Shown piece after piece: positions 1 through 64,000 of a DNA stretch of 64,000 bases. The stretch is from Amycolatopsis alba DSM 44262 (GTDB taxonomy: Bacteria; Actinomycetota; Actinomycetes; Mycobacteriales; Pseudonocardiaceae): contig NZ_KB913032.1 of the NCBI RefSeq assembly GCF_000384215.1, positions 2,621,665 through 2,685,664 on the forward strand, read 5' to 3'. The position numbers and the translations under genes are program-made. Under the pieces are notes generated by a model. The model saw only the letters and a list, made by a program, of their open reading frames with translations. It searched no databases and was not told the origin of the DNA. Each line of letters begins with the position of its first letter. The first letter of the stretch is position 1.

Positions 1-2
1 CC

Positions 3-77
3 TCCGGTTTCGTGCTCGAGCGGGGCTGGCGACGCAGCCGCGCAGAGGTCGCGGCGTCCAGCGGCGTCGGCGAGTGA
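3..77 (+). CDS. 3' end of an upstream gene (partial)
   Basis: An open frame enters from the left edge and stops at TGA (75-77). Nearly every codon ends in G or C, as in the real genes of this window, which supports coding. Only about 24 residues are visible, ending in SSGVGE, so no function can be given. It would be the gene upstream of the defence operon, on the same strand and 95 nt before it. Confidence 0.4.
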   Translation, partial: SGFVLERGWRRSRAEVAASSGVGE

Positions 78-172
78 TCCATGACACCAGACCCTAACTT
101 CTCGGTCGGTAACGAACCCGCCGCGATGTCGACCATTCTTGTCAGTGACGTAACCAAGACCGAGAGGTAGTT

Positions 173-3034
173 GTGACGGCAACGAAGCCTGAAGCCGATG
201 GGGCGGTCGCACCTGGCTCGACGGTGCTGATCAGAGGAGAGGAATGGCTGGTCAGCGCAGTGGAAGAGACCACTGACGGGCAGCTCGTTCATGTGCAAGG
301 CCTTGGCGAGCTGGTCAGAGGCACCAGTGCGTCGTTCTACCGCAACCTCGACGAGGTCGTCCCCCTGGAGCCCGCCGACGCGACGGTCGTCACCGACGAC
401 AGTCCCCGCTACCGCACCGCCCGGCTCTGGCTGGAGTCGACGATCCGCAAGACCCCACAGCCCATCGGCGAGCAGGCGTTGTCGGTGGCCACACGGGGGC
501 TCGCCGACGCATTGAGCTACCAGCAGTCGGCAGTACGCAAGGCGCTCGATCCAGCGAACCTGAGACCACGGCTGCTCCTGGCGGACGCGGTTGGGCTCGG
601 CAAGACCCTCGAGATCGGCATGATCCTCTCGGAGCTGGTGCGCCGAGGGCGAGGTGAACGCATTCTCGTCGTGACACCCAGGCACGTGCTGGAACAAATG
701 CAGCACGAGCTCTGGTGCCGATTCGCATTGCCGTTCGTACGGCTGGACTCGGCGGGGATTCAGCGGGTGCGGCAGAAGCTGCCTGCCACCCGTAATCCGT
801 TCACCTATTTCAAGCGGGCGATCATCTCGATCGACACACTGAAGTCGGACCGCTACGTGGCGAGCCTGAGCAAACAGCGCTGGGACGCAGTGGTGATCGA
901 CGAGTCGCACAACCTGTCCAACTCGACGACGATGAACAACCGACTGGCCAGGATCCTCGCCCGTAACGCCGAGGCGTTGATCCTCGCGTCGGCGACGCCG
1001 CACAACGGGCGTGCCGACTCGTTCGCCGAACTGCTCAGACTGCTCGATCCGTCCGCAGTTCCACCGGACGGCCAGCTCGACAAGGAAGAGGTGCGCAGGC
1101 TGGTAGTGCGCAGGCACCGGCACAGCCCGGAGGTCGCACAGGTCGTCGGCGCCGACTGGGCACCGCGGCAGGAGCCGGAGAACCTTCTCGTCCCAGCGAC
1201 GACCGAGGAGAATGCGGTCGCTCGTGAGCTCGCGGACACCTGGCTTTGGCCGGGGCCAGGCGGGAGTCCTTATTCGGGACAAAACGCGTCGCTGTTTCCG
1301 TGGACCTTGGCCAAGGCGTTTCTGTCCTCACCGGCAGCCCTGCGGGAAAGCATCGACGGCAGACTTGGCAGGCTCGGCGACGACGATCAGGCCGCGCGGG
1401 AACGCCGGGCGCTGCAGGAACTTGCCGAGCTGAATGACAATTGCCGGACCTCCGCGAAGTATCAGCGGCTTGTCGAGCACCTGAAGAAGATCGGGGTCGG
1501 CAAGAACAAGCCGATCCGCGCCGTGGTGTTCGCTGAGCGGGTGGAGACGTTGCGGTGGCTTCAACGTAGTTTGCCGAAGGACCTGAAAGTGCCTGCCGAA
1601 GCCGTGGAGTTGATGCACGGCGGGCTCGCCGACGACAAGCAGCAAGCTGTCGTCGAGGCGTTCAAACAGGAACAGGCGCCGGTGCGGGTGCTGGTCACCG
1701 GGGACGTCGCGTCCGAGGGCGTCAACCTGCACGCGCAATGCCACCACCTGATTCATTACGACATCCCGTGGAGCCTGATCCGGATCGAGCAACGCAACGG
1801 CCGGATCGACCGGTACGGGCAGAAAAATCCCCCGTTGATCACTGCTTTGCTGCTTGATCCGGACGGTGAGAAGTTCGCCGGTGACGTACGGATTCTGGCC
1901 AGGCTGCTCGAGAAGGAGAACGAGGCGCACACCGCGCTCGGTGACGTCGCTTCGCTGATGGGCCACTACGACGTGAAGAGCGAGGAGGACGACATCCGCG
2001 CGGTGCTGGCCGGCCGCAAGGAGCTCGACGACGTGGTCCGCCCGGTCACGGACGTCGCCGCGGGCAACGACCTCACCGCGTTGTTCGCCCAGCTCTTCGA
2101 CACCCCCAGCACGCAGCAGCCGGCCCCGAGCCCGCCAGAGCCGACCAAAACCGGCCCCACGCTCTACCCCGACGACGTGTCCTATCTGGAGGACGCTTTA
2201 CGTCAGGCGTTCATCGACCCGACCGCGGCTCCGTCCAAAGACGGTGTTGGCTGGCGAAGGAATGTCGACTTCGGCACTGCGGAACTCGTCCCGCCACCAG
2301 ATCTGGTGCAGCGTTTCGACGTATTGCCCCAGCGGTATCTGGCTGAACGCAAAGTCACCGAGAAGCTGGTGCTGGCCACCACCCCGGCACGCGGCAAGGA
2401 CCGGCTTGCCGCCGCGCTGCGCGACGCCTCGAAACTGAGCTGGCCGGACGCGCACTACCTTGCGCCGCTGCACCCGGTGCTGGACTGGGCGGCGGACCGA
2501 GCGCTGGCCGCGTTGGGTCGCAACGAGGTGTTCGCCGTGCGCGGTTCCGTCGACGCGCCCACTGTGCTGCTGGTCGGCACGTTGACCAACAAACGCGGCC
2601 AGGTCGTCGCGGTCGCCTGGTTGACCGCCCAGTTCCCGGATCAGGAGAACCCAACCTTCGCGTTGATCGCGCCGCACGGCTCGGCACGCGATGCGTTCAT
2701 CGAACTCGGCTGGGACGAGGCCCGCACCAACCCCGGCCCGGTCGACGTCACCGGCCTGAAAGCTCTCGTCGCCCCGGCCGTTCACCAGGCTGAACGACAC
2801 GTGCGTACCTTGTTCGACGCAGCGGCCGAGGACGTGAAGAGCCGGGTCAAGCAATGGTCGGCCCGATTGGACCACTGGGAGGACGAGGCCGAGGCCCTCA
2901 TCCAACGCAGTGAACTCAAACTCCGCCGGGCAACCGTGGACCAAGAGCGGGCGATGGTGGCCGCGATGGCGCCGGACCGGCAACTGGTCCGCCCGCTGCT
3001 GGTGGTCGTTCCGGAATCCGAAGGAGAGAAATGA
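173..3034 (+). CDS. SNF2/HepA-like helicase, first gene of a defence operon (DrmD-like)
   Basis: A 953-residue superfamily 2 ATPase expected to translocate on double-stranded DNA. Visible motifs are Walker A GLGKT near residue 140, the DEAH-type box DESH near residue 243, and motif VI QRNGRIDRYGQ near residue 540, which is typical of SNF2/RapA proteins. The C-terminal third matches nothing I recognise. The GTG start follows a GAGAGG ribosome site, and the stop overlaps the next gene by 4 nt. In class 1 DISARM an SNF2 helicase (DrmD) directly precedes an adenine methylase (DrmMI), which is the order here. The DrmD-like assignment is by architecture and neighbour, not by sequence comparison. 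Confidence 0.8.
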   Translation: MTATKPEADGAVAPGSTVLIRGEEWLVSAVEETTDGQLVHVQGLGELVRGTSASFYRNLDEVVPLEPADATVVTDDSPRYRTARLWLESTIRKTPQPIGEQALSVATRGLADALSYQQSAVRKALDPANLRPRLLLADAVGLGKTLEIGMILSELVRRGRGERILVVTPRHVLEQMQHELWCRFALPFVRLDSAGIQRVRQKLPATRNPFTYFKRAIISIDTLKSDRYVASLSKQRWDAVVIDESHNLSNSTTMNNRLARILARNAEALILASATPHNGRADSFAELLRLLDPSAVPPDGQLDKEEVRRLVVRRHRHSPEVAQVVGADWAPRQEPENLLVPATTEENAVARELADTWLWPGPGGSPYSGQNASLFPWTLAKAFLSSPAALRESIDGRLGRLGDDDQAARERRALQELAELNDNCRTSAKYQRLVEHLKKIGVGKNKPIRAVVFAERVETLRWLQRSLPKDLKVPAEAVELMHGGLADDKQQAVVEAFKQEQAPVRVLVTGDVASEGVNLHAQCHHLIHYDIPWSLIRIEQRNGRIDRYGQKNPPLITALLLDPDGEKFAGDVRILARLLEKENEAHTALGDVASLMGHYDVKSEEDDIRAVLAGRKELDDVVRPVTDVAAGNDLTALFAQLFDTPSTQQPAPSPPEPTKTGPTLYPDDVSYLEDALRQAFIDPTAAPSKDGVGWRRNVDFGTAELVPPPDLVQRFDVLPQRYLAERKVTEKLVLATTPARGKDRLAAALRDASKLSWPDAHYLAPLHPVLDWAADRALAALGRNEVFAVRGSVDAPTVLLVGTLTNKRGQVVAVAWLTAQFPDQENPTFALIAPHGSARDAFIELGWDEARTNPGPVDVTGLKALVAPAVHQAERHVRTLFDAAAEDVKSRVKQWSARLDHWEDEAEALIQRSELKLRRATVDQERAMVAAMAPDRQLVRPLLVVVPESEGEK

Positions 3035-6000
3035 TGGCCGGTTCGGACGCGATCATCGTCGGTGAAGGCTGGCTCTCCGAGCACTACTTCAGCACCGACG
3101 CCACCAAGGAGTCCTTTCGCGCGAAAGTGTCGGAGCGGCGGAAATTCTGGGACGACGAAGACAAAGAAGGCCGTGATACGCCCCGGTCTAGGTTCATCAG
3201 CGCCCGTCAGGACCTGGAACGCGATCTTGCTCTGATGGCCGAGCTGCTCGACCCGTCCGCAGAGGCGGCAACCGTCCGTGACGGCCGTACCGCGGACGTT
3301 GTCGCCGCGGACGTGCATGAGCGACTGATCGGCGTCCTTGGCTTGACCGGCCACGGCCTGGTGCTCGATCGGTCCGGCCCGCTCCTTCGGGTGTCTGCCC
3401 CCGGCGTCGAGAAACATGCCCCGCTGGTGGTGCTGTCGGCTCGCCCGGTCGGCGCGGTGGAAGATCTGCTCGCCCGTGACGCGGTGACGCTGCCAGAACC
3501 GGTGCAACTCACCGAGGACGACGAGGAGATCAAGTCCGTCGCCCGGCTGACGTCGTCGTTGTTCGTCGCCGAGGAGGCCCCCGAATTCGTGCTGGTGCTT
3601 GCCGGTCGATGGGCGCTGCTGGCGGAACGGGATCGCTGGGCCGAAGGCCGCTATCTGGCAGTCGACCTGCAATTGGTTTGCGAACGTAACGACACCAAGA
3701 AGGCCGGCGAGATCGACCGGGCGCTCACCTGCTTGTCCGCGGAGTCGATCGCCCCTGACGCGGAAGGCGCCATCTGGTGGCACGGAGTGCTTGAAGCGTC
3801 TGTCAAGCACACCGTGGGGGTGTCGAAGGATCTCCGCGACGGCGTCCGTCTGTCGATCGAGATCATCGCCAACGAGGTACTCGACCGCCGCCGGGCGCAG
3901 GGCCTCGATCCGCTCCCCACCACCGAGGCACAGGAGCTGGCGAAACAGTCGCTGCGGTTCCTGTACCGCATCCTGTTCCTCCTCTACGCCGAGGCGTCAC
4001 CCGAACTCGGAGTGCTCCCAGCCGGCGCCCCGGAATACGACCAGGGTTACAGCCTCGACCGGCTGCGGGAGCTGATCCAGGTGGAACTGGCCACCCCGCA
4101 GGCCCGCAGCGGAACTCACCTGTACGAATCCCTGGCGGTGTTGTTTCGGCTGGTCGACAACGGCCACGCCCCGTTGACGGGTGACGACGAGTCGGAGGCC
4201 ACGGGAGGACTCACGTTCAATGCGCTGCGCGCCGACTTGTTCCAGCCGGCGAAGACCGCGCACATCGACGAGGTGCGGCTCGGCAATGCCGCGTTGCAGC
4301 AGGTGCTCACGCACTTGTTGCTCAGCAAGGAATCCCGTGGCAAGGACCGCGGCTTTATTTCCTATGCGGAACTCGGCATCAACCAGTTGGGCGCAGTGTA
4401 CGAGGGCCTGATGTCCTACACCGGTTTCTTCGCCGAGACCGATTTGTACGAAGTGGCCAAGGGCGGCGACAGCGTCAAGGGATCGTGGGTGGTGCCCGTC
4501 GATCGTGCGCACGACATCTCACCAGACGACTTCGTCAAGTCCATCGACCCGCGTACCGGGGAGAAACGTCCGGTGCTGCACCCGAAGGGTTCGTTCGTCT
4601 TCCGCCTTGCTGGCCGGGAGCGCCAGCAATCCGCGTCGTACTACACCCCGGAGGTCCTCACCCGTTTCACCGTCGGCCAGGCGCTGGAAGAACTGCTCGA
4701 CCAGGATGGGACAACGAGCGCGGCGGACATCCTCACGTTCACCGTGTGCGAACCCGCGCTCGGCTCCGGCGCGTTCGCGATCGAAGCGGTCCGACAGCTG
4801 GCGGACCAGTACCTCAAGCGCAGGCAAGCGGAACTCGGCATCCGGATCGATCCGGATGAGTACCCCCGCCGCTTGCAAGAGGTCAAAGCATATCTGGCGC
4901 TGCACAACGTGTACGGGGTCGACCTCAACTCCACCGCGGTGGAGCTTGCGGAAATCTCGCTCTGGCTGGACACAATGGTCTCCGGCTTGTCCGCGCCGTG
5001 GTTCGGCCTGCACCTGCGCCGCGGCAACTCCCTGGTCGGGGCACGCCGCGCGGTCTACTCCCGCAACCAGGTGAGCACCAAGTCCTGGCTCACCGAAATC
5101 CCGCGAGACATCCCGCTCACCTCGCTCGTCGACGACGTCGCGAACGATCGGATCGCCGCCGACGGCATCCATCACTTCCTCCTGCCCGCGGACGGCTGGG
5201 GCGCTGCCGCGGAAGCGAAGGAAGTCGCCGTGCTCACCCCAGACGCGGTGAAGGCTTTGAAGGAGTGGCGCAAGAAGGTCCGCACCAAACCCACCCAGAA
5301 ACAAGTGAACGCGCTCACCGAGCTCGCGCACCGGGTCGAGATGCTCTGGCAAATCACCTACCGTAGGCTCAACATAGCCGAACAGGAGATCCGACGGGAC
5401 GTTCCAGTCTGGGGCGCCGACGATCTTCCGGCTGGCGGCGCGGTGAAACGCGAACAGATCGAGACCACACTGGCCAATCCAAACGGCGCCTACCAACGCC
5501 TCCGCCGCGTCATGGACGCCTGGACCGCCTTATGGTTCTGGCCGTTAACCACCGACACGCCACCCCCGAACCTGGACGGCTGGATCGAAGCCCTACAAGG
5601 CCTGCTCGGCCGTAGCCCGGAGATCCGCAAGAAGAACTCAGGCCCGACCTTCGCCCAGGCCGCCGACTGGAACGAACTCAACCAGGCGGAAGACCTCGAA
5701 CTCACCTTTTCCGGCGCCCGGCCGGTAGCCACTGTGCTTCGCGACCACCGCTGGTTAGCGGTGTGCGAACGGGTGGCTCAACAGCAGGGTTTCTTCCACT
5801 GGAACCTGGACTTTGCCACAGTATTCGCCCGAGGCGGCTTCGACCTCCAAGTAGGAAACCCACCCTGGGTCCGCCCCGACTCTAACTTTGATGCCCTGCT
5901 GGCAGAAGGCGACCCCTGGTGGGAACTTGCGGTCAAACCGTCCGAGCAGAAGCGAGCGCAGAAACGTGAAACGACGCTTGCCCTACCCGGCATTCGTGAC

Positions 6001-7707
6001 CTCGTCATTGACGGCACCGTCGACGTGGCTTGCCTGGCCGAATTCGTCGGCTCCCCGCCTCAATATCCACACCTGCAAGGTCTCCGATCTGACCTCTATC
6101 GCTGTTTTATGGAACAAACCTGGCGGCACGTCTCACATTTCGGCACCATTGGCCTTATAAGCCTCGAATCTCATTTTACGGACGAGAATGCTGGCGATCT
6201 GCGAGCTGCAGCATATTCACGACTGAGGCAACATTGGGAGTTTATCAATGAACTTCAACTCTTTGAGATTCAGCATCAAAAGCATTATGGCGTCAACATT
6301 TATGGCACTTCGCGAGATTATGTAAAGTTCCTTAGTTCGGTGTCGATGTATCATCCCGACACCGCCATTCGTTCGCAAGAGCACGACGGATCCGGCCCCG
6401 AGCCCGGCTTCAAGGATCCCGACGGTAATTGGGATCTGCGGCCGCATCGGGACAGGATCACGACCGTCACCGACGACACGTTGGCCACCTGGCATGCGAT
6501 CCTCGAATCGGACGACGTTCCGGTCCGCCAGACCCGGATGGTCTATGCGGTCAACCGCTCCGCCTCAACCGTTCTCGACAAACTTGCCGACCTTCCCCGA
6601 ATCGGCGAGTTGGGCCTCCAATTCTCTCGTGGTTGGAATGAAACCATTGACCGAAAGAGGGGCCGGTTCGAGTCGAAATGGGGGGCGCCTGCGTCGTGGG
6701 GTGACGTAATCCTGCAAGGTCCACACCTGTTCGTGGCAACTCCATTTTACAAGGCGCCGAACGAGACGATGCTGAATCATCTCGACTGGTCGGCGACGGA
6801 CTTCGAGGCGTTGGCCACCGATGCGATACCAGTCACCGCCTACAAACCCCGAGGCAACCGAGCCCACTACGACCTCGACTACACCCATTGGGGCGACGAC
6901 AACGAGTACCCAGCTCGCGACTACTATCGCATTGCCTGGCGAGCCATGGCCGCGAACACCGGTGAACGCACCTTGATCCCGGCACTTGTTCCCCCAGGTA
7001 GCACACATGTCCACACCGTGTCGACGGTAGGGGCGCCGAACTCCGAGCAAGAGTCTTTGGTTGCCACCGCAGCGTTCATGTCGTCTTTGCTGGCTGATTT
7101 TGCCGTGCGAGTTGCACCCAAGTCGGCAATTACTGGTTCTACTATTGGTCGCCTTTCTTATACCCAAGGAGAATTCCTGCTTGAGCTCATGCTACGCACC
7201 TTGCGGTTGAATTGTGTCACGGATGCTTATGGCAAACTTTGGCAACACTGCTTCAACCAAGCATTTAGCGAGGATTCATGGGCCAGCGGATTCATGCATG
7301 CCAAGCGCTCGAACCTTGGCGACGTCGGCCCTGATTGGAACGTTGACACACCCCTCCGGATTGCAGCTGACCGACGACAGGCACTGGTGGAAATTGATGC
7401 ACTGGTTGCGTTGACTCTTGGGCTCACCGCGGACGAGTTGTGCTCGATTTACCGGACGCATTTCTCAGTGCTCTACGGGTACGATCGGAACTTCTACCAC
7501 TACGACGCCAACGGACGGCTGGTTCCTAATTCCGTGCTCACCGTGTGGCGGAAGAAGGGGGATCGGATGTCCGAGGAGGAGCGGACGGCCACCAACCAGG
7601 TCGGGAACACCTACACGTACGAGTTGCCGTTCATCACGTTGGACAGAGAGCACGACATGCGGGTGGCGTATGCGGAGTTCCAGCGGCGTCTTGAGGAGCG
7701 CTCGTGA
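3031..7707 (+). CDS. Eco57I/PglX-type adenine-specific DNA methyltransferase
   Basis: A 1,558-residue protein of the large N6-adenine methylase group used by BREX (PglX), DISARM (DrmMI) and type IIG systems. SAM motif I reads EPALGSGAFA near residue 574, preceded by SYYTPEVLTRF near 537; the catalytic motif IV is NPPW near residue 943. A target-recognition region would follow motif IV, and that is where base composition falls sharply (about 39% G+C by hand count at 6241-6360). No separate nuclease motif was recognised. ATG codons at 3031 and 3034 are both possible; the AAGGAG site at 3021-3026 is better spaced for 3034. It overlaps both neighbours by 4 nt, so the operon is translationally coupled. 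Confidence 0.85.
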   Translation: MMAGSDAIIVGEGWLSEHYFSTDATKESFRAKVSERRKFWDDEDKEGRDTPRSRFISARQDLERDLALMAELLDPSAEAATVRDGRTADVVAADVHERLIGVLGLTGHGLVLDRSGPLLRVSAPGVEKHAPLVVLSARPVGAVEDLLARDAVTLPEPVQLTEDDEEIKSVARLTSSLFVAEEAPEFVLVLAGRWALLAERDRWAEGRYLAVDLQLVCERNDTKKAGEIDRALTCLSAESIAPDAEGAIWWHGVLEASVKHTVGVSKDLRDGVRLSIEIIANEVLDRRRAQGLDPLPTTEAQELAKQSLRFLYRILFLLYAEASPELGVLPAGAPEYDQGYSLDRLRELIQVELATPQARSGTHLYESLAVLFRLVDNGHAPLTGDDESEATGGLTFNALRADLFQPAKTAHIDEVRLGNAALQQVLTHLLLSKESRGKDRGFISYAELGINQLGAVYEGLMSYTGFFAETDLYEVAKGGDSVKGSWVVPVDRAHDISPDDFVKSIDPRTGEKRPVLHPKGSFVFRLAGRERQQSASYYTPEVLTRFTVGQALEELLDQDGTTSAADILTFTVCEPALGSGAFAIEAVRQLADQYLKRRQAELGIRIDPDEYPRRLQEVKAYLALHNVYGVDLNSTAVELAEISLWLDTMVSGLSAPWFGLHLRRGNSLVGARRAVYSRNQVSTKSWLTEIPRDIPLTSLVDDVANDRIAADGIHHFLLPADGWGAAAEAKEVAVLTPDAVKALKEWRKKVRTKPTQKQVNALTELAHRVEMLWQITYRRLNIAEQEIRRDVPVWGADDLPAGGAVKREQIETTLANPNGAYQRLRRVMDAWTALWFWPLTTDTPPPNLDGWIEALQGLLGRSPEIRKKNSGPTFAQAADWNELNQAEDLELTFSGARPVATVLRDHRWLAVCERVAQQQGFFHWNLDFATVFARGGFDLQVGNPPWVRPDSNFDALLAEGDPWWELAVKPSEQKRAQKRETTLALPGIRDLVIDGTVDVACLAEFVGSPPQYPHLQGLRSDLYRCFMEQTWRHVSHFGTIGLISLESHFTDENAGDLRAAAYSRLRQHWEFINELQLFEIQHQKHYGVNIYGTSRDYVKFLSSVSMYHPDTAIRSQEHDGSGPEPGFKDPDGNWDLRPHRDRITTVTDDTLATWHAILESDDVPVRQTRMVYAVNRSASTVLDKLADLPRIGELGLQFSRGWNETIDRKRGRFESKWGAPASWGDVILQGPHLFVATPFYKAPNETMLNHLDWSATDFEALATDAIPVTAYKPRGNRAHYDLDYTHWGDDNEYPARDYYRIAWRAMAANTGERTLIPALVPPGSTHVHTVSTVGAPNSEQESLVATAAFMSSLLADFAVRVAPKSAITGSTIGRLSYTQGEFLLELMLRTLRLNCVTDAYGKLWQHCFNQAFSEDSWASGFMHAKRSNLGDVGPDWNVDTPLRIAADRRQALVEIDALVALTLGLTADELCSIYRTHFSVLYGYDRNFYHYDANGRLVPNSVLTVWRKKGDRMSEEERTATNQVGNTYTYELPFITLDREHDMRVAYAEFQRRLEERS

Positions 7708-10700
7708 GTGAGCTGCTGCCGACACTGCAGGCCGATCGGATCAGGGTCGGTCTCGTCGACTACCTGACGACCACGTTCGGACTGACCGATGGAGACGCGC
7801 GGGATGCGCTCGATCGGTTTCTCTCCGATCCGGACACCGGCATGTTCAAGGGTCCTTACGTCCGACTCCGTATGCCATTCCGTCCTGCCGACGAAGGCTG
7901 GCGAGACACTCTCGACTGGTACGAAGGCTTCCCGCCGTACGGGCACCAGGCCGCCACGTTCGCCCGACTCGCATCCTCGGTGGATGGACAGGAGCGCCGT
8001 CCGCTACCGACGCTGGTGACCACCGGCACTGGCTCCGGCAAGACCGAGGCGTTCCTGTACCCGATCATCGACCACGTCCTGCGCGCCCGGCGCAACGGCG
8101 AAAAGGGCACAAAAGCTCTGATCCTGTATCCGATGAACGCGCTCGCCAACGACCAGGCGGGCCGGCTCACCACCCTGCTCACCACGCACCGCGAACTCGC
8201 CGACGTCACCGCGGCTCTCTACACCGGTCAGGACGGAGCAACGCGCGCCAGTGTCACAAAAGATGGGCTGATCACCGACCGCGGCATCATCCAGGACACT
8301 GCACCAGACATCCTGCTCACCAATTACAAGATGCTCGACCAACTGCTGTTGCGGGTAGAGGATCAGAAGATTTGGCGGCAGTCCGCGACCAGCCTTCGTT
8401 ACGTGGTGCTCGACGAGTTCCATACCTACGACGGCGCGCAGGGTACCGACGTCGCGATGCTGCTGCGCCGCCTCGGCTTGGCGCTGAAAAGTCACTGGAA
8501 CGACGACGACCCCGACATCGACGCCGCCGCGCGACGACGCCCGCTAGGGCTCGCGGCACCGGTCGCCACCTCCGCCACCTTGGGCGACAAGGGCGACCCG
8601 ACGGTCATGCTCGACTTTGCCGCGACCGTGTTCGGCGAGGAATTCGACGCTGAAGCGGTAGTCACCGAAACCCGGCTCGGCCTCGACGAGTGGTCCGAGG
8701 GCGCAGAGCCGGGACTTGAGCCGGTCCCACTGGCCGACCTCGACGTACTGGGCATCGTGAAGAAGGTCAAGGAACTCGGGCACGACCCGACTGGTGAGCA
8801 ACTCGCGCACATCGCGCTCGGCTCGCTCTACGGCGTCGACGCGACAGCGTTCGCCGACGCCACACCGGAACGACTCAACGCTGCCTGTCGGGCGCACCCG
8901 CTGATTCATGACCTCGTCCGGCACACCGAAGCCGCGATCGCGCTCGACGACCTGGCCACTGACGTCCTCGGCACGGACCTGGAGTTCGTCGGCTACGTGA
9001 TCGGCGCGCTCGGGCACGTCCGTGCCGTCGCCGGCAGGGCAGCGTTGTCGGTGGACGTACACCAATGGGTGCGCGAGTTGACCCGCATCGACAGGACTGC
9101 CTCCGCGGCCACCCGGTTCCGCTGGAGCGACGACGGCCCGGCCGTCGCGGACGACGCCGAAGCCCGGCCATCGTTCCCGGCCATCTTCTGCAGGCACTGC
9201 GGCCGGTCTGGCTGGGGTGTCGGGCTTGCTCCGGTCGGCAACAGTCTGGCGGTCCAAGACGAAGACATCCGACGCAACCACGCCGCCCGCGAGGGCCGGT
9301 TCCGGGCTCTGCTCTACGCGCCCGCCGAAGCCGCCACAGACCTGGACGACGACCAGCCTGTCGAGAGGCTGGTGTGGTTTTCCGTTCGTCACCGAGAACT
9401 GCTCACCAGCGTTGCCGAGGACGACCCGGAACTGCGTGACGGCTGGATCTTGCCGGTGCTCACCACCACCGGTCTCGACACGGACGCCGACGCGAACAAG
9501 GACACTTGCCCGTCGTGCGGTCAGGAAGACGGTATCCGGTTCCTCGGCAGCGCGATCGCCACTCTGCTGTCGGTGTCGCTGTCCACGTTGTTCGGTACGC
9601 CGAGCCTGGACACACGCGAGAAGAAGGCACTCGTATTCACCGACTCGGTGCAGGACGCCGCACACAGGGCCGGCTTCGTGCAGGCCCGCTCGCACACCCT
9701 CACCCTGCGTTCGGTGTTCGCCGACGCCGTCGCCGACGGCCCGCTCACCCTGGACGCGCTGGTAGACGAGGTGATCCAGCAGTCGGGCGACGACCCGTTT
9801 GCCCGCTACCGGATCCTCGCCCCGGACTGCGCCGACCGGGAATCGTTCGTCCCGTTCTGGCAGGCCCCGACACTGCGCGCGGTACGCGCGGCCGTGCGGT
9901 CCAGGGTACGTAAACGGCTCGCGCTCGCCGCCGCACTGGAGTTCGGACTCAACTCGCGGACAGGGCGAACGCTGGAACTCACCGGCACAGTCGCCGTCGA
10001 GGTGGAAGCCGGGACGCCGCAACGCATCGCCGGAGTTGCACGGTCCGCGCTGACAGGTACGTCTTGGCAGGACAAACTCTTCAGCGATCCACGCTCCGAC
10101 GCGACGATGATCGCGTGGGTACGTGGCGTATTGGACCGGATGCGCGCGCAGGGCGCCATCGACCACCCCTGGTTCGACCGGCTACGCACCGAAGACGGCC
10201 GGGATTGGTCGATCTGGGGCGGCCGGCCACGCAGCGAAGGCATGCCCGCGTTCCCCAGAAACCGCCCCGCTCCTGCATACCCGAAGGTCGGTGGGACCGG
10301 CGCCACCGGACGCGGTGTGGACGCCGTCACCTCATCCCAGTCCTGGTACGCCCGCTGGACCAGCCGAGTGCTCGACGTGTCCCCGCTGGACGGCGGGCGG
10401 CTGGCCAAGCTCTTGTTCGATCGGCTCGCCCGCGACGGTGTGCTTAGCACGACCATCAGCGACGCCGGTGCCACTGTGTACGCCATCCCAGCCTCTGGTG
10501 TCGTGGTCGCGCCGCCGGACACCGCGCCGCGTCTGCTGGTCTGCGACACCTGTCGCGCTGTGACACCCGGCTCGTCCGCCGCCATCGACCAGCTCATCGC
10601 TGCGCCCTGTTTGCACGACCGTTGCCGCGGGAGGCTGCGGGTAGAGGAGTCGCCGGACAACTTCTACCGGCGTCTTTACGCATCCCCGGACATGCGGCGC

Positions 10701-13700
10701 GTGGTCGCCCGTGAACACACCAGCCTGCTGGACGACAAGACCCGGCTGGCCTACGAAGAAGGTTTTCGCAACGCGGCAGGCAGCCCGCAGGCCCCGAACG
10801 TGCTGGTCGCGACGCCGACGTTGGAAATGGGTATCGACATCGGTGATCTGTCCGCGGTGTTTCTGGCTTCGTTGCCGCGCACAGTGGCCTCCTACCTGCA
10901 ACGCGTCGGCCGCGCTGGTCGTCTCACCGGCAACGCGTTGAGCTTGGCGTTCGTCACCGGACGTGGCGACCAGCTACCCAAGATCGGCGACCCGTTGTCC
11001 GTCGTGGACGGCGAGGTTCGACCGCCCGCCACTTACCTTGCCGCGGAAGAGATCCTGCGCCGACAGTACATTGCCTACCTCGCCGATGGCTTCGCCCGCG
11101 ATCCCCGGCGTCCACACCCGCGCGCTGCAGTCAGCGCAATCGGATCGGACAAGCCTGGTACGTTCCTCGGCGAACTCGTTCGGCACGCCGAGCAGGGTGC
11201 CGACGACCACCTTGCCGCATTCACTGCAACCTTCACAAACCTGCCCGACGACGTCGTCATGCAACTGCGCGAGTGGCTTCGGCCAAACTCCGGGCCAGGA
11301 ACCAGCGGCTTCGCCGCGCACGTGCACGCCGCGAGCGTGCGCTGGCAGTCCACAGTAGACACATTGCGGCGGCGAGAGAAAGCTATCACCGAGTTGCTGC
11401 CGGACCTCGAAGCCAAGATCGCGTCGCCTGCCGCCACCGACGACGACAAGCAAGCGCTGCGTTCAGCGAAGGCGACCGCGAAACTCACCTCCGGGCAACT
11501 CGGGCACTTGAATGGCACGTACTGGATCAGCGTGTTGGAGGAGTACGGGCTGTTCCCCAACTACACTTTGCTCGACGACTCGGTCACCCTCGACGTCGGG
11601 TTGTCCTGGACCGACCCTGACACCGGTGCGCACGAATACGGCTCAGCTCGGTTCAATCGCGGTTCCGCGCTGGCGTTGCGTGATTTCGCGCCCGGCGCCA
11701 CGTTCTATGCTCGTGGCTGGGAGATCACCATCGATGCGGTGGACCTCGGCCTCGACGGCGCGTCGATTCGCACCTGGGCGTTCTGTCCGTCCTGCGGGTA
11801 CTCCGCGGACGTCGCCGAAACCGGCCGAGATCTACCAGTCCCGCCGTGTCCTCGATGCGGCAGCCGGGGGATTTCCGATACCGGGCAACGGCTCGACGTA
11901 GTCGAGTTGACCAGAGTCTCGGCCGAGGTCCGGCGGGACGAAGTGGCGATCTCCGACCGGCGCGACGACCGCGACCGGGCCGCGTTCCACATCGTCACCT
12001 CGGCCGACATCGACCCGGCGAACGCGGTACGCCGCTGGTTCGTCGAGGACACTGGGCTTGGCTGCACGTACCTGCGAAGCGTCGATCTCACCTGGATCAA
12101 CCTCGGCCCGCCCGGCCAGGGCGCCACCCGCATGATCAGTGGCGAGGCGCGTCAGGGACTGCTGTTCCGGGTGTGCTCCGGGTGCGGTGTGAAGGACACC
12201 GAGACCGGCCGAAACCGGCCACACGAGCACCGACCTTGGTGCCCTTATCGGACGGCAACGGACGAGGTGACGAGCACCATCGCGTTGTCTCGAACGTTGC
12301 GCACCCAAGGACTGCTGATCAGGCTTCCTCGCGTGGTCACCCTTGGGGACGACTTCGCGGTTCCCAGCCTCGGCGCCGCACTGCTGCTCGGATTGCGCGA
12401 ACGCATGGGTGGCCACCCCGACCATATCCAGGTCGAGTTCGTGGTGGATCCGACGCACTCGGACGGCACCGACAACCACGAAGCGATCCTGCTGCACGAC
12501 GTGGTGCCCGGTGGTACCGGCTATCTCGCCGAAACCGCCGCTCCTGAGCAGCTGCGGGAGCTACTGGTGCTTGCCTGGCAACGGGTTCGTGAGTGTGAAT
12601 GCAGGCACGAGCTACGGCTGGCCTGCCATCGCTGTCTGCTGCCGTTCGTGGCCCCTGGCATGGTCAGCCGCGCGTCCAGGTCGTCGACGGAACGGCACCT
12701 GCGCACCCTGCTCGGCTTGCCTGCCGACGCGTCGACCGCAGACGGAACGACCTGGACGGTGACCGAAGTGGCGCCATACGAGGAACCGGAATCCCATCTG
12801 GAGCGCGCGTTCCACCGACTGTTCGTCGGCAAGCTCCGCCGCGCGGGCGCCACTGTCACCGAGACCCCCGGTCCCACTGGCAACGTAGTGCGCTTCACCT
12901 TCCCCGGTGGACACCGGCAATGGACGTTGACCCCTCAGGCGAACGTGGCCGACTCACGGCCGGACTTTCTGCTGCAGACCAACGACATGAACGTGCCGGA
13001 CATCGCGATCTTCACCGACGGCCGGGCCTATCACGCCACATCGACCTGCAACCGGCTCGCCGACGACGCTACGAAACGCGCGAACCTGCGCGACGCAGGA
13101 CTGCTCGTCCTCGCCGTCACCATGGCCGACCTCGACGCGATCGAGCAGCCGTCGTGGTATCACCCGGACCTGGCAGGAAATCTCCTGAACGTGCCGCCAT
13201 TCCAGGCGCCACCGGAGGCGTACCGGGCGCTCGGGCGCGGCCCGGTGGATTGGCTGGTCGACTGGGTGCTTGCCCCGGCGCCGAACGCGGTTCGCGCCGT
13301 CAGCCGGGCGGTGCCGATGTTCCTCTCCCGTGGCGCTCAACCGGTTACCGTCCCCGACACCGTCGATCTGGAGGTCGTCGCCCGGGCGGCCCTGCTCGAC
13401 GAGCACATCCCGATTGGCGACCGCAAGGTGCATCTGTACCGGGCAGGCGCGCTTGCCGCCACCGTCGAGATGTTGTTGTCTAACGGGCTGGTGCGAGTGG
13501 CGGTCGTGCTGGACGACCGCGACGAGGAGTTGGGCGATACGCACGCCGATGGGTGGCGTGGTTGGCTGCAGCTGTCCAACGCGCTCGCTGCGCGCGACTG
13601 GCCGACAGTGATCACGACGACCAGCCAGGTGAGCCCAGGTACTACGCCAGTGGAGGAACTACCCCAGGAAGACAGGCCGCTGGGTGCCTGGGCCGACGTT

Positions 13701-13952
13701 TACGACTCTGCCGGATCGGACATCGAACGCCAGCTCGTCGCAAAACTCGCCGCGCACGGCGGAGTTGCGCCACCCAAGATCGGGATCGAGGGTCCCGACG
13801 GAATCATGCTCGACATCTGCTGGCCTACGGAGCGTGTCGCCGTCGTTTTCGAACACACACCCCAGCAGGACCGGGACGACTTGATCGCGGCAGGATGGCG
13901 GGTCGTGGAAGCCGAACTGGAACAGATCTTCGCCGCACTCCCACTGGCGTAG
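7704..13952 (+). CDS. Giant DEAD/DEAH helicase with DUF1998 and nuclease-like C-terminus (DruE/DrmA-B-like)
   Basis: A 2,082-residue superfamily 2 helicase. RecA domain 1 has TGTGSGKTEA near residue 107 and DEFH near 237; RecA domain 2 has QRVGRAGR near 1066. A long insert between them carries cysteine pairs (FCRHCGRSGWG near 495, CPSCG near 600). A second cysteine-rich stretch and a DUF1998-like segment follow, with VPGGTGYLAE and CECRHELRLACHRCLLPF. After it come a PD-(D/E)XK-like stretch (SRPDFLL, then IAIFTDGRAYH) and a final Vsr-like segment (LDICWP, AVVFEH). Druantia DruE is a similarly giant DUF1998 helicase, and DISARM has DrmA (helicase) plus DrmB (DUF1998), so a DrmA-DrmB fusion is another reading. 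GTG start overlaps the methylase stop by 4 nt. Confidence 0.82.
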   Translation: MSELLPTLQADRIRVGLVDYLTTTFGLTDGDARDALDRFLSDPDTGMFKGPYVRLRMPFRPADEGWRDTLDWYEGFPPYGHQAATFARLASSVDGQERRPLPTLVTTGTGSGKTEAFLYPIIDHVLRARRNGEKGTKALILYPMNALANDQAGRLTTLLTTHRELADVTAALYTGQDGATRASVTKDGLITDRGIIQDTAPDILLTNYKMLDQLLLRVEDQKIWRQSATSLRYVVLDEFHTYDGAQGTDVAMLLRRLGLALKSHWNDDDPDIDAAARRRPLGLAAPVATSATLGDKGDPTVMLDFAATVFGEEFDAEAVVTETRLGLDEWSEGAEPGLEPVPLADLDVLGIVKKVKELGHDPTGEQLAHIALGSLYGVDATAFADATPERLNAACRAHPLIHDLVRHTEAAIALDDLATDVLGTDLEFVGYVIGALGHVRAVAGRAALSVDVHQWVRELTRIDRTASAATRFRWSDDGPAVADDAEARPSFPAIFCRHCGRSGWGVGLAPVGNSLAVQDEDIRRNHAAREGRFRALLYAPAEAATDLDDDQPVERLVWFSVRHRELLTSVAEDDPELRDGWILPVLTTTGLDTDADANKDTCPSCGQEDGIRFLGSAIATLLSVSLSTLFGTPSLDTREKKALVFTDSVQDAAHRAGFVQARSHTLTLRSVFADAVADGPLTLDALVDEVIQQSGDDPFARYRILAPDCADRESFVPFWQAPTLRAVRAAVRSRVRKRLALAAALEFGLNSRTGRTLELTGTVAVEVEAGTPQRIAGVARSALTGTSWQDKLFSDPRSDATMIAWVRGVLDRMRAQGAIDHPWFDRLRTEDGRDWSIWGGRPRSEGMPAFPRNRPAPAYPKVGGTGATGRGVDAVTSSQSWYARWTSRVLDVSPLDGGRLAKLLFDRLARDGVLSTTISDAGATVYAIPASGVVVAPPDTAPRLLVCDTCRAVTPGSSAAIDQLIAAPCLHDRCRGRLRVEESPDNFYRRLYASPDMRRVVAREHTSLLDDKTRLAYEEGFRNAAGSPQAPNVLVATPTLEMGIDIGDLSAVFLASLPRTVASYLQRVGRAGRLTGNALSLAFVTGRGDQLPKIGDPLSVVDGEVRPPATYLAAEEILRRQYIAYLADGFARDPRRPHPRAAVSAIGSDKPGTFLGELVRHAEQGADDHLAAFTATFTNLPDDVVMQLREWLRPNSGPGTSGFAAHVHAASVRWQSTVDTLRRREKAITELLPDLEAKIASPAATDDDKQALRSAKATAKLTSGQLGHLNGTYWISVLEEYGLFPNYTLLDDSVTLDVGLSWTDPDTGAHEYGSARFNRGSALALRDFAPGATFYARGWEITIDAVDLGLDGASIRTWAFCPSCGYSADVAETGRDLPVPPCPRCGSRGISDTGQRLDVVELTRVSAEVRRDEVAISDRRDDRDRAAFHIVTSADIDPANAVRRWFVEDTGLGCTYLRSVDLTWINLGPPGQGATRMISGEARQGLLFRVCSGCGVKDTETGRNRPHEHRPWCPYRTATDEVTSTIALSRTLRTQGLLIRLPRVVTLGDDFAVPSLGAALLLGLRERMGGHPDHIQVEFVVDPTHSDGTDNHEAILLHDVVPGGTGYLAETAAPEQLRELLVLAWQRVRECECRHELRLACHRCLLPFVAPGMVSRASRSSTERHLRTLLGLPADASTADGTTWTVTEVAPYEEPESHLERAFHRLFVGKLRRAGATVTETPGPTGNVVRFTFPGGHRQWTLTPQANVADSRPDFLLQTNDMNVPDIAIFTDGRAYHATSTCNRLADDATKRANLRDAGLLVLAVTMADLDAIEQPSWYHPDLAGNLLNVPPFQAPPEAYRALGRGPVDWLVDWVLAPAPNAVRAVSRAVPMFLSRGAQPVTVPDTVDLEVVARAALLDEHIPIGDRKVHLYRAGALAATVEMLLSNGLVRVAVVLDDRDEELGDTHADGWRGWLQLSNALAARDWPTVITTTSQVSPGTTPVEELPQEDRPLGAWADVYDSAGSDIERQLVAKLAAHGGVAPPKIGIEGPDGIMLDICWPTERVAVVFEHTPQQDRDDLIAAGWRVVEAELEQIFAALPLA

Positions 13953-13966
13953 GAATTCGAGGAACG

Positions 13967-16099
13967 ATGCCGACCATCATCATGGGCAAGCTGGCCAGCA
14001 AGATCGACGGATCGATCCGCAGCAAGGCCATGTCATTCCTGCAAAAGCTCGGGACCGACGACACCACGTCCGGCCTGCACATCGAACCCATCGAGAACGC
14101 CGTCGACCCACGGGTACGCACCGGCAGGGTGGACAACTTCTGGCGAGCGGTCATGTTCCGCCTCGACAGCGACGGCGAGCGTCACTACGTCATCCACGGC
14201 ATTTGGCCACATGACGACGCGATTGCCGAGGCTCGCCGGGTGCGGTTGAGTGTCAACCCGATCAACGGACTCCCGCAGATCGCCGAGATCGAGCCACCGG
14301 CCGCGTCGGTCCCGGCCGCAACCAAATCATCGTCCAGCCAGTCGTTGCTCGGGAGTCTGGGGCACGATCGCAACGTACTGGTCGAGACTCTCGGTTTGCC
14401 GGAGCACATAGCCGGTCAGGCACTCGCCGCTGTCGACGATGACGCCGTGTTGGATCTTGCTCAGCGGTACGACGGCTGGATTGGCACGATCTTGGTCGAT
14501 CTCGCAGCTGGCGACGCGGTCGATTCGGTCGTTGCACGGATGGAACTCGAGAAGACTGCTCCATCGGACGATACCGACGCGGACGTTCTGCATTCCCTGA
14601 AACGACCAGGAGCGGCCTTCCAGTACGCCATGATCGGCGATCAGGATGAGCTGCGTCGCGTCATCGACGGGGGCGACTTCGGTGCCTGGCGGGTTTTCCT
14701 GCACCCCGAGCAGCGTCGCTACGTCGAACGCAGCTACAACGGCCCGTTCAGGCTGTCCGGAGGAGCAGGCACCGGCAAGACCGTCGTGCTCGTACACCGC
14801 GCTCGCGCACTAGCGCGCCGAAGCCCCAGTGCGCGGATCGTGTTGACTACGTTCACCACGAACCTTGCCGGCGCACTTGGCGACAGTCTCACACAACTCG
14901 ACCCACGAGTGCCGCAGACGAAAAAACTCGGCCAGCCAGGTGTGCACGTCAGCGGTGTGGATGCACTCGCCTCTGCCGTGCTGCGAAGCGCCGGCAGCAG
15001 CCTCGCCGCTAGTGTGCGTGAGGTTCTCGGAGAAGACCGTTCGGCGCCACTTGCCCGAACAACCGGCACCCGATGGCGCGAGATCGTCGAGTCGACCAGT
15101 ACGTCACTTCCGACAGCGTTGGCCAACGAGTCGTTCTTGTCGAGTGAGTACGGGCATGTCGTACTGCCCAACAAGATCCACGACGAGGCGGGATACCTTC
15201 GGGTGCGCCGCCCCGGCCGCGGCGTGGCACTCGATCGAGCGAAGCGATCAGCCGTGTGGGAACTCGTCGCGGCATACCGGGCGCAAGGTCGTATCGATGG
15301 GAGTCTCGACTTCGCTGAGGCAGCCGCAGTCGCGGCTGCACATCTGGCCGGGCAGATGGACAAGCTTGCCGACCACGTGCTAATCGACGAGGGTCAAGAC
15401 CTTTCGCCAAGCCATTGGCAGCTACTTCGCGCTCTCACCGGTGAGCATCCGGACGATCTGTTCATCGCTGAGGACGCCCACCAACGCATCTACGGAGCCC
15501 GCGTGGTGCTGGGCAGATATGGCGTTGCGATCGTCGGTCGTTCGCAGCGACTCACCCTGAACTACCGAACCACTGCGCAGAACCTGCACTACGCGATGAA
15601 GATCATCGAAGGTGAGCAGTACGTCGACCTGGAAGACGATATGGAAACCACCGGTTACCGTTCAGCGCGTACCGGCCCGGAACCGAAGATGGTTCCTGTC
15701 GAGTCTCTCGGTGCCGAGTTGGAGGAGATCGGCAAGCGTGTCCAGGCATGGGTGGCGTCCGGCACCCACGCCGACACCGTGGCGGTCCTCGTACCGGACC
15801 GTTTCCATCGTGACCGGGTAGTGACTGCGCTGACCGAGCGTGGTGTCGATGCCCGCGCTGTCGATCGTGACCGACCGGCAAAGGGACGTGTGGCAGTCAT
15901 GACCATGCACCGCGCCAAGGGGACCGAATTCTCCAAGGTCGTGATCGCAGCCGACCGCCCATCTCCGGCCGAACTGGCACGCCTAGAAACGCTGGCACCG
16001 CCAGAACGAGCCGACGCCGACCTCCGTCGTCGGTCGCTACGCTATGTGGCAGCCACCCGTGCCCGCGATGAACTGGTAGTGATCTACCCGCAGCACTAG
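13967..16099 (+). CDS. UvrD/Rep-like helicase, last gene of the defence operon
   Basis: A 710-residue superfamily 1 helicase. Walker A GGAGTGKT lies near residue 265, the DEXX box DEGQD near 474, motif VI-type YVAATRARDE at the C-terminus, and the TMHRAKGTEF motif typical of UvrD before it. The first 250 residues lack helicase motifs and may be a partner- or substrate-binding domain. The frame is open further upstream, but ATG 13967 follows a GAGGAA site and lies 14 nt after the previous stop, so this start was chosen. It completes a four-gene operon on the plus strand; no terminator hairpin was seen after it. Confidence 0.85.
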   Translation: MPTIIMGKLASKIDGSIRSKAMSFLQKLGTDDTTSGLHIEPIENAVDPRVRTGRVDNFWRAVMFRLDSDGERHYVIHGIWPHDDAIAEARRVRLSVNPINGLPQIAEIEPPAASVPAATKSSSSQSLLGSLGHDRNVLVETLGLPEHIAGQALAAVDDDAVLDLAQRYDGWIGTILVDLAAGDAVDSVVARMELEKTAPSDDTDADVLHSLKRPGAAFQYAMIGDQDELRRVIDGGDFGAWRVFLHPEQRRYVERSYNGPFRLSGGAGTGKTVVLVHRARALARRSPSARIVLTTFTTNLAGALGDSLTQLDPRVPQTKKLGQPGVHVSGVDALASAVLRSAGSSLAASVREVLGEDRSAPLARTTGTRWREIVESTSTSLPTALANESFLSSEYGHVVLPNKIHDEAGYLRVRRPGRGVALDRAKRSAVWELVAAYRAQGRIDGSLDFAEAAAVAAAHLAGQMDKLADHVLIDEGQDLSPSHWQLLRALTGEHPDDLFIAEDAHQRIYGARVVLGRYGVAIVGRSQRLTLNYRTTAQNLHYAMKIIEGEQYVDLEDDMETTGYRSARTGPEPKMVPVESLGAELEEIGKRVQAWVASGTHADTVAVLVPDRFHRDRVVTALTERGVDARAVDRDRPAKGRVAVMTMHRAKGTEFSKVVIAADRPSPAELARLETLAPPERADADLRRRSLRYVAATRARDELVVIYPQH

Positions 16100-16245
16100 G
16101 CCACGTGATCTTTGGATCGGGTGACACCGATGCGAACCTTTCGCCAAAGTGTGTCAGCAGAGATCTCAGCTGTACGCATCCCAAATGACCACACCGAGAG
16201 ACCGTAGGTGGACAAACCACTCGAGGTGACCGGGCACGGCACCAG

Positions 16246-17478
16246 TCACCGCGCAGCGATCGCGGCGGTGGCCAGAGCCACCGCGAACAGGGCGTACGAA
16301 GCGAGCAGGCCGGTGCCCGTGGAACTCAGGGCGCCACCGACGGCCCGGCCCAGCAGCTGGCCGACGCATTCCGCGGTGATGACGGCGGTCGCGAGTTCCG
16401 CGGCGGTCAGGCCGGTCGAGTTCGCGGTCGTGGCCCTGATGTACAGCCCCGGATAAGCCAGTCCGACGCCGATTCCGGCGACAGTCCAGGCGGCGAGGGC
16501 AACGGCGAACGAACCGCCGAAGGCCACGAGGGCGGTGCCGACTGCGGTCAGGCTCAAACCGACGGCGGGGAGGCATGTCGTGGTGAATCGAGCCGCGACG
16601 AGGCTGGTCACCGCCCAACCCAGCGGAGCGGCGCTCAGGACGATCGCCGCCTGCCCGAGGCTCACCTGGAAAACGCTCGTCAGGAGCACGGTGATCAGGC
16701 TGTCCGCGCCGAAGTAGCCGATCGCGAACAGCACCATCGCGCCGAGCGCGGCCGGGGTTCCGGGCCGGAGGCGCGCGGTTCCGGGCGGCAGGATCGCGAT
16801 CATCCCGACCACGGTGATCGCCGCTCCGGCGAGCGCGACCGGCCAGAAACCACTGCTGAACACGACACACGCCGCGCCCAGCGGCACCGTCAAAGTCCGC
16901 AACAGCGGGCGCGGCGCCTCGGGGGAATCCACAGAGCCACGGGCGGCGCGCACGACCAGCAACCGTCCGAAAAGGACGAACGGGATCGGCAGCAGCAGGG
17001 TCCACCGCCAGCCGACGAGATGTTCCAGGCCCAGCGTCGCGGCCGGGCCGACCAGCGCGGGCACGATCCACATCGCCGAGGACGCGGCGACGACGCGGAT
17101 CCGCAGGCGGTCGTCGAGATGCCGGATCGCCGAGCTGATCCCGAAAACCGCCAGGAGTCCACTCGCGAGCCCGGCGGCGAACTGGCCGAGGGCGAACATC
17201 CACGCCGTCCTCGCCGCCGCGGCCAGGAAAAGGCCGCCGAGATAGGCGGTCATCCCGGCGGCCAGCGTGCCGCGCGGGCCCAGGCGGGCGAGGACCCGGC
17301 TCGCCAGGGGCAGCGCGACGAACAGGCCCAAGGTCGAGCCGGCGATCAGGAGTGCGAGGCTGTCGCGGCCGTCGAGATCGGCGGCGACGACGGGGAGCAG
17401 GGTAGAGGCGACGAAGCCGGTCACGGCGGCCGCGAACTCGAGCGCGACGATGCCGGCCGCGAGCCGGGCCCCTGTCAC
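16246..17478 (-). CDS. MFS transporter (drug efflux type)
   Basis: A 410-residue membrane protein made almost entirely of hydrophobic segments, about 12 by eye, consistent with a major facilitator exporter. A basic loop after the second segment (LASRVLARLGPRG) fits the MFS inter-helix signature. The GTG start at 17478 overlaps the upstream VOC gene stop by 4 nt (GTGA), placing it last in a minus-strand operon: MFS, RHH protein, VOC protein, MFS. The substrate is unknown. The 146 bp between its end and the convergent helicase gene hold no gene and no clear terminator. Confidence 0.8.
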   Translation of the reverse strand: MTGARLAAGIVALEFAAAVTGFVASTLLPVVAADLDGRDSLALLIAGSTLGLFVALPLASRVLARLGPRGTLAAGMTAYLGGLFLAAAARTAWMFALGQFAAGLASGLLAVFGISSAIRHLDDRLRIRVVAASSAMWIVPALVGPAATLGLEHLVGWRWTLLLPIPFVLFGRLLVVRAARGSVDSPEAPRPLLRTLTVPLGAACVVFSSGFWPVALAGAAITVVGMIAILPPGTARLRPGTPAALGAMVLFAIGYFGADSLITVLLTSVFQVSLGQAAIVLSAAPLGWAVTSLVAARFTTTCLPAVGLSLTAVGTALVAFGGSFAVALAAWTVAGIGVGLAYPGLYIRATTANSTGLTAAELATAVITAECVGQLLGRAVGGALSSTGTGLLASYALFAVALATAAIAAR

Positions 17479-17822
17479 GTGTAGAGGTCTCGCTCGTACA
17501 GGTTGAGCTGCACCCAGATGCCGTCCGGATCCTGGACGCGCATCGAGTATCCGAAACCTTCGTCCATCGGCGGTCCCGGTTCGAATCCGGCCGCCCGCAG
17601 GCGTTCCGCGACTGCCTCCAGTGGCTCGCCGACCTCGAAGGCCAGTTCGCAGCGGCCCGCGTCCTCGCCGGACGACTGGTGGATGGCCAGCATTCCGCCG
17701 TCGGCGGGCAGTTCGACCCAGCCGCCGGGGCGCGACGCCGAACCGACCCGCAGGCCGAGCGCCTCATAGAACCGTGTCATCGCCGCGACGTCGGAGCTGT
17801 AGCGGATCGGCATGACCTTCAT
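17475..17822 (-). CDS. VOC-family (glyoxalase/bleomycin-resistance fold) protein
   Basis: A 115-residue single-domain vicinal oxygen chelate protein. MKVMPIRYSSDVAAMTRFYE at the N-terminus and RVQDPDGIWVQLNLYE near the C-terminus are the usual repeats of this fold. Such proteins are either metal-dependent enzymes or small-molecule-binding resistance proteins. It sits between a tiny DNA-binding protein and an exporter with 4-nt overlaps on both sides, which favours a role in sensing, binding or modifying the exported compound. That role is an inference. Confidence 0.75.
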   Translation of the reverse strand: MKVMPIRYSSDVAAMTRFYEALGLRVGSASRPGGWVELPADGGMLAIHQSSGEDAGRCELAFEVGEPLEAVAERLRAAGFEPGPPMDEGFGYSMRVQDPDGIWVQLNLYERDLYT

Positions 17823-17977
17823 CGTTCGCGTTCCTCACTGCTCCGCAGGTAGTCCTCCAGCACCCGTTCGACGAACGACGAGAGCGACTCGTCGGCGTCG
17901 ACGGACGCGTGTTTCACCCGCTTGATGAGGTCGGGCGGCAGATAGACGTTGAATTGCCGTTTCGCGACCTGCTCCAT
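17819..17977 (-). CDS. 52-residue ribbon-helix-helix (CopG/Arc-like) protein
   Basis: A short gene on the minus strand, start ATG at 17977 and stop TGA at 17819. The protein begins MEQVAKRQFNVYLPPDLIKR; the beta strand (RQFNVYLP) followed by two amphipathic helices fits a ribbon-helix-helix DNA-binding domain or an antitoxin-like protein. Codons are strongly G/C-ending. The start lies 9 nt after the stop of the upstream MFS gene, and the stop overlaps the VOC gene by 4 nt, so it is embedded in an operon. No toxin partner was found, so a regulator of the operon is the simpler reading. Confidence 0.7.
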   Translation of the reverse strand: MEQVAKRQFNVYLPPDLIKRVKHASVDADESLSSFVERVLEDYLRSSEERER

Positions 17978-17986
17978 GCTCGCATG

Positions 17987-19120
17987 CTAGCAAATGAGCA
18001 CAAGGGGCACCGTGACCAGCGCCAGTGCCGCGCCGATCCACGGGATGGCGGTCAGCGGAGCACCCAGGTTCAGCGCCCCGGCGGCGAAGGCCGGGGTGAG
18101 GCTGATGCCCAGCTGGAAGGCCGAGACCGTGGTCGCGCCGGCGAGGGTCGGGGCGGAGGCGGCGATCGTGAACACCCGTCCGTACAGCGCCGGGTTGAGC
18201 ACGAAGGCCGCGACGCCCAGCAGGAACACCGACGGCACGACCACCCAGACCGAGTCGGCGAAGAGAGCGAGCAGCGCCGAGAAGACCGCGATGCCGAGGA
18301 CGCCGCCGAGCAGCGCGTGGTGCGGCCGGCGGTCGGAGACGCGGCCGCCGACGGACAACCCGGCGAAGGCGCCGATCCCGAACAGCGCGAGGATCGCGGG
18401 GATCCAGACCGCGGGGACGACGTCGGCCAGCATCGCCGCCAGGTAGTTGAAAGACACCATGTACGCGGCGGTGCTCAGGATCGTGACGGCGAAGACGCCC
18501 CACAGACGCCAGGAGCGCATCGCGCGCAGTTCACCCGAAAGGCTCGGGGCGGCGGACGTGGTGGCGGGCAGGCCGACGGCGCAGGCGATCACGCCCACGA
18601 CGGTGAGCGCTACGACGCCCCAGAAGCCGCCGGTCCAGTCCGTGAGGTTGCTGAGCAGGGTGCCCGCCGGTCCCCCGGCCACCATGGCGACGCTGAGCCC
18701 GGCGACGACGACGCCGGTGGCGCGGGCGTTGCGGTCGGGGGTCACCAGGCCGATCGCGGTCACGGTGGCGACGGCGAAGAAACCGGCGTAGGCGAGACCC
18801 GCGACGAACCGGGTGACCATCAGGACCCAGTAGTCGCCGGCGAGCAGGCCGGTCGCGATGGCGGCGGCGAAGACGGCTTGCGTGGTCATGAGCGCCGTCC
18901 GTCGCGGCCACTTCAGGCTGAGGACGGCGAACGGCGGGCCGCCCAGGACGACGCCGAGGGCGAACGCGGTGATGAGCGCGCCAGCGGACGACAGGGAGAC
19001 GCCGAGATCTTCAGCGGCCGAGGGCAGGACCCCGGCCATCAGGAACTCGGCGCTCCCCATCGCGAACAGGCTGAAAGCGAGGAGGTAGACCCCGGTGGGG
19101 AGCCGTCTGGTTTCGATCAT
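17987..19120 (-). CDS. MFS transporter (DHA1, AraJ/CmlA-like)
   Basis: A 377-residue protein with about 12 hydrophobic segments. The first segments (YLLAFSLFAMGSAEFLMAG) and the loop SLKWPRRTAL resemble sugar-efflux/chloramphenicol-exporter type DHA1 carriers. A longer form from a TTG at 19156 is possible, but ATG at 19120 is preferred because it sits exactly at one arm of an inverted repeat shared with the divergent regulator gene. It is first in the four-gene minus-strand operon. Confidence 0.78.
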   Translation of the reverse strand: MIETRRLPTGVYLLAFSLFAMGSAEFLMAGVLPSAAEDLGVSLSSAGALITAFALGVVLGGPPFAVLSLKWPRRTALMTTQAVFAAAIATGLLAGDYWVLMVTRFVAGLAYAGFFAVATVTAIGLVTPDRNARATGVVVAGLSVAMVAGGPAGTLLSNLTDWTGGFWGVVALTVVGVIACAVGLPATTSAAPSLSGELRAMRSWRLWGVFAVTILSTAAYMVSFNYLAAMLADVVPAVWIPAILALFGIGAFAGLSVGGRVSDRRPHHALLGGVLGIAVFSALLALFADSVWVVVPSVFLLGVAAFVLNPALYGRVFTIAASAPTLAGATTVSAFQLGISLTPAFAAGALNLGAPLTAIPWIGAALALVTVPLVLIC

Positions 19121-19200
19121 GGCGCCAGCGTCGGCGGCTTCTGGCTGTTTCGGCAAAGAACTTTGCCGGAATCGGGACGAGCTGCTGTGCTGGCGCCATG
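19118..19200. promoter_or_regulatory. Divergent promoter region with 12-bp inverted repeat at both start codons
   Basis: CATGGCGCCAGC (19118-19129) and GCTGGCGCCATG (19189-19200) are perfect reverse complements, and each includes the start codon of one divergent gene (MFS on the minus strand, XRE-cupin regulator on the plus strand). The core TGGCGCCA is itself a palindrome. This is a plausible operator for the adjacent XRE regulator, repressing both directions. Confidence 0.5.
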
Positions 19201-19755
19201 GAGAGCCAACCCGCCGTCACCGCGGCGATCGAGCTGATCGCGCCCCGCCTGCGCCGGGCACGGGAGAAGAAGGGGACGACGCTGATGGAGCTCAGCCGCG
19301 CCACCGGCATCTCCACCAGCACCCTGTCCCGGCTCGAATCCGGGCAGCGCAAACCGAGCCTCGAACTGGTGCTCCCGGTCATCGCCGCGCTGGGCCTGCG
19401 CGTCGACGAGGTCGTGTCGTCACCGAGAGTGCTCGAACAGCCCGAAGACAGCCGGATCCTCATCCCGCTCACCCGGCACGAGGACGGGCCCCGTGCCTAC
19501 AAGATGACGATCCCGGCGAGCGACGCCGAACCCCGCCCGCGCACGCACACCGGCCGCGAGTGGCTCTACGTCCTGCGAGGCAGGCTCCGGCTCGTGCTCG
19601 GCGAGCAGGACGTCGTCCTCGGGCCCGGTGAGGCGGCCGAGTTCGACTGCCGGACGCCGCATTGGTTCGGCGCCACCGGCCGCGGGCGGGTCGAGGTGCT
19701 CAGCCTCTTCGGCAAGCAGGGCGAACGGGTCCATGTCCGCGCCCGCACCCGGTGA
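19198..19755 (+). CDS. XRE-family regulator with C-terminal cupin domain
   Basis: A 185-residue two-domain regulator. The N-terminal helix-turn-helix spans about residues 16-70 (ELSRATGISTSTLSRLESGQ is the classic XRE signature). The C-terminal half is a cupin (THTGREWLYVLRGRLRLVLG, then LGPGEAAEFDCRTPHWF), the usual sensor domain. Proteins of this type sense a small molecule or metal and control neighbouring genes. It is divergent from the MFS-RHH-VOC-MFS operon and shares a 77-nt intergenic region with an inverted repeat, so it probably controls that operon. Confidence 0.85.
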   Translation: MESQPAVTAAIELIAPRLRRAREKKGTTLMELSRATGISTSTLSRLESGQRKPSLELVLPVIAALGLRVDEVVSSPRVLEQPEDSRILIPLTRHEDGPRAYKMTIPASDAEPRPRTHTGREWLYVLRGRLRLVLGEQDVVLGPGEAAEFDCRTPHWFGATGRGRVEVLSLFGKQGERVHVRARTR

Positions 19756-19757
19756 CG

Positions 19758-20165
19758 TCAGACGCGCTGCTGGATACGGATCAGGTTCCCGGCCGGGTCG
19801 CGGACGGCCCCGTCACGCAGGCCGTACGGCTGGTCGGTCGGCTCCTGGATGATCTCGGCGTTGCCCTCCGCGAGGTGCTTGAAGAGGCCGTCGAGATCGT
19901 CCGAGGAGAACAGGATGCCCGCGTAGGTGCCCTTGGCCATCATCTCGCCGATGACGCGGCGCTCGTCCTCGGTGATGCCGGGATCGACGGCCGGCGGGTG
20001 CAGCACGATCGAAACGGGCTGCCCCGGCGGGCCGACGGTGATCCAGCGAAGTCCCTCGTAACCGACGTCGTTGCGCACCTCGAAACCGAGGAGGTCGCGG
20101 TAGAACGCGATGGCGGCTTCGGGGTCGGTCTGCGGGAGGAAGCTCCCGTGAATGGCGATGTCCAT
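19758..20165 (-). CDS. VOC-family protein
   Basis: A 135-residue glyoxalase/bleomycin-resistance fold protein. DPEAAIAFYRDLLGFEV at the start and LRDGAVRDPAGNLIRIQQ at the end are the standard VOC features. It converges with the XRE-cupin gene with only 2 nt between the stops. It is a different subfamily from the VOC protein at 17475-17822. Substrate unknown. Confidence 0.75.
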   Translation of the reverse strand: MDIAIHGSFLPQTDPEAAIAFYRDLLGFEVRNDVGYEGLRWITVGPPGQPVSIVLHPPAVDPGITEDERRVIGEMMAKGTYAGILFSSDDLDGLFKHLAEGNAEIIQEPTDQPYGLRDGAVRDPAGNLIRIQQRV

Positions 20166-20223
20166 GCCGATTACGCTAGGTGAGATCGCTTTGCGGCGCT
20201 TCTCGATTCCTGATCGCCTCGGG

Positions 20224-20370
20224 TCACTCGATGGACGTCATGATCGTCATGGTCAGGGACTCCAGCGTGCCCTGGACGCCGTCGGACGAGGTCCGCACGG
20301 CCTCCAGGAACCGTTCGAGCTGTTCGGGGCTGAACCCGGACAGCGGGGCGAGCGACGGGTCGATGTTCAC
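20224..20370 (-). CDS. 48-residue peptide, candidate RiPP precursor coupled to tfuA
   Basis: A short gene starting at GTG 20370 and ending at TGA 20224; the GTG overlaps the TfuA stop as GTGA, so translation is coupled. The peptide begins MNIDPSLAPLSGFSPEQLER and continues with FLEAVRTSSD; it ends TMTIMTSIE. It has no cysteine. The SPEQLERFLEAV segment recalls the start of Nif11-type leader peptides, with a short Thr/Ser/Met-rich tail as possible core. Codons are G/C-ending as in neighbouring genes. Being last in a YcaO-TfuA operon makes it the best precursor candidate, although precursors often come first. A structural or regulatory peptide is an alternative. Confidence 0.6.
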   Translation of the reverse strand: MNIDPSLAPLSGFSPEQLERFLEAVRTSSDGVQGTLESLTMTIMTSIE

Positions 20371-21062
20371 AGCGCACCTCGGGCTTCGACGGATGTGATC
20401 TGTGGTTTGACGGCAGGCTCCAGGTGGTCCCGCATCGCCGCGAGGAGCAGCAGCGCGTCCTCGCGTTTGGTGTCGGGGGCACCGCCTGCGAAGAAGGCGG
20501 CGATCCTGGCGTGCTCGTCCTCCGGGATCTCCCGGCGCAGCAGCATGAGCACGGTCCGGTTGACGCGTTGCGGGAAGTACAGCTCCTTGGCGATTTCGAG
20601 GAACCGCTCCCCCGTTTCGGGGGCGAACGCGCCTTCCTCGATACCGGCGGCGATGGCGAACCGCATGTTCACCATCGGCTCCGAAAGCGCCGAGAGGTTC
20701 TCCTCGTCGTAGGTGACGGCGACCTCGTCGTCGGCGTCGATCCGGCCCGAGAAGTACTCCTCGTAGATCTTGCCGACGCCGACCATGCCGAACGGCGAGC
20801 ATTCCGCCGCCCTCAGCGCGCCCATGCTCGACGAGCCGAACATCGTGACGCCGCGATCCATCGCTTCGAGCACCTCCTTCGGCGAGATGCACAGGCTCTG
20901 CAGGAAGCGGCCGTCCACGATGCCGATGGCCTCCGGCGGCTCGGGCCGGGCCAGTAGTTCGGCGAGGTCACCGCGTTTGACCGGCGGCAGGAACTCGACG
21001 TCGAGTTCGGCCGAGGCCGATTCGAGGTCGATGCTCGGGCCGATGAAAACCACTGCGCGCAT
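20367..21062 (-). CDS. TfuA-like protein (thioamidation partner of YcaO)
   Basis: A 231-residue protein with the conserved TfuA core: FGSSSMGALRAAE, then GMVGVGKIYEEYFSGRID and DDEVAVTY. TfuA proteins work with YcaO enzymes to deliver sulfur for backbone thioamides, as in thioviridamide-type peptides and methyl-coenzyme M reductase. The start ATG 21062 follows an AGGAG site, 9 nt after the YcaO stop. Its stop overlaps the 48-residue peptide gene. The family assignment is firm; the thioamide product is inferred from it. Confidence 0.88.
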   Translation of the reverse strand: MRAVVFIGPSIDLESASAELDVEFLPPVKRGDLAELLARPEPPEAIGIVDGRFLQSLCISPKEVLEAMDRGVTMFGSSSMGALRAAECSPFGMVGVGKIYEEYFSGRIDADDEVAVTYDEENLSALSEPMVNMRFAIAAGIEEGAFAPETGERFLEIAKELYFPQRVNRTVLMLLRREIPEDEHARIAAFFAGGAPDTKREDALLLLAAMRDHLEPAVKPQITSVEARGAL

Positions 21063-21071
21063 GACGATCTC

Positions 21072-22424
21072 CTAAGCGGGCTTGGAAAGTTCGGCGGCCC
21101 GGATGCGGGCGGACAGTTCCAGCAGCGTGTCGTTCCAGACCGCCGCGCCGCGCGGGCCGATCTTGCAGTGGTCGACGGCCCACGATTCGAGCCGCGGGAC
21201 GATCACCCGCACGACGCTGACCGGGATCCCCGGCGGCGAGAGGTCGACGGCGAGCGCGCGGTCGATGCCCGCGGCGCGGATGCGGTCCAGGATCAGCTTG
21301 ATGTCGGTCATCACGTCGTCGGTGGTCCACGACGGGATCTCGTCGAACGCGACCTGTTTGCGCATCGGCTGCCACGCCCACGCGCCCTTGTCGATCGTCG
21401 CCGACCGCTGGACGTGATTCTGGTACTTGGACACGTTCTCGGTCGGGAGCCGGATGTCCTCGCGCATCGCCTGGATGTCGACGGCGCGGCCCTGCGCGCA
21501 TTCGGTGATGGCGCGGATGAGCGCGACACTCGCGTCGGGATGCGTGCCGAAACCGCCGTGCCCCTGCGAAGTCGTCGGGCCGAGGTCCTCGGAGGTGGCG
21601 GCGAGGAAGCTCGGGATCTCCAGATCCGAGGTGATGTGCACGATCCGCATCTTCAGCCCGGCGTCGTGGAATTTGTCCACAAGGGACTTCGCGAGCGGCG
21701 GCAGCGTTTCGAGGTCGACGTGCGGATGCAGTTCCCGGAGGTACGACGTGATGTGCTCGGGCTGCGGTTCGACGAAGATGCCCTTCTCCAGCACCTGCGC
21801 GAGCTGGCTGCTCACGAGTTCGGCGTTGGTCATCGAATCGCGCTCGATGAGTTCGGTGAGCGCGTGGCAGATGGCCTCTTCGAGGCTGTTCCCCGACGCC
21901 AGGCCGTTGGTGGAAAGCACCTTGTAGCAAGGAGGTTCGTGGAACTTGAGGCCGTAGACGGCGGAGGCCTGCGGGATGAGGATCGATTCGGAGTTCATCA
22001 GGTCGTACGCCTCGACCCACGAGATCGGGAGATCGTCGCGGTAATGCGCGGAAAGCTCCGCGTTGTTCTCGCGCGGGTCCAGCACCGTGCGGCCCTCGGC
22101 GACCAGTTCTTCATAGGACGCGATGACCTGCGGCCGCACCGGGAGAGCGGCCGAGAAGCGTTCGATCGCCTCCATCGCCGCGGACGTCCTGGCGTCGGTG
22201 TTCGTCAGGCCTTTGCCGTTGTAGACGGAGATGATGTCGTTGGAGCGCGGCGCGATGGCGTTGTAGACCGGGATGCCGACCCGGTCGAGCCAGGTGATCT
22301 CCGCGACACGAGTGACCCCGGCGCGCCGCAGATGCGGCTCGATCCGCGCGTAGGTCTGTTCGGCGGTGAACTCCCGGTGCACCCCGCCGCCACCGACCTT
22401 CGGAACGCTCTTCCTGAGTTTCAT
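21072..22424 (-). CDS. YcaO-domain enzyme (ATP-dependent peptide backbone modification)
   Basis: A 450-residue stand-alone YcaO. ATP-binding features are visible as SAAMEAIERFSAALPVR and, further on, SLEEAICHALTELIERD. It lacks a fused E1-like or ocin-ThiF domain, and no azoline dehydrogenase lies nearby, which points away from classical azole-forming clusters and towards TfuA-dependent thioamidation. ATG 22424 is chosen over an upstream in-frame ATG because it follows AAGGAG and forms an ATGA overlap with the glycosyltransferase stop. Confidence 0.9.
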   Translation of the reverse strand: MKLRKSVPKVGGGGVHREFTAEQTYARIEPHLRRAGVTRVAEITWLDRVGIPVYNAIAPRSNDIISVYNGKGLTNTDARTSAAMEAIERFSAALPVRPQVIASYEELVAEGRTVLDPRENNAELSAHYRDDLPISWVEAYDLMNSESILIPQASAVYGLKFHEPPCYKVLSTNGLASGNSLEEAICHALTELIERDSMTNAELVSSQLAQVLEKGIFVEPQPEHITSYLRELHPHVDLETLPPLAKSLVDKFHDAGLKMRIVHITSDLEIPSFLAATSEDLGPTTSQGHGGFGTHPDASVALIRAITECAQGRAVDIQAMREDIRLPTENVSKYQNHVQRSATIDKGAWAWQPMRKQVAFDEIPSWTTDDVMTDIKLILDRIRAAGIDRALAVDLSPPGIPVSVVRVIVPRLESWAVDHCKIGPRGAAVWNDTLLELSARIRAAELSKPA

Positions 22425-23392
22425 CGCACTCCTTCGTATCCGGCGTTCGCTGGTACCGCTTCGGCGAGCAGTCGCTCCCATGCTTCGGTTTCGCGCTCCG
22501 GATCCGCCGAAGCGCGGCGGGCGGCGCATTGCCGCCGCAACCGGGTGTAAAGCCCGTCTCGGTCGTGTTCGGCCGCGTCGAGCACGGCGGCGAGCGCGGC
22601 CGTGTCGCCGACGGGGAAATAGCCGGCGTAGTCCTCACCGAGCAGCCCGACCGAGCCGGGGATGCGGGTGGAGACGACCGGGACCCTGGCGGCGAGTGCT
22701 TCGGTGACGACGTTCGCCCCGCCTTCGTGCAGGGAAGTCAGCACCAGCAGACGGCTGCGCGCGAGGACGGCGAGCGCTTCCGGTCTCGGCAGCGCGCCAA
22801 GCCAGGTGTAGCGCGGGTTCTCCGCGCGCAGCCGGTCGCCGATGTCGTCCTCCCGAACGCCGCCGACGTGCGTGACGGCGATCCGTGACGACGACGGCAG
22901 CAGCCGCACCGCCTCGCTCAGCCGCAGCGGATCCTTGACCGGCCTGGCGTGCGCGAGGAAGGCGATCTCGAACCGGTCCTCGGCGGGTGCCTCGCCCGAG
23001 ATCGGCGGCATCGACTGGGTGATCACCCTGGTCCGGCTCCGCAAGCCTGGCGGGACCTGCAGAACCCCTTTGGATTGCAGGACGACGATGCGTGCGGCGC
23101 GTTCGAGCAGGGTCAGGTCGACACCGGCGGTGGCCAGATCCGGGTAGAGATCGGTGCCGGTCAACGCGATCACGATCGGCGCGTCCGGGCACGCCGCGAG
23201 GAAGGCGCGGATCGCGGCCTCGCTTTTGCGTGCGTGCAGTGCGATCAGCAGGTCGTAGCGCCCGCCGTCGTAATCCTGCACGACGCGGACCTCGTGGCCG
23301 AGGTCGCGGAGCAGATGTGCCCAGCGGCGCGCGGTGACGCCGTTGCCGTAATCGCTGGCTTCGGGGACGGGGCCCGCGACGAGGATCCTCAT
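22421..23392 (-). CDS. GT4-type glycosyltransferase in the YcaO operon
   Basis: A 323-residue glycosyltransferase with GT-B/GT4 features: MRILVAGPVPEASDYGNGVT at the N-terminus and the C-terminal donor-binding signature TSLHEGGANVVTEALAARVP, followed by IPGSVGLLGEDYAGYF. It is shorter than typical GT4 proteins, with a reduced N-terminal domain. It overlaps the upstream and downstream genes by 4 nt each. Position in a thioamide-type RiPP operon suggests that the peptide or a partner is glycosylated; that is inference. Confidence 0.8.
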   Translation of the reverse strand: MRILVAGPVPEASDYGNGVTARRWAHLLRDLGHEVRVVQDYDGGRYDLLIALHARKSEAAIRAFLAACPDAPIVIALTGTDLYPDLATAGVDLTLLERAARIVVLQSKGVLQVPPGLRSRTRVITQSMPPISGEAPAEDRFEIAFLAHARPVKDPLRLSEAVRLLPSSSRIAVTHVGGVREDDIGDRLRAENPRYTWLGALPRPEALAVLARSRLLVLTSLHEGGANVVTEALAARVPVVSTRIPGSVGLLGEDYAGYFPVGDTAALAAVLDAAEHDRDGLYTRLRRQCAARRASADPERETEAWERLLAEAVPANAGYEGVR

Positions 23393-25020
23393 CGGACGCG
23401 GTCCTCGTCGTAGGCGAGCCATTTTCCGAAGGCGCGGACGGCTTCGTCGGCCGGGATCGTGGCCGTCCAGCCGAGTTCCGCCGCCGCGAGGCCGAGTTTC
23501 ATCACGGATGTCTCCGACGGCGAGGTGACGTATTCGGCCGGCACGGAGCGGACCGAAGAGCAGACGACCTTCGCCAGTTCGTTCCCGGTGAGCGTCGCCG
23601 TCGCGATGTCGTACACCGGCGCGACCGGTCCCCCGGTGAGCACCGCGTCGATCGCGCTCGCCATGTCCCGCACGTCGGTGAACTGGTGGACGCGGTCGGG
23701 ATCGACCGGCAGGGCCCGCCGGGTCCATGCCAGCTCGATCCAGTGCGCCACCAGGGAATCAGCCGAGGTGTGCGGCCCGATCGGCGTCGCGAACCGCAGG
23801 ACGTGTTCGCGTGGCCCAGTGTCGACAATGGCGCAGAAGACGTCGCCGGGATCCGCTGTGTCACCGAGATGCACGAGCCGCGTATCGCCGGAAACCCCCG
23901 CGCTGTCGACGATGTCGTGGCCGAGTTCGGCCAGCAGGCTCGCGAGATGCTCGGCGAGGGTGCCGCCGGGGCCGGTGATCGCGACCTCGACGCCCGTCCC
24001 CCGGCGCGGACGCCGAGGGCGAGCCGCCCGTTCACGTCCGGCGGCGAAGCCTCGCACGGCCACATCGTGGTGCGAACGCGTGATCGCCTCGATCTCGGAC
24101 ACGAGGAGCCGATCGCAGAGCCCGCCGGGGCCGATGGTCGCGAGAGCCTGATCCAGCGCCGCGCTGCTGTGTTCCACAGTGGACAGACCCATGGTGAACG
24201 CGGTCAGCCAGGTCTGCCAGGCGCCTTCGGACAGCTCCGGGCCGCGCTCGAACTCGACCCGGCACTCCTGCGGCGAAATCCCCGATCGCCGCAGGAGCCG
24301 GTTCGTTCCAAGGTACTCCCAGTACCCGTCGCCGCGCAGCGCGCATTCGGAAGTCATGTGCTTGTGAAAAGGGATCACTTCGTGCTCGGCGACGACGCCG
24401 CCCACCGACGCCGGAGCGACACCGGAGAAACACGCGGAACGCCGCAGCCCGTGCGCGTCGTTTCCGGCGACACTGGGCAGGCCGGAATGCTCGACGGTGT
24501 TCGGCACCGCGATCCGGATCGGCACTTCCAGCGCTTTCAGATAGCGGAACATCAGCACGTCGCACGGCCAGCCGTCCCTGTCGCGAAGGGCGTATCCGGC
24601 ATAGCCGCGGGCGATTTCGGCGGGCAGCATCAGCGCGAGACAGGGCGCGTACTCGTTGACCGCCGTCGCCCAGTCCGCCCCTGAGGCCGCGGCCATCCGC
24701 ACGGCCGCGCCGTTGCGCGAGTTCCAGTTGGCGTAGAACGCGATCGCGTCGTCCGGCAGCTGCTCGGCAGCTTTCCTGGCGTGCTCGAAGAACCCGTCGG
24801 CGAGCTCGACGTCGTCCTGCAGGACGAGGAAATGCGTGGCGTCGCCGGGAACGCTGCTCCAGGCCAGTTTCGTGGTGCGCGCGGCCGTCGGCGGACCGTC
24901 CGGATCGGGATCCAGCACCACCTTCGTCGCGCCGTCGGGATCGAGCCGCGCGAGCGCTTCCGCCTCCTCCCGGCGCCGGGGGTGCGCCATGACGGCGCCG
25001 CACACCCGAATCTCCGTCAT
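23389..25020 (-). CDS. Glycosyltransferase-like/epimerase-like fusion protein
   Basis: A 543-residue protein in two parts. The N-terminal part (about 1-330) has HFLVLQDDVELADGFFEHA, a DD-acid motif of glycosyltransferase-like proteins. The C-terminal part (about 340-540) resembles a degenerate NAD-dependent epimerase: VEVAITGPGGTLAEHLASLL, then YDIATATLTGNELAKVV. The expected catalytic Tyr-x-x-x-Lys pair was not seen, so this half may not be active. The frame is open to an ATG at 25149, giving up to 43 more residues; ATG 25020 is a choice, not a certainty. It is first in the RiPP-like operon. Confidence 0.6.
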   Translation of the reverse strand: MTEIRVCGAVMAHPRRREEAEALARLDPDGATKVVLDPDPDGPPTAARTTKLAWSSVPGDATHFLVLQDDVELADGFFEHARKAAEQLPDDAIAFYANWNSRNGAAVRMAAASGADWATAVNEYAPCLALMLPAEIARGYAGYALRDRDGWPCDVLMFRYLKALEVPIRIAVPNTVEHSGLPSVAGNDAHGLRRSACFSGVAPASVGGVVAEHEVIPFHKHMTSECALRGDGYWEYLGTNRLLRRSGISPQECRVEFERGPELSEGAWQTWLTAFTMGLSTVEHSSAALDQALATIGPGGLCDRLLVSEIEAITRSHHDVAVRGFAAGRERAARPRRPRRGTGVEVAITGPGGTLAEHLASLLAELGHDIVDSAGVSGDTRLVHLGDTADPGDVFCAIVDTGPREHVLRFATPIGPHTSADSLVAHWIELAWTRRALPVDPDRVHQFTDVRDMASAIDAVLTGGPVAPVYDIATATLTGNELAKVVCSSVRSVPAEYVTSPSETSVMKLGLAAAELGWTATIPADEAVRAFGKWLAYDEDRVR

Positions 25021-25218
25021 CGCAACCCCCAGCGTCAATTTCTCGCGGACCGGGAAAGTGTGGCAGCGCATCCGCGCCCGCCTCTTCTCCCATGCTGCGA
25101 ATGGGACGCCGCCGGTGAAGTTCTCCTCGATTGCCGCCCTTTTCCTCATGCGATTCCGATGAGGATTTCACGGGTAGCCTCGGTAGCGAGTCACCGATAC
25201 GGACAGAATGGGCGGGCG

Positions 25219-25623
25219 ATGACGGATATCCTCTTCGTATGCGTGCACAACGCGAGCCGATCGCAGATGGCCGCGGCACTGCTGAAGCACCATGGTTTCG
25301 GCCGGGTGACCGTGCGGTCCGCGGGCTGCGAACCGGCGGACCGGATCAATCCGCTGGTGGCTGGCGCGCTGGCGGAATGGGACGTCGACATCACCGGCGA
25401 GGTGCCGAGCCAGGTCACCTACGAGGACGTCGCGGCGGCCGACGTCGTGATCACCATGGGCTGCAAGACCTATCCGGTCGCCGAAGGGACGCGTTATGTT
25501 GAATGGGTCGTCCCCAATCCGGAACACGAAGGCATCACCGGGATCCGGCCGCTGCGGGACGACATGGACCGCCGCGTGCGCGAACTACTCGCGTCCCTTG
25601 TGGACACTCCGGCGCACGTATAG
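25219..25623 (+). CDS. Low-molecular-weight phosphatase / arsenate reductase-like protein
   Basis: A 134-residue protein with the CX5R active-site loop CVHNASRS at residues 8-15 and DVVITMGCKTYPVAEG, which is typical of ArsC-like members of the low-molecular-weight tyrosine phosphatase family. No arsenite exporter or ArsR regulator lies next to it, so a true arsenic role is unproven. It is divergent from the RiPP-like operon and ends at a strong bidirectional hairpin. Confidence 0.75.
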   Translation: MTDILFVCVHNASRSQMAAALLKHHGFGRVTVRSAGCEPADRINPLVAGALAEWDVDITGEVPSQVTYEDVAAADVVITMGCKTYPVAEGTRYVEWVVPNPEHEGITGIRPLRDDMDRRVRELLASLVDTPAHV

Positions 25624-25662
25624 CGAAAGGGCCCTCTCCCGAATCGGGAAAGGGCCCTTCGC
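25623..25662. terminator. Bidirectional hairpin terminator
   Basis: Arms CGAAAGGGCCCTCTCCCGA and TCGGGAAAGGGCCCTTCG pair over about 18 bp with one bulged base. It lies between the convergent phosphatase-like and methyltransferase genes. Confidence 0.75.
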
Positions 25663-25672
25663 GCCGCGACCG

Positions 25673-26410
25673 TCAGGCTTTGACGCCCTGGACGATCAGG
25701 CGTTTGGCGCGCTTGTCGTAGGGCGCGCCGTCGAAACCGCCATAGGCCTCGATGTCGGTGAAACCCGCGTCCTCGAACAGGCGGCGCAGTTCGGCCGCGC
25801 TGTAGATGAACGACTGGATGTGCGCCGAACGCGCGACGTCACCGTCGACCAGCGTCCAGTCGGTGCGCAGCTTCGTCCAGTCTTCGAGGACGCTGTGCCG
25901 CATGTACGCGATGCCTTCGGGCTGCGGGAAAGCGTGTGTACGGCCGATGTTCTTGGCGACGATCTCCTTGCCGTACACCTCAAGCAGCAGCTTCCCGCCG
26001 GGCGCCAGGCTGGTGTGCGCGTTGCGCAGCACCTGGAAGTTCTTCTCGGCTTCGTCGAAATAGCCGAACGAGGTGTACATGTTCAGCACGACGTCGAAAC
26101 CGCCGGGGCGCACGAATTCGAGCATGTCGCCCTGGATCAGTTCGGCCGGGACGCCGGCGTCGGCGGCGGCCTGCTTGGCACGGTCCAGGACGGGCGCGTT
26201 GAGGTCGACCCCGGTCACCTGGTAACCCTTGCGGGCGAGGGGAACGACGAACCGGCCCGGCCCGCAGCACAGGTCGAGCACCCGCGAACCCGACGGGAAC
26301 GCCAGCAGCGGCGACTCCCGGACGAGTTCGTCGGCCTCGACGGTCAGGTACTGCGGCCACATCAGTTCGGAGAAACCCGACCACAGGCCATCGTCGGAGT
26401 ACCAGGTCAT
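25673..26410 (-). CDS. SAM-dependent methyltransferase
   Basis: A 245-residue class I methyltransferase with SAM motif VLDLCCGPGRFVVPLARKG near residue 50 and GDMLEFV further on. ATG 26410 follows GGGAGGA and gives the N-terminus MTWYSDDGLW; an upstream ATG in frame is less well placed. Substrate unknown. A copy of the cluster promoter box lies upstream (26449-26489), which suggests that the gene belongs to the natural-product cluster at its left boundary. Confidence 0.75.
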   Translation of the reverse strand: MTWYSDDGLWSGFSELMWPQYLTVEADELVRESPLLAFPSGSRVLDLCCGPGRFVVPLARKGYQVTGVDLNAPVLDRAKQAAADAGVPAELIQGDMLEFVRPGGFDVVLNMYTSFGYFDEAEKNFQVLRNAHTSLAPGGKLLLEVYGKEIVAKNIGRTHAFPQPEGIAYMRHSVLEDWTKLRTDWTLVDGDVARSAHIQSFIYSAAELRRLFEDAGFTDIEAYGGFDGAPYDKRAKRLIVQGVKA

Positions 26411-26448
26411 TTTTCGTCCTCCCTTGGGCGCCATCAGGCAATGCCCCG

Positions 26449-26489
26449 ATTCTCGGCGGCTTCCCTCCGTGAGACGTCTCCTCGACTGC
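26449..26489 (-). promoter_or_regulatory. Candidate cluster promoter box upstream of the methyltransferase
   Basis: On the minus strand GCAGTCGAGGAGACG is followed after 20 nt by GAGAAT. The 13-mer TCTCCTCGACTGC (plus strand, 26477-26489) recurs exactly at 59801-59813 upstream of the PKS. The -10 element is weak, so this copy is less certain than those with TAGCGT. Confidence 0.4.
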
Positions 26490-26595
26490 GACCGGCGACC
26501 ATGAACTCTTCACATCGTGGTCGTGGCCTGATCACTGTTCGTGATGGTCCGCCGTCGCCAGAATGGAAGGTAAACAGAACCAGAAGGGTTCGATC

Positions 26596-27606
26596 ATGAC
26601 AAAGGACCGCGACGGGGATCCCGCGATCGAAGCGTCCGGGTTGACCAAGATCTACGGCGAGAAACGAGCTCTCGACGGGCTCGACCTCACAGTTCCCGCG
26701 GGGACAGTGTACGGCGTTCTCGGCCCCAACGGGGCGGGAAAGACCACGTCCGTGAAGGTGCTGGCGACGCTGCTGCGTCCCGACGGAGGACAGGCCAAGG
26801 TCTTCGGTCACGACGTCGTGCGCGAGGCGGACGCCGTCCGTGCACGGGTGAGCCTGACAGGTCAGTACGCCTCGGTGGACGACGACCTGACGGGCACCGA
26901 AAACCTGATCCTGCTGTGCCGTCTGCTCGGCCACGGCAAGGCCGCCGCGAAGGCGCGCACCGAGCAGCTCCTCAACGCCTTCGGGCTGACCGAGGCGGCC
27001 GGTCGTCAGGTGAAGAACTATTCCGGCGGTATGCGACGGCGGCTCGACATCGCGGCCAGCATCGTGAACACCCCGGATCTGCTCTTCCTCGACGAGCCGA
27101 CCACCGGTCTCGACCCGCGCAGCCGCAACCAGGTGTGGGACATCGTGCGCGCGGTCGTCAAACGCGGCACCACGGTGCTGCTGACCACCCAGTACCTCGA
27201 CGAGGCCGACCAGCTCGCCAGCCGCATCGCGGTCGTCGACCACGGCAAGGTCATCGCCGAGGGCACACCGGGCCAGCTGAAGGCGTCGATCGGCGTCGGT
27301 GCGATCCACCTGCGCCTGAGGCATTCCAACCAGCGGACCGACGCGCAGAACGTGCTCGCCCGTTTCCTGGAGCAGCCCACGCTTTCGGAGCACGACGAGG
27401 TTTTGGTCAGCGCCCGCATCCCTGGTGTGGAGGGCGACGCCGGCATGGCCGAATGGGCTTCCAAGGCCCTGCATGAACTTTCGCTGCGGGACATCGTCGT
27501 CGACGAGTTCTCGCTCGGGCAGCCGAGCCTCGACGAGGTGTTCCTCGCGCTCACCGACCGGCCCGCGACGCCGGAGAACGCCGCCAAGGAGGGGGCGAAC
27601 CGATGA
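26596..27606 (+). CDS. ABC transporter ATP-binding protein (DrrA-like)
   Basis: A 336-residue ABC ATPase. Walker A is GPNGAGKTT, the signature is [12 protein letters not shown], and Walker B is [17 protein letters not shown]. The C-terminal extension of about 100 residues is typical of daunorubicin-resistance DrrA proteins. ATG 26596 follows AGAAGGG; an upstream in-frame ATG at 26563 has no ribosome site. It overlaps the permease gene by 4 nt. Likely drug export and self-resistance. Confidence 0.9.
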
Positions 27607-28463
27607 CTTCCACCATCAAGCCGACCGAAACGACCGAAGAGGCCGACGAAACCCGGCCCGCCGACGTCGACGCGCTCGACGCCGTGCTCGCGTCGGTCGA
27701 CCGGCCCAAGCGCCCCAGCGCTCTTTCCGCCTCGCTGACCTTCGGCTGGCGGGCCGCGCTGAAGATCAAGCACCTGCCCGAGCAGCTGTTCGACGTCACG
27801 GGCTTCCCGATCATCATGACCGTGATGTTCACCTACCTGTTCGGCGGCGCCATCGGCGGTTCGACCGAGGCGTACCTGGACTACCTGCTGCCGGGCATCC
27901 TCGCCATCACCGTCGTGATGATCACGATGTACACCGGTGTCGCGGTGAACAGCGACATCGCCAAGGGCGTCTTCGACCGCTTCCGGACGCTGCCGATCTG
28001 GCGCCCCGCCACGATCGTCGGCTACCTGCTCGGCGACTTCCTGCGGTACCTCATCGGCTGTGTCGTCATCATCGGTGTCGGCCTGATCATGGGCTACAAC
28101 CTGGGCAGTGTCGCCGGTACGGTCGGCGCGGTGGCGCTGCTGCTGGTGTTCTCGTTCTCGCTCTCCTGGATCTGGACGTTCCTCGGCCTGTCCATGCGGT
28201 CGGAGAAGACCGTGATGAGCGTGAGCATGGTGGCGCTGTTCCCGCTGACCTTCCTGTCCAACGTGTTCGTTCAGCCGTCCACGATGCCCGGCTGGCTCGA
28301 AGCCGCGGTCAGCTGGAACCCGATCACCCATCTGGTCACCGCGATGCGGGGCCTGATGAGCGGCAGCCCGAACGCCGGCGAGATCATCTGGGTGCTGGTC
28401 GCCAGCGTCGTCTTGATCGCAGGCTTCGGTTCCGCCACGATGGCCGCCTACAAGCGTAAGTAA
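27603..28463 (+). CDS. ABC-2 type permease (DrrB-like)
   Basis: A 286-residue membrane protein with about six hydrophobic segments after a 45-residue polar N-terminus. [20 protein letters not shown] and the late segment [14 protein letters not shown] are characteristic of ABC-2/DrrB permeases. It is coupled to the ATPase by an ATGA overlap, so the two form one exporter. Confidence 0.9.
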
Positions 28464-28476
28464 GAAGGGAAAGAAA

Positions 28477-28863
28477 ATGAAGTACATGGTCCTCCTCTAC
28501 TCGCACCCCGAGCCGTGGGGACACCCCGTGGAGGAATTCACCCCGGAGTTCTCCGGTCTTTCCGCGGACGAGCGGAAGAAGCACTTCGAGGCATTCGAGG
28601 CGCTGCTCGGCCGTTTGCACGAAAACGGTGAGCTGGTCGGCGGGGAAGCGCTCGGCGACCCCGCCAAGGCAAGCCTTTACGAGGTCGGATCGGACGGCTC
28701 GAAGAAGAAGAGCGACGGCCCGTATTCGTCGACGAAGGACCACCTCGCCGGCTTCTTCCTGATCGAGGCCAAGGACCAGGCCCGCGCCGACGAGATCGCC
28801 GAGGAGTTCGCCGCTCCCGGACAGAGCGTCGAACTGCGGCCGATCTGGACCGGCGGCGAATAG
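28477..28863 (+). CDS. YCII-like (DGPF-domain) protein
   Basis: A 128-residue dimeric alpha/beta-barrel protein of the YCII group. MKYMVLLYSHPE at the N-terminus and KKKSDGPYSSTKDHLAGFFL in the middle match the family, which often sits beside ECF sigma factors or transporters. The function is unknown for most members. It starts 13 nt after the permease and is followed by a strong terminator, so it closes the exporter operon. Confidence 0.78.
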   Translation: MKYMVLLYSHPEPWGHPVEEFTPEFSGLSADERKKHFEAFEALLGRLHENGELVGGEALGDPAKASLYEVGSDGSKKKSDGPYSSTKDHLAGFFLIEAKDQARADEIAEEFAAPGQSVELRPIWTGGE

Positions 28864-28873
28864 CGCCTGCGCG

Positions 28874-28909
28874 AAAGGGCCGGACCGGGAATCCCCGGTC
28901 CGGCCCTTT
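28874..28909 (+). terminator. Intrinsic terminator after the ABC exporter operon
   Basis: A perfect 16-bp stem (AAAGGGCCGGACCGGG / CCCGGTCCGGCCCTTT) with the 4-nt loop AATC and a short T run on the plus strand. Confidence 0.9.
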
Positions 28910-28920
28910 TGGTTGCAGTG

Positions 28921-29211
28921 TCAGGAAATCCGCTTGGTCAGGTGCACGGTGACCTGGTCGCCGATCTCCTTCTGGATGACCTTCCGGAACGGCTTGCGCA
29001 GCGGCATCATGTGCACGCCGCCGCCGATCGGCAGCATGCTCGCCTCGTAGTCGTGGCCGTCCACGGTGCCGCTGACCTTGACGGCCTTGCCTGTGCCGAA
29101 GAACTCCGCGGAGTCCGGCATGTTCACACACGGCCAGCCGCTGTTCCCGTCGGGAATCACCTCGGCCGTGAAAGTCACGTCGATCGCATGCGGTGCAGTC
29201 TTCTCAGCCAT
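28921..29211 (-). CDS. DUF1905 protein
   Basis: A 96-residue protein matching DUF1905 small beta-barrel proteins: IDVTFTAEVIPDGNSGWPCV at the start and KPFRKVIQKEIGDQVTVHL at the end. No enzymatic role is established for the family. It lies downstream of the GMC oxidoreductase on the same strand with a 25-nt gap and may share its transcript. Confidence 0.65.
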   Translation of the reverse strand: MAEKTAPHAIDVTFTAEVIPDGNSGWPCVNMPDSAEFFGTGKAVKVSGTVDGHDYEASMLPIGGGVHMMPLRKPFRKVIQKEIGDQVTVHLTKRIS

Positions 29212-29236
29212 ACTCTCAGATCTTCCTCGTCGTAGT

Positions 29237-30778
29237 TCATGAGCCAGGGTGGAGAATCAAGTCCGCAGCCTTTTCGGCGATGGCGATGACCGGGGCGTTG
29301 GTATTGCCCCGCACGATCGCCGGCATGACGGAAGCGTCCACGACACGCAGTGATTCTATTCCAAGAACCCGCAATTGCGCATCCACGACCCGGCCCATTC
29401 CACAGGTCCCCACCGGATGATGGCCGGTGAGCACGTTCCGGCGGGTGAAATCCGCGAGATCCGCGTCCGTGCCGGAGGCGGGGGCCGCGATGGCGTCGAG
29501 CGTGTACGGCTTGAGCGCGACCTGACGGGAAAGTTCGAGGCTGATCCGCACCCCTTCGATCGCCATCGCGAGGTCGGCCGGGTCGGCGAGATAGTTCTGG
29601 ACGATCTTCGGTTTGGCGGTCGGTTCCGGGCTGAACAGGGTCACGTTCCCGCGCGTGCGCGGTTTCGCCACCGAAGCGCCGAACGAGATCGCGTGCCGGG
29701 AAGGCGGAGAGAGGAAGCCGTCGGAGATCATCAGCGGCATGCAGATGAACTGCAGATCCGGTGCGTCGCCGGTGATGGTCACGAAACCACCGGTCTCCGG
29801 GCCGCCCGAGGTGAGGAAGCCGGTCGCGTCGCGCTCATAGGCCAGCGCGTGTTCGGGCTCGCCGGCGGCGAGCAGGCTCACCGGCTTGTCGTGGCCGAAG
29901 CTCAGCCAGACGTGCGGATGGTCCTGGAGTTGCTGCCCGACGTCGGGCAGGTCGACGACGACGTCGATGCCGAACCCGCGGAGGTGCTCGGCCGGGCCGA
30001 TCCCGGAGTGCATCAGGATCTTCGGCGAGTTGTAGGTGCCGGCGCTGATGACGACTTCGCGGTCGGCGCGGATCTCGACGAGTTCGTCGAGCCGGTTGCC
30101 GACGACCCCGACCGCGCGGCCGTTCTCGACGAGCACCCGGTGCACCTCGAGGTCGGTCTCGACGGTGAGGTTCGGCCGGTCCAGCACGGGACGCAGGAAC
30201 TCCGACGCGGTGCTGGCCCGGCGGCCGTCCCGCTGGGTCACCTGGAACGCGCCGAACCCTTCCTGCGTGACACCGTTGAAGTCGGTGTTGTGGTGGTAAC
30301 CCGCTTCGAGCGCGGCCGCGGTGAACGCGGCGGAACTGGGGTTCCCCGCCCTGCCGTCGCTGACCCGCAGCGGCCCGCCGACGCCGTGGAACTCGTCCTC
30401 GCCGCGTTCGTTGTCCTCCGACCGCCGGAAATACGGGAGTATCCCGGCGAAATCCCAGCCCGGCTGGCCCCACTCGTCGAAGTCGGCGCGATTGCCGCGC
30501 ACGTAGGCGCCGCCGTTCACCGAACTCCCGCCGCCGACGACACGCGCCTGCGGCAGGTAGACCCGCCGCCCTTCGCAATGCGGCTCCTGATGGGTGTCGA
30601 AGTCCCAGTCGTACCGGGTCTTGAAGAATTTCCCACCGGCGACGGGGACCACGAAGTTCGGATGATCGTCGGACGACCCGGCTTCGATCAGCACGACGGA
30701 GACGGAGGGGTCCGCGCTCAACCGGTTAGCGAGGACGCAACCGGACGCACCGGCCCCAACCACGACAAAATCGACCAT
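29237..30778 (-). CDS. GMC-family FAD-dependent oxidoreductase
   Basis: A 513-residue glucose-methanol-choline oxidoreductase. The FAD-binding motif is VVGAGASGCVLANRLSADP at the N-terminus, followed by the GMC signature ARVVGGGSSVNGGAYVRGNR; the catalytic His is in GHHPVGTCGMG near the C-terminus. It would oxidise an alcohol in the pathway. The proposed -10 element (TAAATT, 30790-30785) lies only 6 nt before the ATG, so the transcript may be nearly leaderless. It shares a divergent promoter region with the aminotransferase operon. Confidence 0.88.
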   Translation of the reverse strand: MVDFVVVGAGASGCVLANRLSADPSVSVVLIEAGSSDDHPNFVVPVAGGKFFKTRYDWDFDTHQEPHCEGRRVYLPQARVVGGGSSVNGGAYVRGNRADFDEWGQPGWDFAGILPYFRRSEDNERGEDEFHGVGGPLRVSDGRAGNPSSAAFTAAALEAGYHHNTDFNGVTQEGFGAFQVTQRDGRRASTASEFLRPVLDRPNLTVETDLEVHRVLVENGRAVGVVGNRLDELVEIRADREVVISAGTYNSPKILMHSGIGPAEHLRGFGIDVVVDLPDVGQQLQDHPHVWLSFGHDKPVSLLAAGEPEHALAYERDATGFLTSGGPETGGFVTITGDAPDLQFICMPLMISDGFLSPPSRHAISFGASVAKPRTRGNVTLFSPEPTAKPKIVQNYLADPADLAMAIEGVRISLELSRQVALKPYTLDAIAAPASGTDADLADFTRRNVLTGHHPVGTCGMGRVVDAQLRVLGIESLRVVDASVMPAIVRGNTNAPVIAIAEKAADLILHPGS

Positions 30779-30784
30779 AACGGG

Positions 30785-30826
30785 AATTTATCAAGATCGA
30801 CGAGGGCCCGGTTTCTCCTCGGTTGC
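30785..30826 (-). promoter_or_regulatory. Cluster promoter box for the GMC oxidoreductase
   Basis: On the minus strand GCAACCGAGGAGAAA (30826-30812) is followed by 21 nt and TAAATT (30790-30785). The 14-mer GCAACCGAGGAGAA recurs exactly at 40850. It is an inverted partner of the plus-strand box at 30850. Confidence 0.5.
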
Positions 30827-30849
30827 GGCAAGAACTCCTGAATCCTGCG

Positions 30850-30890
30850 GCAATCAGCGAGAAGACCGCTTTGCCCGGCTCCCCTAGCGT
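30850..30890 (+). promoter_or_regulatory. Cluster promoter box for the aminotransferase/epoxide hydrolase operon
   Basis: GCAATCAGCGAGAAG (30850-30864), 20-nt spacer, TAGCGT (30885-30890), 43 nt before the ATG at 30933. Same box, spacer and -10 as at 35494 and 40947. Confidence 0.62.
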
Positions 30891-30932
30891 GGTTCGTGTC
30901 TGCTGCCGGAAACCCGCGGAGGGAACGCCGAA

Positions 30933-32288
30933 ATGACCATCGCCAGCGAGGCGCAAGGGAGCGCGGAGTACGCGGCCGCGCTCCAGGCCCTGGACCGCAA
31001 GCACCTCATCCACCCGCACCAGAACCCGACGCGGACCGAGCGCAACATCTTCGTCCGCGGCAAGGGATCCGTGGTCTGGGACGCCGCGGACGTCCCGTTC
31101 ATCGACGGGATGGCTGGCGGCAACTGGGTGGTCGCCGTCGGCCACGGGCGCGCCGAACTCGCCGAGGTCGCGGCGTCGCAGGCGGAGAAGCTGGAGTATT
31201 TCTCGCTGTGGCGCGAATACTCGAACGAACCGGCGATCCGGCTCGGCGCCCGTCTCGCGGAACTCGCGCCCGCGGGGATGAGCAAGATCCACTTCACCAG
31301 TGGCGGTTCGGACGGGACCGAGGCGGCGCTCAAGATCGCGCGGCGGTACCACTTCGAACGCGGCAACACCGAGCGGACCTGGATCATCGGGCGACAGTTC
31401 GGGTACCACGGCACGACCCTCGCCGGCGGTTCGGTCAGCGGCATGGACGACATGCACTTCGGCGCCGGGCCCACCATGCCGCATGTGACCAAGGTCAGCC
31501 CGCCCATGATCTCCCACCCGGAGATGTTCGGCGGCCAGGACCCGACCGACTTCCTCCTGCAGGAACTGGAAACCGAGATCCTCCGCGTCGGACCGGAGAA
31601 GATCGCCGCGATGATCGGCGAGCCGGTGATGGGCGGTGGCGGCGTCATCGTCCCTCCGGAGGACTACTGGCCGCGGATCCGCACGCTACTGAGCAAATAC
31701 GGCATCCTGCTGATCGCCGACGAGGTCATCACCGGGTTCGGCCGGACCGGCGACTGGTTCGCCTCCGCGCACTACAGCCCGGACATCATCGTCACCGCCA
31801 AGGGGATCTCCAGCGGCTACGCGCCGCTCGGCGCCGTCCTCATGCGCGACGAGATCGGCGAGGTCATGGTCGGCAACCCGGAGAAGTTCTTCTTCCACGG
31901 GCTGACCTACTCGGGGCATCCGGTCGCGTGCGCGCTCGCGCTGACCAACCTCGACATCATCGAGCGGGAGAACATCCTCGGCCAGGCCAAGAAGATCGAG
32001 AGCTGGTTCGTCGAGGGCCTCGACGGCATCCGTGACTTGCCGATCGTCCACGACGTGCGGGTGCACGGCGCGATGGTCGGCATCGAACTGACCGCGGACC
32101 CGAGTACCGGGGAGCCGATGCCGTTCGACCGCATGGTCGCCGTCATCGACGACCTGCGCGGCAAGCACCGCGTCCTCGCCCGCGACTACGGGCCCACCCT
32201 CGTCGTCGGCCCGCCGCTCGTGCTCGAAGAAGAACAGGCCGCGGAGATCTCCGCCGCCATCACCGACGTACTGAGGAACCGGTCATGA
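30933..32288 (+). CDS. Class III (omega-type) PLP aminotransferase
   Basis: A 451-residue fold-type I aminotransferase. Visible features are HFTSGGSDGTEAALKIARRY (cofactor phosphate cup), LLIADEVITGFGRTGDWF (the PLP-binding Asp), and the Schiff-base Lys in IIVTAKGISSGYAPLGAV. It resembles omega-aminotransferases acting on amines or keto acids. The exact amino group it provides is unknown; a similar enzyme lies at 44851-46122. It starts a three-gene operon and overlaps the epoxide hydrolase by 4 nt. Confidence 0.88.
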   Translation: MTIASEAQGSAEYAAALQALDRKHLIHPHQNPTRTERNIFVRGKGSVVWDAADVPFIDGMAGGNWVVAVGHGRAELAEVAASQAEKLEYFSLWREYSNEPAIRLGARLAELAPAGMSKIHFTSGGSDGTEAALKIARRYHFERGNTERTWIIGRQFGYHGTTLAGGSVSGMDDMHFGAGPTMPHVTKVSPPMISHPEMFGGQDPTDFLLQELETEILRVGPEKIAAMIGEPVMGGGGVIVPPEDYWPRIRTLLSKYGILLIADEVITGFGRTGDWFASAHYSPDIIVTAKGISSGYAPLGAVLMRDEIGEVMVGNPEKFFFHGLTYSGHPVACALALTNLDIIERENILGQAKKIESWFVEGLDGIRDLPIVHDVRVHGAMVGIELTADPSTGEPMPFDRMVAVIDDLRGKHRVLARDYGPTLVVGPPLVLEEEQAAEISAAITDVLRNRS

Positions 32289-33499
32289 CACCGTTCAAAG
32301 TGGACATCCCGCAGGAAGCCATCGACGACCTGCGCAGACGCCTCGACGACACCCGCTGGCCCGCCAAGACTCCCGACGTCGGCTGGACCCGCGGTGTTCC
32401 GCAGTCCTACCTGAAAGAGCTCGTCGAGTACTGGCGCACCGAGTACGACTGGCGTGCGACTGAAGCGAAGATCAACCAGTTCCCCCAGGTGGTCACGAAC
32501 ATCGACGGGGCGAACATCCATTACCTGCACGTGCGGTCGCCCGAACCCGACGCCACGCCGATGGTGATGACCACCGGCTGGCCGAGTTCGATCATCGAGT
32601 ACCTGGACCTCATCGGGCCGCTGACCGACCCGCGCTCCCACGGCGGTGACCCGAAGGACGCCTACCACCTCGTCATCCCGACGTTGCCTGGCTTCGGTTT
32701 CTCGACGCCGCTGACGCAGCACGGCTGGCTGGTGCCCAAGATGTCGGAGATCTGGGGCAAGCTCATGGCCGAGATCGGCTATGAGCGCTACATCGTGCAG
32801 GGCGCGGACTGGGGTTCGTTCATCTCCATCATCCTCGCCGCGATGAAGCCGGAGAACGTCATCGCGGCGCACGTGAACTTCCTCGTGACCCAGCCCGCCG
32901 ACGCGAGTGATCTCGAAGGCCTGAGCCAGGAGGAACTCGAACTGCTCGACCCGTACATGCTCCCCGCGCCGGGGTACATGGTCGAGCACGCGACGCGGCC
33001 GCAGACGCTGAGCTACAGCCTGGCGGACTCGCCGGTCGGGCAGCTCGCTTGGTACATCGAGAAGTTCCATGGCTGGTCGGGTGCGGTCAACTCGCCCGAA
33101 GAGGTCTTCGACCGCGACGACCTGCTCGCCAACGTGACGCTGTACTGGCTCACCGGTTCGGCGGGCAACGCGGCGCATTTCTACTGCGACAACGCGGCCT
33201 TCACCCGGACGACGGCGACGCCGCACCCTGAACTGGCCGTCGCGCATCCGCGGTTCGAGGAGTACAAGACGTTCGTCGCTCCCCTGCCGCCGATCTCGAC
33301 GCCGATCGGCGTGGCCGCCTACAAGTACGACATCATGGAGCCGATCCGCACCTACGCGGAGCGGGCGTTCTCCGACATCGTGCAGTGGCGGCGGCTCGAC
33401 CGGGGCGGGCACTTCCCCGGCCTGGAGGCACCCGACCTCTTCCTCGACGACCTCCGGAAGTTCAAGCAGGCCTTGCGCGCGAGGGGCACCAGTGACTGA
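32285..33499 (+). CDS. Epoxide hydrolase (enediyne NcsF2/SgcF type)
   Basis: A 404-residue alpha/beta hydrolase with the N-terminal EH-N domain. The nucleophilic Asp is in GADWGSF near residue 175; the oxyanion region is TTGWPSSIIEYL, and the catalytic His is in RGGHFPGLEAPD near the C-terminus. Enediyne clusters (NcsF2, SgcF, KedF) carry this kind of enzyme to open an epoxide on the core to a vicinal diol. That role fits the nearby apoprotein gene, but the family also contains unrelated epoxide hydrolases. Overlaps both neighbours (4 and 8 nt). Confidence 0.88.
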   Translation: MTPFKVDIPQEAIDDLRRRLDDTRWPAKTPDVGWTRGVPQSYLKELVEYWRTEYDWRATEAKINQFPQVVTNIDGANIHYLHVRSPEPDATPMVMTTGWPSSIIEYLDLIGPLTDPRSHGGDPKDAYHLVIPTLPGFGFSTPLTQHGWLVPKMSEIWGKLMAEIGYERYIVQGADWGSFISIILAAMKPENVIAAHVNFLVTQPADASDLEGLSQEELELLDPYMLPAPGYMVEHATRPQTLSYSLADSPVGQLAWYIEKFHGWSGAVNSPEEVFDRDDLLANVTLYWLTGSAGNAAHFYCDNAAFTRTTATPHPELAVAHPRFEEYKTFVAPLPPISTPIGVAAYKYDIMEPIRTYAERAFSDIVQWRRLDRGGHFPGLEAPDLFLDDLRKFKQALRARGTSD

Positions 33500-34316
33500 C
33501 GCCAACATCGAGAACCTCGACTACGGCAACCGCGACCTCCCGATCGAGAAGGTGACGTCCGCCGACGGCACCACCATCGCCTACGAGAAGTCGGGCACCG
33601 GCCCGCCGGTGATCATCATCGGCGGCGGCCTGAACGAGAAGGCGATGCACGCCGAACTCGCCGAGGGCCTGTCCGAGAACTTCACGGTGTACAACTACGA
33701 CCGTCGCGCCCGTGGCGACAGCGACGACAAACGCGTCGGACCGTACACAGTGGACCGTGAGATCGAGGACCTGGCCGCGGTGATCGGCGCCGCGGGCGGC
33801 ACCGCCCACGTCTTCGCGAACTGCACCGGCTCGATGATCGCGGTCCCGGCGGCCGCCCGTGGCGTCCCGATGCTCAAGCTGGCCATGTACGAACCGCCGT
33901 ACAGCGGCCCGAAGGTCCCGCCGGGCTACACCGAACAGCTCATGGAGTTGCTGGCGCAGGACCGGATCAAGGACGCCGTCTCCCTGTTCCTGAAGTGGGA
34001 CGCGCTCTTCACCGACGACGAGATCGAGTTCTTCTCGACGCATCCGATCTGGCCCGCGTTCGAGGCGATGGCGCATTCGATGCCGTACGACTCGATCCTG
34101 TCCGACGACGCGGACCGCGTCCCGGTGGAGGAGCTGGGCGCGATCACGGTGCCGAGTCTTGTGCTCGGCGGCAACAAGAGTCCACAGTGGATGAAGGACA
34201 TGTGCCAGGCCGTCGCCGACGGGATCCCACGGGGCGAGTACGTCACCATGGACACCGCCGGGCACCTGATGGACGACACGCTGGGCGCTGAGCTTCTGAC
34301 GAAGTTCTTCCGCTGA
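33492..34316 (+). CDS. Alpha/beta hydrolase with Cys at the nucleophile position (copy 1)
   Basis: A 274-residue alpha/beta hydrolase-fold protein. The nucleophile elbow reads FANCTGSMIAV, so the usual Ser of Gly-x-Ser-x-Gly is a Cys. The acid and His positions look kept (VYNYDRRARGDSDD; TAGHLMDD). A close paralogue with the same Cys is encoded at 41021-41863. Cys nucleophiles occur in dienelactone hydrolases and some acyltransferases, so the activity is open. The GTG start overlaps the epoxide hydrolase stop by 8 nt. Confidence 0.82.
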   Translation: MTDANIENLDYGNRDLPIEKVTSADGTTIAYEKSGTGPPVIIIGGGLNEKAMHAELAEGLSENFTVYNYDRRARGDSDDKRVGPYTVDREIEDLAAVIGAAGGTAHVFANCTGSMIAVPAAARGVPMLKLAMYEPPYSGPKVPPGYTEQLMELLAQDRIKDAVSLFLKWDALFTDDEIEFFSTHPIWPAFEAMAHSMPYDSILSDDADRVPVEELGAITVPSLVLGGNKSPQWMKDMCQAVADGIPRGEYVTMDTAGHLMDDTLGAELLTKFFR

Positions 34317-34325
34317 GACGAACGA

Positions 34326-34371
34326 GTGAAGGCCTCCTTCCCCACCGAAAGGTAGGGAAGGAGGCCTTCAC
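34326..34371. repeat. REP-like palindrome, copy 1
   Basis: An imperfect palindrome with arms GTGAAGGCCTCCTTCCCCACC and its near-complement. It lies 10 nt after the hydrolase stop and can act as a terminator. Four related copies occur in this window, all at gene ends. Confidence 0.8.
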
Positions 34372-34383
34372 GGCGCTATCCCC

Positions 34384-34590
34384 CGTGGCGGCGCGACGCT
34401 GAGTGTCCCCAATGTTACTTTGGGAGCGCTCAACACAACCCGATGTCCTGAAGGCCCCCCTTGAGACGTTGAACGTCCCGAAGGGGTCCTTCGCGGCATC
34501 CACGGACGCTCCACCGATCGCGATCCACCCGTGGCGGCGCACCTGATGCCCCCAATGCCACAACGGGGGCACTCAACACAACCCGATGTC
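34384..34590. repeat. Two diverged direct copies of a ~62-bp intergenic repeat
   Basis: Copy A (34384-34447) and copy B (34530-34590) both begin CGTGGCGGCG and end CTCAACACAACCCGATGTC, with diverged centres each containing a small hairpin. A degenerate palindrome (34450-34493) lies between them. Together with the flanking REP-like elements they fill the 341-bp gene-free stretch 34317-34657. No gene was seen in it. Confidence 0.75.
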
Positions 34591-34637
34591 GTGAAGGCCT
34601 CCTTCCCTACCGTGAGGGTAGGGAAGGAGGCCTTCAC
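34591..34637. repeat. REP-like palindrome, copy 2
   Basis: A near-perfect palindrome with arms GTGAAGGCCTCCTTCCCTAC and complement around CGTGAGG. It lies downstream of the SgcJ-like gene (minus strand), so it may serve as its terminator. Confidence 0.8.
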
Positions 34638-34657
34638 GGACCTACGTTGCGAGAGCG

Positions 34658-35053
34658 TCAGTCCCGCGGGGTGTTCTGGTACGCGGCCAGCTTCCACTCG
34701 CCGTCCCGCAGGACAGCGGTCCACGAAGCACGCACCTTGGCGTTCTCGGCGACCGAGGTGTCGCCGGCCTGGATCACGCCGCCCTCGGTGTACAGCACGA
34801 CGACGCCGGGCGCGATCTCGCGCGCGTCGAACGGGGTGCCGGTGACCTGGGAGCCCTGGTAGGCGGTGGCGAACGCGCCCGCCATGAACTTCGCGATGTT
34901 GTCGCGGCCCTTGACGTGGACGCCGGGCAGGATCATCGTGCCATCCTCGACGAACACGTCGGCGAAGGCCTCCGCGTCGTGGCGGGCCCAGGCGGCGACG
35001 ATCTGGCCGGGCAGGGCGGCGACGCCGGTGGCGGTGTCGGCGGTAGCGGTCAT
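34658..35053 (-). CDS. SnoaL/SgcJ-like small protein
   Basis: A 131-residue NTF2-fold protein of the SgcJ/EcaC group: IVAAWARHDAEAFADVFVED, then GTMILPGVHVKGRDNIAKFM. The name comes from the C-1027 enediyne cluster gene sgcJ; the biochemical role is unclear, though members are recurrent in enediyne clusters. The start overlaps the upstream gene stop by 4 nt. It supports the enediyne assignment but is not decisive, since the fold is widespread. Confidence 0.78.
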   Translation of the reverse strand: MTATADTATGVAALPGQIVAAWARHDAEAFADVFVEDGTMILPGVHVKGRDNIAKFMAGAFATAYQGSQVTGTPFDAREIAPGVVVLYTEGGVIQAGDTSVAENAKVRASWTAVLRDGEWKLAAYQNTPRD

Positions 35054-35388
35054 CGGTCTGTCTCCTCGTTTCGGTTTCCGTTTTCGGCGGTGGAGAAGCC
35101 ATAGGAGCCGATGAGCGTGGCCCCACTGGGTACCGGTCCTTCGGGGGCCCGCTCGCGGATGCCCCGCTGGAACTCGTGGAACGCGGTCGACGCGGCGAGG
35201 GGATTGCCGTCGCCCTCGACGACACCGACGTGGACGAAACTCACCCCGTCGTCGAGTTTGAACGACGCGTAGCTCAGCCCGTCTGGCCGATCCCGCGCCA
35301 ATTCCGCGAAGACGGCCTCCACCAGTTTTTCGTTCTCACCGGCGGATTCCGGGGTCGTCTGATAACGGACGACGAACGCCGAACCCAT
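35050..35388 (-). CDS. Small dimeric alpha/beta-barrel-like protein, unknown function
   Basis: A 112-residue protein. MGSAFVVRYQTTPESAGENE followed by a helix and VSFVHVGVVEGDGNPLA resembles antibiotic-biosynthesis-monooxygenase (ABM) folds, but the match is weak. ATG 35388 follows AAGGAG. It is coupled to the SgcJ-like gene by a 4-nt overlap and faces the flavin monooxygenase operon. Confidence 0.6.
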   Translation of the reverse strand: MGSAFVVRYQTTPESAGENEKLVEAVFAELARDRPDGLSYASFKLDDGVSFVHVGVVEGDGNPLAASTAFHEFQRGIRERAPEGPVPSGATLIGSYGFSTAENGNRNEETDR

Positions 35389-35493
35389 TCGTGCTCCTTC
35401 CTCGTGGCGCGGAGGTCCACAACGGAAACTACGCGTTCGCCTGCCGCCGGAATACCACCGCGGGACAAGCTCGCAACCCCGGAGAAGCGCTAC

Positions 35494-35534
35494 GCAAAGC
35501 GGGAGAAGAGCGGCACGGCCGACCGGCATAGCGT
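35494..35534 (+). promoter_or_regulatory. Cluster promoter box for the flavin monooxygenase/MFS operon
   Basis: GCAAAGCGGGAGAAG (35494-35508), 20-nt spacer, TAGCGT (35529-35534), 46 nt before the ATG at 35580. A second copy of the box, GCAACCCCGGAGAAG, lies at 35473-35487, exactly 21 nt upstream, as a direct repeat on the same helix face. Confidence 0.65.
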
Positions 35535-35579
35535 TTTCCGTATTCGTCCACTCGCCTGACCACCGAAAGGCACACGCCA

Positions 35580-36983
35580 ATGGGAACGAAGATCGGCGAT
35601 CACGCCGTCGTGCTCGGGGGCAGCATCGCCGGGATGCTCGCCGCCCGCGTGCTTTCCGACGCCTACCGCCAGGTGACCGTCATCGAACGCGACGATCTCA
35701 CCGCGGCCGGGACGGATCTGCGCCCGGCGATCTCGTGGGCGATCCACATCCACGCCCTGCTCGAACGGGGCCGCATCATCATCGAGGACCTGTTCCCCGG
35801 TTTCGTCGACGACATGATCGCGGCCGGTGTCCCGGTCGGCGACTACGGGTCGACCTGCCACTACTACTTCAACGGCGACATGTTCGCCGTCACCGACACC
35901 GGGATGGCCTGTGTGGCCGCGAACCGGCCGGTTATCGAGCACTTCCTGCGGTCGCGCACGCTGCCGCGTCCCGGTGTCGTCCTGCGTGAGCGCACGGACA
36001 TCGTCGGCCTGGTCGCGAACGAGGGCAACGAGCGCATCACCGGGGTCCGCGTGCAGAGCCGCGACGGCGGCGGCGAAGAGGTCATCAGCGCGGACCTGAT
36101 CGTCGACGCTTCCGGCCGCGGTTCGCGTTCCCCGCGCTGGCTCGAGGAGCTCGGCTACGAGAAGGCACCGGAGGAGAAGGTCCAGATGGACCTGACCTAC
36201 ACGACGATGGACTTCGTCGGCCCGCTGCCCGTCGACCCGCTCGGCGAGGACATCGCGCTGGTCCCGACGGCGACCCCCGGCTTCCCACGCGGCGGCATCT
36301 TCGCGCGCCTGGCCGACCGGTACGCCCTCACCCTCACCGGCATCGCGGGCGACCGGGCGCCGACCGACCACGACGGCTTCCTGGCCTACGCCAAGACGTT
36401 GCCGGTCAAGGAGGTCTACAACGCCATCGAGAACGCGGAGCAGCGCGCGCCCGCCGGTTCGTTCCGGTTCCCGGCCAGCGTCCGCCGCCACTACGAGAAG
36501 CTGACCCGCTTCCCCGCCGGGTACCTGATCCTCGGTGACGCCGCCTGCATCTTCAACCCCGTCTACGCCCAGGGCATGACGGTCGCCGCGATGGGCGCGA
36601 ACGTGCTGCGCAAGCACCTGGAGAAGGGTGTCGAGCCGTCGTTCCGGGGCTACTTCCGCGATCTGGCCAAGGAGACCGACTCCCCGTGGATGATGTCCGC
36701 GTCGGCGGACCTCGGCTACGAGACGGTGCGCGGCAAGCGCACCCTGGCGACCAAGATCGGCAACGCCTACATGTCGAAGGTGATGGCGGCGGCCGCGAAC
36801 GACCCTGTGGTGGCGCGCGGGTTCATGCGCACCATCTCGCTGATCGACCCGCCGCAGGCGCTGATGAAGCCGTCGATGATGCGCCGGGTGCTGTTCTCCG
36901 GCGGTGGCAAGAAGAACGCCACCGTGACGACACTCCCCACCGCCAAGACGGACACCGGCGAGGCCGAGCGTCCCGCGGCCTGA
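35580..36983 (+). CDS. FAD-dependent monooxygenase/epoxidase-like protein
   Basis: A 467-residue group A flavoprotein. The dinucleotide-binding motif is AVVLGGSIAGMLAARVL at the N-terminus, with VIVDASGRGSRSP and the second FAD motif LILGDAACIFNPVYAQGMT near residue 320. Such enzymes hydroxylate or epoxidise aromatic or polyene substrates. It could tailor the aromatic acid or the core. It is followed 29 nt later by the MFS exporter gene on the same strand. Confidence 0.82.
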   Translation: MGTKIGDHAVVLGGSIAGMLAARVLSDAYRQVTVIERDDLTAAGTDLRPAISWAIHIHALLERGRIIIEDLFPGFVDDMIAAGVPVGDYGSTCHYYFNGDMFAVTDTGMACVAANRPVIEHFLRSRTLPRPGVVLRERTDIVGLVANEGNERITGVRVQSRDGGGEEVISADLIVDASGRGSRSPRWLEELGYEKAPEEKVQMDLTYTTMDFVGPLPVDPLGEDIALVPTATPGFPRGGIFARLADRYALTLTGIAGDRAPTDHDGFLAYAKTLPVKEVYNAIENAEQRAPAGSFRFPASVRRHYEKLTRFPAGYLILGDAACIFNPVYAQGMTVAAMGANVLRKHLEKGVEPSFRGYFRDLAKETDSPWMMSASADLGYETVRGKRTLATKIGNAYMSKVMAAAANDPVVARGFMRTISLIDPPQALMKPSMMRRVLFSGGGKKNATVTTLPTAKTDTGEAERPAA

Positions 36984-37012
36984 TCCTTTCGTCACGAGCA
37001 CGAGGAGTTCCG

Positions 37013-38467
37013 GTGAGTAATCTTCAGGCCGTCCGCTTCCGCTGGGCCGCGCTGGTCCTGCTGTGCGCGGCCAACTTCGCGGTCCTGCTGGATTCGCAGA
37101 GCGTCATCCTGGCGCTGCCTTCGCTGGCACCCGACCTCGGGATGTCGCCTGCCGACGCGCAGTGGGTGCTGAGCGCCAAGCTCATCACCTTCGGCGGGCT
37201 GCTCATCCTCGGCGGCCGGGCGGCCGACCACTTCGGCAGGCGCCGGGTGTTCGTGCTCGGCACGGCATTGTTCCTGGTCGGATCGGTCCTCTGTGGACTG
37301 GCATGGAGCCCCGCGGTGATCATCGCCGCGCGGGCGCTGAGCGGGATCGCGGCGGCGCTGATGGTGCCGACGGCGTTGTCGATCCTCATGAACACCTTCC
37401 CCGAGGGCAAGAGCCGCAACACCGCGCTCGCCGGCTGGTCCGGCATCGGCGGGATCGGCGCCACGGCGGGCCTGCTCGTCGGCGGGCTGCTCACGCAGAC
37501 CCTGGGCTGGCAGTGGGTGTTCTACGTCAACGTGCCGATCGCGGTGCTGGTCATGCTGCTGGCGCCGGTGCTGCTGCAGGAGAGCCGGGACTCCGGCAAG
37601 CGTCGCAGCCAGGACGTCGCGGGAGCCGTAGTCAGCACACTCGCACTCGTCGCGATCATCCTCGCCGTCGTCCAGGCGCCGGTATGGGGCTGGACGAGCG
37701 CGCCGACGCTGATCCTGTTCGCCGTCGCCGCCGGGCTGCTCGCGCTGTTCGTGGTGGTAGAGAAACGTTCGTCGGCGCCGCTGGTGCCCTTGGCGCTGAT
37801 CCGCCGTCCGGCGCTCGCGGGCGGCAACCTCGTCACCGTCGCGATGGGCATGGCGGCCTTCGGGCTTTCGGTCACCATCTCGATGTACGGGCAGGTCGTC
37901 CTCGGCTACAGCCCGCTGGAGTTCGGCGTGCTGCAATCGGTCATGCCGACGCTGGCGTTCGTGGGCGCGTACGTCGGCCAGTCCGTGGTGACCAGGCTGG
38001 GGGTCCGGCCGGTCGTCGCGGCCTGTCTCGTGCTGCTCGGCGCCGGCTGCCTGCTGCTTTCCCAGGTGCCGGTGAACGGTAGTTACGGGGCCGACATCCT
38101 GTGGGGTCTGGTCGTCTTCGGCCCTGGGCTGGGCGCGGGCATGGCGGCCGCGTCGGTGGCCGCGCTGTCCAAGGTGCCGCAGGCCGACAGCGGGGCGGCG
38201 TCGGGGATCAACGTCGCGTCGTTCCAGATCGGCGGCGCGCTCGGGGTCGCGGTGGTGACCTCGGTGTCGACGTCGTTCACCGCCGCGCCGGGCGGGCCCG
38301 CGGAGTTCACCGCCGGGCTTCAGGCTTCGTTCGTGGCTTGCGTGATCTTCGCCGTCATCGGCCTCGGCGTGACCTTCACCCTGTTGCGCGGCAACAAGAA
38401 GCGTCACCTCCACAGCGTCGACGGCCAGAACCGCTCCGACCGGGACGATCTCCCGCTCGCCGGCTGA
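37013..38467 (+). CDS. MFS exporter, DHA2 (EmrB/QacA) family
   Basis: A 484-residue membrane protein with about 14 hydrophobic segments. The DHA2 signatures are visible: FAVLLDSQSVILALPSLAPD in segment 1, GGRAADHFGRRRVFVLG after segment 2, and WRWVF-like LGWQWVFYVNVPIAVL in segment 5. The GTG start at 37013 follows CGAGGAG. Enediyne clusters encode DHA2 exporters (SgcB, NcsA1) that remove the product, so this is a likely self-resistance pump. Confidence 0.88.
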   Translation: MSNLQAVRFRWAALVLLCAANFAVLLDSQSVILALPSLAPDLGMSPADAQWVLSAKLITFGGLLILGGRAADHFGRRRVFVLGTALFLVGSVLCGLAWSPAVIIAARALSGIAAALMVPTALSILMNTFPEGKSRNTALAGWSGIGGIGATAGLLVGGLLTQTLGWQWVFYVNVPIAVLVMLLAPVLLQESRDSGKRRSQDVAGAVVSTLALVAIILAVVQAPVWGWTSAPTLILFAVAAGLLALFVVVEKRSSAPLVPLALIRRPALAGGNLVTVAMGMAAFGLSVTISMYGQVVLGYSPLEFGVLQSVMPTLAFVGAYVGQSVVTRLGVRPVVAACLVLLGAGCLLLSQVPVNGSYGADILWGLVVFGPGLGAGMAAASVAALSKVPQADSGAASGINVASFQIGGALGVAVVTSVSTSFTAAPGGPAEFTAGLQASFVACVIFAVIGLGVTFTLLRGNKKRHLHSVDGQNRSDRDDLPLAG

Positions 38468-38470
38468 CCT

Positions 38471-38531
38471 GAAATCCGTGAAGGCCTCCTTCCCTACTCT
38501 CAAGGTAGGGAAGGAGGCCTTCACGGATTTC
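38471..38531. repeat. REP-like palindrome, copy 3 (27-bp stem)
   Basis: The longest copy: an almost continuous 27-bp stem from GAAATCCGTGAAGG to its complement CCTTCACGGATTTC with the loop TCTCAAG. It lies between the convergent exporter and halogenase genes and almost certainly terminates both. Confidence 0.88.
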
Positions 38532-40102
38532 TAGAGGCCTCGGTGCAGGGCATCGATGTACTCGCGGTGACTGGGCAGGCCGGCGGAGTAGATCTCCCGC
38601 TCCTTGTCGATCTGCTCGAACATCTCCCACGCGGCGGCGTCGTTCATCAGCTCGACCGACGGCGGGGCCTTCTTGAAGTCGAAGTCCATTCCGGACAGGA
38701 TCGCCCAGAGACTGCGGGTCTCGAACAGCCGCAGCTGGCTGCCGTCGGGGATGATGACGCTCTCCGCGTACTCGGTGAGCTTCTCCTCCAGGCTCGCCGG
38801 GATCGGCGCCTCCCGGACGGCACGCCAGAACTCGGTGTCGTCGCGGTCGGTGAGCGTGTAGTGCATGACGATGAAGTCGCGCAGGTCCTCGAACGCGCTG
38901 ACCATGAGTTCGTTGTAGCGGGCCTTGCGGCGCTCGTCGAAGTCCGAGTCCGGGAAGTGCAGCACCAGCAGTGCGAGCTGGTACTCGATGAGCGCGATCG
39001 TGGTGGACTCCAGCGGCTCGACGAAGCAGCTCGACAGGCCAACCGCGATGCAGTTGTTCACCCACGAGCGCCGGTTGTGCCCGACGCGCATCTTGATGTG
39101 GTTACCCGCGATGTCGTGCCCCCGGCCGCCGAGGTGCTGCCGCAGCTGCTGTTCGGCCTTCTCGGGTGTGGTGAACGCGCTGGAGTAGACGAAACCGGTG
39201 CCGTCACGGTCGGCCAGGGGGATCTCCCAGATCCAGCCGTCCGGTTTCGCGGTGGCGGAAGTGTACGGCCGCAGGCCGCCTTCCTGGTGTTCCGCCGGGA
39301 GCGCGACGGCGGAGTCGCACAGCAGGACGTCGTTGGCGCTGACGAACGGCTCGTTGAGCGTCTGGTTGATCAGCAGGCCGCGGAATCCCGTGCAGTCCAG
39401 GAAAAGATCGGCTTCGATCTCGCCGGCGGTGTCCGTGACGACCTTCTCGATCACGCCGCGCGGGTCGACGGTCACCGACTTCACGTCCGCCGAAACGAAC
39501 TTCACGCCGCGGCCGGTCGCCAGGTCACGGAGGTACTTGGCGATCAGCGCGGCGTCGAAGTGGTAGGCGTAGCGGTAGCCGGGGTCCGGTGCGTCGGTGC
39601 CGGGCAACGGTTTCGGCGCCTTGTCGAGCTCGCAAAGACGCTGCAGGGCCATTCCCGCGTCGCCGAAGGTCTCGCGTACGCGCGTGTCCCCGGCCAGCCG
39701 CTGCTTCAGCCAGAAGTGCGCGAGTGAGACGCCGCGGCCGAATCGCTTGTGGAACGGCTGCTCGTAGTTCCGCACCGCGGGTTCGGGAACGTCGAAGAAC
39801 GGGTGATAATAGGTGTGGCTGTCGCGGCCCTCGTGGGGTTTGCGCCAGTCGTTGAACCGGACGGCGGATTTGAAGACCGCGTTGGTCTTCGGCATCCAGT
39901 CCTCTTCTTTCATGCCGAGGAAGGAAAACGTGGTCCGCAACGTCGGGACCGTGGCCTCACCCACGCCGATCCGCGGGATCCGCGGCGACTCGATCAGGGT
40001 GATGTCGACCTTTCTGCCGAAGGCGCGGTTCAGGTAGGCGGCGGACAGCCAGCCGGCCGTGCCACCCCCGACGATCACGATCTTCTGTATTGGACGTGCC
40101 AC
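38531..40102 (-). CDS. Flavin-dependent halogenase, tryptophan-halogenase family
   Basis: A 523-residue FADH2-dependent halogenase. The FAD motif is GGGTAGW at residues 12-18, followed by IGVGEATVP. The Lys in AVFKSAVRF (residue 78) matches the catalytic Lys79 of PrnA. The WxWxIP halogenase motif reads WIWEIP, and the glutamate in CFVEPLEST corresponds to the active-site Glu. GTG 40102 follows AAAGGAGC with an 8-nt spacer and is preferred over more upstream starts. The substrate is unknown; the aromatic acid from the PKS is the obvious candidate. Next to the apoprotein on the same strand but separated from it by a terminator. Confidence 0.9.
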   Translation of the reverse strand: MARPIQKIVIVGGGTAGWLSAAYLNRAFGRKVDITLIESPRIPRIGVGEATVPTLRTTFSFLGMKEEDWMPKTNAVFKSAVRFNDWRKPHEGRDSHTYYHPFFDVPEPAVRNYEQPFHKRFGRGVSLAHFWLKQRLAGDTRVRETFGDAGMALQRLCELDKAPKPLPGTDAPDPGYRYAYHFDAALIAKYLRDLATGRGVKFVSADVKSVTVDPRGVIEKVVTDTAGEIEADLFLDCTGFRGLLINQTLNEPFVSANDVLLCDSAVALPAEHQEGGLRPYTSATAKPDGWIWEIPLADRDGTGFVYSSAFTTPEKAEQQLRQHLGGRGHDIAGNHIKMRVGHNRRSWVNNCIAVGLSSCFVEPLESTTIALIEYQLALLVLHFPDSDFDERRKARYNELMVSAFEDLRDFIVMHYTLTDRDDTEFWRAVREAPIPASLEEKLTEYAESVIIPDGSQLRLFETRSLWAILSGMDFDFKKAPPSVELMNDAAAWEMFEQIDKEREIYSAGLPSHREYIDALHRGL

Positions 40103-40248
40103 GGAAATGCTCCTTTGCGGTCCAGAAACCCCCACTAAGCTGCGCAAACGAGCGTAGGTTCCGATCGCACGATCGGGCAGGGTCCGGCTCATCCCTTCCC
40201 GATGAGTTACACCGTCTCGATCATGAGCTTCGCCTCAAGCGGACATAA

Positions 40249-40280
40249 GGGCACGGATCGCCGCGAGGCGACCCGTGCCC
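40249..40280 (-). terminator. Terminator of the apoprotein gene
   Basis: Arms GGGCACGGATCGCC and GGCGACCCGTGCCC pair over 14 bp (one G-U wobble in the minus-strand RNA) with a GCGA loop, 15 nt after the apoprotein stop. Confidence 0.75.
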
Positions 40281-40295
40281 TCAGGGGTCACGCCA

Positions 40296-40724
40296 CTACT
40301 GGAAAGAAATGGCGACACCGGCGGGACCATTACCCGCGGCGTCCGCCAGACCGATCACGCAGGTGACCGCCGAGCAATCGACCGTACCGTACGAACTGCC
40401 GTCGAAAAGAATTCCCTCGAAGCTCTTCTTCACGGTCAGCGGAGTGGAAAGGGTTCCATCGCCCGCGGCCGTCACGTCGACCCGGCCCGAAGCGTTGCAG
40501 GCGAGCACGCCGGACGACACTTCGGCACACTCGCCGACGGTGTAGGCCGTCCCCGCCGTCAGCCCCGACGCACCCACCTGGACCACGGCGTTGTCGGCCA
40601 ACCCGGACGACGGCGTCACCGTTGCCGAAGGGGCGTCGGCCGACGCGGGCGCCTGGAAGGCGACAAGCATGCCGAGAGCGGCGGCGGTACCGGCGACGGT
40701 CTTCACGAAAACGCTTTTGCGCAT
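40296..40724 (-). CDS. Secreted enediyne-binding apoprotein, neocarzinostatin family
   Basis: A 142-residue precursor with a signal peptide (basic MRKSVFVK, hydrophobic core, cleavage at APASA-DAP after residue 29). The mature 113 residues align without gaps to neocarzinostatin as I remember it, about 60% identical by hand count. Cys37/47 and Cys88/93, the two disulfides, are at identical positions, and SFEGILFDG and DAAGNGP are kept. Ligand-pocket residues differ: Trp39 is Glu, Phe52 is Arg, Trp83 is Tyr, whereas Phe78 is kept. Such proteins bind and protect a nine-membered enediyne chromophore. It has its own strong promoter (TTGACA-N18-TAAATT), a GGAG site and a terminator, as expected for an abundant secreted protein. 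Confidence 0.93.
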   Translation of the reverse strand: MRKSVFVKTVAGTAAALGMLVAFQAPASADAPSATVTPSSGLADNAVVQVGASGLTAGTAYTVGECAEVSSGVLACNASGRVDVTAAGDGTLSTPLTVKKSFEGILFDGSSYGTVDCSAVTCVIGLADAAGNGPAGVAISFQ

Positions 40725-40807
40725 GACTTTTTACTCCTTCATCGGGGTGAGGACGGAATGAATGGCGGGGGATATTTTCGTATTGTTCCCCGGCGCTTCC
40801 GGTAATG

Positions 40808-40837
40808 AATTTACGGATCTTCGAGGTTGCTTGTCAA
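40808..40837 (-). promoter_or_regulatory. Strong promoter of the apoprotein gene
   Basis: On the minus strand TTGACA (40837-40832), 18-nt spacer, TAAATT (40813-40808), about 85 nt before the ATG. The spacer contains GCAACC and an inverted copy of the cluster box (GCAACCGAGGAGAAG, 40850-40864) lies just beyond the -35, so the same regulator may act here. The 40725-41020 interval holds this promoter and the divergent one at 40947, no gene. Confidence 0.65.
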
Positions 40838-40946
40838 CGAATTCTGTTCGCAACCGAGGAGAAGCGGAGCAATCTTGAGGCCGGATACCCTTTGCGCACT
40901 ATGTCGGGTTCGCCCCGCTCGGGCGGCCCGGTCGCGAAGCATGCGG

Positions 40947-40987
40947 GCAAGCAGGGAGATGGCATGGAGGTGAGCGCGACCTAGCGT
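40947..40987 (+). promoter_or_regulatory. Cluster promoter box for the hydrolase/P450/SDR operon
   Basis: GCAAGCAGGGAGATG (40947-40961), 20-nt spacer, TAGCGT (40982-40987), 34 nt before the ATG at 41021. A further box, GCAACCGAGGAGAAG at 40850-40864, is followed after 21 nt by TACCCT and could drive a second promoter. Confidence 0.62.
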
Positions 40988-41020
40988 GGGAAGCGGGTTT
41001 CGACAGGCGGGAGATTCGTG

Positions 41021-41863
41021 ATGGCGAACCAGGAAACCGCGGCCAGTCTCGACAACATCGGGTTCGGGACACGGGGTCTCGTACTCGAACACGTGACGTC
41101 GGCGGACGGGACGCGGATCGCCTTTGAGAAGTCCGGGGAAGGCCCGCCGGTGATCATTCTCGGCGGCGGGCTCAACGAGAAGGCGATGTTCGCCGACCTC
41201 GCCGAGCTGCTCTCGGAGGATTTCACCGTCTACAACTACGATCGCCGCGGCCGCGGGAACAGCGAGGACAACGGCGGGCTGTCCGGGTACACCATCGACC
41301 GCGAGGTCGAAGACCTGGCGGCGGTCCTCGATGCGGCAGGCCCCGAGGCGGCGATCTTCGCCAACTGCACCGGCGGCCTGATCGCCATGCGGGCGGCGGC
41401 GAACGGCGTCCCGATGGGCAAAATGGCGCTGTACGAACCCACTTACGGCGGCCACCAGCTGCCAGAGTCCTATATGGACGATCTGGAGCGGATGGTCGCC
41501 GCCGATCACCGCACCGACGCGGTCGCGCTGTTCCTGAGAGAGAACGTCCGGTTCAGCCAGGAAACCATCGAGGGCTTCAAATCCCTTCCCATCTGGCCGT
41601 CGTTCGAGGCCATGGCCCCGACGACGCTCTACGACTCCATCCTCGACGCGAACCACGAGGCCGTCCCGTTCGGCGAGCTGCCGGGCATCGGGGTGCCGAC
41701 CCTGGTGATCGGCGGCAGGGAAAGCCCTTCGTGGCTGATCGACAACTGCCACGCCCTCGCCGACGGGCTCCCCAACGGCCAGTACGTCTGCATGAACGAG
41801 GGGCATCTGTTCAACCAGAAGGCGGGCGCCCCGCTGCTCACGGTGTTCTTCCGGTCCCAGTAA
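41021..41863 (+). CDS. Alpha/beta hydrolase with Cys at the nucleophile position (copy 2)
   Basis: A 280-residue paralogue of the protein at 33492-34316. Shared blocks include KSGEGPPVIILGGGLNEKAM, FTVYNYDRRGRGNS and the elbow IFANCTGGLIAM, in which Cys again replaces Ser; the His is in MNEGHLFN. ATG 41021 is better spaced from the GCGGGAG site than the GTG at 41018. Two diverged copies in one cluster suggest two acyl-transfer or hydrolysis steps, or a duplicated resistance function. Confidence 0.82.
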   Translation: MANQETAASLDNIGFGTRGLVLEHVTSADGTRIAFEKSGEGPPVIILGGGLNEKAMFADLAELLSEDFTVYNYDRRGRGNSEDNGGLSGYTIDREVEDLAAVLDAAGPEAAIFANCTGGLIAMRAAANGVPMGKMALYEPTYGGHQLPESYMDDLERMVAADHRTDAVALFLRENVRFSQETIEGFKSLPIWPSFEAMAPTTLYDSILDANHEAVPFGELPGIGVPTLVIGGRESPSWLIDNCHALADGLPNGQYVCMNEGHLFNQKAGAPLLTVFFRSQ

Positions 41864-41898
41864 GCACAACCCTTTTCGATCGTTGAGGAGAAGATCCG

Positions 41899-43137
41899 AT
41901 GGAAAGCCGCTGCCCTTACACCTTGGACATCGCGGGTACGGACATTCACGCGGAGAGCGAGGCTCTGCGCGCCCGTGGGCCGATCACCCAGGTCGAGCTG
42001 CCCGGCGGGGTGATCGGGTGGTCGGTGACCGGCTACCAGGCGGCGCGCCAGGTGCTGGCCGACAACCGGTTCGCCAAGGACCCGCAGAAGTGGACCAAAT
42101 ACACCGAAGGCGAGATCCCGTCGAACTGGCCGCTGATCGGCTGGCTCCTGATGGACAACATGACCACGAACGACGGTGAGGACCACAACCGCCTGCGCAA
42201 GCTGGTTTCCCGTGGTTTCACGCCGAAGCAGGTCGAGCTGACCCGGCCGCTGATCCAGAAGATCGTCGACGACCTCCTCGACGGCCTTTCCGGCTTCGGC
42301 GCGGACGAGGTCGTCGACCTCAAGGGCCGCTTCGCGACCCCGCTGCCCGCCCGCGTCATCTGCGACATGTTCGGTGTCCCGGAGTCGGCCCGCGCGTCGG
42401 CGCTGCGCGGCGCGGGCGTCAACGTCACCACGACCACCACCGGTGACGAGGCCGAGGCGAACGTCGAGCTGTGGCACCAGGAACTGACCGACCTCGCCGA
42501 GTTCAAACGCGAGCACCCCGGCGACGACCTGACCAGCCTCTTGCTCGCCGCGCGCGAGGAGGACGGCAGCAGGCTCACCGACGAGGAGATGGTCGGCACC
42601 CTGCACCTCATGCTGGGCGCCGGTTCCGAGACGCTGATGAACGCGCTCAGCGCCGCCGTCGTCGCGCTGCTGAGCCAGCCCGAGCAGAAGGAACTGCTGG
42701 ACAGCGGCCAGGTTTCCTGGGACGACGTCATCGAAGAGGCGCTGCGGGTCAACGCCCCGGTCGCGCAGCTGCCGCTGCGGTACGCGACCGAGGACATCGA
42801 GGTCGCCGGGGTCACCATCCGCAAGGGTGACCCGGTGCTGATGGGCTTCACCGCCATCGGCCGCGACCCGGAGAACCACGGCGAGACCGCCGGGCAGTTC
42901 GACGCCACCCGCGCCGACAAGACGCACCTGTCGTTCGGACACGGCGCGCACTTCTGCCTCGGCGCGCCGCTCGCGCGGCTGGAGCTGCGGATCGCGCTGC
43001 CCGCCCTGTTCGCCCGCTACCCGGACCTGAAGCTCGCTGTCGGCGTCGACGAGCTCGAAGGCCAGGGCACGTTCATCATGAACGGCCACAAGGAGGTCCC
43101 GGTGCGGCTGGGCGAGCCCTCGCTGGTGCGGTCATGA
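41899..43137 (+). CDS. Cytochrome P450 (1)
   Basis: A 412-residue bacterial class I P450. The haem-binding loop is FGHGAHFCLGAPLARLEL with the ligand Cys at residue 353; the I-helix reads HLMLGAGSETLMN and the ExxR helix EEALRVN. It would hydroxylate or epoxidise a pathway intermediate, with the reductase at 47361-48311 or a host ferredoxin as electron donor. It follows the hydrolase gene by 35 nt and overlaps the SDR gene by 4 nt. Confidence 0.9.
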   Translation: MESRCPYTLDIAGTDIHAESEALRARGPITQVELPGGVIGWSVTGYQAARQVLADNRFAKDPQKWTKYTEGEIPSNWPLIGWLLMDNMTTNDGEDHNRLRKLVSRGFTPKQVELTRPLIQKIVDDLLDGLSGFGADEVVDLKGRFATPLPARVICDMFGVPESARASALRGAGVNVTTTTTGDEAEANVELWHQELTDLAEFKREHPGDDLTSLLLAAREEDGSRLTDEEMVGTLHLMLGAGSETLMNALSAAVVALLSQPEQKELLDSGQVSWDDVIEEALRVNAPVAQLPLRYATEDIEVAGVTIRKGDPVLMGFTAIGRDPENHGETAGQFDATRADKTHLSFGHGAHFCLGAPLARLELRIALPALFARYPDLKLAVGVDELEGQGTFIMNGHKEVPVRLGEPSLVRS

Positions 43138-43916
43138 CCGGCGGGTCCGTCCACGACGCGCCGCTGGCGGTCGTCACCGGCGCGTCGTCGGGGATCGGCG
43201 CGGAGTTCACGCGGGTGCTGCGGGACCGCGGCTACCGCGTGCTCGCCGTCGCCCGCCGCGCGGACCGGCTCGACGAGCTGGCGAAGGGATCGAACGGCTT
43301 CATCGTCCCCTTCGTCCGCGACGTCACCTCCGAGGGCGCGGCCGAAGCGATCCTCGGGCGTGCGGAGGAGCTCGGCGGCGCCGACCTCCTCGTCTGCAAC
43401 GCCGGCCGGGGATCGAGGGGCCGGATCCACGAATCGGATCCGGCCGACGCGCTCGGCATGATCGGGCTCAACGTGACCGCGAACGTCGACCTCGTGTCGC
43501 AGGCCGTCCCCAAGATGGTCGCGCGCGGCTCGGGCGGCATCATCGTCGTCGCGTCGAACCTCGGCTTCTTCGCCACCCCGAACATGGCCGTCTACGGCGC
43601 CACGAAGGCCTTCCTGCTGTCCTTCACCGAGTCGCTTTCGGCGGAGCTGGCGGGGACCGGGGTACGGGCCATGGCACTGTGCCCTGGCGCGACCTCGACC
43701 GAGTTCGGCGACGTCGCCGGTCTCGGTGACACGGTCGAGAAGACACCTGGCTTCACGACCGCGGAAGAGGTCGTGCGAGGCGGTTTGAAGGCGTGGGACA
43801 AGGGGCGCGCGATCACCGTGCCCGGAACCGTCGCACGCCTGCTCACGGCGTTCTTGGCCTACTCCCCGCGGGCGCTGTCTCGCCGGATCATGGGCAAGAT
43901 CTTCACCGCCGGATGA
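43134..43916 (+). CDS. Short-chain dehydrogenase/reductase
   Basis: A 260-residue classical SDR. The NAD(P)-binding motif is VVTGASSGIGAEF at the N-terminus, with LVCNAGRG further on; the active-site YxxxK is in YGATKAFLLSF. ATGA overlap with P450 (1) suggests that it reduces or oxidises the P450 product. An adjacent 10-bp hairpin follows the gene. Confidence 0.87.
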   Translation: MTGGSVHDAPLAVVTGASSGIGAEFTRVLRDRGYRVLAVARRADRLDELAKGSNGFIVPFVRDVTSEGAAEAILGRAEELGGADLLVCNAGRGSRGRIHESDPADALGMIGLNVTANVDLVSQAVPKMVARGSGGIIVVASNLGFFATPNMAVYGATKAFLLSFTESLSAELAGTGVRAMALCPGATSTEFGDVAGLGDTVEKTPGFTTAEEVVRGGLKAWDKGRAITVPGTVARLLTAFLAYSPRALSRRIMGKIFTAG

Positions 43917-43943
43917 CCACTATCGGGTGAATGTCCGGAATTG

Positions 43944-43972
43944 CCGGGCGCGAGCGATGAGTTCGCGCCCGG
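43944..43972. other. Perfect 10-bp hairpin between SDR and hydrolase genes
   Basis: CCGGGCGCGA and TCGCGCCCGG pair perfectly around a 9-nt loop. There is no T run. It may partially terminate the operon or act as a processing site before the hydrolase gene at 44035. Confidence 0.5.
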
Positions 43973-44034
43973 CCCGGAGTCCAACCTGTGACGCCGCCAC
44001 CCGACGGGCGGAAGATCGAGGAAGGACGACCGAG

Positions 44035-44832
44035 ATGACCAGCACGAACGAGATCACCATCCCCGGCGGCCGGCTGCACTACGAGGTCCGCGGCGACGGA
44101 CCAGTGCTGCTGGCCATGGGCTCACCGATGGCCGCGGACGCCTTCGCCCCGCTGGCCGACGCGCTGGCGAGCCGCTTCACCGTGGTGACCCACGACCCCC
44201 GTGGCATCGCCCGGAGCCCCCTGGACGACCCGAACGAGGATTCGAGCCCGGAGAAGCGCGCCGAAGACGTCATCGCGATCCTGGACCACTTCGGCGCCGA
44301 GACGGCCGACGTCTTCGGCTCCAGTGGTGGCGCGATGACCACGCTCGCGCTGGCCGCCCGCCACCCCGGCCGGATCCGGACGGTCGTCGCGCACGAGCCT
44401 CCCGCGCTGACCCTGCTGCCCGACGCGGCCGAGCGGCACGCCGACGTCGACGACATTGTGAAGGCCTTCGAGACCGAAGGCCTCGAAGCGGCCTGGACGA
44501 AGTTCCTCGGCACCTCGGGCTTCGAGGAGGACGAGGCGGGCCCGCCGCCGAGCGACTCCCCCGAGCAGGACCAGGAGGACGGCCGCCGGTTCTTCGTGCA
44601 CGAGCTCCGCACGACCACGCGCTACACCCCCGAGCTCGACGCGTTGCGCGACGGGCCGTTCCGGATCGTGGTCGGTCTCGGCGCCGACTCCGGCGGCCTG
44701 CTCACCAAGCGGACGTGCGCCGCGCTCGCCGACGAACTCGGCGTCGAGGTGGTCGAGTTCCCCGGCGATCACGGCGGCTTCATCTGGGACCCGGAAGGCT
44801 TCGCCAAACTGCTCGGCGACATCCTGGTCTGA
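44035..44832 (+). CDS. Alpha/beta hydrolase (Ser nucleophile)
   Basis: A 265-residue alpha/beta hydrolase. The elbow is VFGSSGGAMTT with a normal Ser, unlike the two Cys-type hydrolases in the cluster; the C-terminal His is in FPGDHGGFIWD. ATG 44035 follows GGAAGGA. Probably an esterase-like or resistance hydrolase; the substrate is unknown. It is on the plus strand downstream of the SDR and converges with the aminotransferase. Confidence 0.78.
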   Translation: MTSTNEITIPGGRLHYEVRGDGPVLLAMGSPMAADAFAPLADALASRFTVVTHDPRGIARSPLDDPNEDSSPEKRAEDVIAILDHFGAETADVFGSSGGAMTTLALAARHPGRIRTVVAHEPPALTLLPDAAERHADVDDIVKAFETEGLEAAWTKFLGTSGFEEDEAGPPPSDSPEQDQEDGRRFFVHELRTTTRYTPELDALRDGPFRIVVGLGADSGGLLTKRTCAALADELGVEVVEFPGDHGGFIWDPEGFAKLLGDILV

Positions 44833-44842
44833 CCCCCGGCGG

Positions 44843-44872
44843 GGCCGCCCTCAGAATTCGACGAGGGCGGCC
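44843..44872. terminator. Bidirectional hairpin between convergent hydrolase and aminotransferase
   Basis: GGCCGCCCTC and GAGGGCGGCC pair perfectly over 10 bp with a 10-nt loop. The hairpin overlaps the last codons of the aminotransferase gene. Confidence 0.6.
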
Positions 44873-46122
44873 TTGCGGGCGGCGTCGAGCAGCTCGCGCG
44901 AGATCCGGTCCGCCTGCTCGGCGGTGAGGATCAGCGGCGGCGCGAGCACGACGTTCTTGACCGTGCGCCGGACCAGGACGCCGTTGTCGCGCATCAGTTT
45001 CCTGACGTGGGCGGCGCGGCGGGACCGGTCCATCTCGACGGCGATCATCAGGCCGCGGCCGCGGATGTCGGTCACGCAGTCCAGTTCCCGCAACGGTTCC
45101 AGTGTGGCGAGCAGCTGCTCGCCACGGGCCTGGACGTTCGCGAGGAGCTGTTCTCTTTCGATGTGGTCGATCACCGCGAGCCCGGCGGCGCAGGCGGTGG
45201 CGTGCCCGGAATGCGTGTGCCCGTGCACGAAACCGGCCATCTTCTTGTTGCTGTCGAACACTTCGAAGACGTGCTGGGTGGTGGTGACAGCGCCGAGCGA
45301 GATGTAGCCGGCCGCCAGCCCCTTGCTGGTGGCGAGGATGTCCGGCTGGACGCCGGCGTGCTGGTAGCCGAACATCCGTCCGGTCCGGCCGAAACCGGTG
45401 GTCACCTCGTCGAGGACCAGCAGGATCCCGTGCTCGTCGCACAGTTCCCGCACGCCGCGCAGATAGTCCTCCGGCATGACGTAGGCGCCGCGCGACTGGA
45501 CCGGTTCGACGAGGACGGCCGCCGTGCGCTTCCCGTGATCGGCGAGGAAACCCTTCAGCGCGCCGATGCCTTCCTCCGGGCCGGGAACGGTGATGAACCC
45601 GCTCGGCGTCAGGTCGTCGGAGATCGGCGACGGCGCCCCGGCGGTCGCGGCGCCTGCCATCGTGGCGCCGTGGTAACCGTTGTGCAGCGAGACGATCAGC
45701 CCGCGGTCGGGCGAGCCGAGCACGGCCTGATAGAAGCGCGCGATGCGGATCGCGGCCTCCATCGCCTCGGAACCGCTGTTACAGAAGAAGGTCCGGGTCA
45801 GTGCCGGGCCGGCGAGCTCGCCGATCCGTTGCGCCAGGCGGATCGCGGGGATGTTGGCGCCCTCGCCCATGTCGTAAGTCATCAGCTTCGCGACCTGTGC
45901 CGAGATGGCGTCCACGACCGGCCCGCAGGCGTAGCCCAGCGTCGCGTTGAAGCCGGACGACTTCGCGTCCAGGTACGTGCGGCCGTCGGCGTCGGTGACC
46001 TCGCAGCCTTTGCCGGACACCGCGACGAGCGTGTCGGGGCTGACCCGGCTCGGTGACCACGGGTGCCACAGGTACTCGGCGTCGATGGCGAGCAGTTCGG
46101 CCTGCCCCTCGGTTTCGCTCAT
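44851..46122 (-). CDS. Class III PLP aminotransferase (second)
   Basis: A 423-residue class III aminotransferase. Features are FFCNSGSEAMEAAIRIARFY, LLVLDEVTTGFGRTGRMF and the Schiff-base Lys in ILATSKGLAAGY. It is clearly homologous to, but diverged from, the one at 30933-32288, so the two probably act on different substrates. ATG 46122 lies 14 nt after the P450 stop, so it is the last gene of a reductase-P450-aminotransferase operon on the minus strand. Confidence 0.87.
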   Translation of the reverse strand: MSETEGQAELLAIDAEYLWHPWSPSRVSPDTLVAVSGKGCEVTDADGRTYLDAKSSGFNATLGYACGPVVDAISAQVAKLMTYDMGEGANIPAIRLAQRIGELAGPALTRTFFCNSGSEAMEAAIRIARFYQAVLGSPDRGLIVSLHNGYHGATMAGAATAGAPSPISDDLTPSGFITVPGPEEGIGALKGFLADHGKRTAAVLVEPVQSRGAYVMPEDYLRGVRELCDEHGILLVLDEVTTGFGRTGRMFGYQHAGVQPDILATSKGLAAGYISLGAVTTTQHVFEVFDSNKKMAGFVHGHTHSGHATACAAGLAVIDHIEREQLLANVQARGEQLLATLEPLRELDCVTDIRGRGLMIAVEMDRSRRAAHVRKLMRDNGVLVRRTVKNVVLAPPLILTAEQADRISRELLDAARKAALVEF

Positions 46123-46136
46123 TTCCGCTTTGCCTC

Positions 46137-47342
46137 TCAGTTCGCCAGCCGGGCACGGACCGGGATGGAATGCCAGGCCCGCAAGGTGTTGTTGAGCCGC
46201 CGTTCGCCAGGAGCTGCCAGTTCCAGCGTCTCGACGCGTTCCGCGAGCGCGGTGATGAGGCATTCGGCCTCCAGGCGGGCCAGGTTCTGCCCGACGCATT
46301 GGTGCAGCCCGAACCCGAAGCCGACGTGCCCGGACGGGTCGCGGGAGAGGTCGAACTTCTCCGGATCGGCCCAGCGCCGGGGATCGCGGTTGGCCGCGCC
46401 CAGGAACATCAGCACCTTCGCGCCGTCGGGCACGACGTGGTCACCGACCGGGACATCGCCCACCGCGGTGCGGAAGAACGTCTGCACCGGGGACGCCCAG
46501 CGCACGGCCTCGTCGAACGCGATCCGCGCCAGCGACGGCTCGGCGCGCAGCCGGGCCCACTGCTCGGGATGCGTGACCAGCGCGTGCATGACGGCGGCGA
46601 GCGCGTGCACGGTGGTGTTGAATCCGGCGGCGAACAGCGAGCGCACGACGCCCGGCGCCTGCTCGTGGGTGATCTCGCCGCGATCGGCGGCCGCCCAGAT
46701 CTGCCCGCCTAAACCATCTTCGGTGAGGGCGTCGCGCTGGCAGTGCTCCATGACCCACGTCGTCAGGAACTTCGCGTGCGGCGCGCCCGCGGCGACGAGT
46801 TCGTTGCGTGGGCCGAAAGCGTTGAGGAGGAAGTCGCTGAAGGGCAACAGGTTCTCGCGGCCTTCCTCGGGCAGCCCGAGCGCGTCGCCGACCGCGCGCG
46901 GCGGGAACTTCTCCGCGATCGCCGTCACCGCGTCGAACTCGATCGTGCCGCCAGGGGTGCCGTCGAGGACCTGGCCGACCATCTTGTGCGCCTTGGCCAT
47001 CCATTCGGCGCGAAGCCTGCGCTGGGCGCGCGGGCCGAGCAGATTCGCGAGGACCCGGCGCGGCGCGTCGTGGTGCGGCGGGTCCGCCTCGACGACGATG
47101 CTCAACTGGCGCCACGGTTTCTCGGTCCGGAAGTTGGAGAGCCCGACCCCGGCACCGGACTGGAACCCTTGCCAGTTCCGCAAAGCCGCGTACACCGCGT
47201 CGTACCGGGCGACGGCGTAGATGTCGTGCGCGCTCAGGTAGGCGAGCGGTCCCGCGTCGAGCAGGGCGTGCTCGAGCGGGTACGGATCCGTCAGCACCTC
47301 GGTGCCGAACGGGTCGATGTCGATGACGGGCAACGACGTCAT
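46137..47342 (-). CDS. Cytochrome P450 (2)
   Basis: A 401-residue P450. The haem loop is FGFGLHQCVGQNLARLEAE with the Cys at residue 349; the I-helix reads FAAGFNTTVHAL, where a normally acidic/Thr pair is replaced by Asn-Thr-Thr. The protein lies directly downstream of an Fe-S reductase gene, a common P450 redox pairing. ATG 47342 is 9 nt after the GGAGG site and is preferred over GTG 47348. Confidence 0.88.
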   Translation of the reverse strand: MTSLPVIDIDPFGTEVLTDPYPLEHALLDAGPLAYLSAHDIYAVARYDAVYAALRNWQGFQSGAGVGLSNFRTEKPWRQLSIVVEADPPHHDAPRRVLANLLGPRAQRRLRAEWMAKAHKMVGQVLDGTPGGTIEFDAVTAIAEKFPPRAVGDALGLPEEGRENLLPFSDFLLNAFGPRNELVAAGAPHAKFLTTWVMEHCQRDALTEDGLGGQIWAAADRGEITHEQAPGVVRSLFAAGFNTTVHALAAVMHALVTHPEQWARLRAEPSLARIAFDEAVRWASPVQTFFRTAVGDVPVGDHVVPDGAKVLMFLGAANRDPRRWADPEKFDLSRDPSGHVGFGFGLHQCVGQNLARLEAECLITALAERVETLELAAPGERRLNNTLRAWHSIPVRARLAN

Positions 47343-47360
47343 GATCACGGCCTCCGGGGC

Positions 47361-48311
47361 TTACAGATCCAGTACGAGCCGGTCGGTGCACGAACGTGAG
47401 ACGCAGGGGTACATGCAGTCCCCCGCCGCGCGGTCCTCGGCGGTGAGGAGGGCGTCACGGTGGTCGACGACGCCGTCCAAGACCGTGGTCTCGCAGGTGC
47501 CGCAGACACCCTCCATACAGGACGAAAGCAGGTCGACGCCGACCGTGCGCATCGCGTCGATCACGGTCATGTCCTGCGTGACGGTGACCGTCGCGCCCCG
47601 TCGCGCCAGCACGATGTCGAACGGCTCGTCGCGCACCGGCGCGCCCTGCTCCGGCGCCGAGAAGCGTTCCGTCCACAGGGTGGGCGCGGGCCAAGGAGCG
47701 CAAGCGTTCTCGACGGCTTTGAGCAATCCCTCCGGGCCGCAGCAATAGACGCGGAGTCCGTCGCGGACTTCGCCGAGCCAGGCTTGAAGATCCGGCCGTC
47801 CCTGTTCGTCTTCCGGGACGATGTGGACCTTTTCCTGGTAGGAGGCCAGTTCGCCGAGAAACGCCATGGAGTTTCGCGTCCGGCCGCCGTAGACGAGATT
47901 CCAGTCCGCGCCGACGAGCTCTGCCTGATGGATCATGGGAAGCAGCGGGGTGATCCCGATCCCGCCCGCGATGAAGAGGTAGTTCTTCGAGGGCACGAGC
48001 GGGAAGTTGTTGCGGGGGCGGCTCACTCCGACGGTGTCGCCGATCTTGAGCTTGTCGTGGACGTACGCGGAACCGCCGCGGCCGTCGGGCTCGCGCAGGA
48101 CCCCGACCCGGTATTCGCAGGCGTTCCAACGATCTCCGCACAGGGAGTACTGCCGGGTCAGCCCGCCGGGCAGCACCAGGTCGATATGCGAACCGGGCGT
48201 CCAGTCGGGCAGGCGCGCGCCGTCCGGGGCCCTGAGGAGCAGCGAAACAACCCCTTCGGCGACGACGTCCTTGGCCGCGACGCGCAACGTCGTCTGCACC
48301 TGCGCCTGCAT
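47361..48311 (-). CDS. Flavin/[2Fe-2S] reductase (P450 or oxygenase electron donor)
   Basis: A 316-residue phthalate-dioxygenase-reductase-like protein. Domain order is flavin-binding (SHIDLVLPGGLTRQYSLCGD), NAD-binding (FIAGGIGITPLLPM and YCCGPEGLL), and a C-terminal plant-type [2Fe-2S] ferredoxin (SSCMEGVCGTCETTVLDG with a later MYPC). It can transfer electrons from NAD(P)H to an oxygenase, here most simply the P450 18 nt downstream. Confidence 0.88.
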   Translation of the reverse strand: MQAQVQTTLRVAAKDVVAEGVVSLLLRAPDGARLPDWTPGSHIDLVLPGGLTRQYSLCGDRWNACEYRVGVLREPDGRGGSAYVHDKLKIGDTVGVSRPRNNFPLVPSKNYLFIAGGIGITPLLPMIHQAELVGADWNLVYGGRTRNSMAFLGELASYQEKVHIVPEDEQGRPDLQAWLGEVRDGLRVYCCGPEGLLKAVENACAPWPAPTLWTERFSAPEQGAPVRDEPFDIVLARRGATVTVTQDMTVIDAMRTVGVDLLSSCMEGVCGTCETTVLDGVVDHRDALLTAEDRAAGDCMYPCVSRSCTDRLVLDL

Positions 48312-48342
48312 CGTGCCCGCCCTCCGCTCGTTCGTGCTCTCC

Positions 48343-48383
48343 ACGGTTCCACGGCGGGCTCGGGTGTACGTCTCCCTGAATGC
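48343..48383 (-). promoter_or_regulatory. Candidate cluster promoter box for the reductase/P450/aminotransferase operon
   Basis: On the minus strand GCATTCAGGGAGACG (48383-48369), 20-nt spacer, AACCGT (48348-48343). The spacing matches the other copies; the -10 is a weak match. Confidence 0.42.
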
Positions 48384-48467
48384 TCGGGTGCTTGAGCAAT
48401 CGGGAATATTGTTCGGCGGGGTGTGACGGGCGGACCATCGGATTCTACGTCGATCCATGGAGGACGC

Positions 48468-49031
48468 ATGTCGCATATCACGGTGGATCCCACCAAGCCC
48501 GGAATCATCGGCCTGTTCGCTTTCCGCCCTGAGACCGCGAAACCGCTCGGCGAACTGGTCGAGACCCTGCTGCGCGGCCCGAGCTCGCTGACCACCGGCG
48601 AGCGTGAGCTGATCGGCGCCGTCGTGTCCAAGGAGAACGACTGCTACTTCTGCGCCGAAGCGCACGGCGCCTTCTCCGCCGCGCAGATCGAGGGCGGCAA
48701 CGCCACCGTCGACTCGGCCAAGCAGGACATCGACACCGCGCCGATCTCGGACAAGCTGCGCGCGCTGCTGAAGGTCGCGCTGGCCACGCGCGAAAGCGGC
48801 CACTCGGTCACCACCGCCCTGGTCGACAACGCCAAGGCCGCCGGCGCCTCGGAAGCCGACATCCACGACACCGTGCTGATCGCTTCGCTTTTCTCGCTGT
48901 TCAACCGGTACGTGGACGGTCTCGCCACCCACGCCCCCGACCAGGCCGAGTGGTACGCCGGTGCCGCGCAGGCACTGGTCGCCGGTGGGTACGCCGCGAT
49001 CTCGGGTGCCGCGCAGGCTCAGGCCGCCTGA
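48468..49031 (+). CDS. AhpD/carboxymuconolactone decarboxylase-like protein
   Basis: A 187-residue all-helical CMD-family protein with the CxxC-x3-His active site in NDCYFCAEAHGAFSAAQ. Members are alkylhydroperoxidase-like or decarboxylases. ATG 48468 follows GGAGG. A peroxide-detoxifying role beside an oxidative, radical-generating product would make sense but is only inferred. Confidence 0.82.
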   Translation: MSHITVDPTKPGIIGLFAFRPETAKPLGELVETLLRGPSSLTTGERELIGAVVSKENDCYFCAEAHGAFSAAQIEGGNATVDSAKQDIDTAPISDKLRALLKVALATRESGHSVTTALVDNAKAAGASEADIHDTVLIASLFSLFNRYVDGLATHAPDQAEWYAGAAQALVAGGYAAISGAAQAQAA

Positions 49032-49045
49032 TCGCTTTGGGCATG

Positions 49046-49085
49046 CCGAGGGGCCCGTCGCCGGTGTGGCTGGCGGGCTCCTCGG
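49046..49085. terminator. Hairpin between AhpD-like and HNH genes
   Basis: CCGAGGGGCCCG and CGGGCTCCTCGG pair over 12 bp with one mismatch, around a loop that can itself fold. It separates two convergent genes. Confidence 0.6.
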
Positions 49086-49096
49086 TGATGTGGGGG

Positions 49097-50338
49097 TCAG
49101 GTGACGTGGTGGAGGGTGTTGCGTCGAGGATGTCGCAAGGGGTCGAGGTATTGGGGTGGCAGGAATTCGGGTATGCCGTCTCCGGCGATCCGGACCTGCC
49201 AGTCGCCGTGGTGGATCAGCCGGTGGTGAAACGAGCAGAGCAGGACGAGGTTGCGGAGGTCGGTGGGTCCGCCGTCTGCCCAGTGCTGAATATGGTGTGC
49301 GTGACAGTGTTTCGGCGCCCGGTGGCAGCCGGGGAACGCGCAGCCGCCGTCGCGGATGTTGAGTGCTCGGCGTTGGCCGGGGGTGACGAAGCGTCGCATC
49401 CGCCCGACGTCGAGGGGTTCACCGGCGGTGCTGAGGACGGCGGGGATCATGAGGCAGTCGCAGGCCATCAGGCGGGCTTCGCGGGCGGTGATGGTGCCGA
49501 CGAAGTCCAGGCACGCGGTCCCGAGCCCGGTTTTCAGGGCGTCGAGGCCGACGGTGACGTGCACCAGCGTGCGGTAGCCGGCAGTGCCGGGCTGGTCGGG
49601 GCAGGCGGTGGCGAGGTCGAGGACGTCGGCCCAGGCATCGCCGTAGCGTTGGGGCATGGTCCGGTGGTCGGCCTGGCCGGACTCATCGACCGGCCGCCGT
49701 GCCCCATGGGCGTCCAGGATGGCCGCGGTGCGGGCCCCGGTCTCGGGGTCCAGCAGACCGGAGAGTTTCCAGAACCCGTCTCCGCGGCGCTCGACGAACA
49801 CCTCCCGCCGTGGCGGGGCGGGTTCGGGGTCCTTCGGTTCGTTCCCGTCGGGGTCCAGGTGCGCGAGAAGGTTCGCGCCGGCTTCGGCGAGTTCTCTGGG
49901 TCCGGCGTGGCGGGCAAGGCCGGCGAGGATCTTGTCCGCGCCCTCCCGCTCACCGGCGGGGATTTTCCGGAGGATGTCCAGGATGAGGTCGATGTGCTGG
50001 TCCCCGATCGCGCCGTCCTCGGCCGCGGCGGCGGTCGCGGGCGCGAACACCGCCGTCTCACCACCGGCCACGGGGACGGGGTTCAGGGCCAGGGCCCGGT
50101 TCACCGTGTCCCGCGCGTCCCCCAGCGAAATCCGGGCGATCTCAGCGAACCAGGACGCCGCGTTCCCGTGGCCGAACAGGTCTTCCGCGCCCCGTGTCTC
50201 GACCTCCGCCAGATACATCCCCAGGCAGGCGGACGCGACCCGGATCACCTGCACCAGATGCGTCGCGCCATGGGCAAGCTCCAGCTTGCCGGCACGCCAC
50301 AGCTCCTGCGGCAGTTCGGGAATGAGAGTCTCGGACAC
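49097..50338 (-). CDS. DUF222/HNH endonuclease (13E12 repeat family)
   Basis: A 413-residue protein of the actinobacterial 13E12 family. The N-terminal DUF222 region precedes an HNH domain at the C-terminus, CHRAPKHCHAHHIQHWADGG then LLCSFHHRLIHHG. These genes are numerous and mobile in actinobacterial genomes. It is unrelated to the biosynthetic genes around it, and its upstream region (50340-50460) is unusually AT-rich, so it may be an insertion into the cluster. Confidence 0.85.
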   Translation of the reverse strand: MSETLIPELPQELWRAGKLELAHGATHLVQVIRVASACLGMYLAEVETRGAEDLFGHGNAASWFAEIARISLGDARDTVNRALALNPVPVAGGETAVFAPATAAAAEDGAIGDQHIDLILDILRKIPAGEREGADKILAGLARHAGPRELAEAGANLLAHLDPDGNEPKDPEPAPPRREVFVERRGDGFWKLSGLLDPETGARTAAILDAHGARRPVDESGQADHRTMPQRYGDAWADVLDLATACPDQPGTAGYRTLVHVTVGLDALKTGLGTACLDFVGTITAREARLMACDCLMIPAVLSTAGEPLDVGRMRRFVTPGQRRALNIRDGGCAFPGCHRAPKHCHAHHIQHWADGGPTDLRNLVLLCSFHHRLIHHGDWQVRIAGDGIPEFLPPQYLDPLRHPRRNTLHHVT

Positions 50339-50460
50339 CCCACCATATTACCGAAATACGACCGTTGATTGTTCGTAATTTTAAGCGACAACGCTAATTG
50401 CATATTGACCACTGACGAGTGAAACCACACCACAAGGCCGGTAACGCACAGCTCGTAATA

Positions 50461-50513
50461 CGTCTCGTGAGTGGCAAGGACCGGTTAGAACAATCCTTAC
50501 CACTCACGAGACG
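50461..50513 (-). terminator. 20-bp stem hairpin after the PKS operon
   Basis: CGTCTCGTGAGTGGCAAGGA and TCCTTACCACTCACGAGACG pair over 20 bp with one G-U wobble and a 13-nt loop. It lies just after the stop of the last gene in the minus-strand PKS-antiporter-glycosyltransferase-MFS series. There is no T run. Confidence 0.7.
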
Positions 50514-50518
50514 AGCCC

Positions 50519-51760
50519 CTAAGCGGCCCGAGGCACCACAGGCTCAGGCCCAGGCTCCGGCGGTGCCGAGGAAGCCCGTACCGAAGCGGGAGAAGTGGCC
50601 GAAGCGAAGAGCCCGATCACCCCGAGCGGCACCAGCAGCAACGTCAGCGCCGTACTGATCCCGAAGGTCTGCGCGAGCCATCCGAAGATCGCCGGTCCGG
50701 CGAGGACACCGGCGTTGTGCAGCGTGCTGTACCGCGCGATCGCCAGGCTGGTGTTGGACTTCGTGCCATGCCCCACCGCGCTGGAGATGATCGGGATCGC
50801 CACGGCGAGCCCGACGCCCGCCATCGCGAGCCCGGCCAGGCCGAACCACACGCTCTGCACCAGCACGGCGAGCAGGACGCCGGCCGCGGTCATCGCCATG
50901 CTCCAGCGCACCAGTGCCACGGCGCCGAATCGCCGGTGCAGCCGGTCGCCGATCAGCCGGGTCCCGGTCTGCGCCACGATGAACGCGAAATAGCCCAGCG
51001 AAGCGATGTTCGCCGCCGCGCCGCGTTGTTCGCTCAGGAACACGCCGCCCCAGCTGGACACGGCGCCTTCGCACAGCGCGACGGCCGCGCCGAGGCCGCC
51101 GAGGATGATCACCGCGCGCGTCCAGCCGGAGAAGAAGCCGACCTTCGGCGCCTTCTCCTTGGCCTGCACAGAACCGCGCGATTCCGTCAGCAGCCAACGG
51201 CCGCTGAACAGCGCGATCACGACGAGAACCACCGCGACGACCCAGAAATGGGCGCTCAGCGAGAGTTCCGCCCGGACGGCGAGCACCGTGCCGCCCGAGC
51301 CGAGCAGCGCGCCGATGCCCCACACCGCGTGCAGGCTGTTGAGCACCGGCCGCCGCGCCCGCCGTTCGACCTCGACGCCCTGTGCGTTCATCGACACGTC
51401 CAGCAGACCGGCGATGACACCCCACGTCAGCATCCCGAGACCGGCGGTGACCGCGCCGGGCATCGCCGCCATCAGCGGCAGGAACCACGGCAGGACAAGG
51501 GAAGTGACACGGATGACGGCCCGGCTGTCGAGGTGGTTCGACAGGTGACCGGCCAGCTGCATCGCCAGCAGGACACCGACGGTCTGGCTCAGCAGCACCA
51601 TGCCGAGTTCCGCGAAGTTCAGCCCGAGTTCGATCCGCAGCTGCGGCACCCGCGCGAACCACGAGCCCAGCATGATCCCGATCATCAGGAAGATCCCCGA
51701 GATCGCGATCCGCTGGCGCCGCACGTCCTTCACCGGATGGATCTCCAGCCCGCTACTCAT
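50519..51760 (-). CDS. MFS transporter
   Basis: A 413-residue membrane protein with about 12 hydrophobic segments. GIMLGSWFARVPQLRIELGL and later TLHNAGVLAGPAIFGWLAQ resemble fucose-permease/YbjJ-like MFS proteins. ATG 51760 lies inside the end of the glycosyltransferase gene (8-nt overlap), so it is coupled to it. It may export a pathway product or intermediate. Confidence 0.8.
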   Translation of the reverse strand: MSSGLEIHPVKDVRRQRIAISGIFLMIGIMLGSWFARVPQLRIELGLNFAELGMVLLSQTVGVLLAMQLAGHLSNHLDSRAVIRVTSLVLPWFLPLMAAMPGAVTAGLGMLTWGVIAGLLDVSMNAQGVEVERRARRPVLNSLHAVWGIGALLGSGGTVLAVRAELSLSAHFWVVAVVLVVIALFSGRWLLTESRGSVQAKEKAPKVGFFSGWTRAVIILGGLGAAVALCEGAVSSWGGVFLSEQRGAAANIASLGYFAFIVAQTGTRLIGDRLHRRFGAVALVRWSMAMTAAGVLLAVLVQSVWFGLAGLAMAGVGLAVAIPIISSAVGHGTKSNTSLAIARYSTLHNAGVLAGPAIFGWLAQTFGISTALTLLLVPLGVIGLFASATSPASVRASSAPPEPGPEPVVPRAA

Positions 51761-53054
51761 CGCCACTCGTCACACCGGCCGTGTCCCCGAAGCCGGACTC
51801 GCCGGTCCAGCTGCCCACTTCGACGTGCGCGTTGAACGGCTTCCCCTCGGCGTTGCGCATCGGCGGCCGCCGATGCGCGAGGTGCAGGAAGACGTCGTCG
51901 TACTGGGTGACGTCGCCCGCCGCGGAGATGCGGTAGAGCATGTCCTCGTCTTCACCGCCCCAGCCCTTGTAGCGCTCGTCGAAGCCGCCGATGCGGGTGA
52001 AGATCTCCGGTCGCGTCCACAGGCAGGCGCCGGGGACGTCGCGAAGCAGCAGCCCGCGCGCGCCCGCCAGGGGTGCTTCCGGCGTGCTCTCGCCGCAGCG
52101 GCGTTCGATCAGCCAGTCGCTCGAAGGGCCGTCCAGCGACAGCATTTCGGTGTGCGGCAGATGCGCGTCGGCGCGCTGGTCGACGAACCGCGAGTGGTTG
52201 CGCTCCAGGAATTCCCGGTCCACCAGGATGTCGGCGTCGAGCAGGCACAGGGTCCGCGCCGCGCCGAGGGTCTCGCGTACGCCCACGTTCAGCGTCCAGG
52301 ACTTGTTGAACAGCCCTTCGCCCTGGATGTGCACATAGTGGTCGACCAGCGGCTCGACGACGTGCTTCCAGCGCGGCTTCTCGTCGAACTCGACGACGGT
52401 CACCCGGTACCGGTCCGAAGGGAAAGTCTGATCGCGCAACGCGAGCAGACAGGCGGTCAGGTTCCGGATCCGGCCCGCGCCGTCCCGGTCGGACAGCGGG
52501 ACGACGACGAGGATCTCGTCGCCGGTCCCGGAAGGCCGCGAGCGCACGCCCTTGGCGAGTTCCGTCAGCCTGTCGAGCCCGGCGGGTTCGGCCTCCGGTT
52601 CGTAGAGCCTGCCCCGGAAGTAGTTGATGTAGACGTTGTCGTCCGCGGCGTCGGCTTCGCGCCCCAGTTTCTCGGCCAGACTGGGACTTTCGTCGAGCAA
52701 CGCGACGACGCGCTCTTCGAGCCGGCGTTCGGCGAACGTGTCGGTCGGCTGCGCGACGAGCCGCCGGTACGCCGTGTCGTGGCCGATCTCGGCCTCGAGC
52801 GGGTCGACGACGGCACGATAGAAGCGTTCGCTGTGCATCCAGTAGTCGGCGGCGACGTCCGGCACCGCGGGGTCGTTGGCCAGTACGACGTACCGGACGA
52901 TCCGCCCCGCGAGATCCGCGCTCCCCGGCTCGGCCTTCCAATAAGCCGATGCCGAGGCGAAGGTCTTGCCGCCCGTACGGGTCGGCCGGATCTGCATCGG
53001 ATTGGTCGCCCGTAACACGCACATCGGGCTGCAGTCACAGGGATGCGGTTGCAC
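51753..53054 (-). CDS. Glycosyltransferase, GT2/GT7 galactosyltransferase-like
   Basis: A 433-residue protein. The C-terminal half is a GT-A glycosyltransferase with a DxD motif in LLDADILVDREFL and the GT7-type signature YKGWGGEDEDMLYRI, whose WGGED block binds acceptor and metal. The N-terminal 170 residues are unassigned and begin with a Cys-rich patch, CDCSPMC. GTG 53054 follows GGAGGAG and lies 13 nt after the antiporter stop. It may glycosylate the product or a carrier-bound intermediate. No NDP-sugar biosynthesis genes are in the window. Confidence 0.75.
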   Translation of the reverse strand: MQPHPCDCSPMCVLRATNPMQIRPTRTGGKTFASASAYWKAEPGSADLAGRIVRYVVLANDPAVPDVAADYWMHSERFYRAVVDPLEAEIGHDTAYRRLVAQPTDTFAERRLEERVVALLDESPSLAEKLGREADAADDNVYINYFRGRLYEPEAEPAGLDRLTELAKGVRSRPSGTGDEILVVVPLSDRDGAGRIRNLTACLLALRDQTFPSDRYRVTVVEFDEKPRWKHVVEPLVDHYVHIQGEGLFNKSWTLNVGVRETLGAARTLCLLDADILVDREFLERNHSRFVDQRADAHLPHTEMLSLDGPSSDWLIERRCGESTPEAPLAGARGLLLRDVPGACLWTRPEIFTRIGGFDERYKGWGGEDEDMLYRISAAGDVTQYDDVFLHLAHRRPPMRNAEGKPFNAHVEVGSWTGESGFGDTAGVTSGDE

Positions 53055-53067
53055 TGCTCCTCCGTCC

Positions 53068-54342
53068 CTAGTTTTCCTTGGTTGTTCGGACACCGAGCGT
53101 GACAGCCGGTCGCGGGGCGGAACGTCTTCTTGATTGCCGACGAGTGAGGAAACGCATCAGGGGCCCGGTGATGGCCGTGGTGACGACGGCGACCATGACG
53201 AGCATGGTGAAGCCCAGCTGGTTCACCAGTCCGTATTTCAGGCCGATGGTGGCGACGACGAGTTCGGTGACGCCGCGGCAGTTCATCAGCGTGCCGAGCT
53301 GGATCGCCTGGTCCCCCGGTAGCCCGGCGAGCCGGGCCGCGCCGCCCGCGCCGATGAACTTCGTGAGCTGTGCGACGGCGAGGATCCCGGCGAACAGGAG
53401 CCAGTGCGAGACGTTCGTGCCCAGCAGCCCGATCGATGTGCTCAGCCCGACCAGCGCGAAGAACAGCGGCAGCAGCACGACGAGGGTGAAGCCGCGCAGC
53501 TGTTCACTGATCCGCTCGACCAGCGGGCAGTCCCTCGGGACGGCGGTGCCGAACAGGAAGGCGCCGAGCAGCGCGTGCAGCCCGAGGATCTGGGTCATCA
53601 CGGCGAAGCCGAGCGCGCCCACGAGCAGCACGACGGTCATGACCTTCTCGGACTCGATCCGCGTGACCAGCGCGCTCAGCGCCCGCCGTACGACGAGTGA
53701 CGTGAAGATGACCAGCACCACGGCCAGGATCGCCGTCGTGGCGGGGCTTCCGCTGCCGTGGACCCCGGTGCCCACCAGGATCAGGGTGAGCGTGAGCCAG
53801 GCGACGCCGTCCCCGATCGCCGCGCTGGTGATCGACAGCGCGGCGAGCCCGGTCCGTTCCATCTTGAGGTCGACCAGGATCCGTGCCAGTACGGGCAACG
53901 CGGTGACGGCCATCGCCAGCGCGAAGAACAGGACGTAGCCCGTCGTCGGGGCACCCGCGCCCGCCAGCACGGATGACGCGGCGAAGGCGACCCCGATCCC
54001 GGCGGCGAACGGAAGCCCCATCCCGCCGAGCACCACCGCGCCGACCAGGGATTTCCGTTCGATGCGGTCGGTCCGCAGTTCGCAGCCGAGCAGGAACATG
54101 AACACGACCAGGCCCAGTTGCGCGACTTTGTCCAAACTGGACAGTACTTCGGGTGCGAAGAGCCAGGCGCCGCCCGAAGGCCAGATCAGGCCGAGCACCG
54201 AAGGGCCGAGCAGCAGCCCGCCGACGATCTCGCCGAGCACCGGCGGCTGCCCGAGTCTTCGCAGCACCTCCCCGCAGAAATGGCTGACCAGCAGGATCGC
54301 GCCGACGGCGAGCAGGAACCGGGTGATCGGTTCGATGGCCAT
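53068..54342 (-). CDS. Cation/proton antiporter (CPA2 family)
   Basis: A 424-residue Na+/H+ exchanger-like membrane protein with about 12 hydrophobic segments. GQPPVLGEIVGGLLLGPSVL at the N-terminus and the later CRGVTELVVATIGLKYGL are CPA2/KefB-type signatures. Antiporters of this type recur in enediyne and other cytotoxic natural-product clusters, where a role in export or resistance is suspected. It lies 68 nt after the PKS stop, past a hairpin. Confidence 0.85.
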   Translation of the reverse strand: MAIEPITRFLLAVGAILLVSHFCGEVLRRLGQPPVLGEIVGGLLLGPSVLGLIWPSGGAWLFAPEVLSSLDKVAQLGLVVFMFLLGCELRTDRIERKSLVGAVVLGGMGLPFAAGIGVAFAASSVLAGAGAPTTGYVLFFALAMAVTALPVLARILVDLKMERTGLAALSITSAAIGDGVAWLTLTLILVGTGVHGSGSPATTAILAVVLVIFTSLVVRRALSALVTRIESEKVMTVVLLVGALGFAVMTQILGLHALLGAFLFGTAVPRDCPLVERISEQLRGFTLVVLLPLFFALVGLSTSIGLLGTNVSHWLLFAGILAVAQLTKFIGAGGAARLAGLPGDQAIQLGTLMNCRGVTELVVATIGLKYGLVNQLGFTMLVMVAVVTTAITGPLMRFLTRRQSRRRSAPRPAVTLGVRTTKEN

Positions 54343-54360
54343 GGGACACCTTTCTGACGC

Positions 54361-54401
54361 CGAAGGGCGCGGACGGCCATCGAGGCCGCCCACGCCCTTC
54401 G
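54361..54401 (-). terminator. Hairpin after the PKS gene
   Basis: CGAAGGGCGCGGACGGCC pairs with GGCCGCCCACGCCCTTCG over 18 positions with two mismatches. It may reduce read-through from the PKS into the antiporter gene. Confidence 0.6.
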
Positions 54402-54410
54402 GTTCGGGGA

Positions 54411-57400
54411 TCAGGCCGCTTCGGCCTGGTTTTCGTCGCCCGCCGCCAGTTCGGCGAGGCTGGTGTGGATGTGGTCGGACACCGCGGCCACGGTGGGCTT
54501 GGCCCACAGGATGGTCGGCGGGAGGTCCAGTCCGTAGCGCCGCTGCAGCCGCACCCGCAGCGCCACCGTCATCACCGAGTCGACGCCGAGTTCGACCAGC
54601 GGCCGCTTCAGCTCGATGTCACCGGCCTCCAGGTTCAGCTCCGCCGCCACCTGCTCGCGGACGTCGCCGGTGACCTTCTCGCGGGTCTCCTCTTCGGACA
54701 GATTCGCGAAGTCGACGGTGAACCCGTTGCCCGCGTTGGCCTCGGCGTTCTCGTCGACCACCGTGAGCTCGCGGAACATCGGCAGCTTCCGCTGGTGCGG
54801 CGGGGTCGGCAGGACCCGCAGCACCGCCTGGTAGTCGGAGGCGAACCGGTCGCCGAACGCCCACGCCCGGAACGCCTCCGAAGCGGAAACGGCTTCCAGG
54901 CCACGGGAGTTCGCTTCCAGCATGGTCGTCGCGATGTCCTGCGACAGACCGACACCGCGCCACGCCGTCCAGCCGAGGCTGATGGTGTCGTTGGTACCGC
55001 CGGAGTTGCGGTGCGTGGCCAGCGCGTCGAGGAACGAGTTGGCCGCCGCGTAGCTCGCCTGCCCGGAGAGACGGGCGAACTGGCCGCACGAGGAGAACAG
55101 GACGAAGAAGTCGAGCGACCCCGCCGGGAAGAGCCGGTGCAGCACCAGCGCCCCGCCCACCTTCGGCGCGAACACGTCGCGCAGCCCGTCCTGGTCGACC
55201 TTGTCCACCAGCGCGTCGTTGACCACACCGGCGGCGTGGATGACGCCGGTGACCGGCGGCAGTCCCAGCGCGCCCGGCGCGAGCGCCTCGGCGACGGCGT
55301 CCTCGTCGGTGATGTCCAGCGCCAGCACGCCGACCGTGACACCGAGCGCTTCGAGCCCGAGGACACTGTCGATCTGGTGCCGCACGTCCGGGTCGGTCAC
55401 CGAAGCCCAGTCCGCGCGCGGCGGCAGGCCACGGCGGCCTGCCAGCAGCAGGCGGCGGGCGCCGCGGTCGACCAGCCAGCGGGCGACCTCCAGCCCGAGC
55501 CCGCCGAGACCGCCAGTGATCAGCACCGTGCCCGAGGGCGAGCAGTGCAGCGGGGAACCGTCGGCGCTGCGGGTGATCTGGTTCAACCGGGCCACTTCCG
55601 CGCCCCCGCCGGTCAGCGAGATGACGTCCTCGTCACCGGCCGGGCCGCGGAAGATCTCGAGCAGCCGAGAGCCGAGGTCCGGCGCCGTGCAGTGCTCGAC
55701 GTCGATCGTGCCGCCCCACAGTTCCGGGTGCTCGCCGGCGATGATGCGGCCGACACCCCACAACGGGCCGTGCGCGACCGAACGTTCGTCGGTGCCCTGC
55801 CGGACGCCGCTGGTGATCGCCCAGATCCGCTGGGTCGCGACCTTGCCCTTCGACGTCGCCTGCAGTTCCGCGATGCGCTGCGCGGTGCGGATGAGCGACC
55901 AGGTGGTGCGTTCGGTCGAGTCCTCCAGCCGCTCGCCTTCCGCCGCCCGCGAAGGCGCGACGACGACCGCGCCGGGGTTCGCGAACATCTCGGCGGTGAG
56001 GTCGAGCGGTTCGCCGTCGATCGCCACCTCGACCGCGGTGGCGCTGACCCCCGCCGCGGTGAACTGCTCCACCAGCGTGCCGGTGGTGGCGGGCGGGCCG
56101 ACGACGACGATCTGGTCGAGGTCCGAGGCCAGCGTGGCCTCGGGCAGCTCGTGCCAGGTGACCTCGTGCACCAGGTCACGCGGCAGGACCGCGGTGCCGA
56201 GGTGCTCGACCGCCGCGAACTTCAGGCCGATGACCTCGCTGATGATGTCGCCGTCTTCGTTGGCGACCAGCACGTCGACGGTGTCCTCCGGCGACTTCGG
56301 CGAACGCGTGGCGTGCACGATGATCCGCGCGGGCGGCTCACCCTTCCACGCGACCTTCTCGATGCCACGCGACATCCACAGCACGGTGGCGTGGCCGGGC
56401 GAGACCACCATCGCGCTGATCGTGAGCGCGGCGTCGATCACGTGCGCCCAGCTGGTGGCCAGCTTCGCGGGCGGCGCGACGCAGTCCATCAGCGCGAGCT
56501 GCTCGACGTCGTCGTAGTAGAGCTCGCTCATGTCCCACGGGAACGCGTAGCCCTCCACACCCATACGGCCGAACATCTCGTCGGCCTTGGTGAGCGACCC
56601 GCTGGGCAGGCGGTCGCGGATCGTGGCGAAGTCGATCCGGCCCTCCGGTGCCTTGGCGCCCGTGTCGATAGTGGCGGTGGTGTGCGTGATCCACTCGTCG
56701 CTGTCGGCGCTGGTCTCGTCCGCGATCCGGGTGGCCAGCGCGAGCGACCGGCCCTCCTTGACGATCTGGACGATCCGGGCGGGCTGCACGGCGAGCGGGG
56801 TGCGCAGCACGATGTCGGTCAGCGCGGGCGCGACCTCTTCCTCCGCCGCGAGGGCGAAGGTGTTGATGATCGACGCCGCCGGGGTGACCTCGACCCCGAC
56901 CAGGCCGTGGCTCTGCGGGTACGGACGGCTGTCCATGTCGAGCCGCGTCTGCCAGACCTGCCGCGACGGCGCGCCGGACACGGTCATCCGGCCGCCGAGG
57001 AGACTGTGGCTCTCCGGGTCGTGCCCGCTGCCGAGGCCGGCGTCGGCGCCGGTCTCCGGGAAGATCCAATACGGCTTGTGCTGCCACGCCGCGGCCGGGA
57101 TGCCCAGCAGGTCACCGTCGGCGAAGTCGCGCGTCCAGTCGATCTCGACGCCCTGGACGTGCAGTTTGGCGAGGTTGTGCAGCAGCGTGCCGACCTCGTC
57201 GGTGTTGCGGCGCAAGGTGGCGCAGCCCGCCAGGTCGTCGATGCCGAGGCTCTCGGCGGTCTCGATGATGGAGTGCGAGACGACCGGATGCGACGAGATC
57301 TCGACGAACACGCGGTGCCCGTCGGAGAACGCGGCCTCGACGGCTTCGGCGAAGCGGACCGGGTTGCGCAGGTTGCCCGCCCAGTAGTCGCCGTCGCGGG

Positions 57401-59702
57401 CCACGTCGGAACGCGGGTCGGTCAGCGCGGTGCTGTAGAGACTGACCGACGGCGTGCGCGGGTTGAGCTGCCGGGCCGCGGCCGCGACCTCTTCCAGCAC
57501 CGCGTCCACATGCGTGCTGTGGAACGCGATGTCGGTGTCGACGACCCGCATGTCGATGCCCTCTTCACGCCACTGCGTGACGAGTTCCGCGATCGCGGCC
57601 TTGTCGCCGGAGACGACTGTCGACGTCGGGCTCGCGGAGATGGCGGCGACGACGTCGGCACGGTCACCCAGCTTGGCCTGGACCTCGGTGAACGACAGGC
57701 TCGCCAGCACCATTCCGCCGTCGCCCTCCAGCCGCTGCAACGCGGCCGCGCGGCGGCAGGCGAAGCGGGCGGCTTCGAGGATGTCGAGCGAACCGGCGGC
57801 CACCGCGGCGGCGATCTCGCCGACGGAGTGCCCGATGATCGCGCCCGGCTCGACACCGCGGCTGCGCCACACCCCGGCCAGGCCGACCTGCATGGCGAAG
57901 GTCAGCGCCTGGACGTGCGCGGCGGTCCACGGGCCGCCGTCGAGGATCGCCTCGCGGGGCGTCCAGCCCAGTTCCTCGCGGTAGACGCCTGCCAGCGAGT
58001 CGATCGTGGCGGCGAATCCGGCGTGCTCGGCGAGCATTTGGCGGCCCATGCCGGACCACTGCGAACCGTGCCCGGAGAAGACCCAGACCGCGCCGTCGCT
58101 CTGCTGTCCCGCGCGGGCGATCAGGATGCCGGACGCGGGTTCGTCGACGGCGAGGGCGCGGAGCCGCTCGGCCAGCTGCTCGGTGGAGGCGGCGATGACG
58201 GTGCCGCGCTGCGGAAGGTGCGAACGGCGCCGCGCGAGCGTGTACCCGATGGAGCCGAGCGACGCGCCGGGGTTGGCGTCGATCCAGTCCGCGACGGAAC
58301 CGGCCAGCGCGCGCAGGCCCGCTTCCGACATCGCGGAGATCGGGAAGACCTTACGCGTGCCGTCGCTGGTTCCCTTGTCCCGCTTGAGTTCCGGCTGCGC
58401 AGGGCCCTCTTCGAGGACGACGTGGGCGATGGTGCCGCCGACGCCGTAGCTGGACACACCGGCACGGCGGGTGTTCTCGCCGGCGGGCCACGGGGTGGTC
58501 TCGCCGACCAGCTTCAGGCCCGAAGACGGGTCGGAGATCGCGTCGTTCGGCTCGGTGTGCAGGCTCGGCGGGATCTGCTCGTTGCGCAGCGCCAGCACGG
58601 TCTTGATCACGCCGGTGATCCCGGAACCGCCCTCGACGTGCCCGATGTTCGGCTTCACCGAACCGACCAGGCACGGGTTCTCCGTCGACCGCACCGAACC
58701 GATGACGGCGGCGAGCGCCTCGACCTCTTCACCGTCGCCGGTCGGGGTTCCGGTGCCGTGCGCCTCGACGTAGTCCACAGTGGACGGGTCGACGCCCGCG
58801 CGCTCGTAGACCTCGCGGAGCATGTGGGCCTGCGCCTCGGCGTTCGGCGCCATCATGCCCTCGGACCGGCCGTCCTGGAAGACGCCGCTGCCGCGGATCA
58901 CGGCCTGGATCGGGTCGCCGTCGCGGACCGCGTCCGAAAGCAGCTTCAGCACGATGACGCCGGCGCCCTCGCCGCGGCCGTAGCCGTCGGCGTTCTTGTC
59001 GAACGCCTTGCTGGTGCCGTCCGGCGACATCGCGCCCGCGCCCTCCAGCGCGACGTTCAGCGCCGGGGTGGCCATGATGTTGACGCCGCCGACGAGCGCG
59101 ATCGACGTCTCACCGGTGCGCAGGCTCTGCGCCGCGATGTGCAGCGCCGTCAGCGAACCGGCGCAGGCGGTGTCAACGGCCATGCTCGGGCCGCGGACGT
59201 CGAGGAAGTACGAAACGCGGTTCGCGATCCCGTAGAACGTCGTGCCGTTGACCGCGTACGCGCCGGTGAGGGGGATGTCCTCCAGCAGGCGGCGGCCGTA
59301 GTCGTTCGAGTTGGCGGCGACGAACACCCCGGCGTCGGAGTTGCGCAGCGACAGCGGCGGGACCCCCGCGTCCGCCAGCGCCTCCCAGGCCAGTTCGAGG
59401 ATGAACCGCTGCTGCGGGTCGAGGAAGTCCGCCTCACGCGGGGAAATGCCGAAGAAGTCGGCGTCGAATCCCTCGATGTCGTCGAGGAAGGAGCCGCGGA
59501 TCGTGGTCCCCCTCAGGATCGCGGTCGCCTGCGGGCTGCTCGCCGCGTAGGACTTCCATCGCTTCTCGGGCATGTCGCTGACGGTGCTCTTACCATCGGC
59601 GAGGAACTCCCAGAACTTCTCCGGAGAGTCGAGGTCGGGAGCGAACCTGCAACTCATACCGATGATCGCAATGGCTTCGTCGGGTGCTTTGTACTCGCTC
59701 AA
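54411..59702 (-). CDS. Iterative type I PKS, 6-methylsalicylate synthase type (KS-AT-DH-KR-ACP)
   Basis: A 1,763-residue single-module [13 protein letters not shown] (Cys180), HGTGTPTGD and [18 protein letters not shown] (Ser near 626), with AFHS, which indicates malonyl specificity. [12 protein letters not shown] near 932 keeps the HxxxGxxxxP motif. KR: GGLGGLG near 1396 and Tyr near 1551. ACP: GVDSVMT, Ser near 1709. There is no thioesterase. Order and length match bacterial aromatic-acid synthases of enediyne clusters (NcsB naphthoate, MdpB salicylate). The product should be a partially reduced aromatic acid: 6-methylsalicylate or a naphthoate. It is not the enediyne core PKS, which has a different domain order with a PPTase. 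TTG 59702 is the proposed start; it follows a GAGGAGCGAGG stretch. Confidence 0.9.
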
Positions 59703-59771
59703 GTCCTCGCTCCTCGAAATAGGTCGCCCGACCGGAGACAACACAAAATTCCGGCGCCTCGTTGTACGGAC

Positions 59772-59813
59772 AGCGTCTGCCCTGGCGTGTGACTCCGGCA
59801 TCTCCTCGACTGC
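59772..59813 (-). promoter_or_regulatory. Candidate cluster promoter box for the PKS operon
   Basis: On the minus strand GCAGTCGAGGAGATG (59813-59799) then 21 nt and GACGCT (59777-59772). The box is a good match, the -10 a poor one. Confidence 0.38.
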
Positions 59814-59850
59814 TTGCGCGCGATCCTCGAGCGATCTTCGAGTGTGCGGC

Positions 59851-59891
59851 GCAAGGTTCGAGACGCCCGGCGCGCGACGCGCCTTTAGTGT
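59851..59891 (+). promoter_or_regulatory. Cluster promoter box for the aryl-AMP ligase gene
   Basis: GCAAGGTTCGAGACG (59851-59865), 20-nt spacer, TAGTGT (59886-59891), 29 nt before the ATG at 59921. The centre of the box deviates from the consensus but the spacing is exact. Confidence 0.52.
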
Positions 59892-59920
59892 CCGATCGGG
59901 ACCCACATCGAGGAGGAGCC

Positions 59921-61567
59921 ATGCCGGGATCAGCCGGGCGGTCGACCGGGTCGGGGGTCGTGCCGTGGCCGCGCGCCGACGCGGACCGCTATTTCGCCGA
60001 GGGCTATTGGGAAGGCCGGTCGCTGGGGACACAGCTGGCCGAGACCGCGCGCAAATACCCGGACGAGGTCTGCCTCGTCGACGGGGACGTGCGGATGACG
60101 TTCGGGGAACTGCTGGCCAAGGCCGACGGCGCGGCGATCCGGATGAGCGCGCTCGGTGTCGGCGGCGACGACCGCGTCGTCATCCAGCTGCCGAACTGCT
60201 GGGAGTTCGTCGTCACCACGTTCGCCTGCCTGCGGCTCGGTGCCGTCCCGGTGTGGACGATGCCGCAGTTCCGCGAGCACGAGATCGGCGGGATTCTCGC
60301 GAACGCCGAGGCGAACGCGATCGTCGTGCCGGATGTCCACAAAGGATTCGACCATCAGGCGCTGGCCCGTGAAGTGCTGCCGGACGGGCTCGTGCTCGTG
60401 GTCGGCGAGGACGTCGCCCCCGGCAACATCGACCTGCGCGGGCTGTTCGTCGCGGACGAGCCAGCCGAGGTCACCCAGTCGCTCGACGCCGCCGCGCCGA
60501 ACGGCGACTCCGTCGCGACCTTCCTGCTTTCGGGCGGGACGACGGGACTGCCGAAGCTGATCCCGCGCAGCGGCAACGACCTGACGTACATGATCAAGAC
60601 GGCGTCGGAGATCTGCCGGTTCGGGCCGGACACGGCGTATCTGGTGGTGCTGCCGCTGGGACACGGGTTCGCGAACACCGGACCGGGGATCCTGGGCGCA
60701 CTGCTGTCCGGCGGCCGGGTCGTCATCGCGCCGTCACCCGCGCCACAGCAGGCGCTGCCGCTGATCGAGAGCGAGCGGATCACCGCGACCTCCGCGGTGC
60801 CGGCGATCCTGCACCGGTGGATCGAGTACCTGGACACCGATCCGGGAATCGATCTGTCCACTTTGGAGATGATCCAGATCGGCGCGGCCAAACTCGATCC
60901 TTCGCTGGCCGCTCAGGTGCGACCGAAGCTCGGGTGCACACTGCAGCAGGTTTTCGGGATGGGCGAAGGACTTCTGTGCCTGACGCGGCTCGACGACCCG
61001 GACGGGCTCGTGCTGCACACCCAGGGCAAGCCGATCTCACCGCACGACGAGATCCGCTTGGTCGACGAGGAAGGCGCGCCGGTTCCGCCGGGCGAGCCGG
61101 GGATCCTGCTGGTGAAGGGCCCGTACACGACGCGTGGCTACTATCGTTCTCCTGAGCTGAACGCGCGGTCGTTCGTCGACGGCTGGTACAACACCGGCGA
61201 CATCGTCCGCGTGACCCCCGAGGGCTATCTGGTGGTTTCCGGCCGGGAGAAGGACGTCATCAACCGGGGCGGCGAGAAGATCAACGCCGAGGAAATCGAG
61301 ACCTTCGCCCTTGAGGTGGACGGTGTCGACCACGCGGCGGCGGTCGCGATGCCGGACCCGGAACTCGGCGAGACCGTCTGCCTCTACGTCGTCGCCACCG
61401 GCCCTGTGACACTGCAAGACGTCCACTCGCTGATGCTCGCCGCAGGTGCGGCCCGATTCAAGCTTCCGGAACGCCTAGTAGTCGTCGATGCCCTGCCCGC
61501 CACCGGAATCGGCAAGGTGGACAAGAAAGCTCTGCGGGCCGACATCGCGTCACGCCTGGCCGCCTGA
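59921..61567 (+). CDS. Aryl acid-AMP/CoA ligase (DhbE/NcsB2-like)
   Basis: A 548-residue member of the ANL family. The ATP-binding loop is [18 protein letters not shown] near residue 203; later motifs are [22 protein letters not shown] and the hinge [20 protein letters not shown]. It resembles 2,3-dihydroxybenzoate-AMP ligases, and NcsB2/MdpB2 in enediyne clusters activate the aromatic acid as a CoA ester. It lies opposite the PKS and beside the O-methyltransferase, so activation of the PKS-derived acid is the natural role. ATG 59921 follows AGGAGGAG. Confidence 0.9.
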
Positions 61568-61571
61568 AAGT

Positions 61572-61622
61572 CCGTGAAGGCCTCCTTCCCTACCCTCAAG
61601 GTAGTGAAGGAGGCCTTCACGG
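61572..61622. repeat. REP-like palindrome, copy 4
   Basis: CCGTGAAGGCCTCCTTCCCTACC and its near complement, with one change (GTAGTGAAGG instead of GTAGGGAAGG). It lies between the convergent ligase and O-methyltransferase genes and can terminate both. Confidence 0.82.
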
Positions 61623-61628
61623 AACGCG

Positions 61629-62642
61629 CTAAGCCTTGACCAATTCCACAATGGACATATACGACTTCTGGCCGACCTTGTGCGTCCCGCGCACCTTGAG
61701 CCCGGCCATCCGCGCCAGCTCCGCCAGCTCGGAGAGACCGCGTTCCTTACCGCCGTTGTAGATGAGCATGCGCAGGTCCATACCGGTGTTCGGGGTCTCG
61801 CCGTCGGAACCGATCGCCTCGACGAGCAGGACGACACCGTCGTCCCCGGCCGCCTCCGCGCAGCGCTTCAGGATCTGGACCGACGGCCCGTCGTCCCAGT
61901 CGTGGATGATCGCCGAGAGCACGTACGCGTCCGCGCCGTCGGGCAACGGGTCGAAGAAGCTTCCCGACACGACGTCGACCCGCTCGCCTAGCCCGTTCCC
62001 GGCGAATCTCTCGCGCGCGTTCGCCGACGGCCCCGGCAGGTCCACCAGCGTGCCGCGCAACCCGGAATGCTTGGTGAGCAACGCTTCCAGGAGCGCGCCG
62101 CTACCGCCCGCGACGTCGACGACGTGTCCGAGATCCGCCCAGTCGTAGGCGTCGACGATGCCCGAGTTGTCCAGCGCGATGTGATGCCCCATCAGCGCGT
62201 CGAAGGACGCCGAGAGTTCCGCGTCGCCGCTGAGATCGTCCCAGAACGGGACGCCGTGGCGCACCGAATAGGACTCCTCGCCGGTCTTCACCGCGTGGGC
62301 GAGGTCGACGAAACTCAGGTCCCCCTTGCCGATGGCGCCGTTCATGTCCAGCCACTTCCGTTTGCTGCGCGGGTGACCGTCACGGAGCTGCGCACCGACC
62401 TCGGTCACCGCGTAGGCGCCCGTGTGGTCCCTGGTGAACAAGCCGACGGTGACCAGGTGCAGCAGCAAGCGGTCCAGCGCCCCCGCGTGCGTGCCGGTGA
62501 CCGCGGCGAGCTGGGCCGGGGTCCGCGCCCCCGCCGCGATGTGATCGGCGACCCGCAAGGTGGCCGCCACCCGGACCGCCATCGGTGTCGCCAGATCCGC
62601 CAACGCCCTCAGCCCGAGCCGTCCCGCGTCGTCGACCGACAT
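61629..62642 (-). CDS. SAM-dependent O-methyltransferase (NcsB1-like)
   Basis: A 337-residue plant-type O-methyltransferase with an N-terminal winged-helix dimerisation domain (RVADHIAAGARTPAQLAAVT). The SAM motif is VVDVAGGSGALLEALL near residue 170; the catalytic His is in SAIIHDWDDGPS. NcsB1 methylates the hydroxynaphthoate of neocarzinostatin, and this gene sits beside the acid ligase and PKS, so the aromatic acid hydroxyl is the likely substrate. Confidence 0.9.
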   Translation of the reverse strand: MSVDDAGRLGLRALADLATPMAVRVAATLRVADHIAAGARTPAQLAAVTGTHAGALDRLLLHLVTVGLFTRDHTGAYAVTEVGAQLRDGHPRSKRKWLDMNGAIGKGDLSFVDLAHAVKTGEESYSVRHGVPFWDDLSGDAELSASFDALMGHHIALDNSGIVDAYDWADLGHVVDVAGGSGALLEALLTKHSGLRGTLVDLPGPSANARERFAGNGLGERVDVVSGSFFDPLPDGADAYVLSAIIHDWDDGPSVQILKRCAEAAGDDGVVLLVEAIGSDGETPNTGMDLRMLIYNGGKERGLSELAELARMAGLKVRGTHKVGQKSYMSIVELVKA

Positions 62643-62666
62643 TTGTGCTCCCTTCGCCCTTCGGTC

Positions 62667-62708
62667 AGGCTAGGGGCGAGACGCGCGCCGGGGCTTATCC
62701 ACGACTGC
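62667..62708 (-). promoter_or_regulatory. Cluster promoter box for the O-methyltransferase gene
   Basis: On the minus strand GCAGTCGTGGATAAG (62708-62694), 21-nt spacer, TAGCCT (62672-62667), 24 nt before the ATG. Confidence 0.5.
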
Positions 62709-62710
62709 TC

Positions 62711-62752
62711 GCAATCGGGGAGAGGCCAGCCACCGCAGGTGACCTTTAACGT
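62711..62752 (+). promoter_or_regulatory. Cluster promoter box for the FAD oxidase gene
   Basis: GCAATCGGGGAGAGG (62711-62725), 21-nt spacer, TAACGT (62747-62752), 47 nt before the GTG at 62800. It lies back to back with the O-methyltransferase box. Confidence 0.52.
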
Positions 62753-62799
62753 CGTTGTCCGAGGAGAAGGCAGTTCCCCGGACCCGGAGGTCGCATCCC

Positions 62800-64000
62800 G
62801 TGGCACACCACGAATTCGAACCCCGGTTGGCGATCCCCGGACGCGGAGCCGTGGCACTGCCCGAACTCGCCGGAACGCTCAGCGTCCGCGACCGTGACCT
62901 CGCGGACGCTGAGCGGGACTTCGGCGGTCACGTCCACCGCCGTCCGCTCGCCGTCGCCTTCCCCGCCACCGCTGTCGACGTGGCGACACTCGTCCGGTTC
63001 GGCCGGAAGAACGGAATCCCCGTCGTGGCGCGCGGGGCCGGGCATTCGGTCGACGGGCAGGCACTGGTCGACGCCGGGATCGTCGTCGACATGTCGTCAC
63101 TCGGCGGGGTCCGCCCGTTCGGCCCGGACCGGATCAGCGTGGACGCGGGCGCACGCTGGCGCGCGGTCGTCGACGCGTCGCTGCGCACCGGCACCGTCCC
63201 GCCCGTGCTCCCCGACTACCTGGATCTCTCCGTCGGCGGATTGCTGTCCACCGGCGGTTTCGGCGGCGCGAGCCACCGGTACGGCTCGCAGGCGGACAAC
63301 GTCCACGATCTCGACGTCGTCACCCCCGACGGGGAACTGGTGACCTGCTCGCCCACCGGCAACGCGGCGCTCTTCGACGCCGTGCGCGGGACGCAGGGGC
63401 GGCACGGGATCATCACGCGGGCCACCGTCGCGCTGACCCGCGCGCCTTCGAAGGTCCGGCGGCATCGCTTGACGTATCACGATCTCGGCGCGTATCTCGG
63501 CGATCAGCGGCGGCTGGTGGACGAGCTCCGGTTCGATCACGTCGACGGCCAGGCGCGGTATGTCGACGGACGCTGGCGATTCGTGCTGGAGGCCGTTTCC
63601 GCGCAGTCGCCGCCGATCGACGACCTCCGGCACGATTCCGCCGAGATCACCGAGGCGACGTACCGGGAGTTCGTCGACCGGATCCTGCCGATCGAAGCGC
63701 ATCTGCGGTCGACGGGTTCGTGGTATCACCCGCATCCCCGTGCGAACGTCCTGCTTCCCGGCGCTCAGGCCGAAAAAGTGCTCGGTGACGCCTTGGACGG
63801 CTTGACGCCCGAGCTTCTCGGCGACGGCGGCAGCGTGCTCCTCTATCTTTTCCCGACCGCGCGAGTGTCCGCTCCCCGCGTCCCGACCGCGCGGGACCCG
63901 TACACCGTGCTCTTCGGCGTCCAGCGGACCGCGCCGCCCGGAGACCTCACGACGCTGCGGCGGATGCGCGAGGCCAACGCCGCCCTGCACGCGACAGCGC
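62800..64000 (+). CDS. Covalent-flavin-type FAD oxidoreductase (partial, runs off the right edge)
   Basis: The open frame from GTG 62800 runs 400 codons to the window end without a stop. It is a PCMH/VAO-type FAD oxidase: VVARGAGHSVDGQALVDAGI contains the RGxGHS motif in which the His usually binds FAD covalently; GGLLSTGGFGGASHRYGS and DNVHDLDVVTPDGE follow. It resembles cytokinin dehydrogenase and berberine-bridge-like oxidases. It would oxidise a pathway intermediate. The C-terminal substrate domain continues beyond the window. Confidence 0.83.
   Translation, partial: MAHHEFEPRLAIPGRGAVALPELAGTLSVRDRDLADAERDFGGHVHRRPLAVAFPATAVDVATLVRFGRKNGIPVVARGAGHSVDGQALVDAGIVVDMSSLGGVRPFGPDRISVDAGARWRAVVDASLRTGTVPPVLPDYLDLSVGGLLSTGGFGGASHRYGSQADNVHDLDVVTPDGELVTCSPTGNAALFDAVRGTQGRHGIITRATVALTRAPSKVRRHRLTYHDLGAYLGDQRRLVDELRFDHVDGQARYVDGRWRFVLEAVSAQSPPIDDLRHDSAEITEATYREFVDRILPIEAHLRSTGSWYHPHPRANVLLPGAQAEKVLGDALDGLTPELLGDGGSVLLYLFPTARVSAPRVPTARDPYTVLFGVQRTAPPGDLTTLRRMREANAALHATA

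Follow-up and report, generated by a model that had tools for sequence, protein, structure and literature searches.

A neocarzinostatin-family apoprotein locus in Amycolatopsis alba and its probable partnership with a distant enediyne core cassette

The stretch of 64,000 nucleotides from the chromosome of Amycolatopsis alba DSM 44262 that was analysed here, hereafter the window, encodes a new member of the neocarzinostatin (NCS) apoprotein family, and by the similarities of the surrounding genes the window carries an enediyne peripheral gene set. The apoprotein and this peripheral set probably act together with a single enediyne polyketide synthase (PKS) cassette, 2.24 Mb away, in the production of a secreted 9-membered enediyne chromoprotein. 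The two gene sets reside in one chromosome, and homologues of both are contiguous in A. suaedae.

The apoprotein and its ligand cleft

The apoprotein gene (40296..40724, minus strand) encodes 142 amino acids from an ATG start, just upstream of which a ribosome-site-like AAGGAG was read by eye. A signal peptide is predicted from the sequence, with cleavage after ASA leaving a mature part of 113 residues, in agreement with the original prediction of an NCS-family apoprotein of this layout. Membership of the family is documented by PF00960 of Pfam (108 bits, cut-off 25), by the NCBIfam model NF040680, 'enediyne antibiotic chromoprotein' (140 bits, cut-off 86), and by the best match in the PDB, which is NCS itself (141 bits; 71 of 112 residues identical, 63%). 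Cys37, 47, 88 and 93 (NCS numbering) are all present and in register as had been claimed, and would form the pairs 37-47 and 88-93. The mature part of an AlphaFold2 model has a pLDDT of 92-97 by block, and Foldseek superposes the model on holo-NCS 1nco with an rmsd of 0.6 and a TM score of 0.98 by target (0.78 by query length, the query including the signal peptide), the predicted fold being the 1nco-like beta-sandwich. All 14 structure matches of the model at E<=0.001 are to NCS (including mutants), macromomycin, C-1027, kedarcidin or actinoxanthin, which argues against a non-enediyne beta-sandwich protein, the outcome that the original prediction had named as fatal to it. The gene holds the single PF00960 match of the genome (E 0.001), and a dN/dS of 0.07-0.18 over the mature part (six pairs from four orthologous sequences) indicates that the apoprotein is under purifying selection. 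Directly 3' of the gene lies a strong hairpin (40246..40283, minus strand; -43.6 kcal/mol for the 60-base stretch against a shuffle mean of -21.4, z -8.5), a likely transcript end.

The pocket residues were correctly called: Glu replaces Trp at position 39, Arg replaces Phe at 52 and Tyr replaces Trp at 83, while Phe78 is kept. In NCS, chromophore protons lie by W39 and F52 according to the accessible text of PMC5952040, and F52 and the C37-C47 disulfide are placed right below the nine-membered ring in that of PMC2694159. Given this reported position of F52, R52 may tune ligand binding. The further claim, that the cleft has been remodelled and would accept another enediyne chromophore, more polar or of opposite charge, is compatible with the pathway proposed here but seems to us unlikely. 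It draws on two real substitutions, one of them at the residue reported below the ring (PMC2694159, accessible text), and the E39/R52 pair is limited, among the proteins aligned, to the window group (the protein and its close orthologues) and P0004. Position 39 is, however, highly variable: across the 40 rows of the pocket alignment (36 loci and four proteins, with the window protein and the A. suaedae protein each entered twice) it is occupied by 11 different residues, E in 10 rows, Q in 8, T in 8 and the W of NCS in a single one (G030), with a gap in one, and it is P in C-1027 and actinoxanthin. Glu39 recurs in three more distant relatives, the proteins of A. suaedae, S. yaizuensis and G565; of 13 further proteins, that of G565 has E at this position and the others F, Q, V, L, I or P. 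Phe78 is kept in 7 of the 40 rows, namely the window group, P0004 and the S. yaizuensis protein only, and in one of the 13 further proteins, that of G565. Together with the gene set shared with G565, the Phe78 pattern groups the window protein by sequence with the NCS-like ones, and the neighbouring genes indicate an NCS-like aromatic arm. Pocket residues alone do not predict a different ligand class.

The original statement that few such apoproteins are known is dated, as a PF00960 match is present in 35 of 80 Amycolatopsis genomes, not all of the matching proteins necessarily being enediyne carriers. Class-wide PF00960 matches include long open frames, perhaps multi-domain proteins, and a family match alone was therefore not taken as proof of enediyne function. 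Apoprotein-like proteins without Cys88 and Cys93 were seen in G792, G613, G681 and G626 (among loci L172, L174, L175, L178 and L179), and that of G776 is without Cys88, its alignment ending before position 93; those of G613, G681 and G626 lie 44-53 kb from an enediyne thioesterase.

The peripheral gene set of the window

Three enzymes of the window, an iterative-type I PKS, a ligase and an O-methyltransferase (OMT) of NcsB1 type, together form the enzyme set predicted for an NCS-type naphthoate arm. The PKS (54411..60032, minus strand; KS-AT-DH-KR-ACP by Pfam, the ORF likely overlong at the N-terminus) is a predicted aromatic acid synthase, the acid likely being a naphthoate. Among the best 120 of 7,986 scored candidates the named characterised homologue is AziB, a 5-methyl-1-naphthoate synthase (53%), closer ones being unnamed or auto-named, some as '6-methylsalicylic acid synthase', and the named homologues among these 120 do not fix the product. 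The AMP-dependent ligase (59762..61567, plus strand; PF00501, 255 bits; start uncertain, overlapping the PKS ORF) is predicted to activate the aromatic acid and is 54% identical to its counterpart in the A. suaedae enediyne stretch and 60% to that in G565. The OMT (61629..62642, minus strand) matches PDB 3i53, which we take to be NcsB1 of the NCS pathway, at 438 bits (next match 256), with 212 of 330 residues identical (64%). The match itself is labelled just 'O-methyltransferase', and a structural study of NcsB1 is cited, without a PDB code, in the accessible part of PMC10784701. NcsB1-like OMTs at 50-56% identity are common on apoprotein contigs of the control genus (see below), and such an enzyme is therefore not by itself specific to NCS.

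Among the remaining neighbours, the SgcJ homologue (34658..35053, minus strand; 131 aa) resembles a protein of the C-1027 cluster (PDB 4i4k, SgcJ, 157 bits), the next copy in the genome reaching only 36 bits. The halogenase (38531..40192, minus strand; 553 aa) is flavin-dependent and of the tryptophan-halogenase family (PF04820, 467 bits; best PDB match tryptophan 5-halogenase 8fov, 413 bits). Counterparts in the A. suaedae stretch are found for an FAD-dependent oxidoreductase (35580..36983, plus strand; 60%), a cytochrome P450 (41899..43137, plus strand; 60%) and an alpha/beta hydrolase (41018..41863, plus strand; 52%), and a second P450 (46137..47348, minus strand) is 72% identical to one in the NCS-like module of G565. 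The set further comprises another alpha/beta hydrolase (33492..34316, plus strand), a short-chain dehydrogenase (43134..43916, plus strand), an MFS efflux transporter (37013..38467, plus strand; the ORF is open from 36686, and the GTG at 37013 was picked by gene spacing) and two class III aminotransferases, one (30933..32288, plus strand) whose matches to single NCBIfam models stay under the curated cut-offs and one (44851..46299, minus strand) matching PF00202 at 304 bits. An epoxide hydrolase with an EHN domain (32285..33499, plus strand; PDB 5f4z 472 and 4i19 433 bits, next 169) belongs to a paralogue-rich family, with genome paralogues 31-52% identical; it was rejected as a unique marker because paralogues elsewhere in the genome match the A. 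suaedae enzyme equally well (55 vs 57%). A scan of 22 neighbouring ORFs revealed no recognisable gene for deoxysugar synthesis. Between the convergent transporter and halogenase genes, 38472-38530 holds a perfect 26-base inverted repeat with a 7-base loop, likely a shared terminator.

The distant core and its distribution

The only enediyne PKS cassette of the genome (G000) lies on contig C1 at 409-446 kb of the chromosome, 2,237 kb from the apoprotein gene, so the apoprotein is not contiguous with the core. Its PKS of 1939 aa has Pfam KS, AT, KR and DH domains and DynE8 matches in the PDB; the enediyne-type PKS that the original prediction required of the genome is thus present. Beside it, at 424.7 kb, is the only thioesterase match of the genome, closest to PDB 4i4j (253 bits; CalE7 202, DynE7 126), which we assume to be SgcE10. 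The other genes encode UnbV, two DUF1702 proteins, a DUF5987 protein, a GMC oxidoreductase, a flavin reductase, a carboxyltransferase and regulators. With its enediyne PKS, thioesterase and UnbL/V/U-type genes, the locus has the core genes of an enediyne cluster. From thioesterase similarity and the apoprotein, the enediyne is likely 9-membered; in the accessible text of PMC5181780 it is the E2 gene that serves as a 9-membered marker.

In A. suaedae (G072), homologues of the window genes and of the core genes share one stretch of about 86 kb. The window-like genes there encode SgcJ (61%), a P450 (60%), the FAD oxidoreductase (60%), the ligase (54%), the apoprotein (50%), a hydrolase (52%) and an epoxide hydrolase (55%), and the core genes the PKS (74%), the carboxyltransferase (78%), GMC (83%), the flavin reductase (68%), UnbU (65%), UnbV (59%) and DUF1702 (67%), plus regulators. 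One contig of G565 carries homologues of the window PKS (70%), ligase (60%), OMT (65%), P450 (72%) and apoprotein (58%), the core being on another contig of this fragmented assembly. S. yaizuensis has an apoprotein and a 68% homologue of the window PKS, for each of which the longest contig is given as 219,124 bases, and these two are probably on the same contig.

As a control, 392 genomes of the genus of G565 and G356 were used (inferred to be Streptomyces; one member, G665, has a near-C-1027 apoprotein), in 13 of which an apoprotein scores 84 bits or more and a thioesterase is matched at E<=1e-25. Apoprotein and core are on one contig, 31-72 kb apart, in 9 of the 13 and on different contigs, where the distance is undecidable, in 4. 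Two more genomes, G678 and G759, pass the apoprotein threshold but not that for the thioesterase. G715 has a weaker apoprotein-like match (76 bits) with a thioesterase 1.48 Mb away on the same contig; a 68% OMT homologue lies on another contig, and this is possibly another split case. Two thioesterase matches about 7 kb apart were seen in each of G490, G613, G651, G222 and G565, one at 77-80% and the other at 45-54% identity, which suggests paired cassettes.

Among the 80 Amycolatopsis genomes, strong thioesterase matches showed no significant association with PF00960 matches (Fisher p 0.16, 0.56 and 0.38 for the three cut-offs used), in a test of low power, given that the thioesterase is found in 64 of the 80, and genus-wide co-occurrence was rejected as proof of linkage. 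That share of genomes matching an enediyne-type thioesterase at 160 bits or more is high for one genus. Some PF00960 proteins of the genus lie apart from such genes: those of L043 (G028), L048 (G064) and L052 (G040), at 134-140 bits, are 1.5-6.5 Mb from any enediyne thioesterase match or on another contig, and G045 has a PF00960 protein and no enediyne thioesterase match. Around the top-scoring PF00960 protein of the genus, L043 of G028, no enediyne genes were found within the 40 kb read.

The core thioesterase, at >=95% identity, is common to 19 of the 80 Amycolatopsis genomes. Four of these have a window-type apoprotein (G000, A. coloradensis, A. oliviviridis and A. pittospori), and all four neighbourhoods were read. 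The locus conserved with the three other species covers 16246..64000 of the window, its right edge lying beyond the window and its left edge near 16.2 kb in A. oliviviridis and A. coloradensis and near 18.0 kb in A. pittospori; the listed enzyme genes are 89-98% conserved (tblastn) in these species. A second type of apoprotein, assigned by its sequence, occurs in seven (G006, G014, G023, G052, G060, G063 and G076), the neighbourhood being read for G060 and G063 only, where it matches the A. suaedae half at 37-83%. Of the rest, G019 has an apoprotein of another kind (80 bits) and G049 a 29-bit trace, and six core-bearing members (G013, G025, G044, G034, G042 and G074, the last judged by its OMT and missing PF00960 match only) have no PF00960 match. 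In G042 and G034 a related set without an apoprotein (PKS 92-94%, halogenase 81-82%, OMT 64-65%) occupies the chromosomal slot of the window locus, next to the same flanking genes. In G042, where the PKS and the ligase are each present in a second copy, the slot is at 343-381 kb of contig C3; in G034 it is at 152-187 kb of contig C82. ORFs in genome neighbourhoods were called by a simple codon-position GC rule, by which start positions are approximate and some genes could have been overlooked.

Apoprotein loci of both types, in 11 genomes, lie off the core, at a distance that is decidable in six and amounts to 0.44-4.5 Mb. Both are on one contig in G000 (2.24 Mb), G060 (3.44 Mb), G063 (4.53 Mb) and G076 (3.15 Mb), contig ends set a minimum of at least 0.44 Mb in G012 and at least 0.67 Mb in G052, and the remaining five genomes give lower bounds only, of 43-108 kb. 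More than one thioesterase match is present in G012, G014, G052 and G063, which makes the core partner of the apoprotein ambiguous there; the additional thioesterases of G063 are 2.5 and 3.1 Mb from its second-type apoprotein.

A probable pathway in two places

That the pathway is split is argued for by the A. suaedae stretch, where homologues of window and core genes are united, and by the second-type loci of G060 (3.4 Mb) and G063 (4.5 Mb), which are far from the shared core and match the A. suaedae half. The distant cassette would make the enediyne core, and the window PKS, OMT, ligase, P450s and halogenase would make and activate an aromatic acid, favoured to be of naphthoate type and possibly chlorinated. 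This arm would be joined to the core, and the apoprotein, exported via its signal peptide, would hold the labile chromophore in its cleft and thereby shield the drug as well as its producer. Sister species apparently combine the same core with other distant peripheral sets.

Alternatively, the window locus could make an unrelated halogenated aromatic polyketide, with the apoprotein a stand-alone scavenger against the enediyne of the cell itself or of a neighbour. The apoprotein gene does have its own likely terminator and lies 2.24 Mb from the core, sister genomes retain the aromatic genes without an apoprotein, and G045 and, at the stricter cut-off, G678 and G759 each have a PF00960 protein but no enediyne thioesterase match. 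Against this reading stand the recurrence of SgcJ, ligase, P450 and apoprotein homologues with a core in A. suaedae, the joint presence of homologues of the PKS, ligase, OMT, P450 and apoprotein on a single contig of G565, and an OMT closest to 3i53, presumably an NCS-pathway enzyme, and we regard it as improbable. That the window is a relic of a once-contiguous cluster, as A. suaedae still has, which lost its core and no longer makes an enediyne, is very improbable in view of enzyme genes that are open in the window and 89-98% conserved in three other species, the low dN/dS of the mature apoprotein and a core cassette still in the same genome.

With the split pathway as the preferred explanation, a broader one may be put forward tentatively, at somewhat less than even chance: in this Amycolatopsis clade one conserved warhead locus may serve interchangeable, megabase-distant peripheral loci, each with its own aromatic arm and mostly its own matched carrier, so that chromophore and cleft would vary together and the warhead would remain constant.

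Among known systems, NCS (ncs, Streptomyces carzinostaticus) is like the window in its apoprotein (63%) and in the OMT, 64% identical to 3i53 (NcsB1, as we assume), and like the genome as a whole in having an iterative-type aromatic PKS, ligase and P450 as well as an enediyne PKS cassette. C-1027 (sgc) shares SgcJ with the window and, presumably through SgcE10 (4i4j), the closest relative of the core thioesterase, but its apoprotein is 36% identical in structural alignment and has P39. The window departs from NCS by W39E, F52R and W83Y, by its halogenase and by the lack of a recognised deoxysugar-synthesis gene in the ORFs scanned. In the accessible text of PMC6804068, ncsA is part of the ncs cluster, for which 92 kb of DNA were cloned, and kedA is part of the kedarcidin (ked) cluster, whereas apoprotein and core are 2.24 Mb apart here. 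Kedarcidin too is a 9-membered enediyne with an NCS-family apoprotein, 36% identical in structural alignment. The amycolamycins (acm) of Amycolatopsis sp. HCa4 likewise combine an enediyne with an aromatic PKS, CoA ligase, methyltransferase and halogenase, but their genes occupy about 76 kb of contiguous DNA and include a 6-methylsalicylate synthase (PMC8037709, accessible text, where an apoprotein is not mentioned). The A. suaedae stretch shares the apoprotein, SgcJ, FAD oxidoreductase, P450 and ligase homologues and the same core genes; it differs in being contiguous and in carrying a KS-pair arm, as in the second locus type, in place of the type I PKS arm of the window. With its apoprotein in a peripheral set remote from the core, the system is likely, as far as the genes tell, a known kind of cluster in split form. 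No description of a split enediyne cluster or of an Amycolatopsis apoprotein was found in the literature searched, most subscription papers lying outside the search. Cyanosporaside genes may be split in one Salinispora strain.

Mining for enediynes works outward from the enediyne PKS. If the pathway is split, mining of this kind would list the core as an orphan and overlook the arm and the carrier alike. If true, the arrangement in these Amycolatopsis genomes would offer a natural series, of the same core with different arms and apoproteins, for studying the co-evolution of cleft and chromophore.
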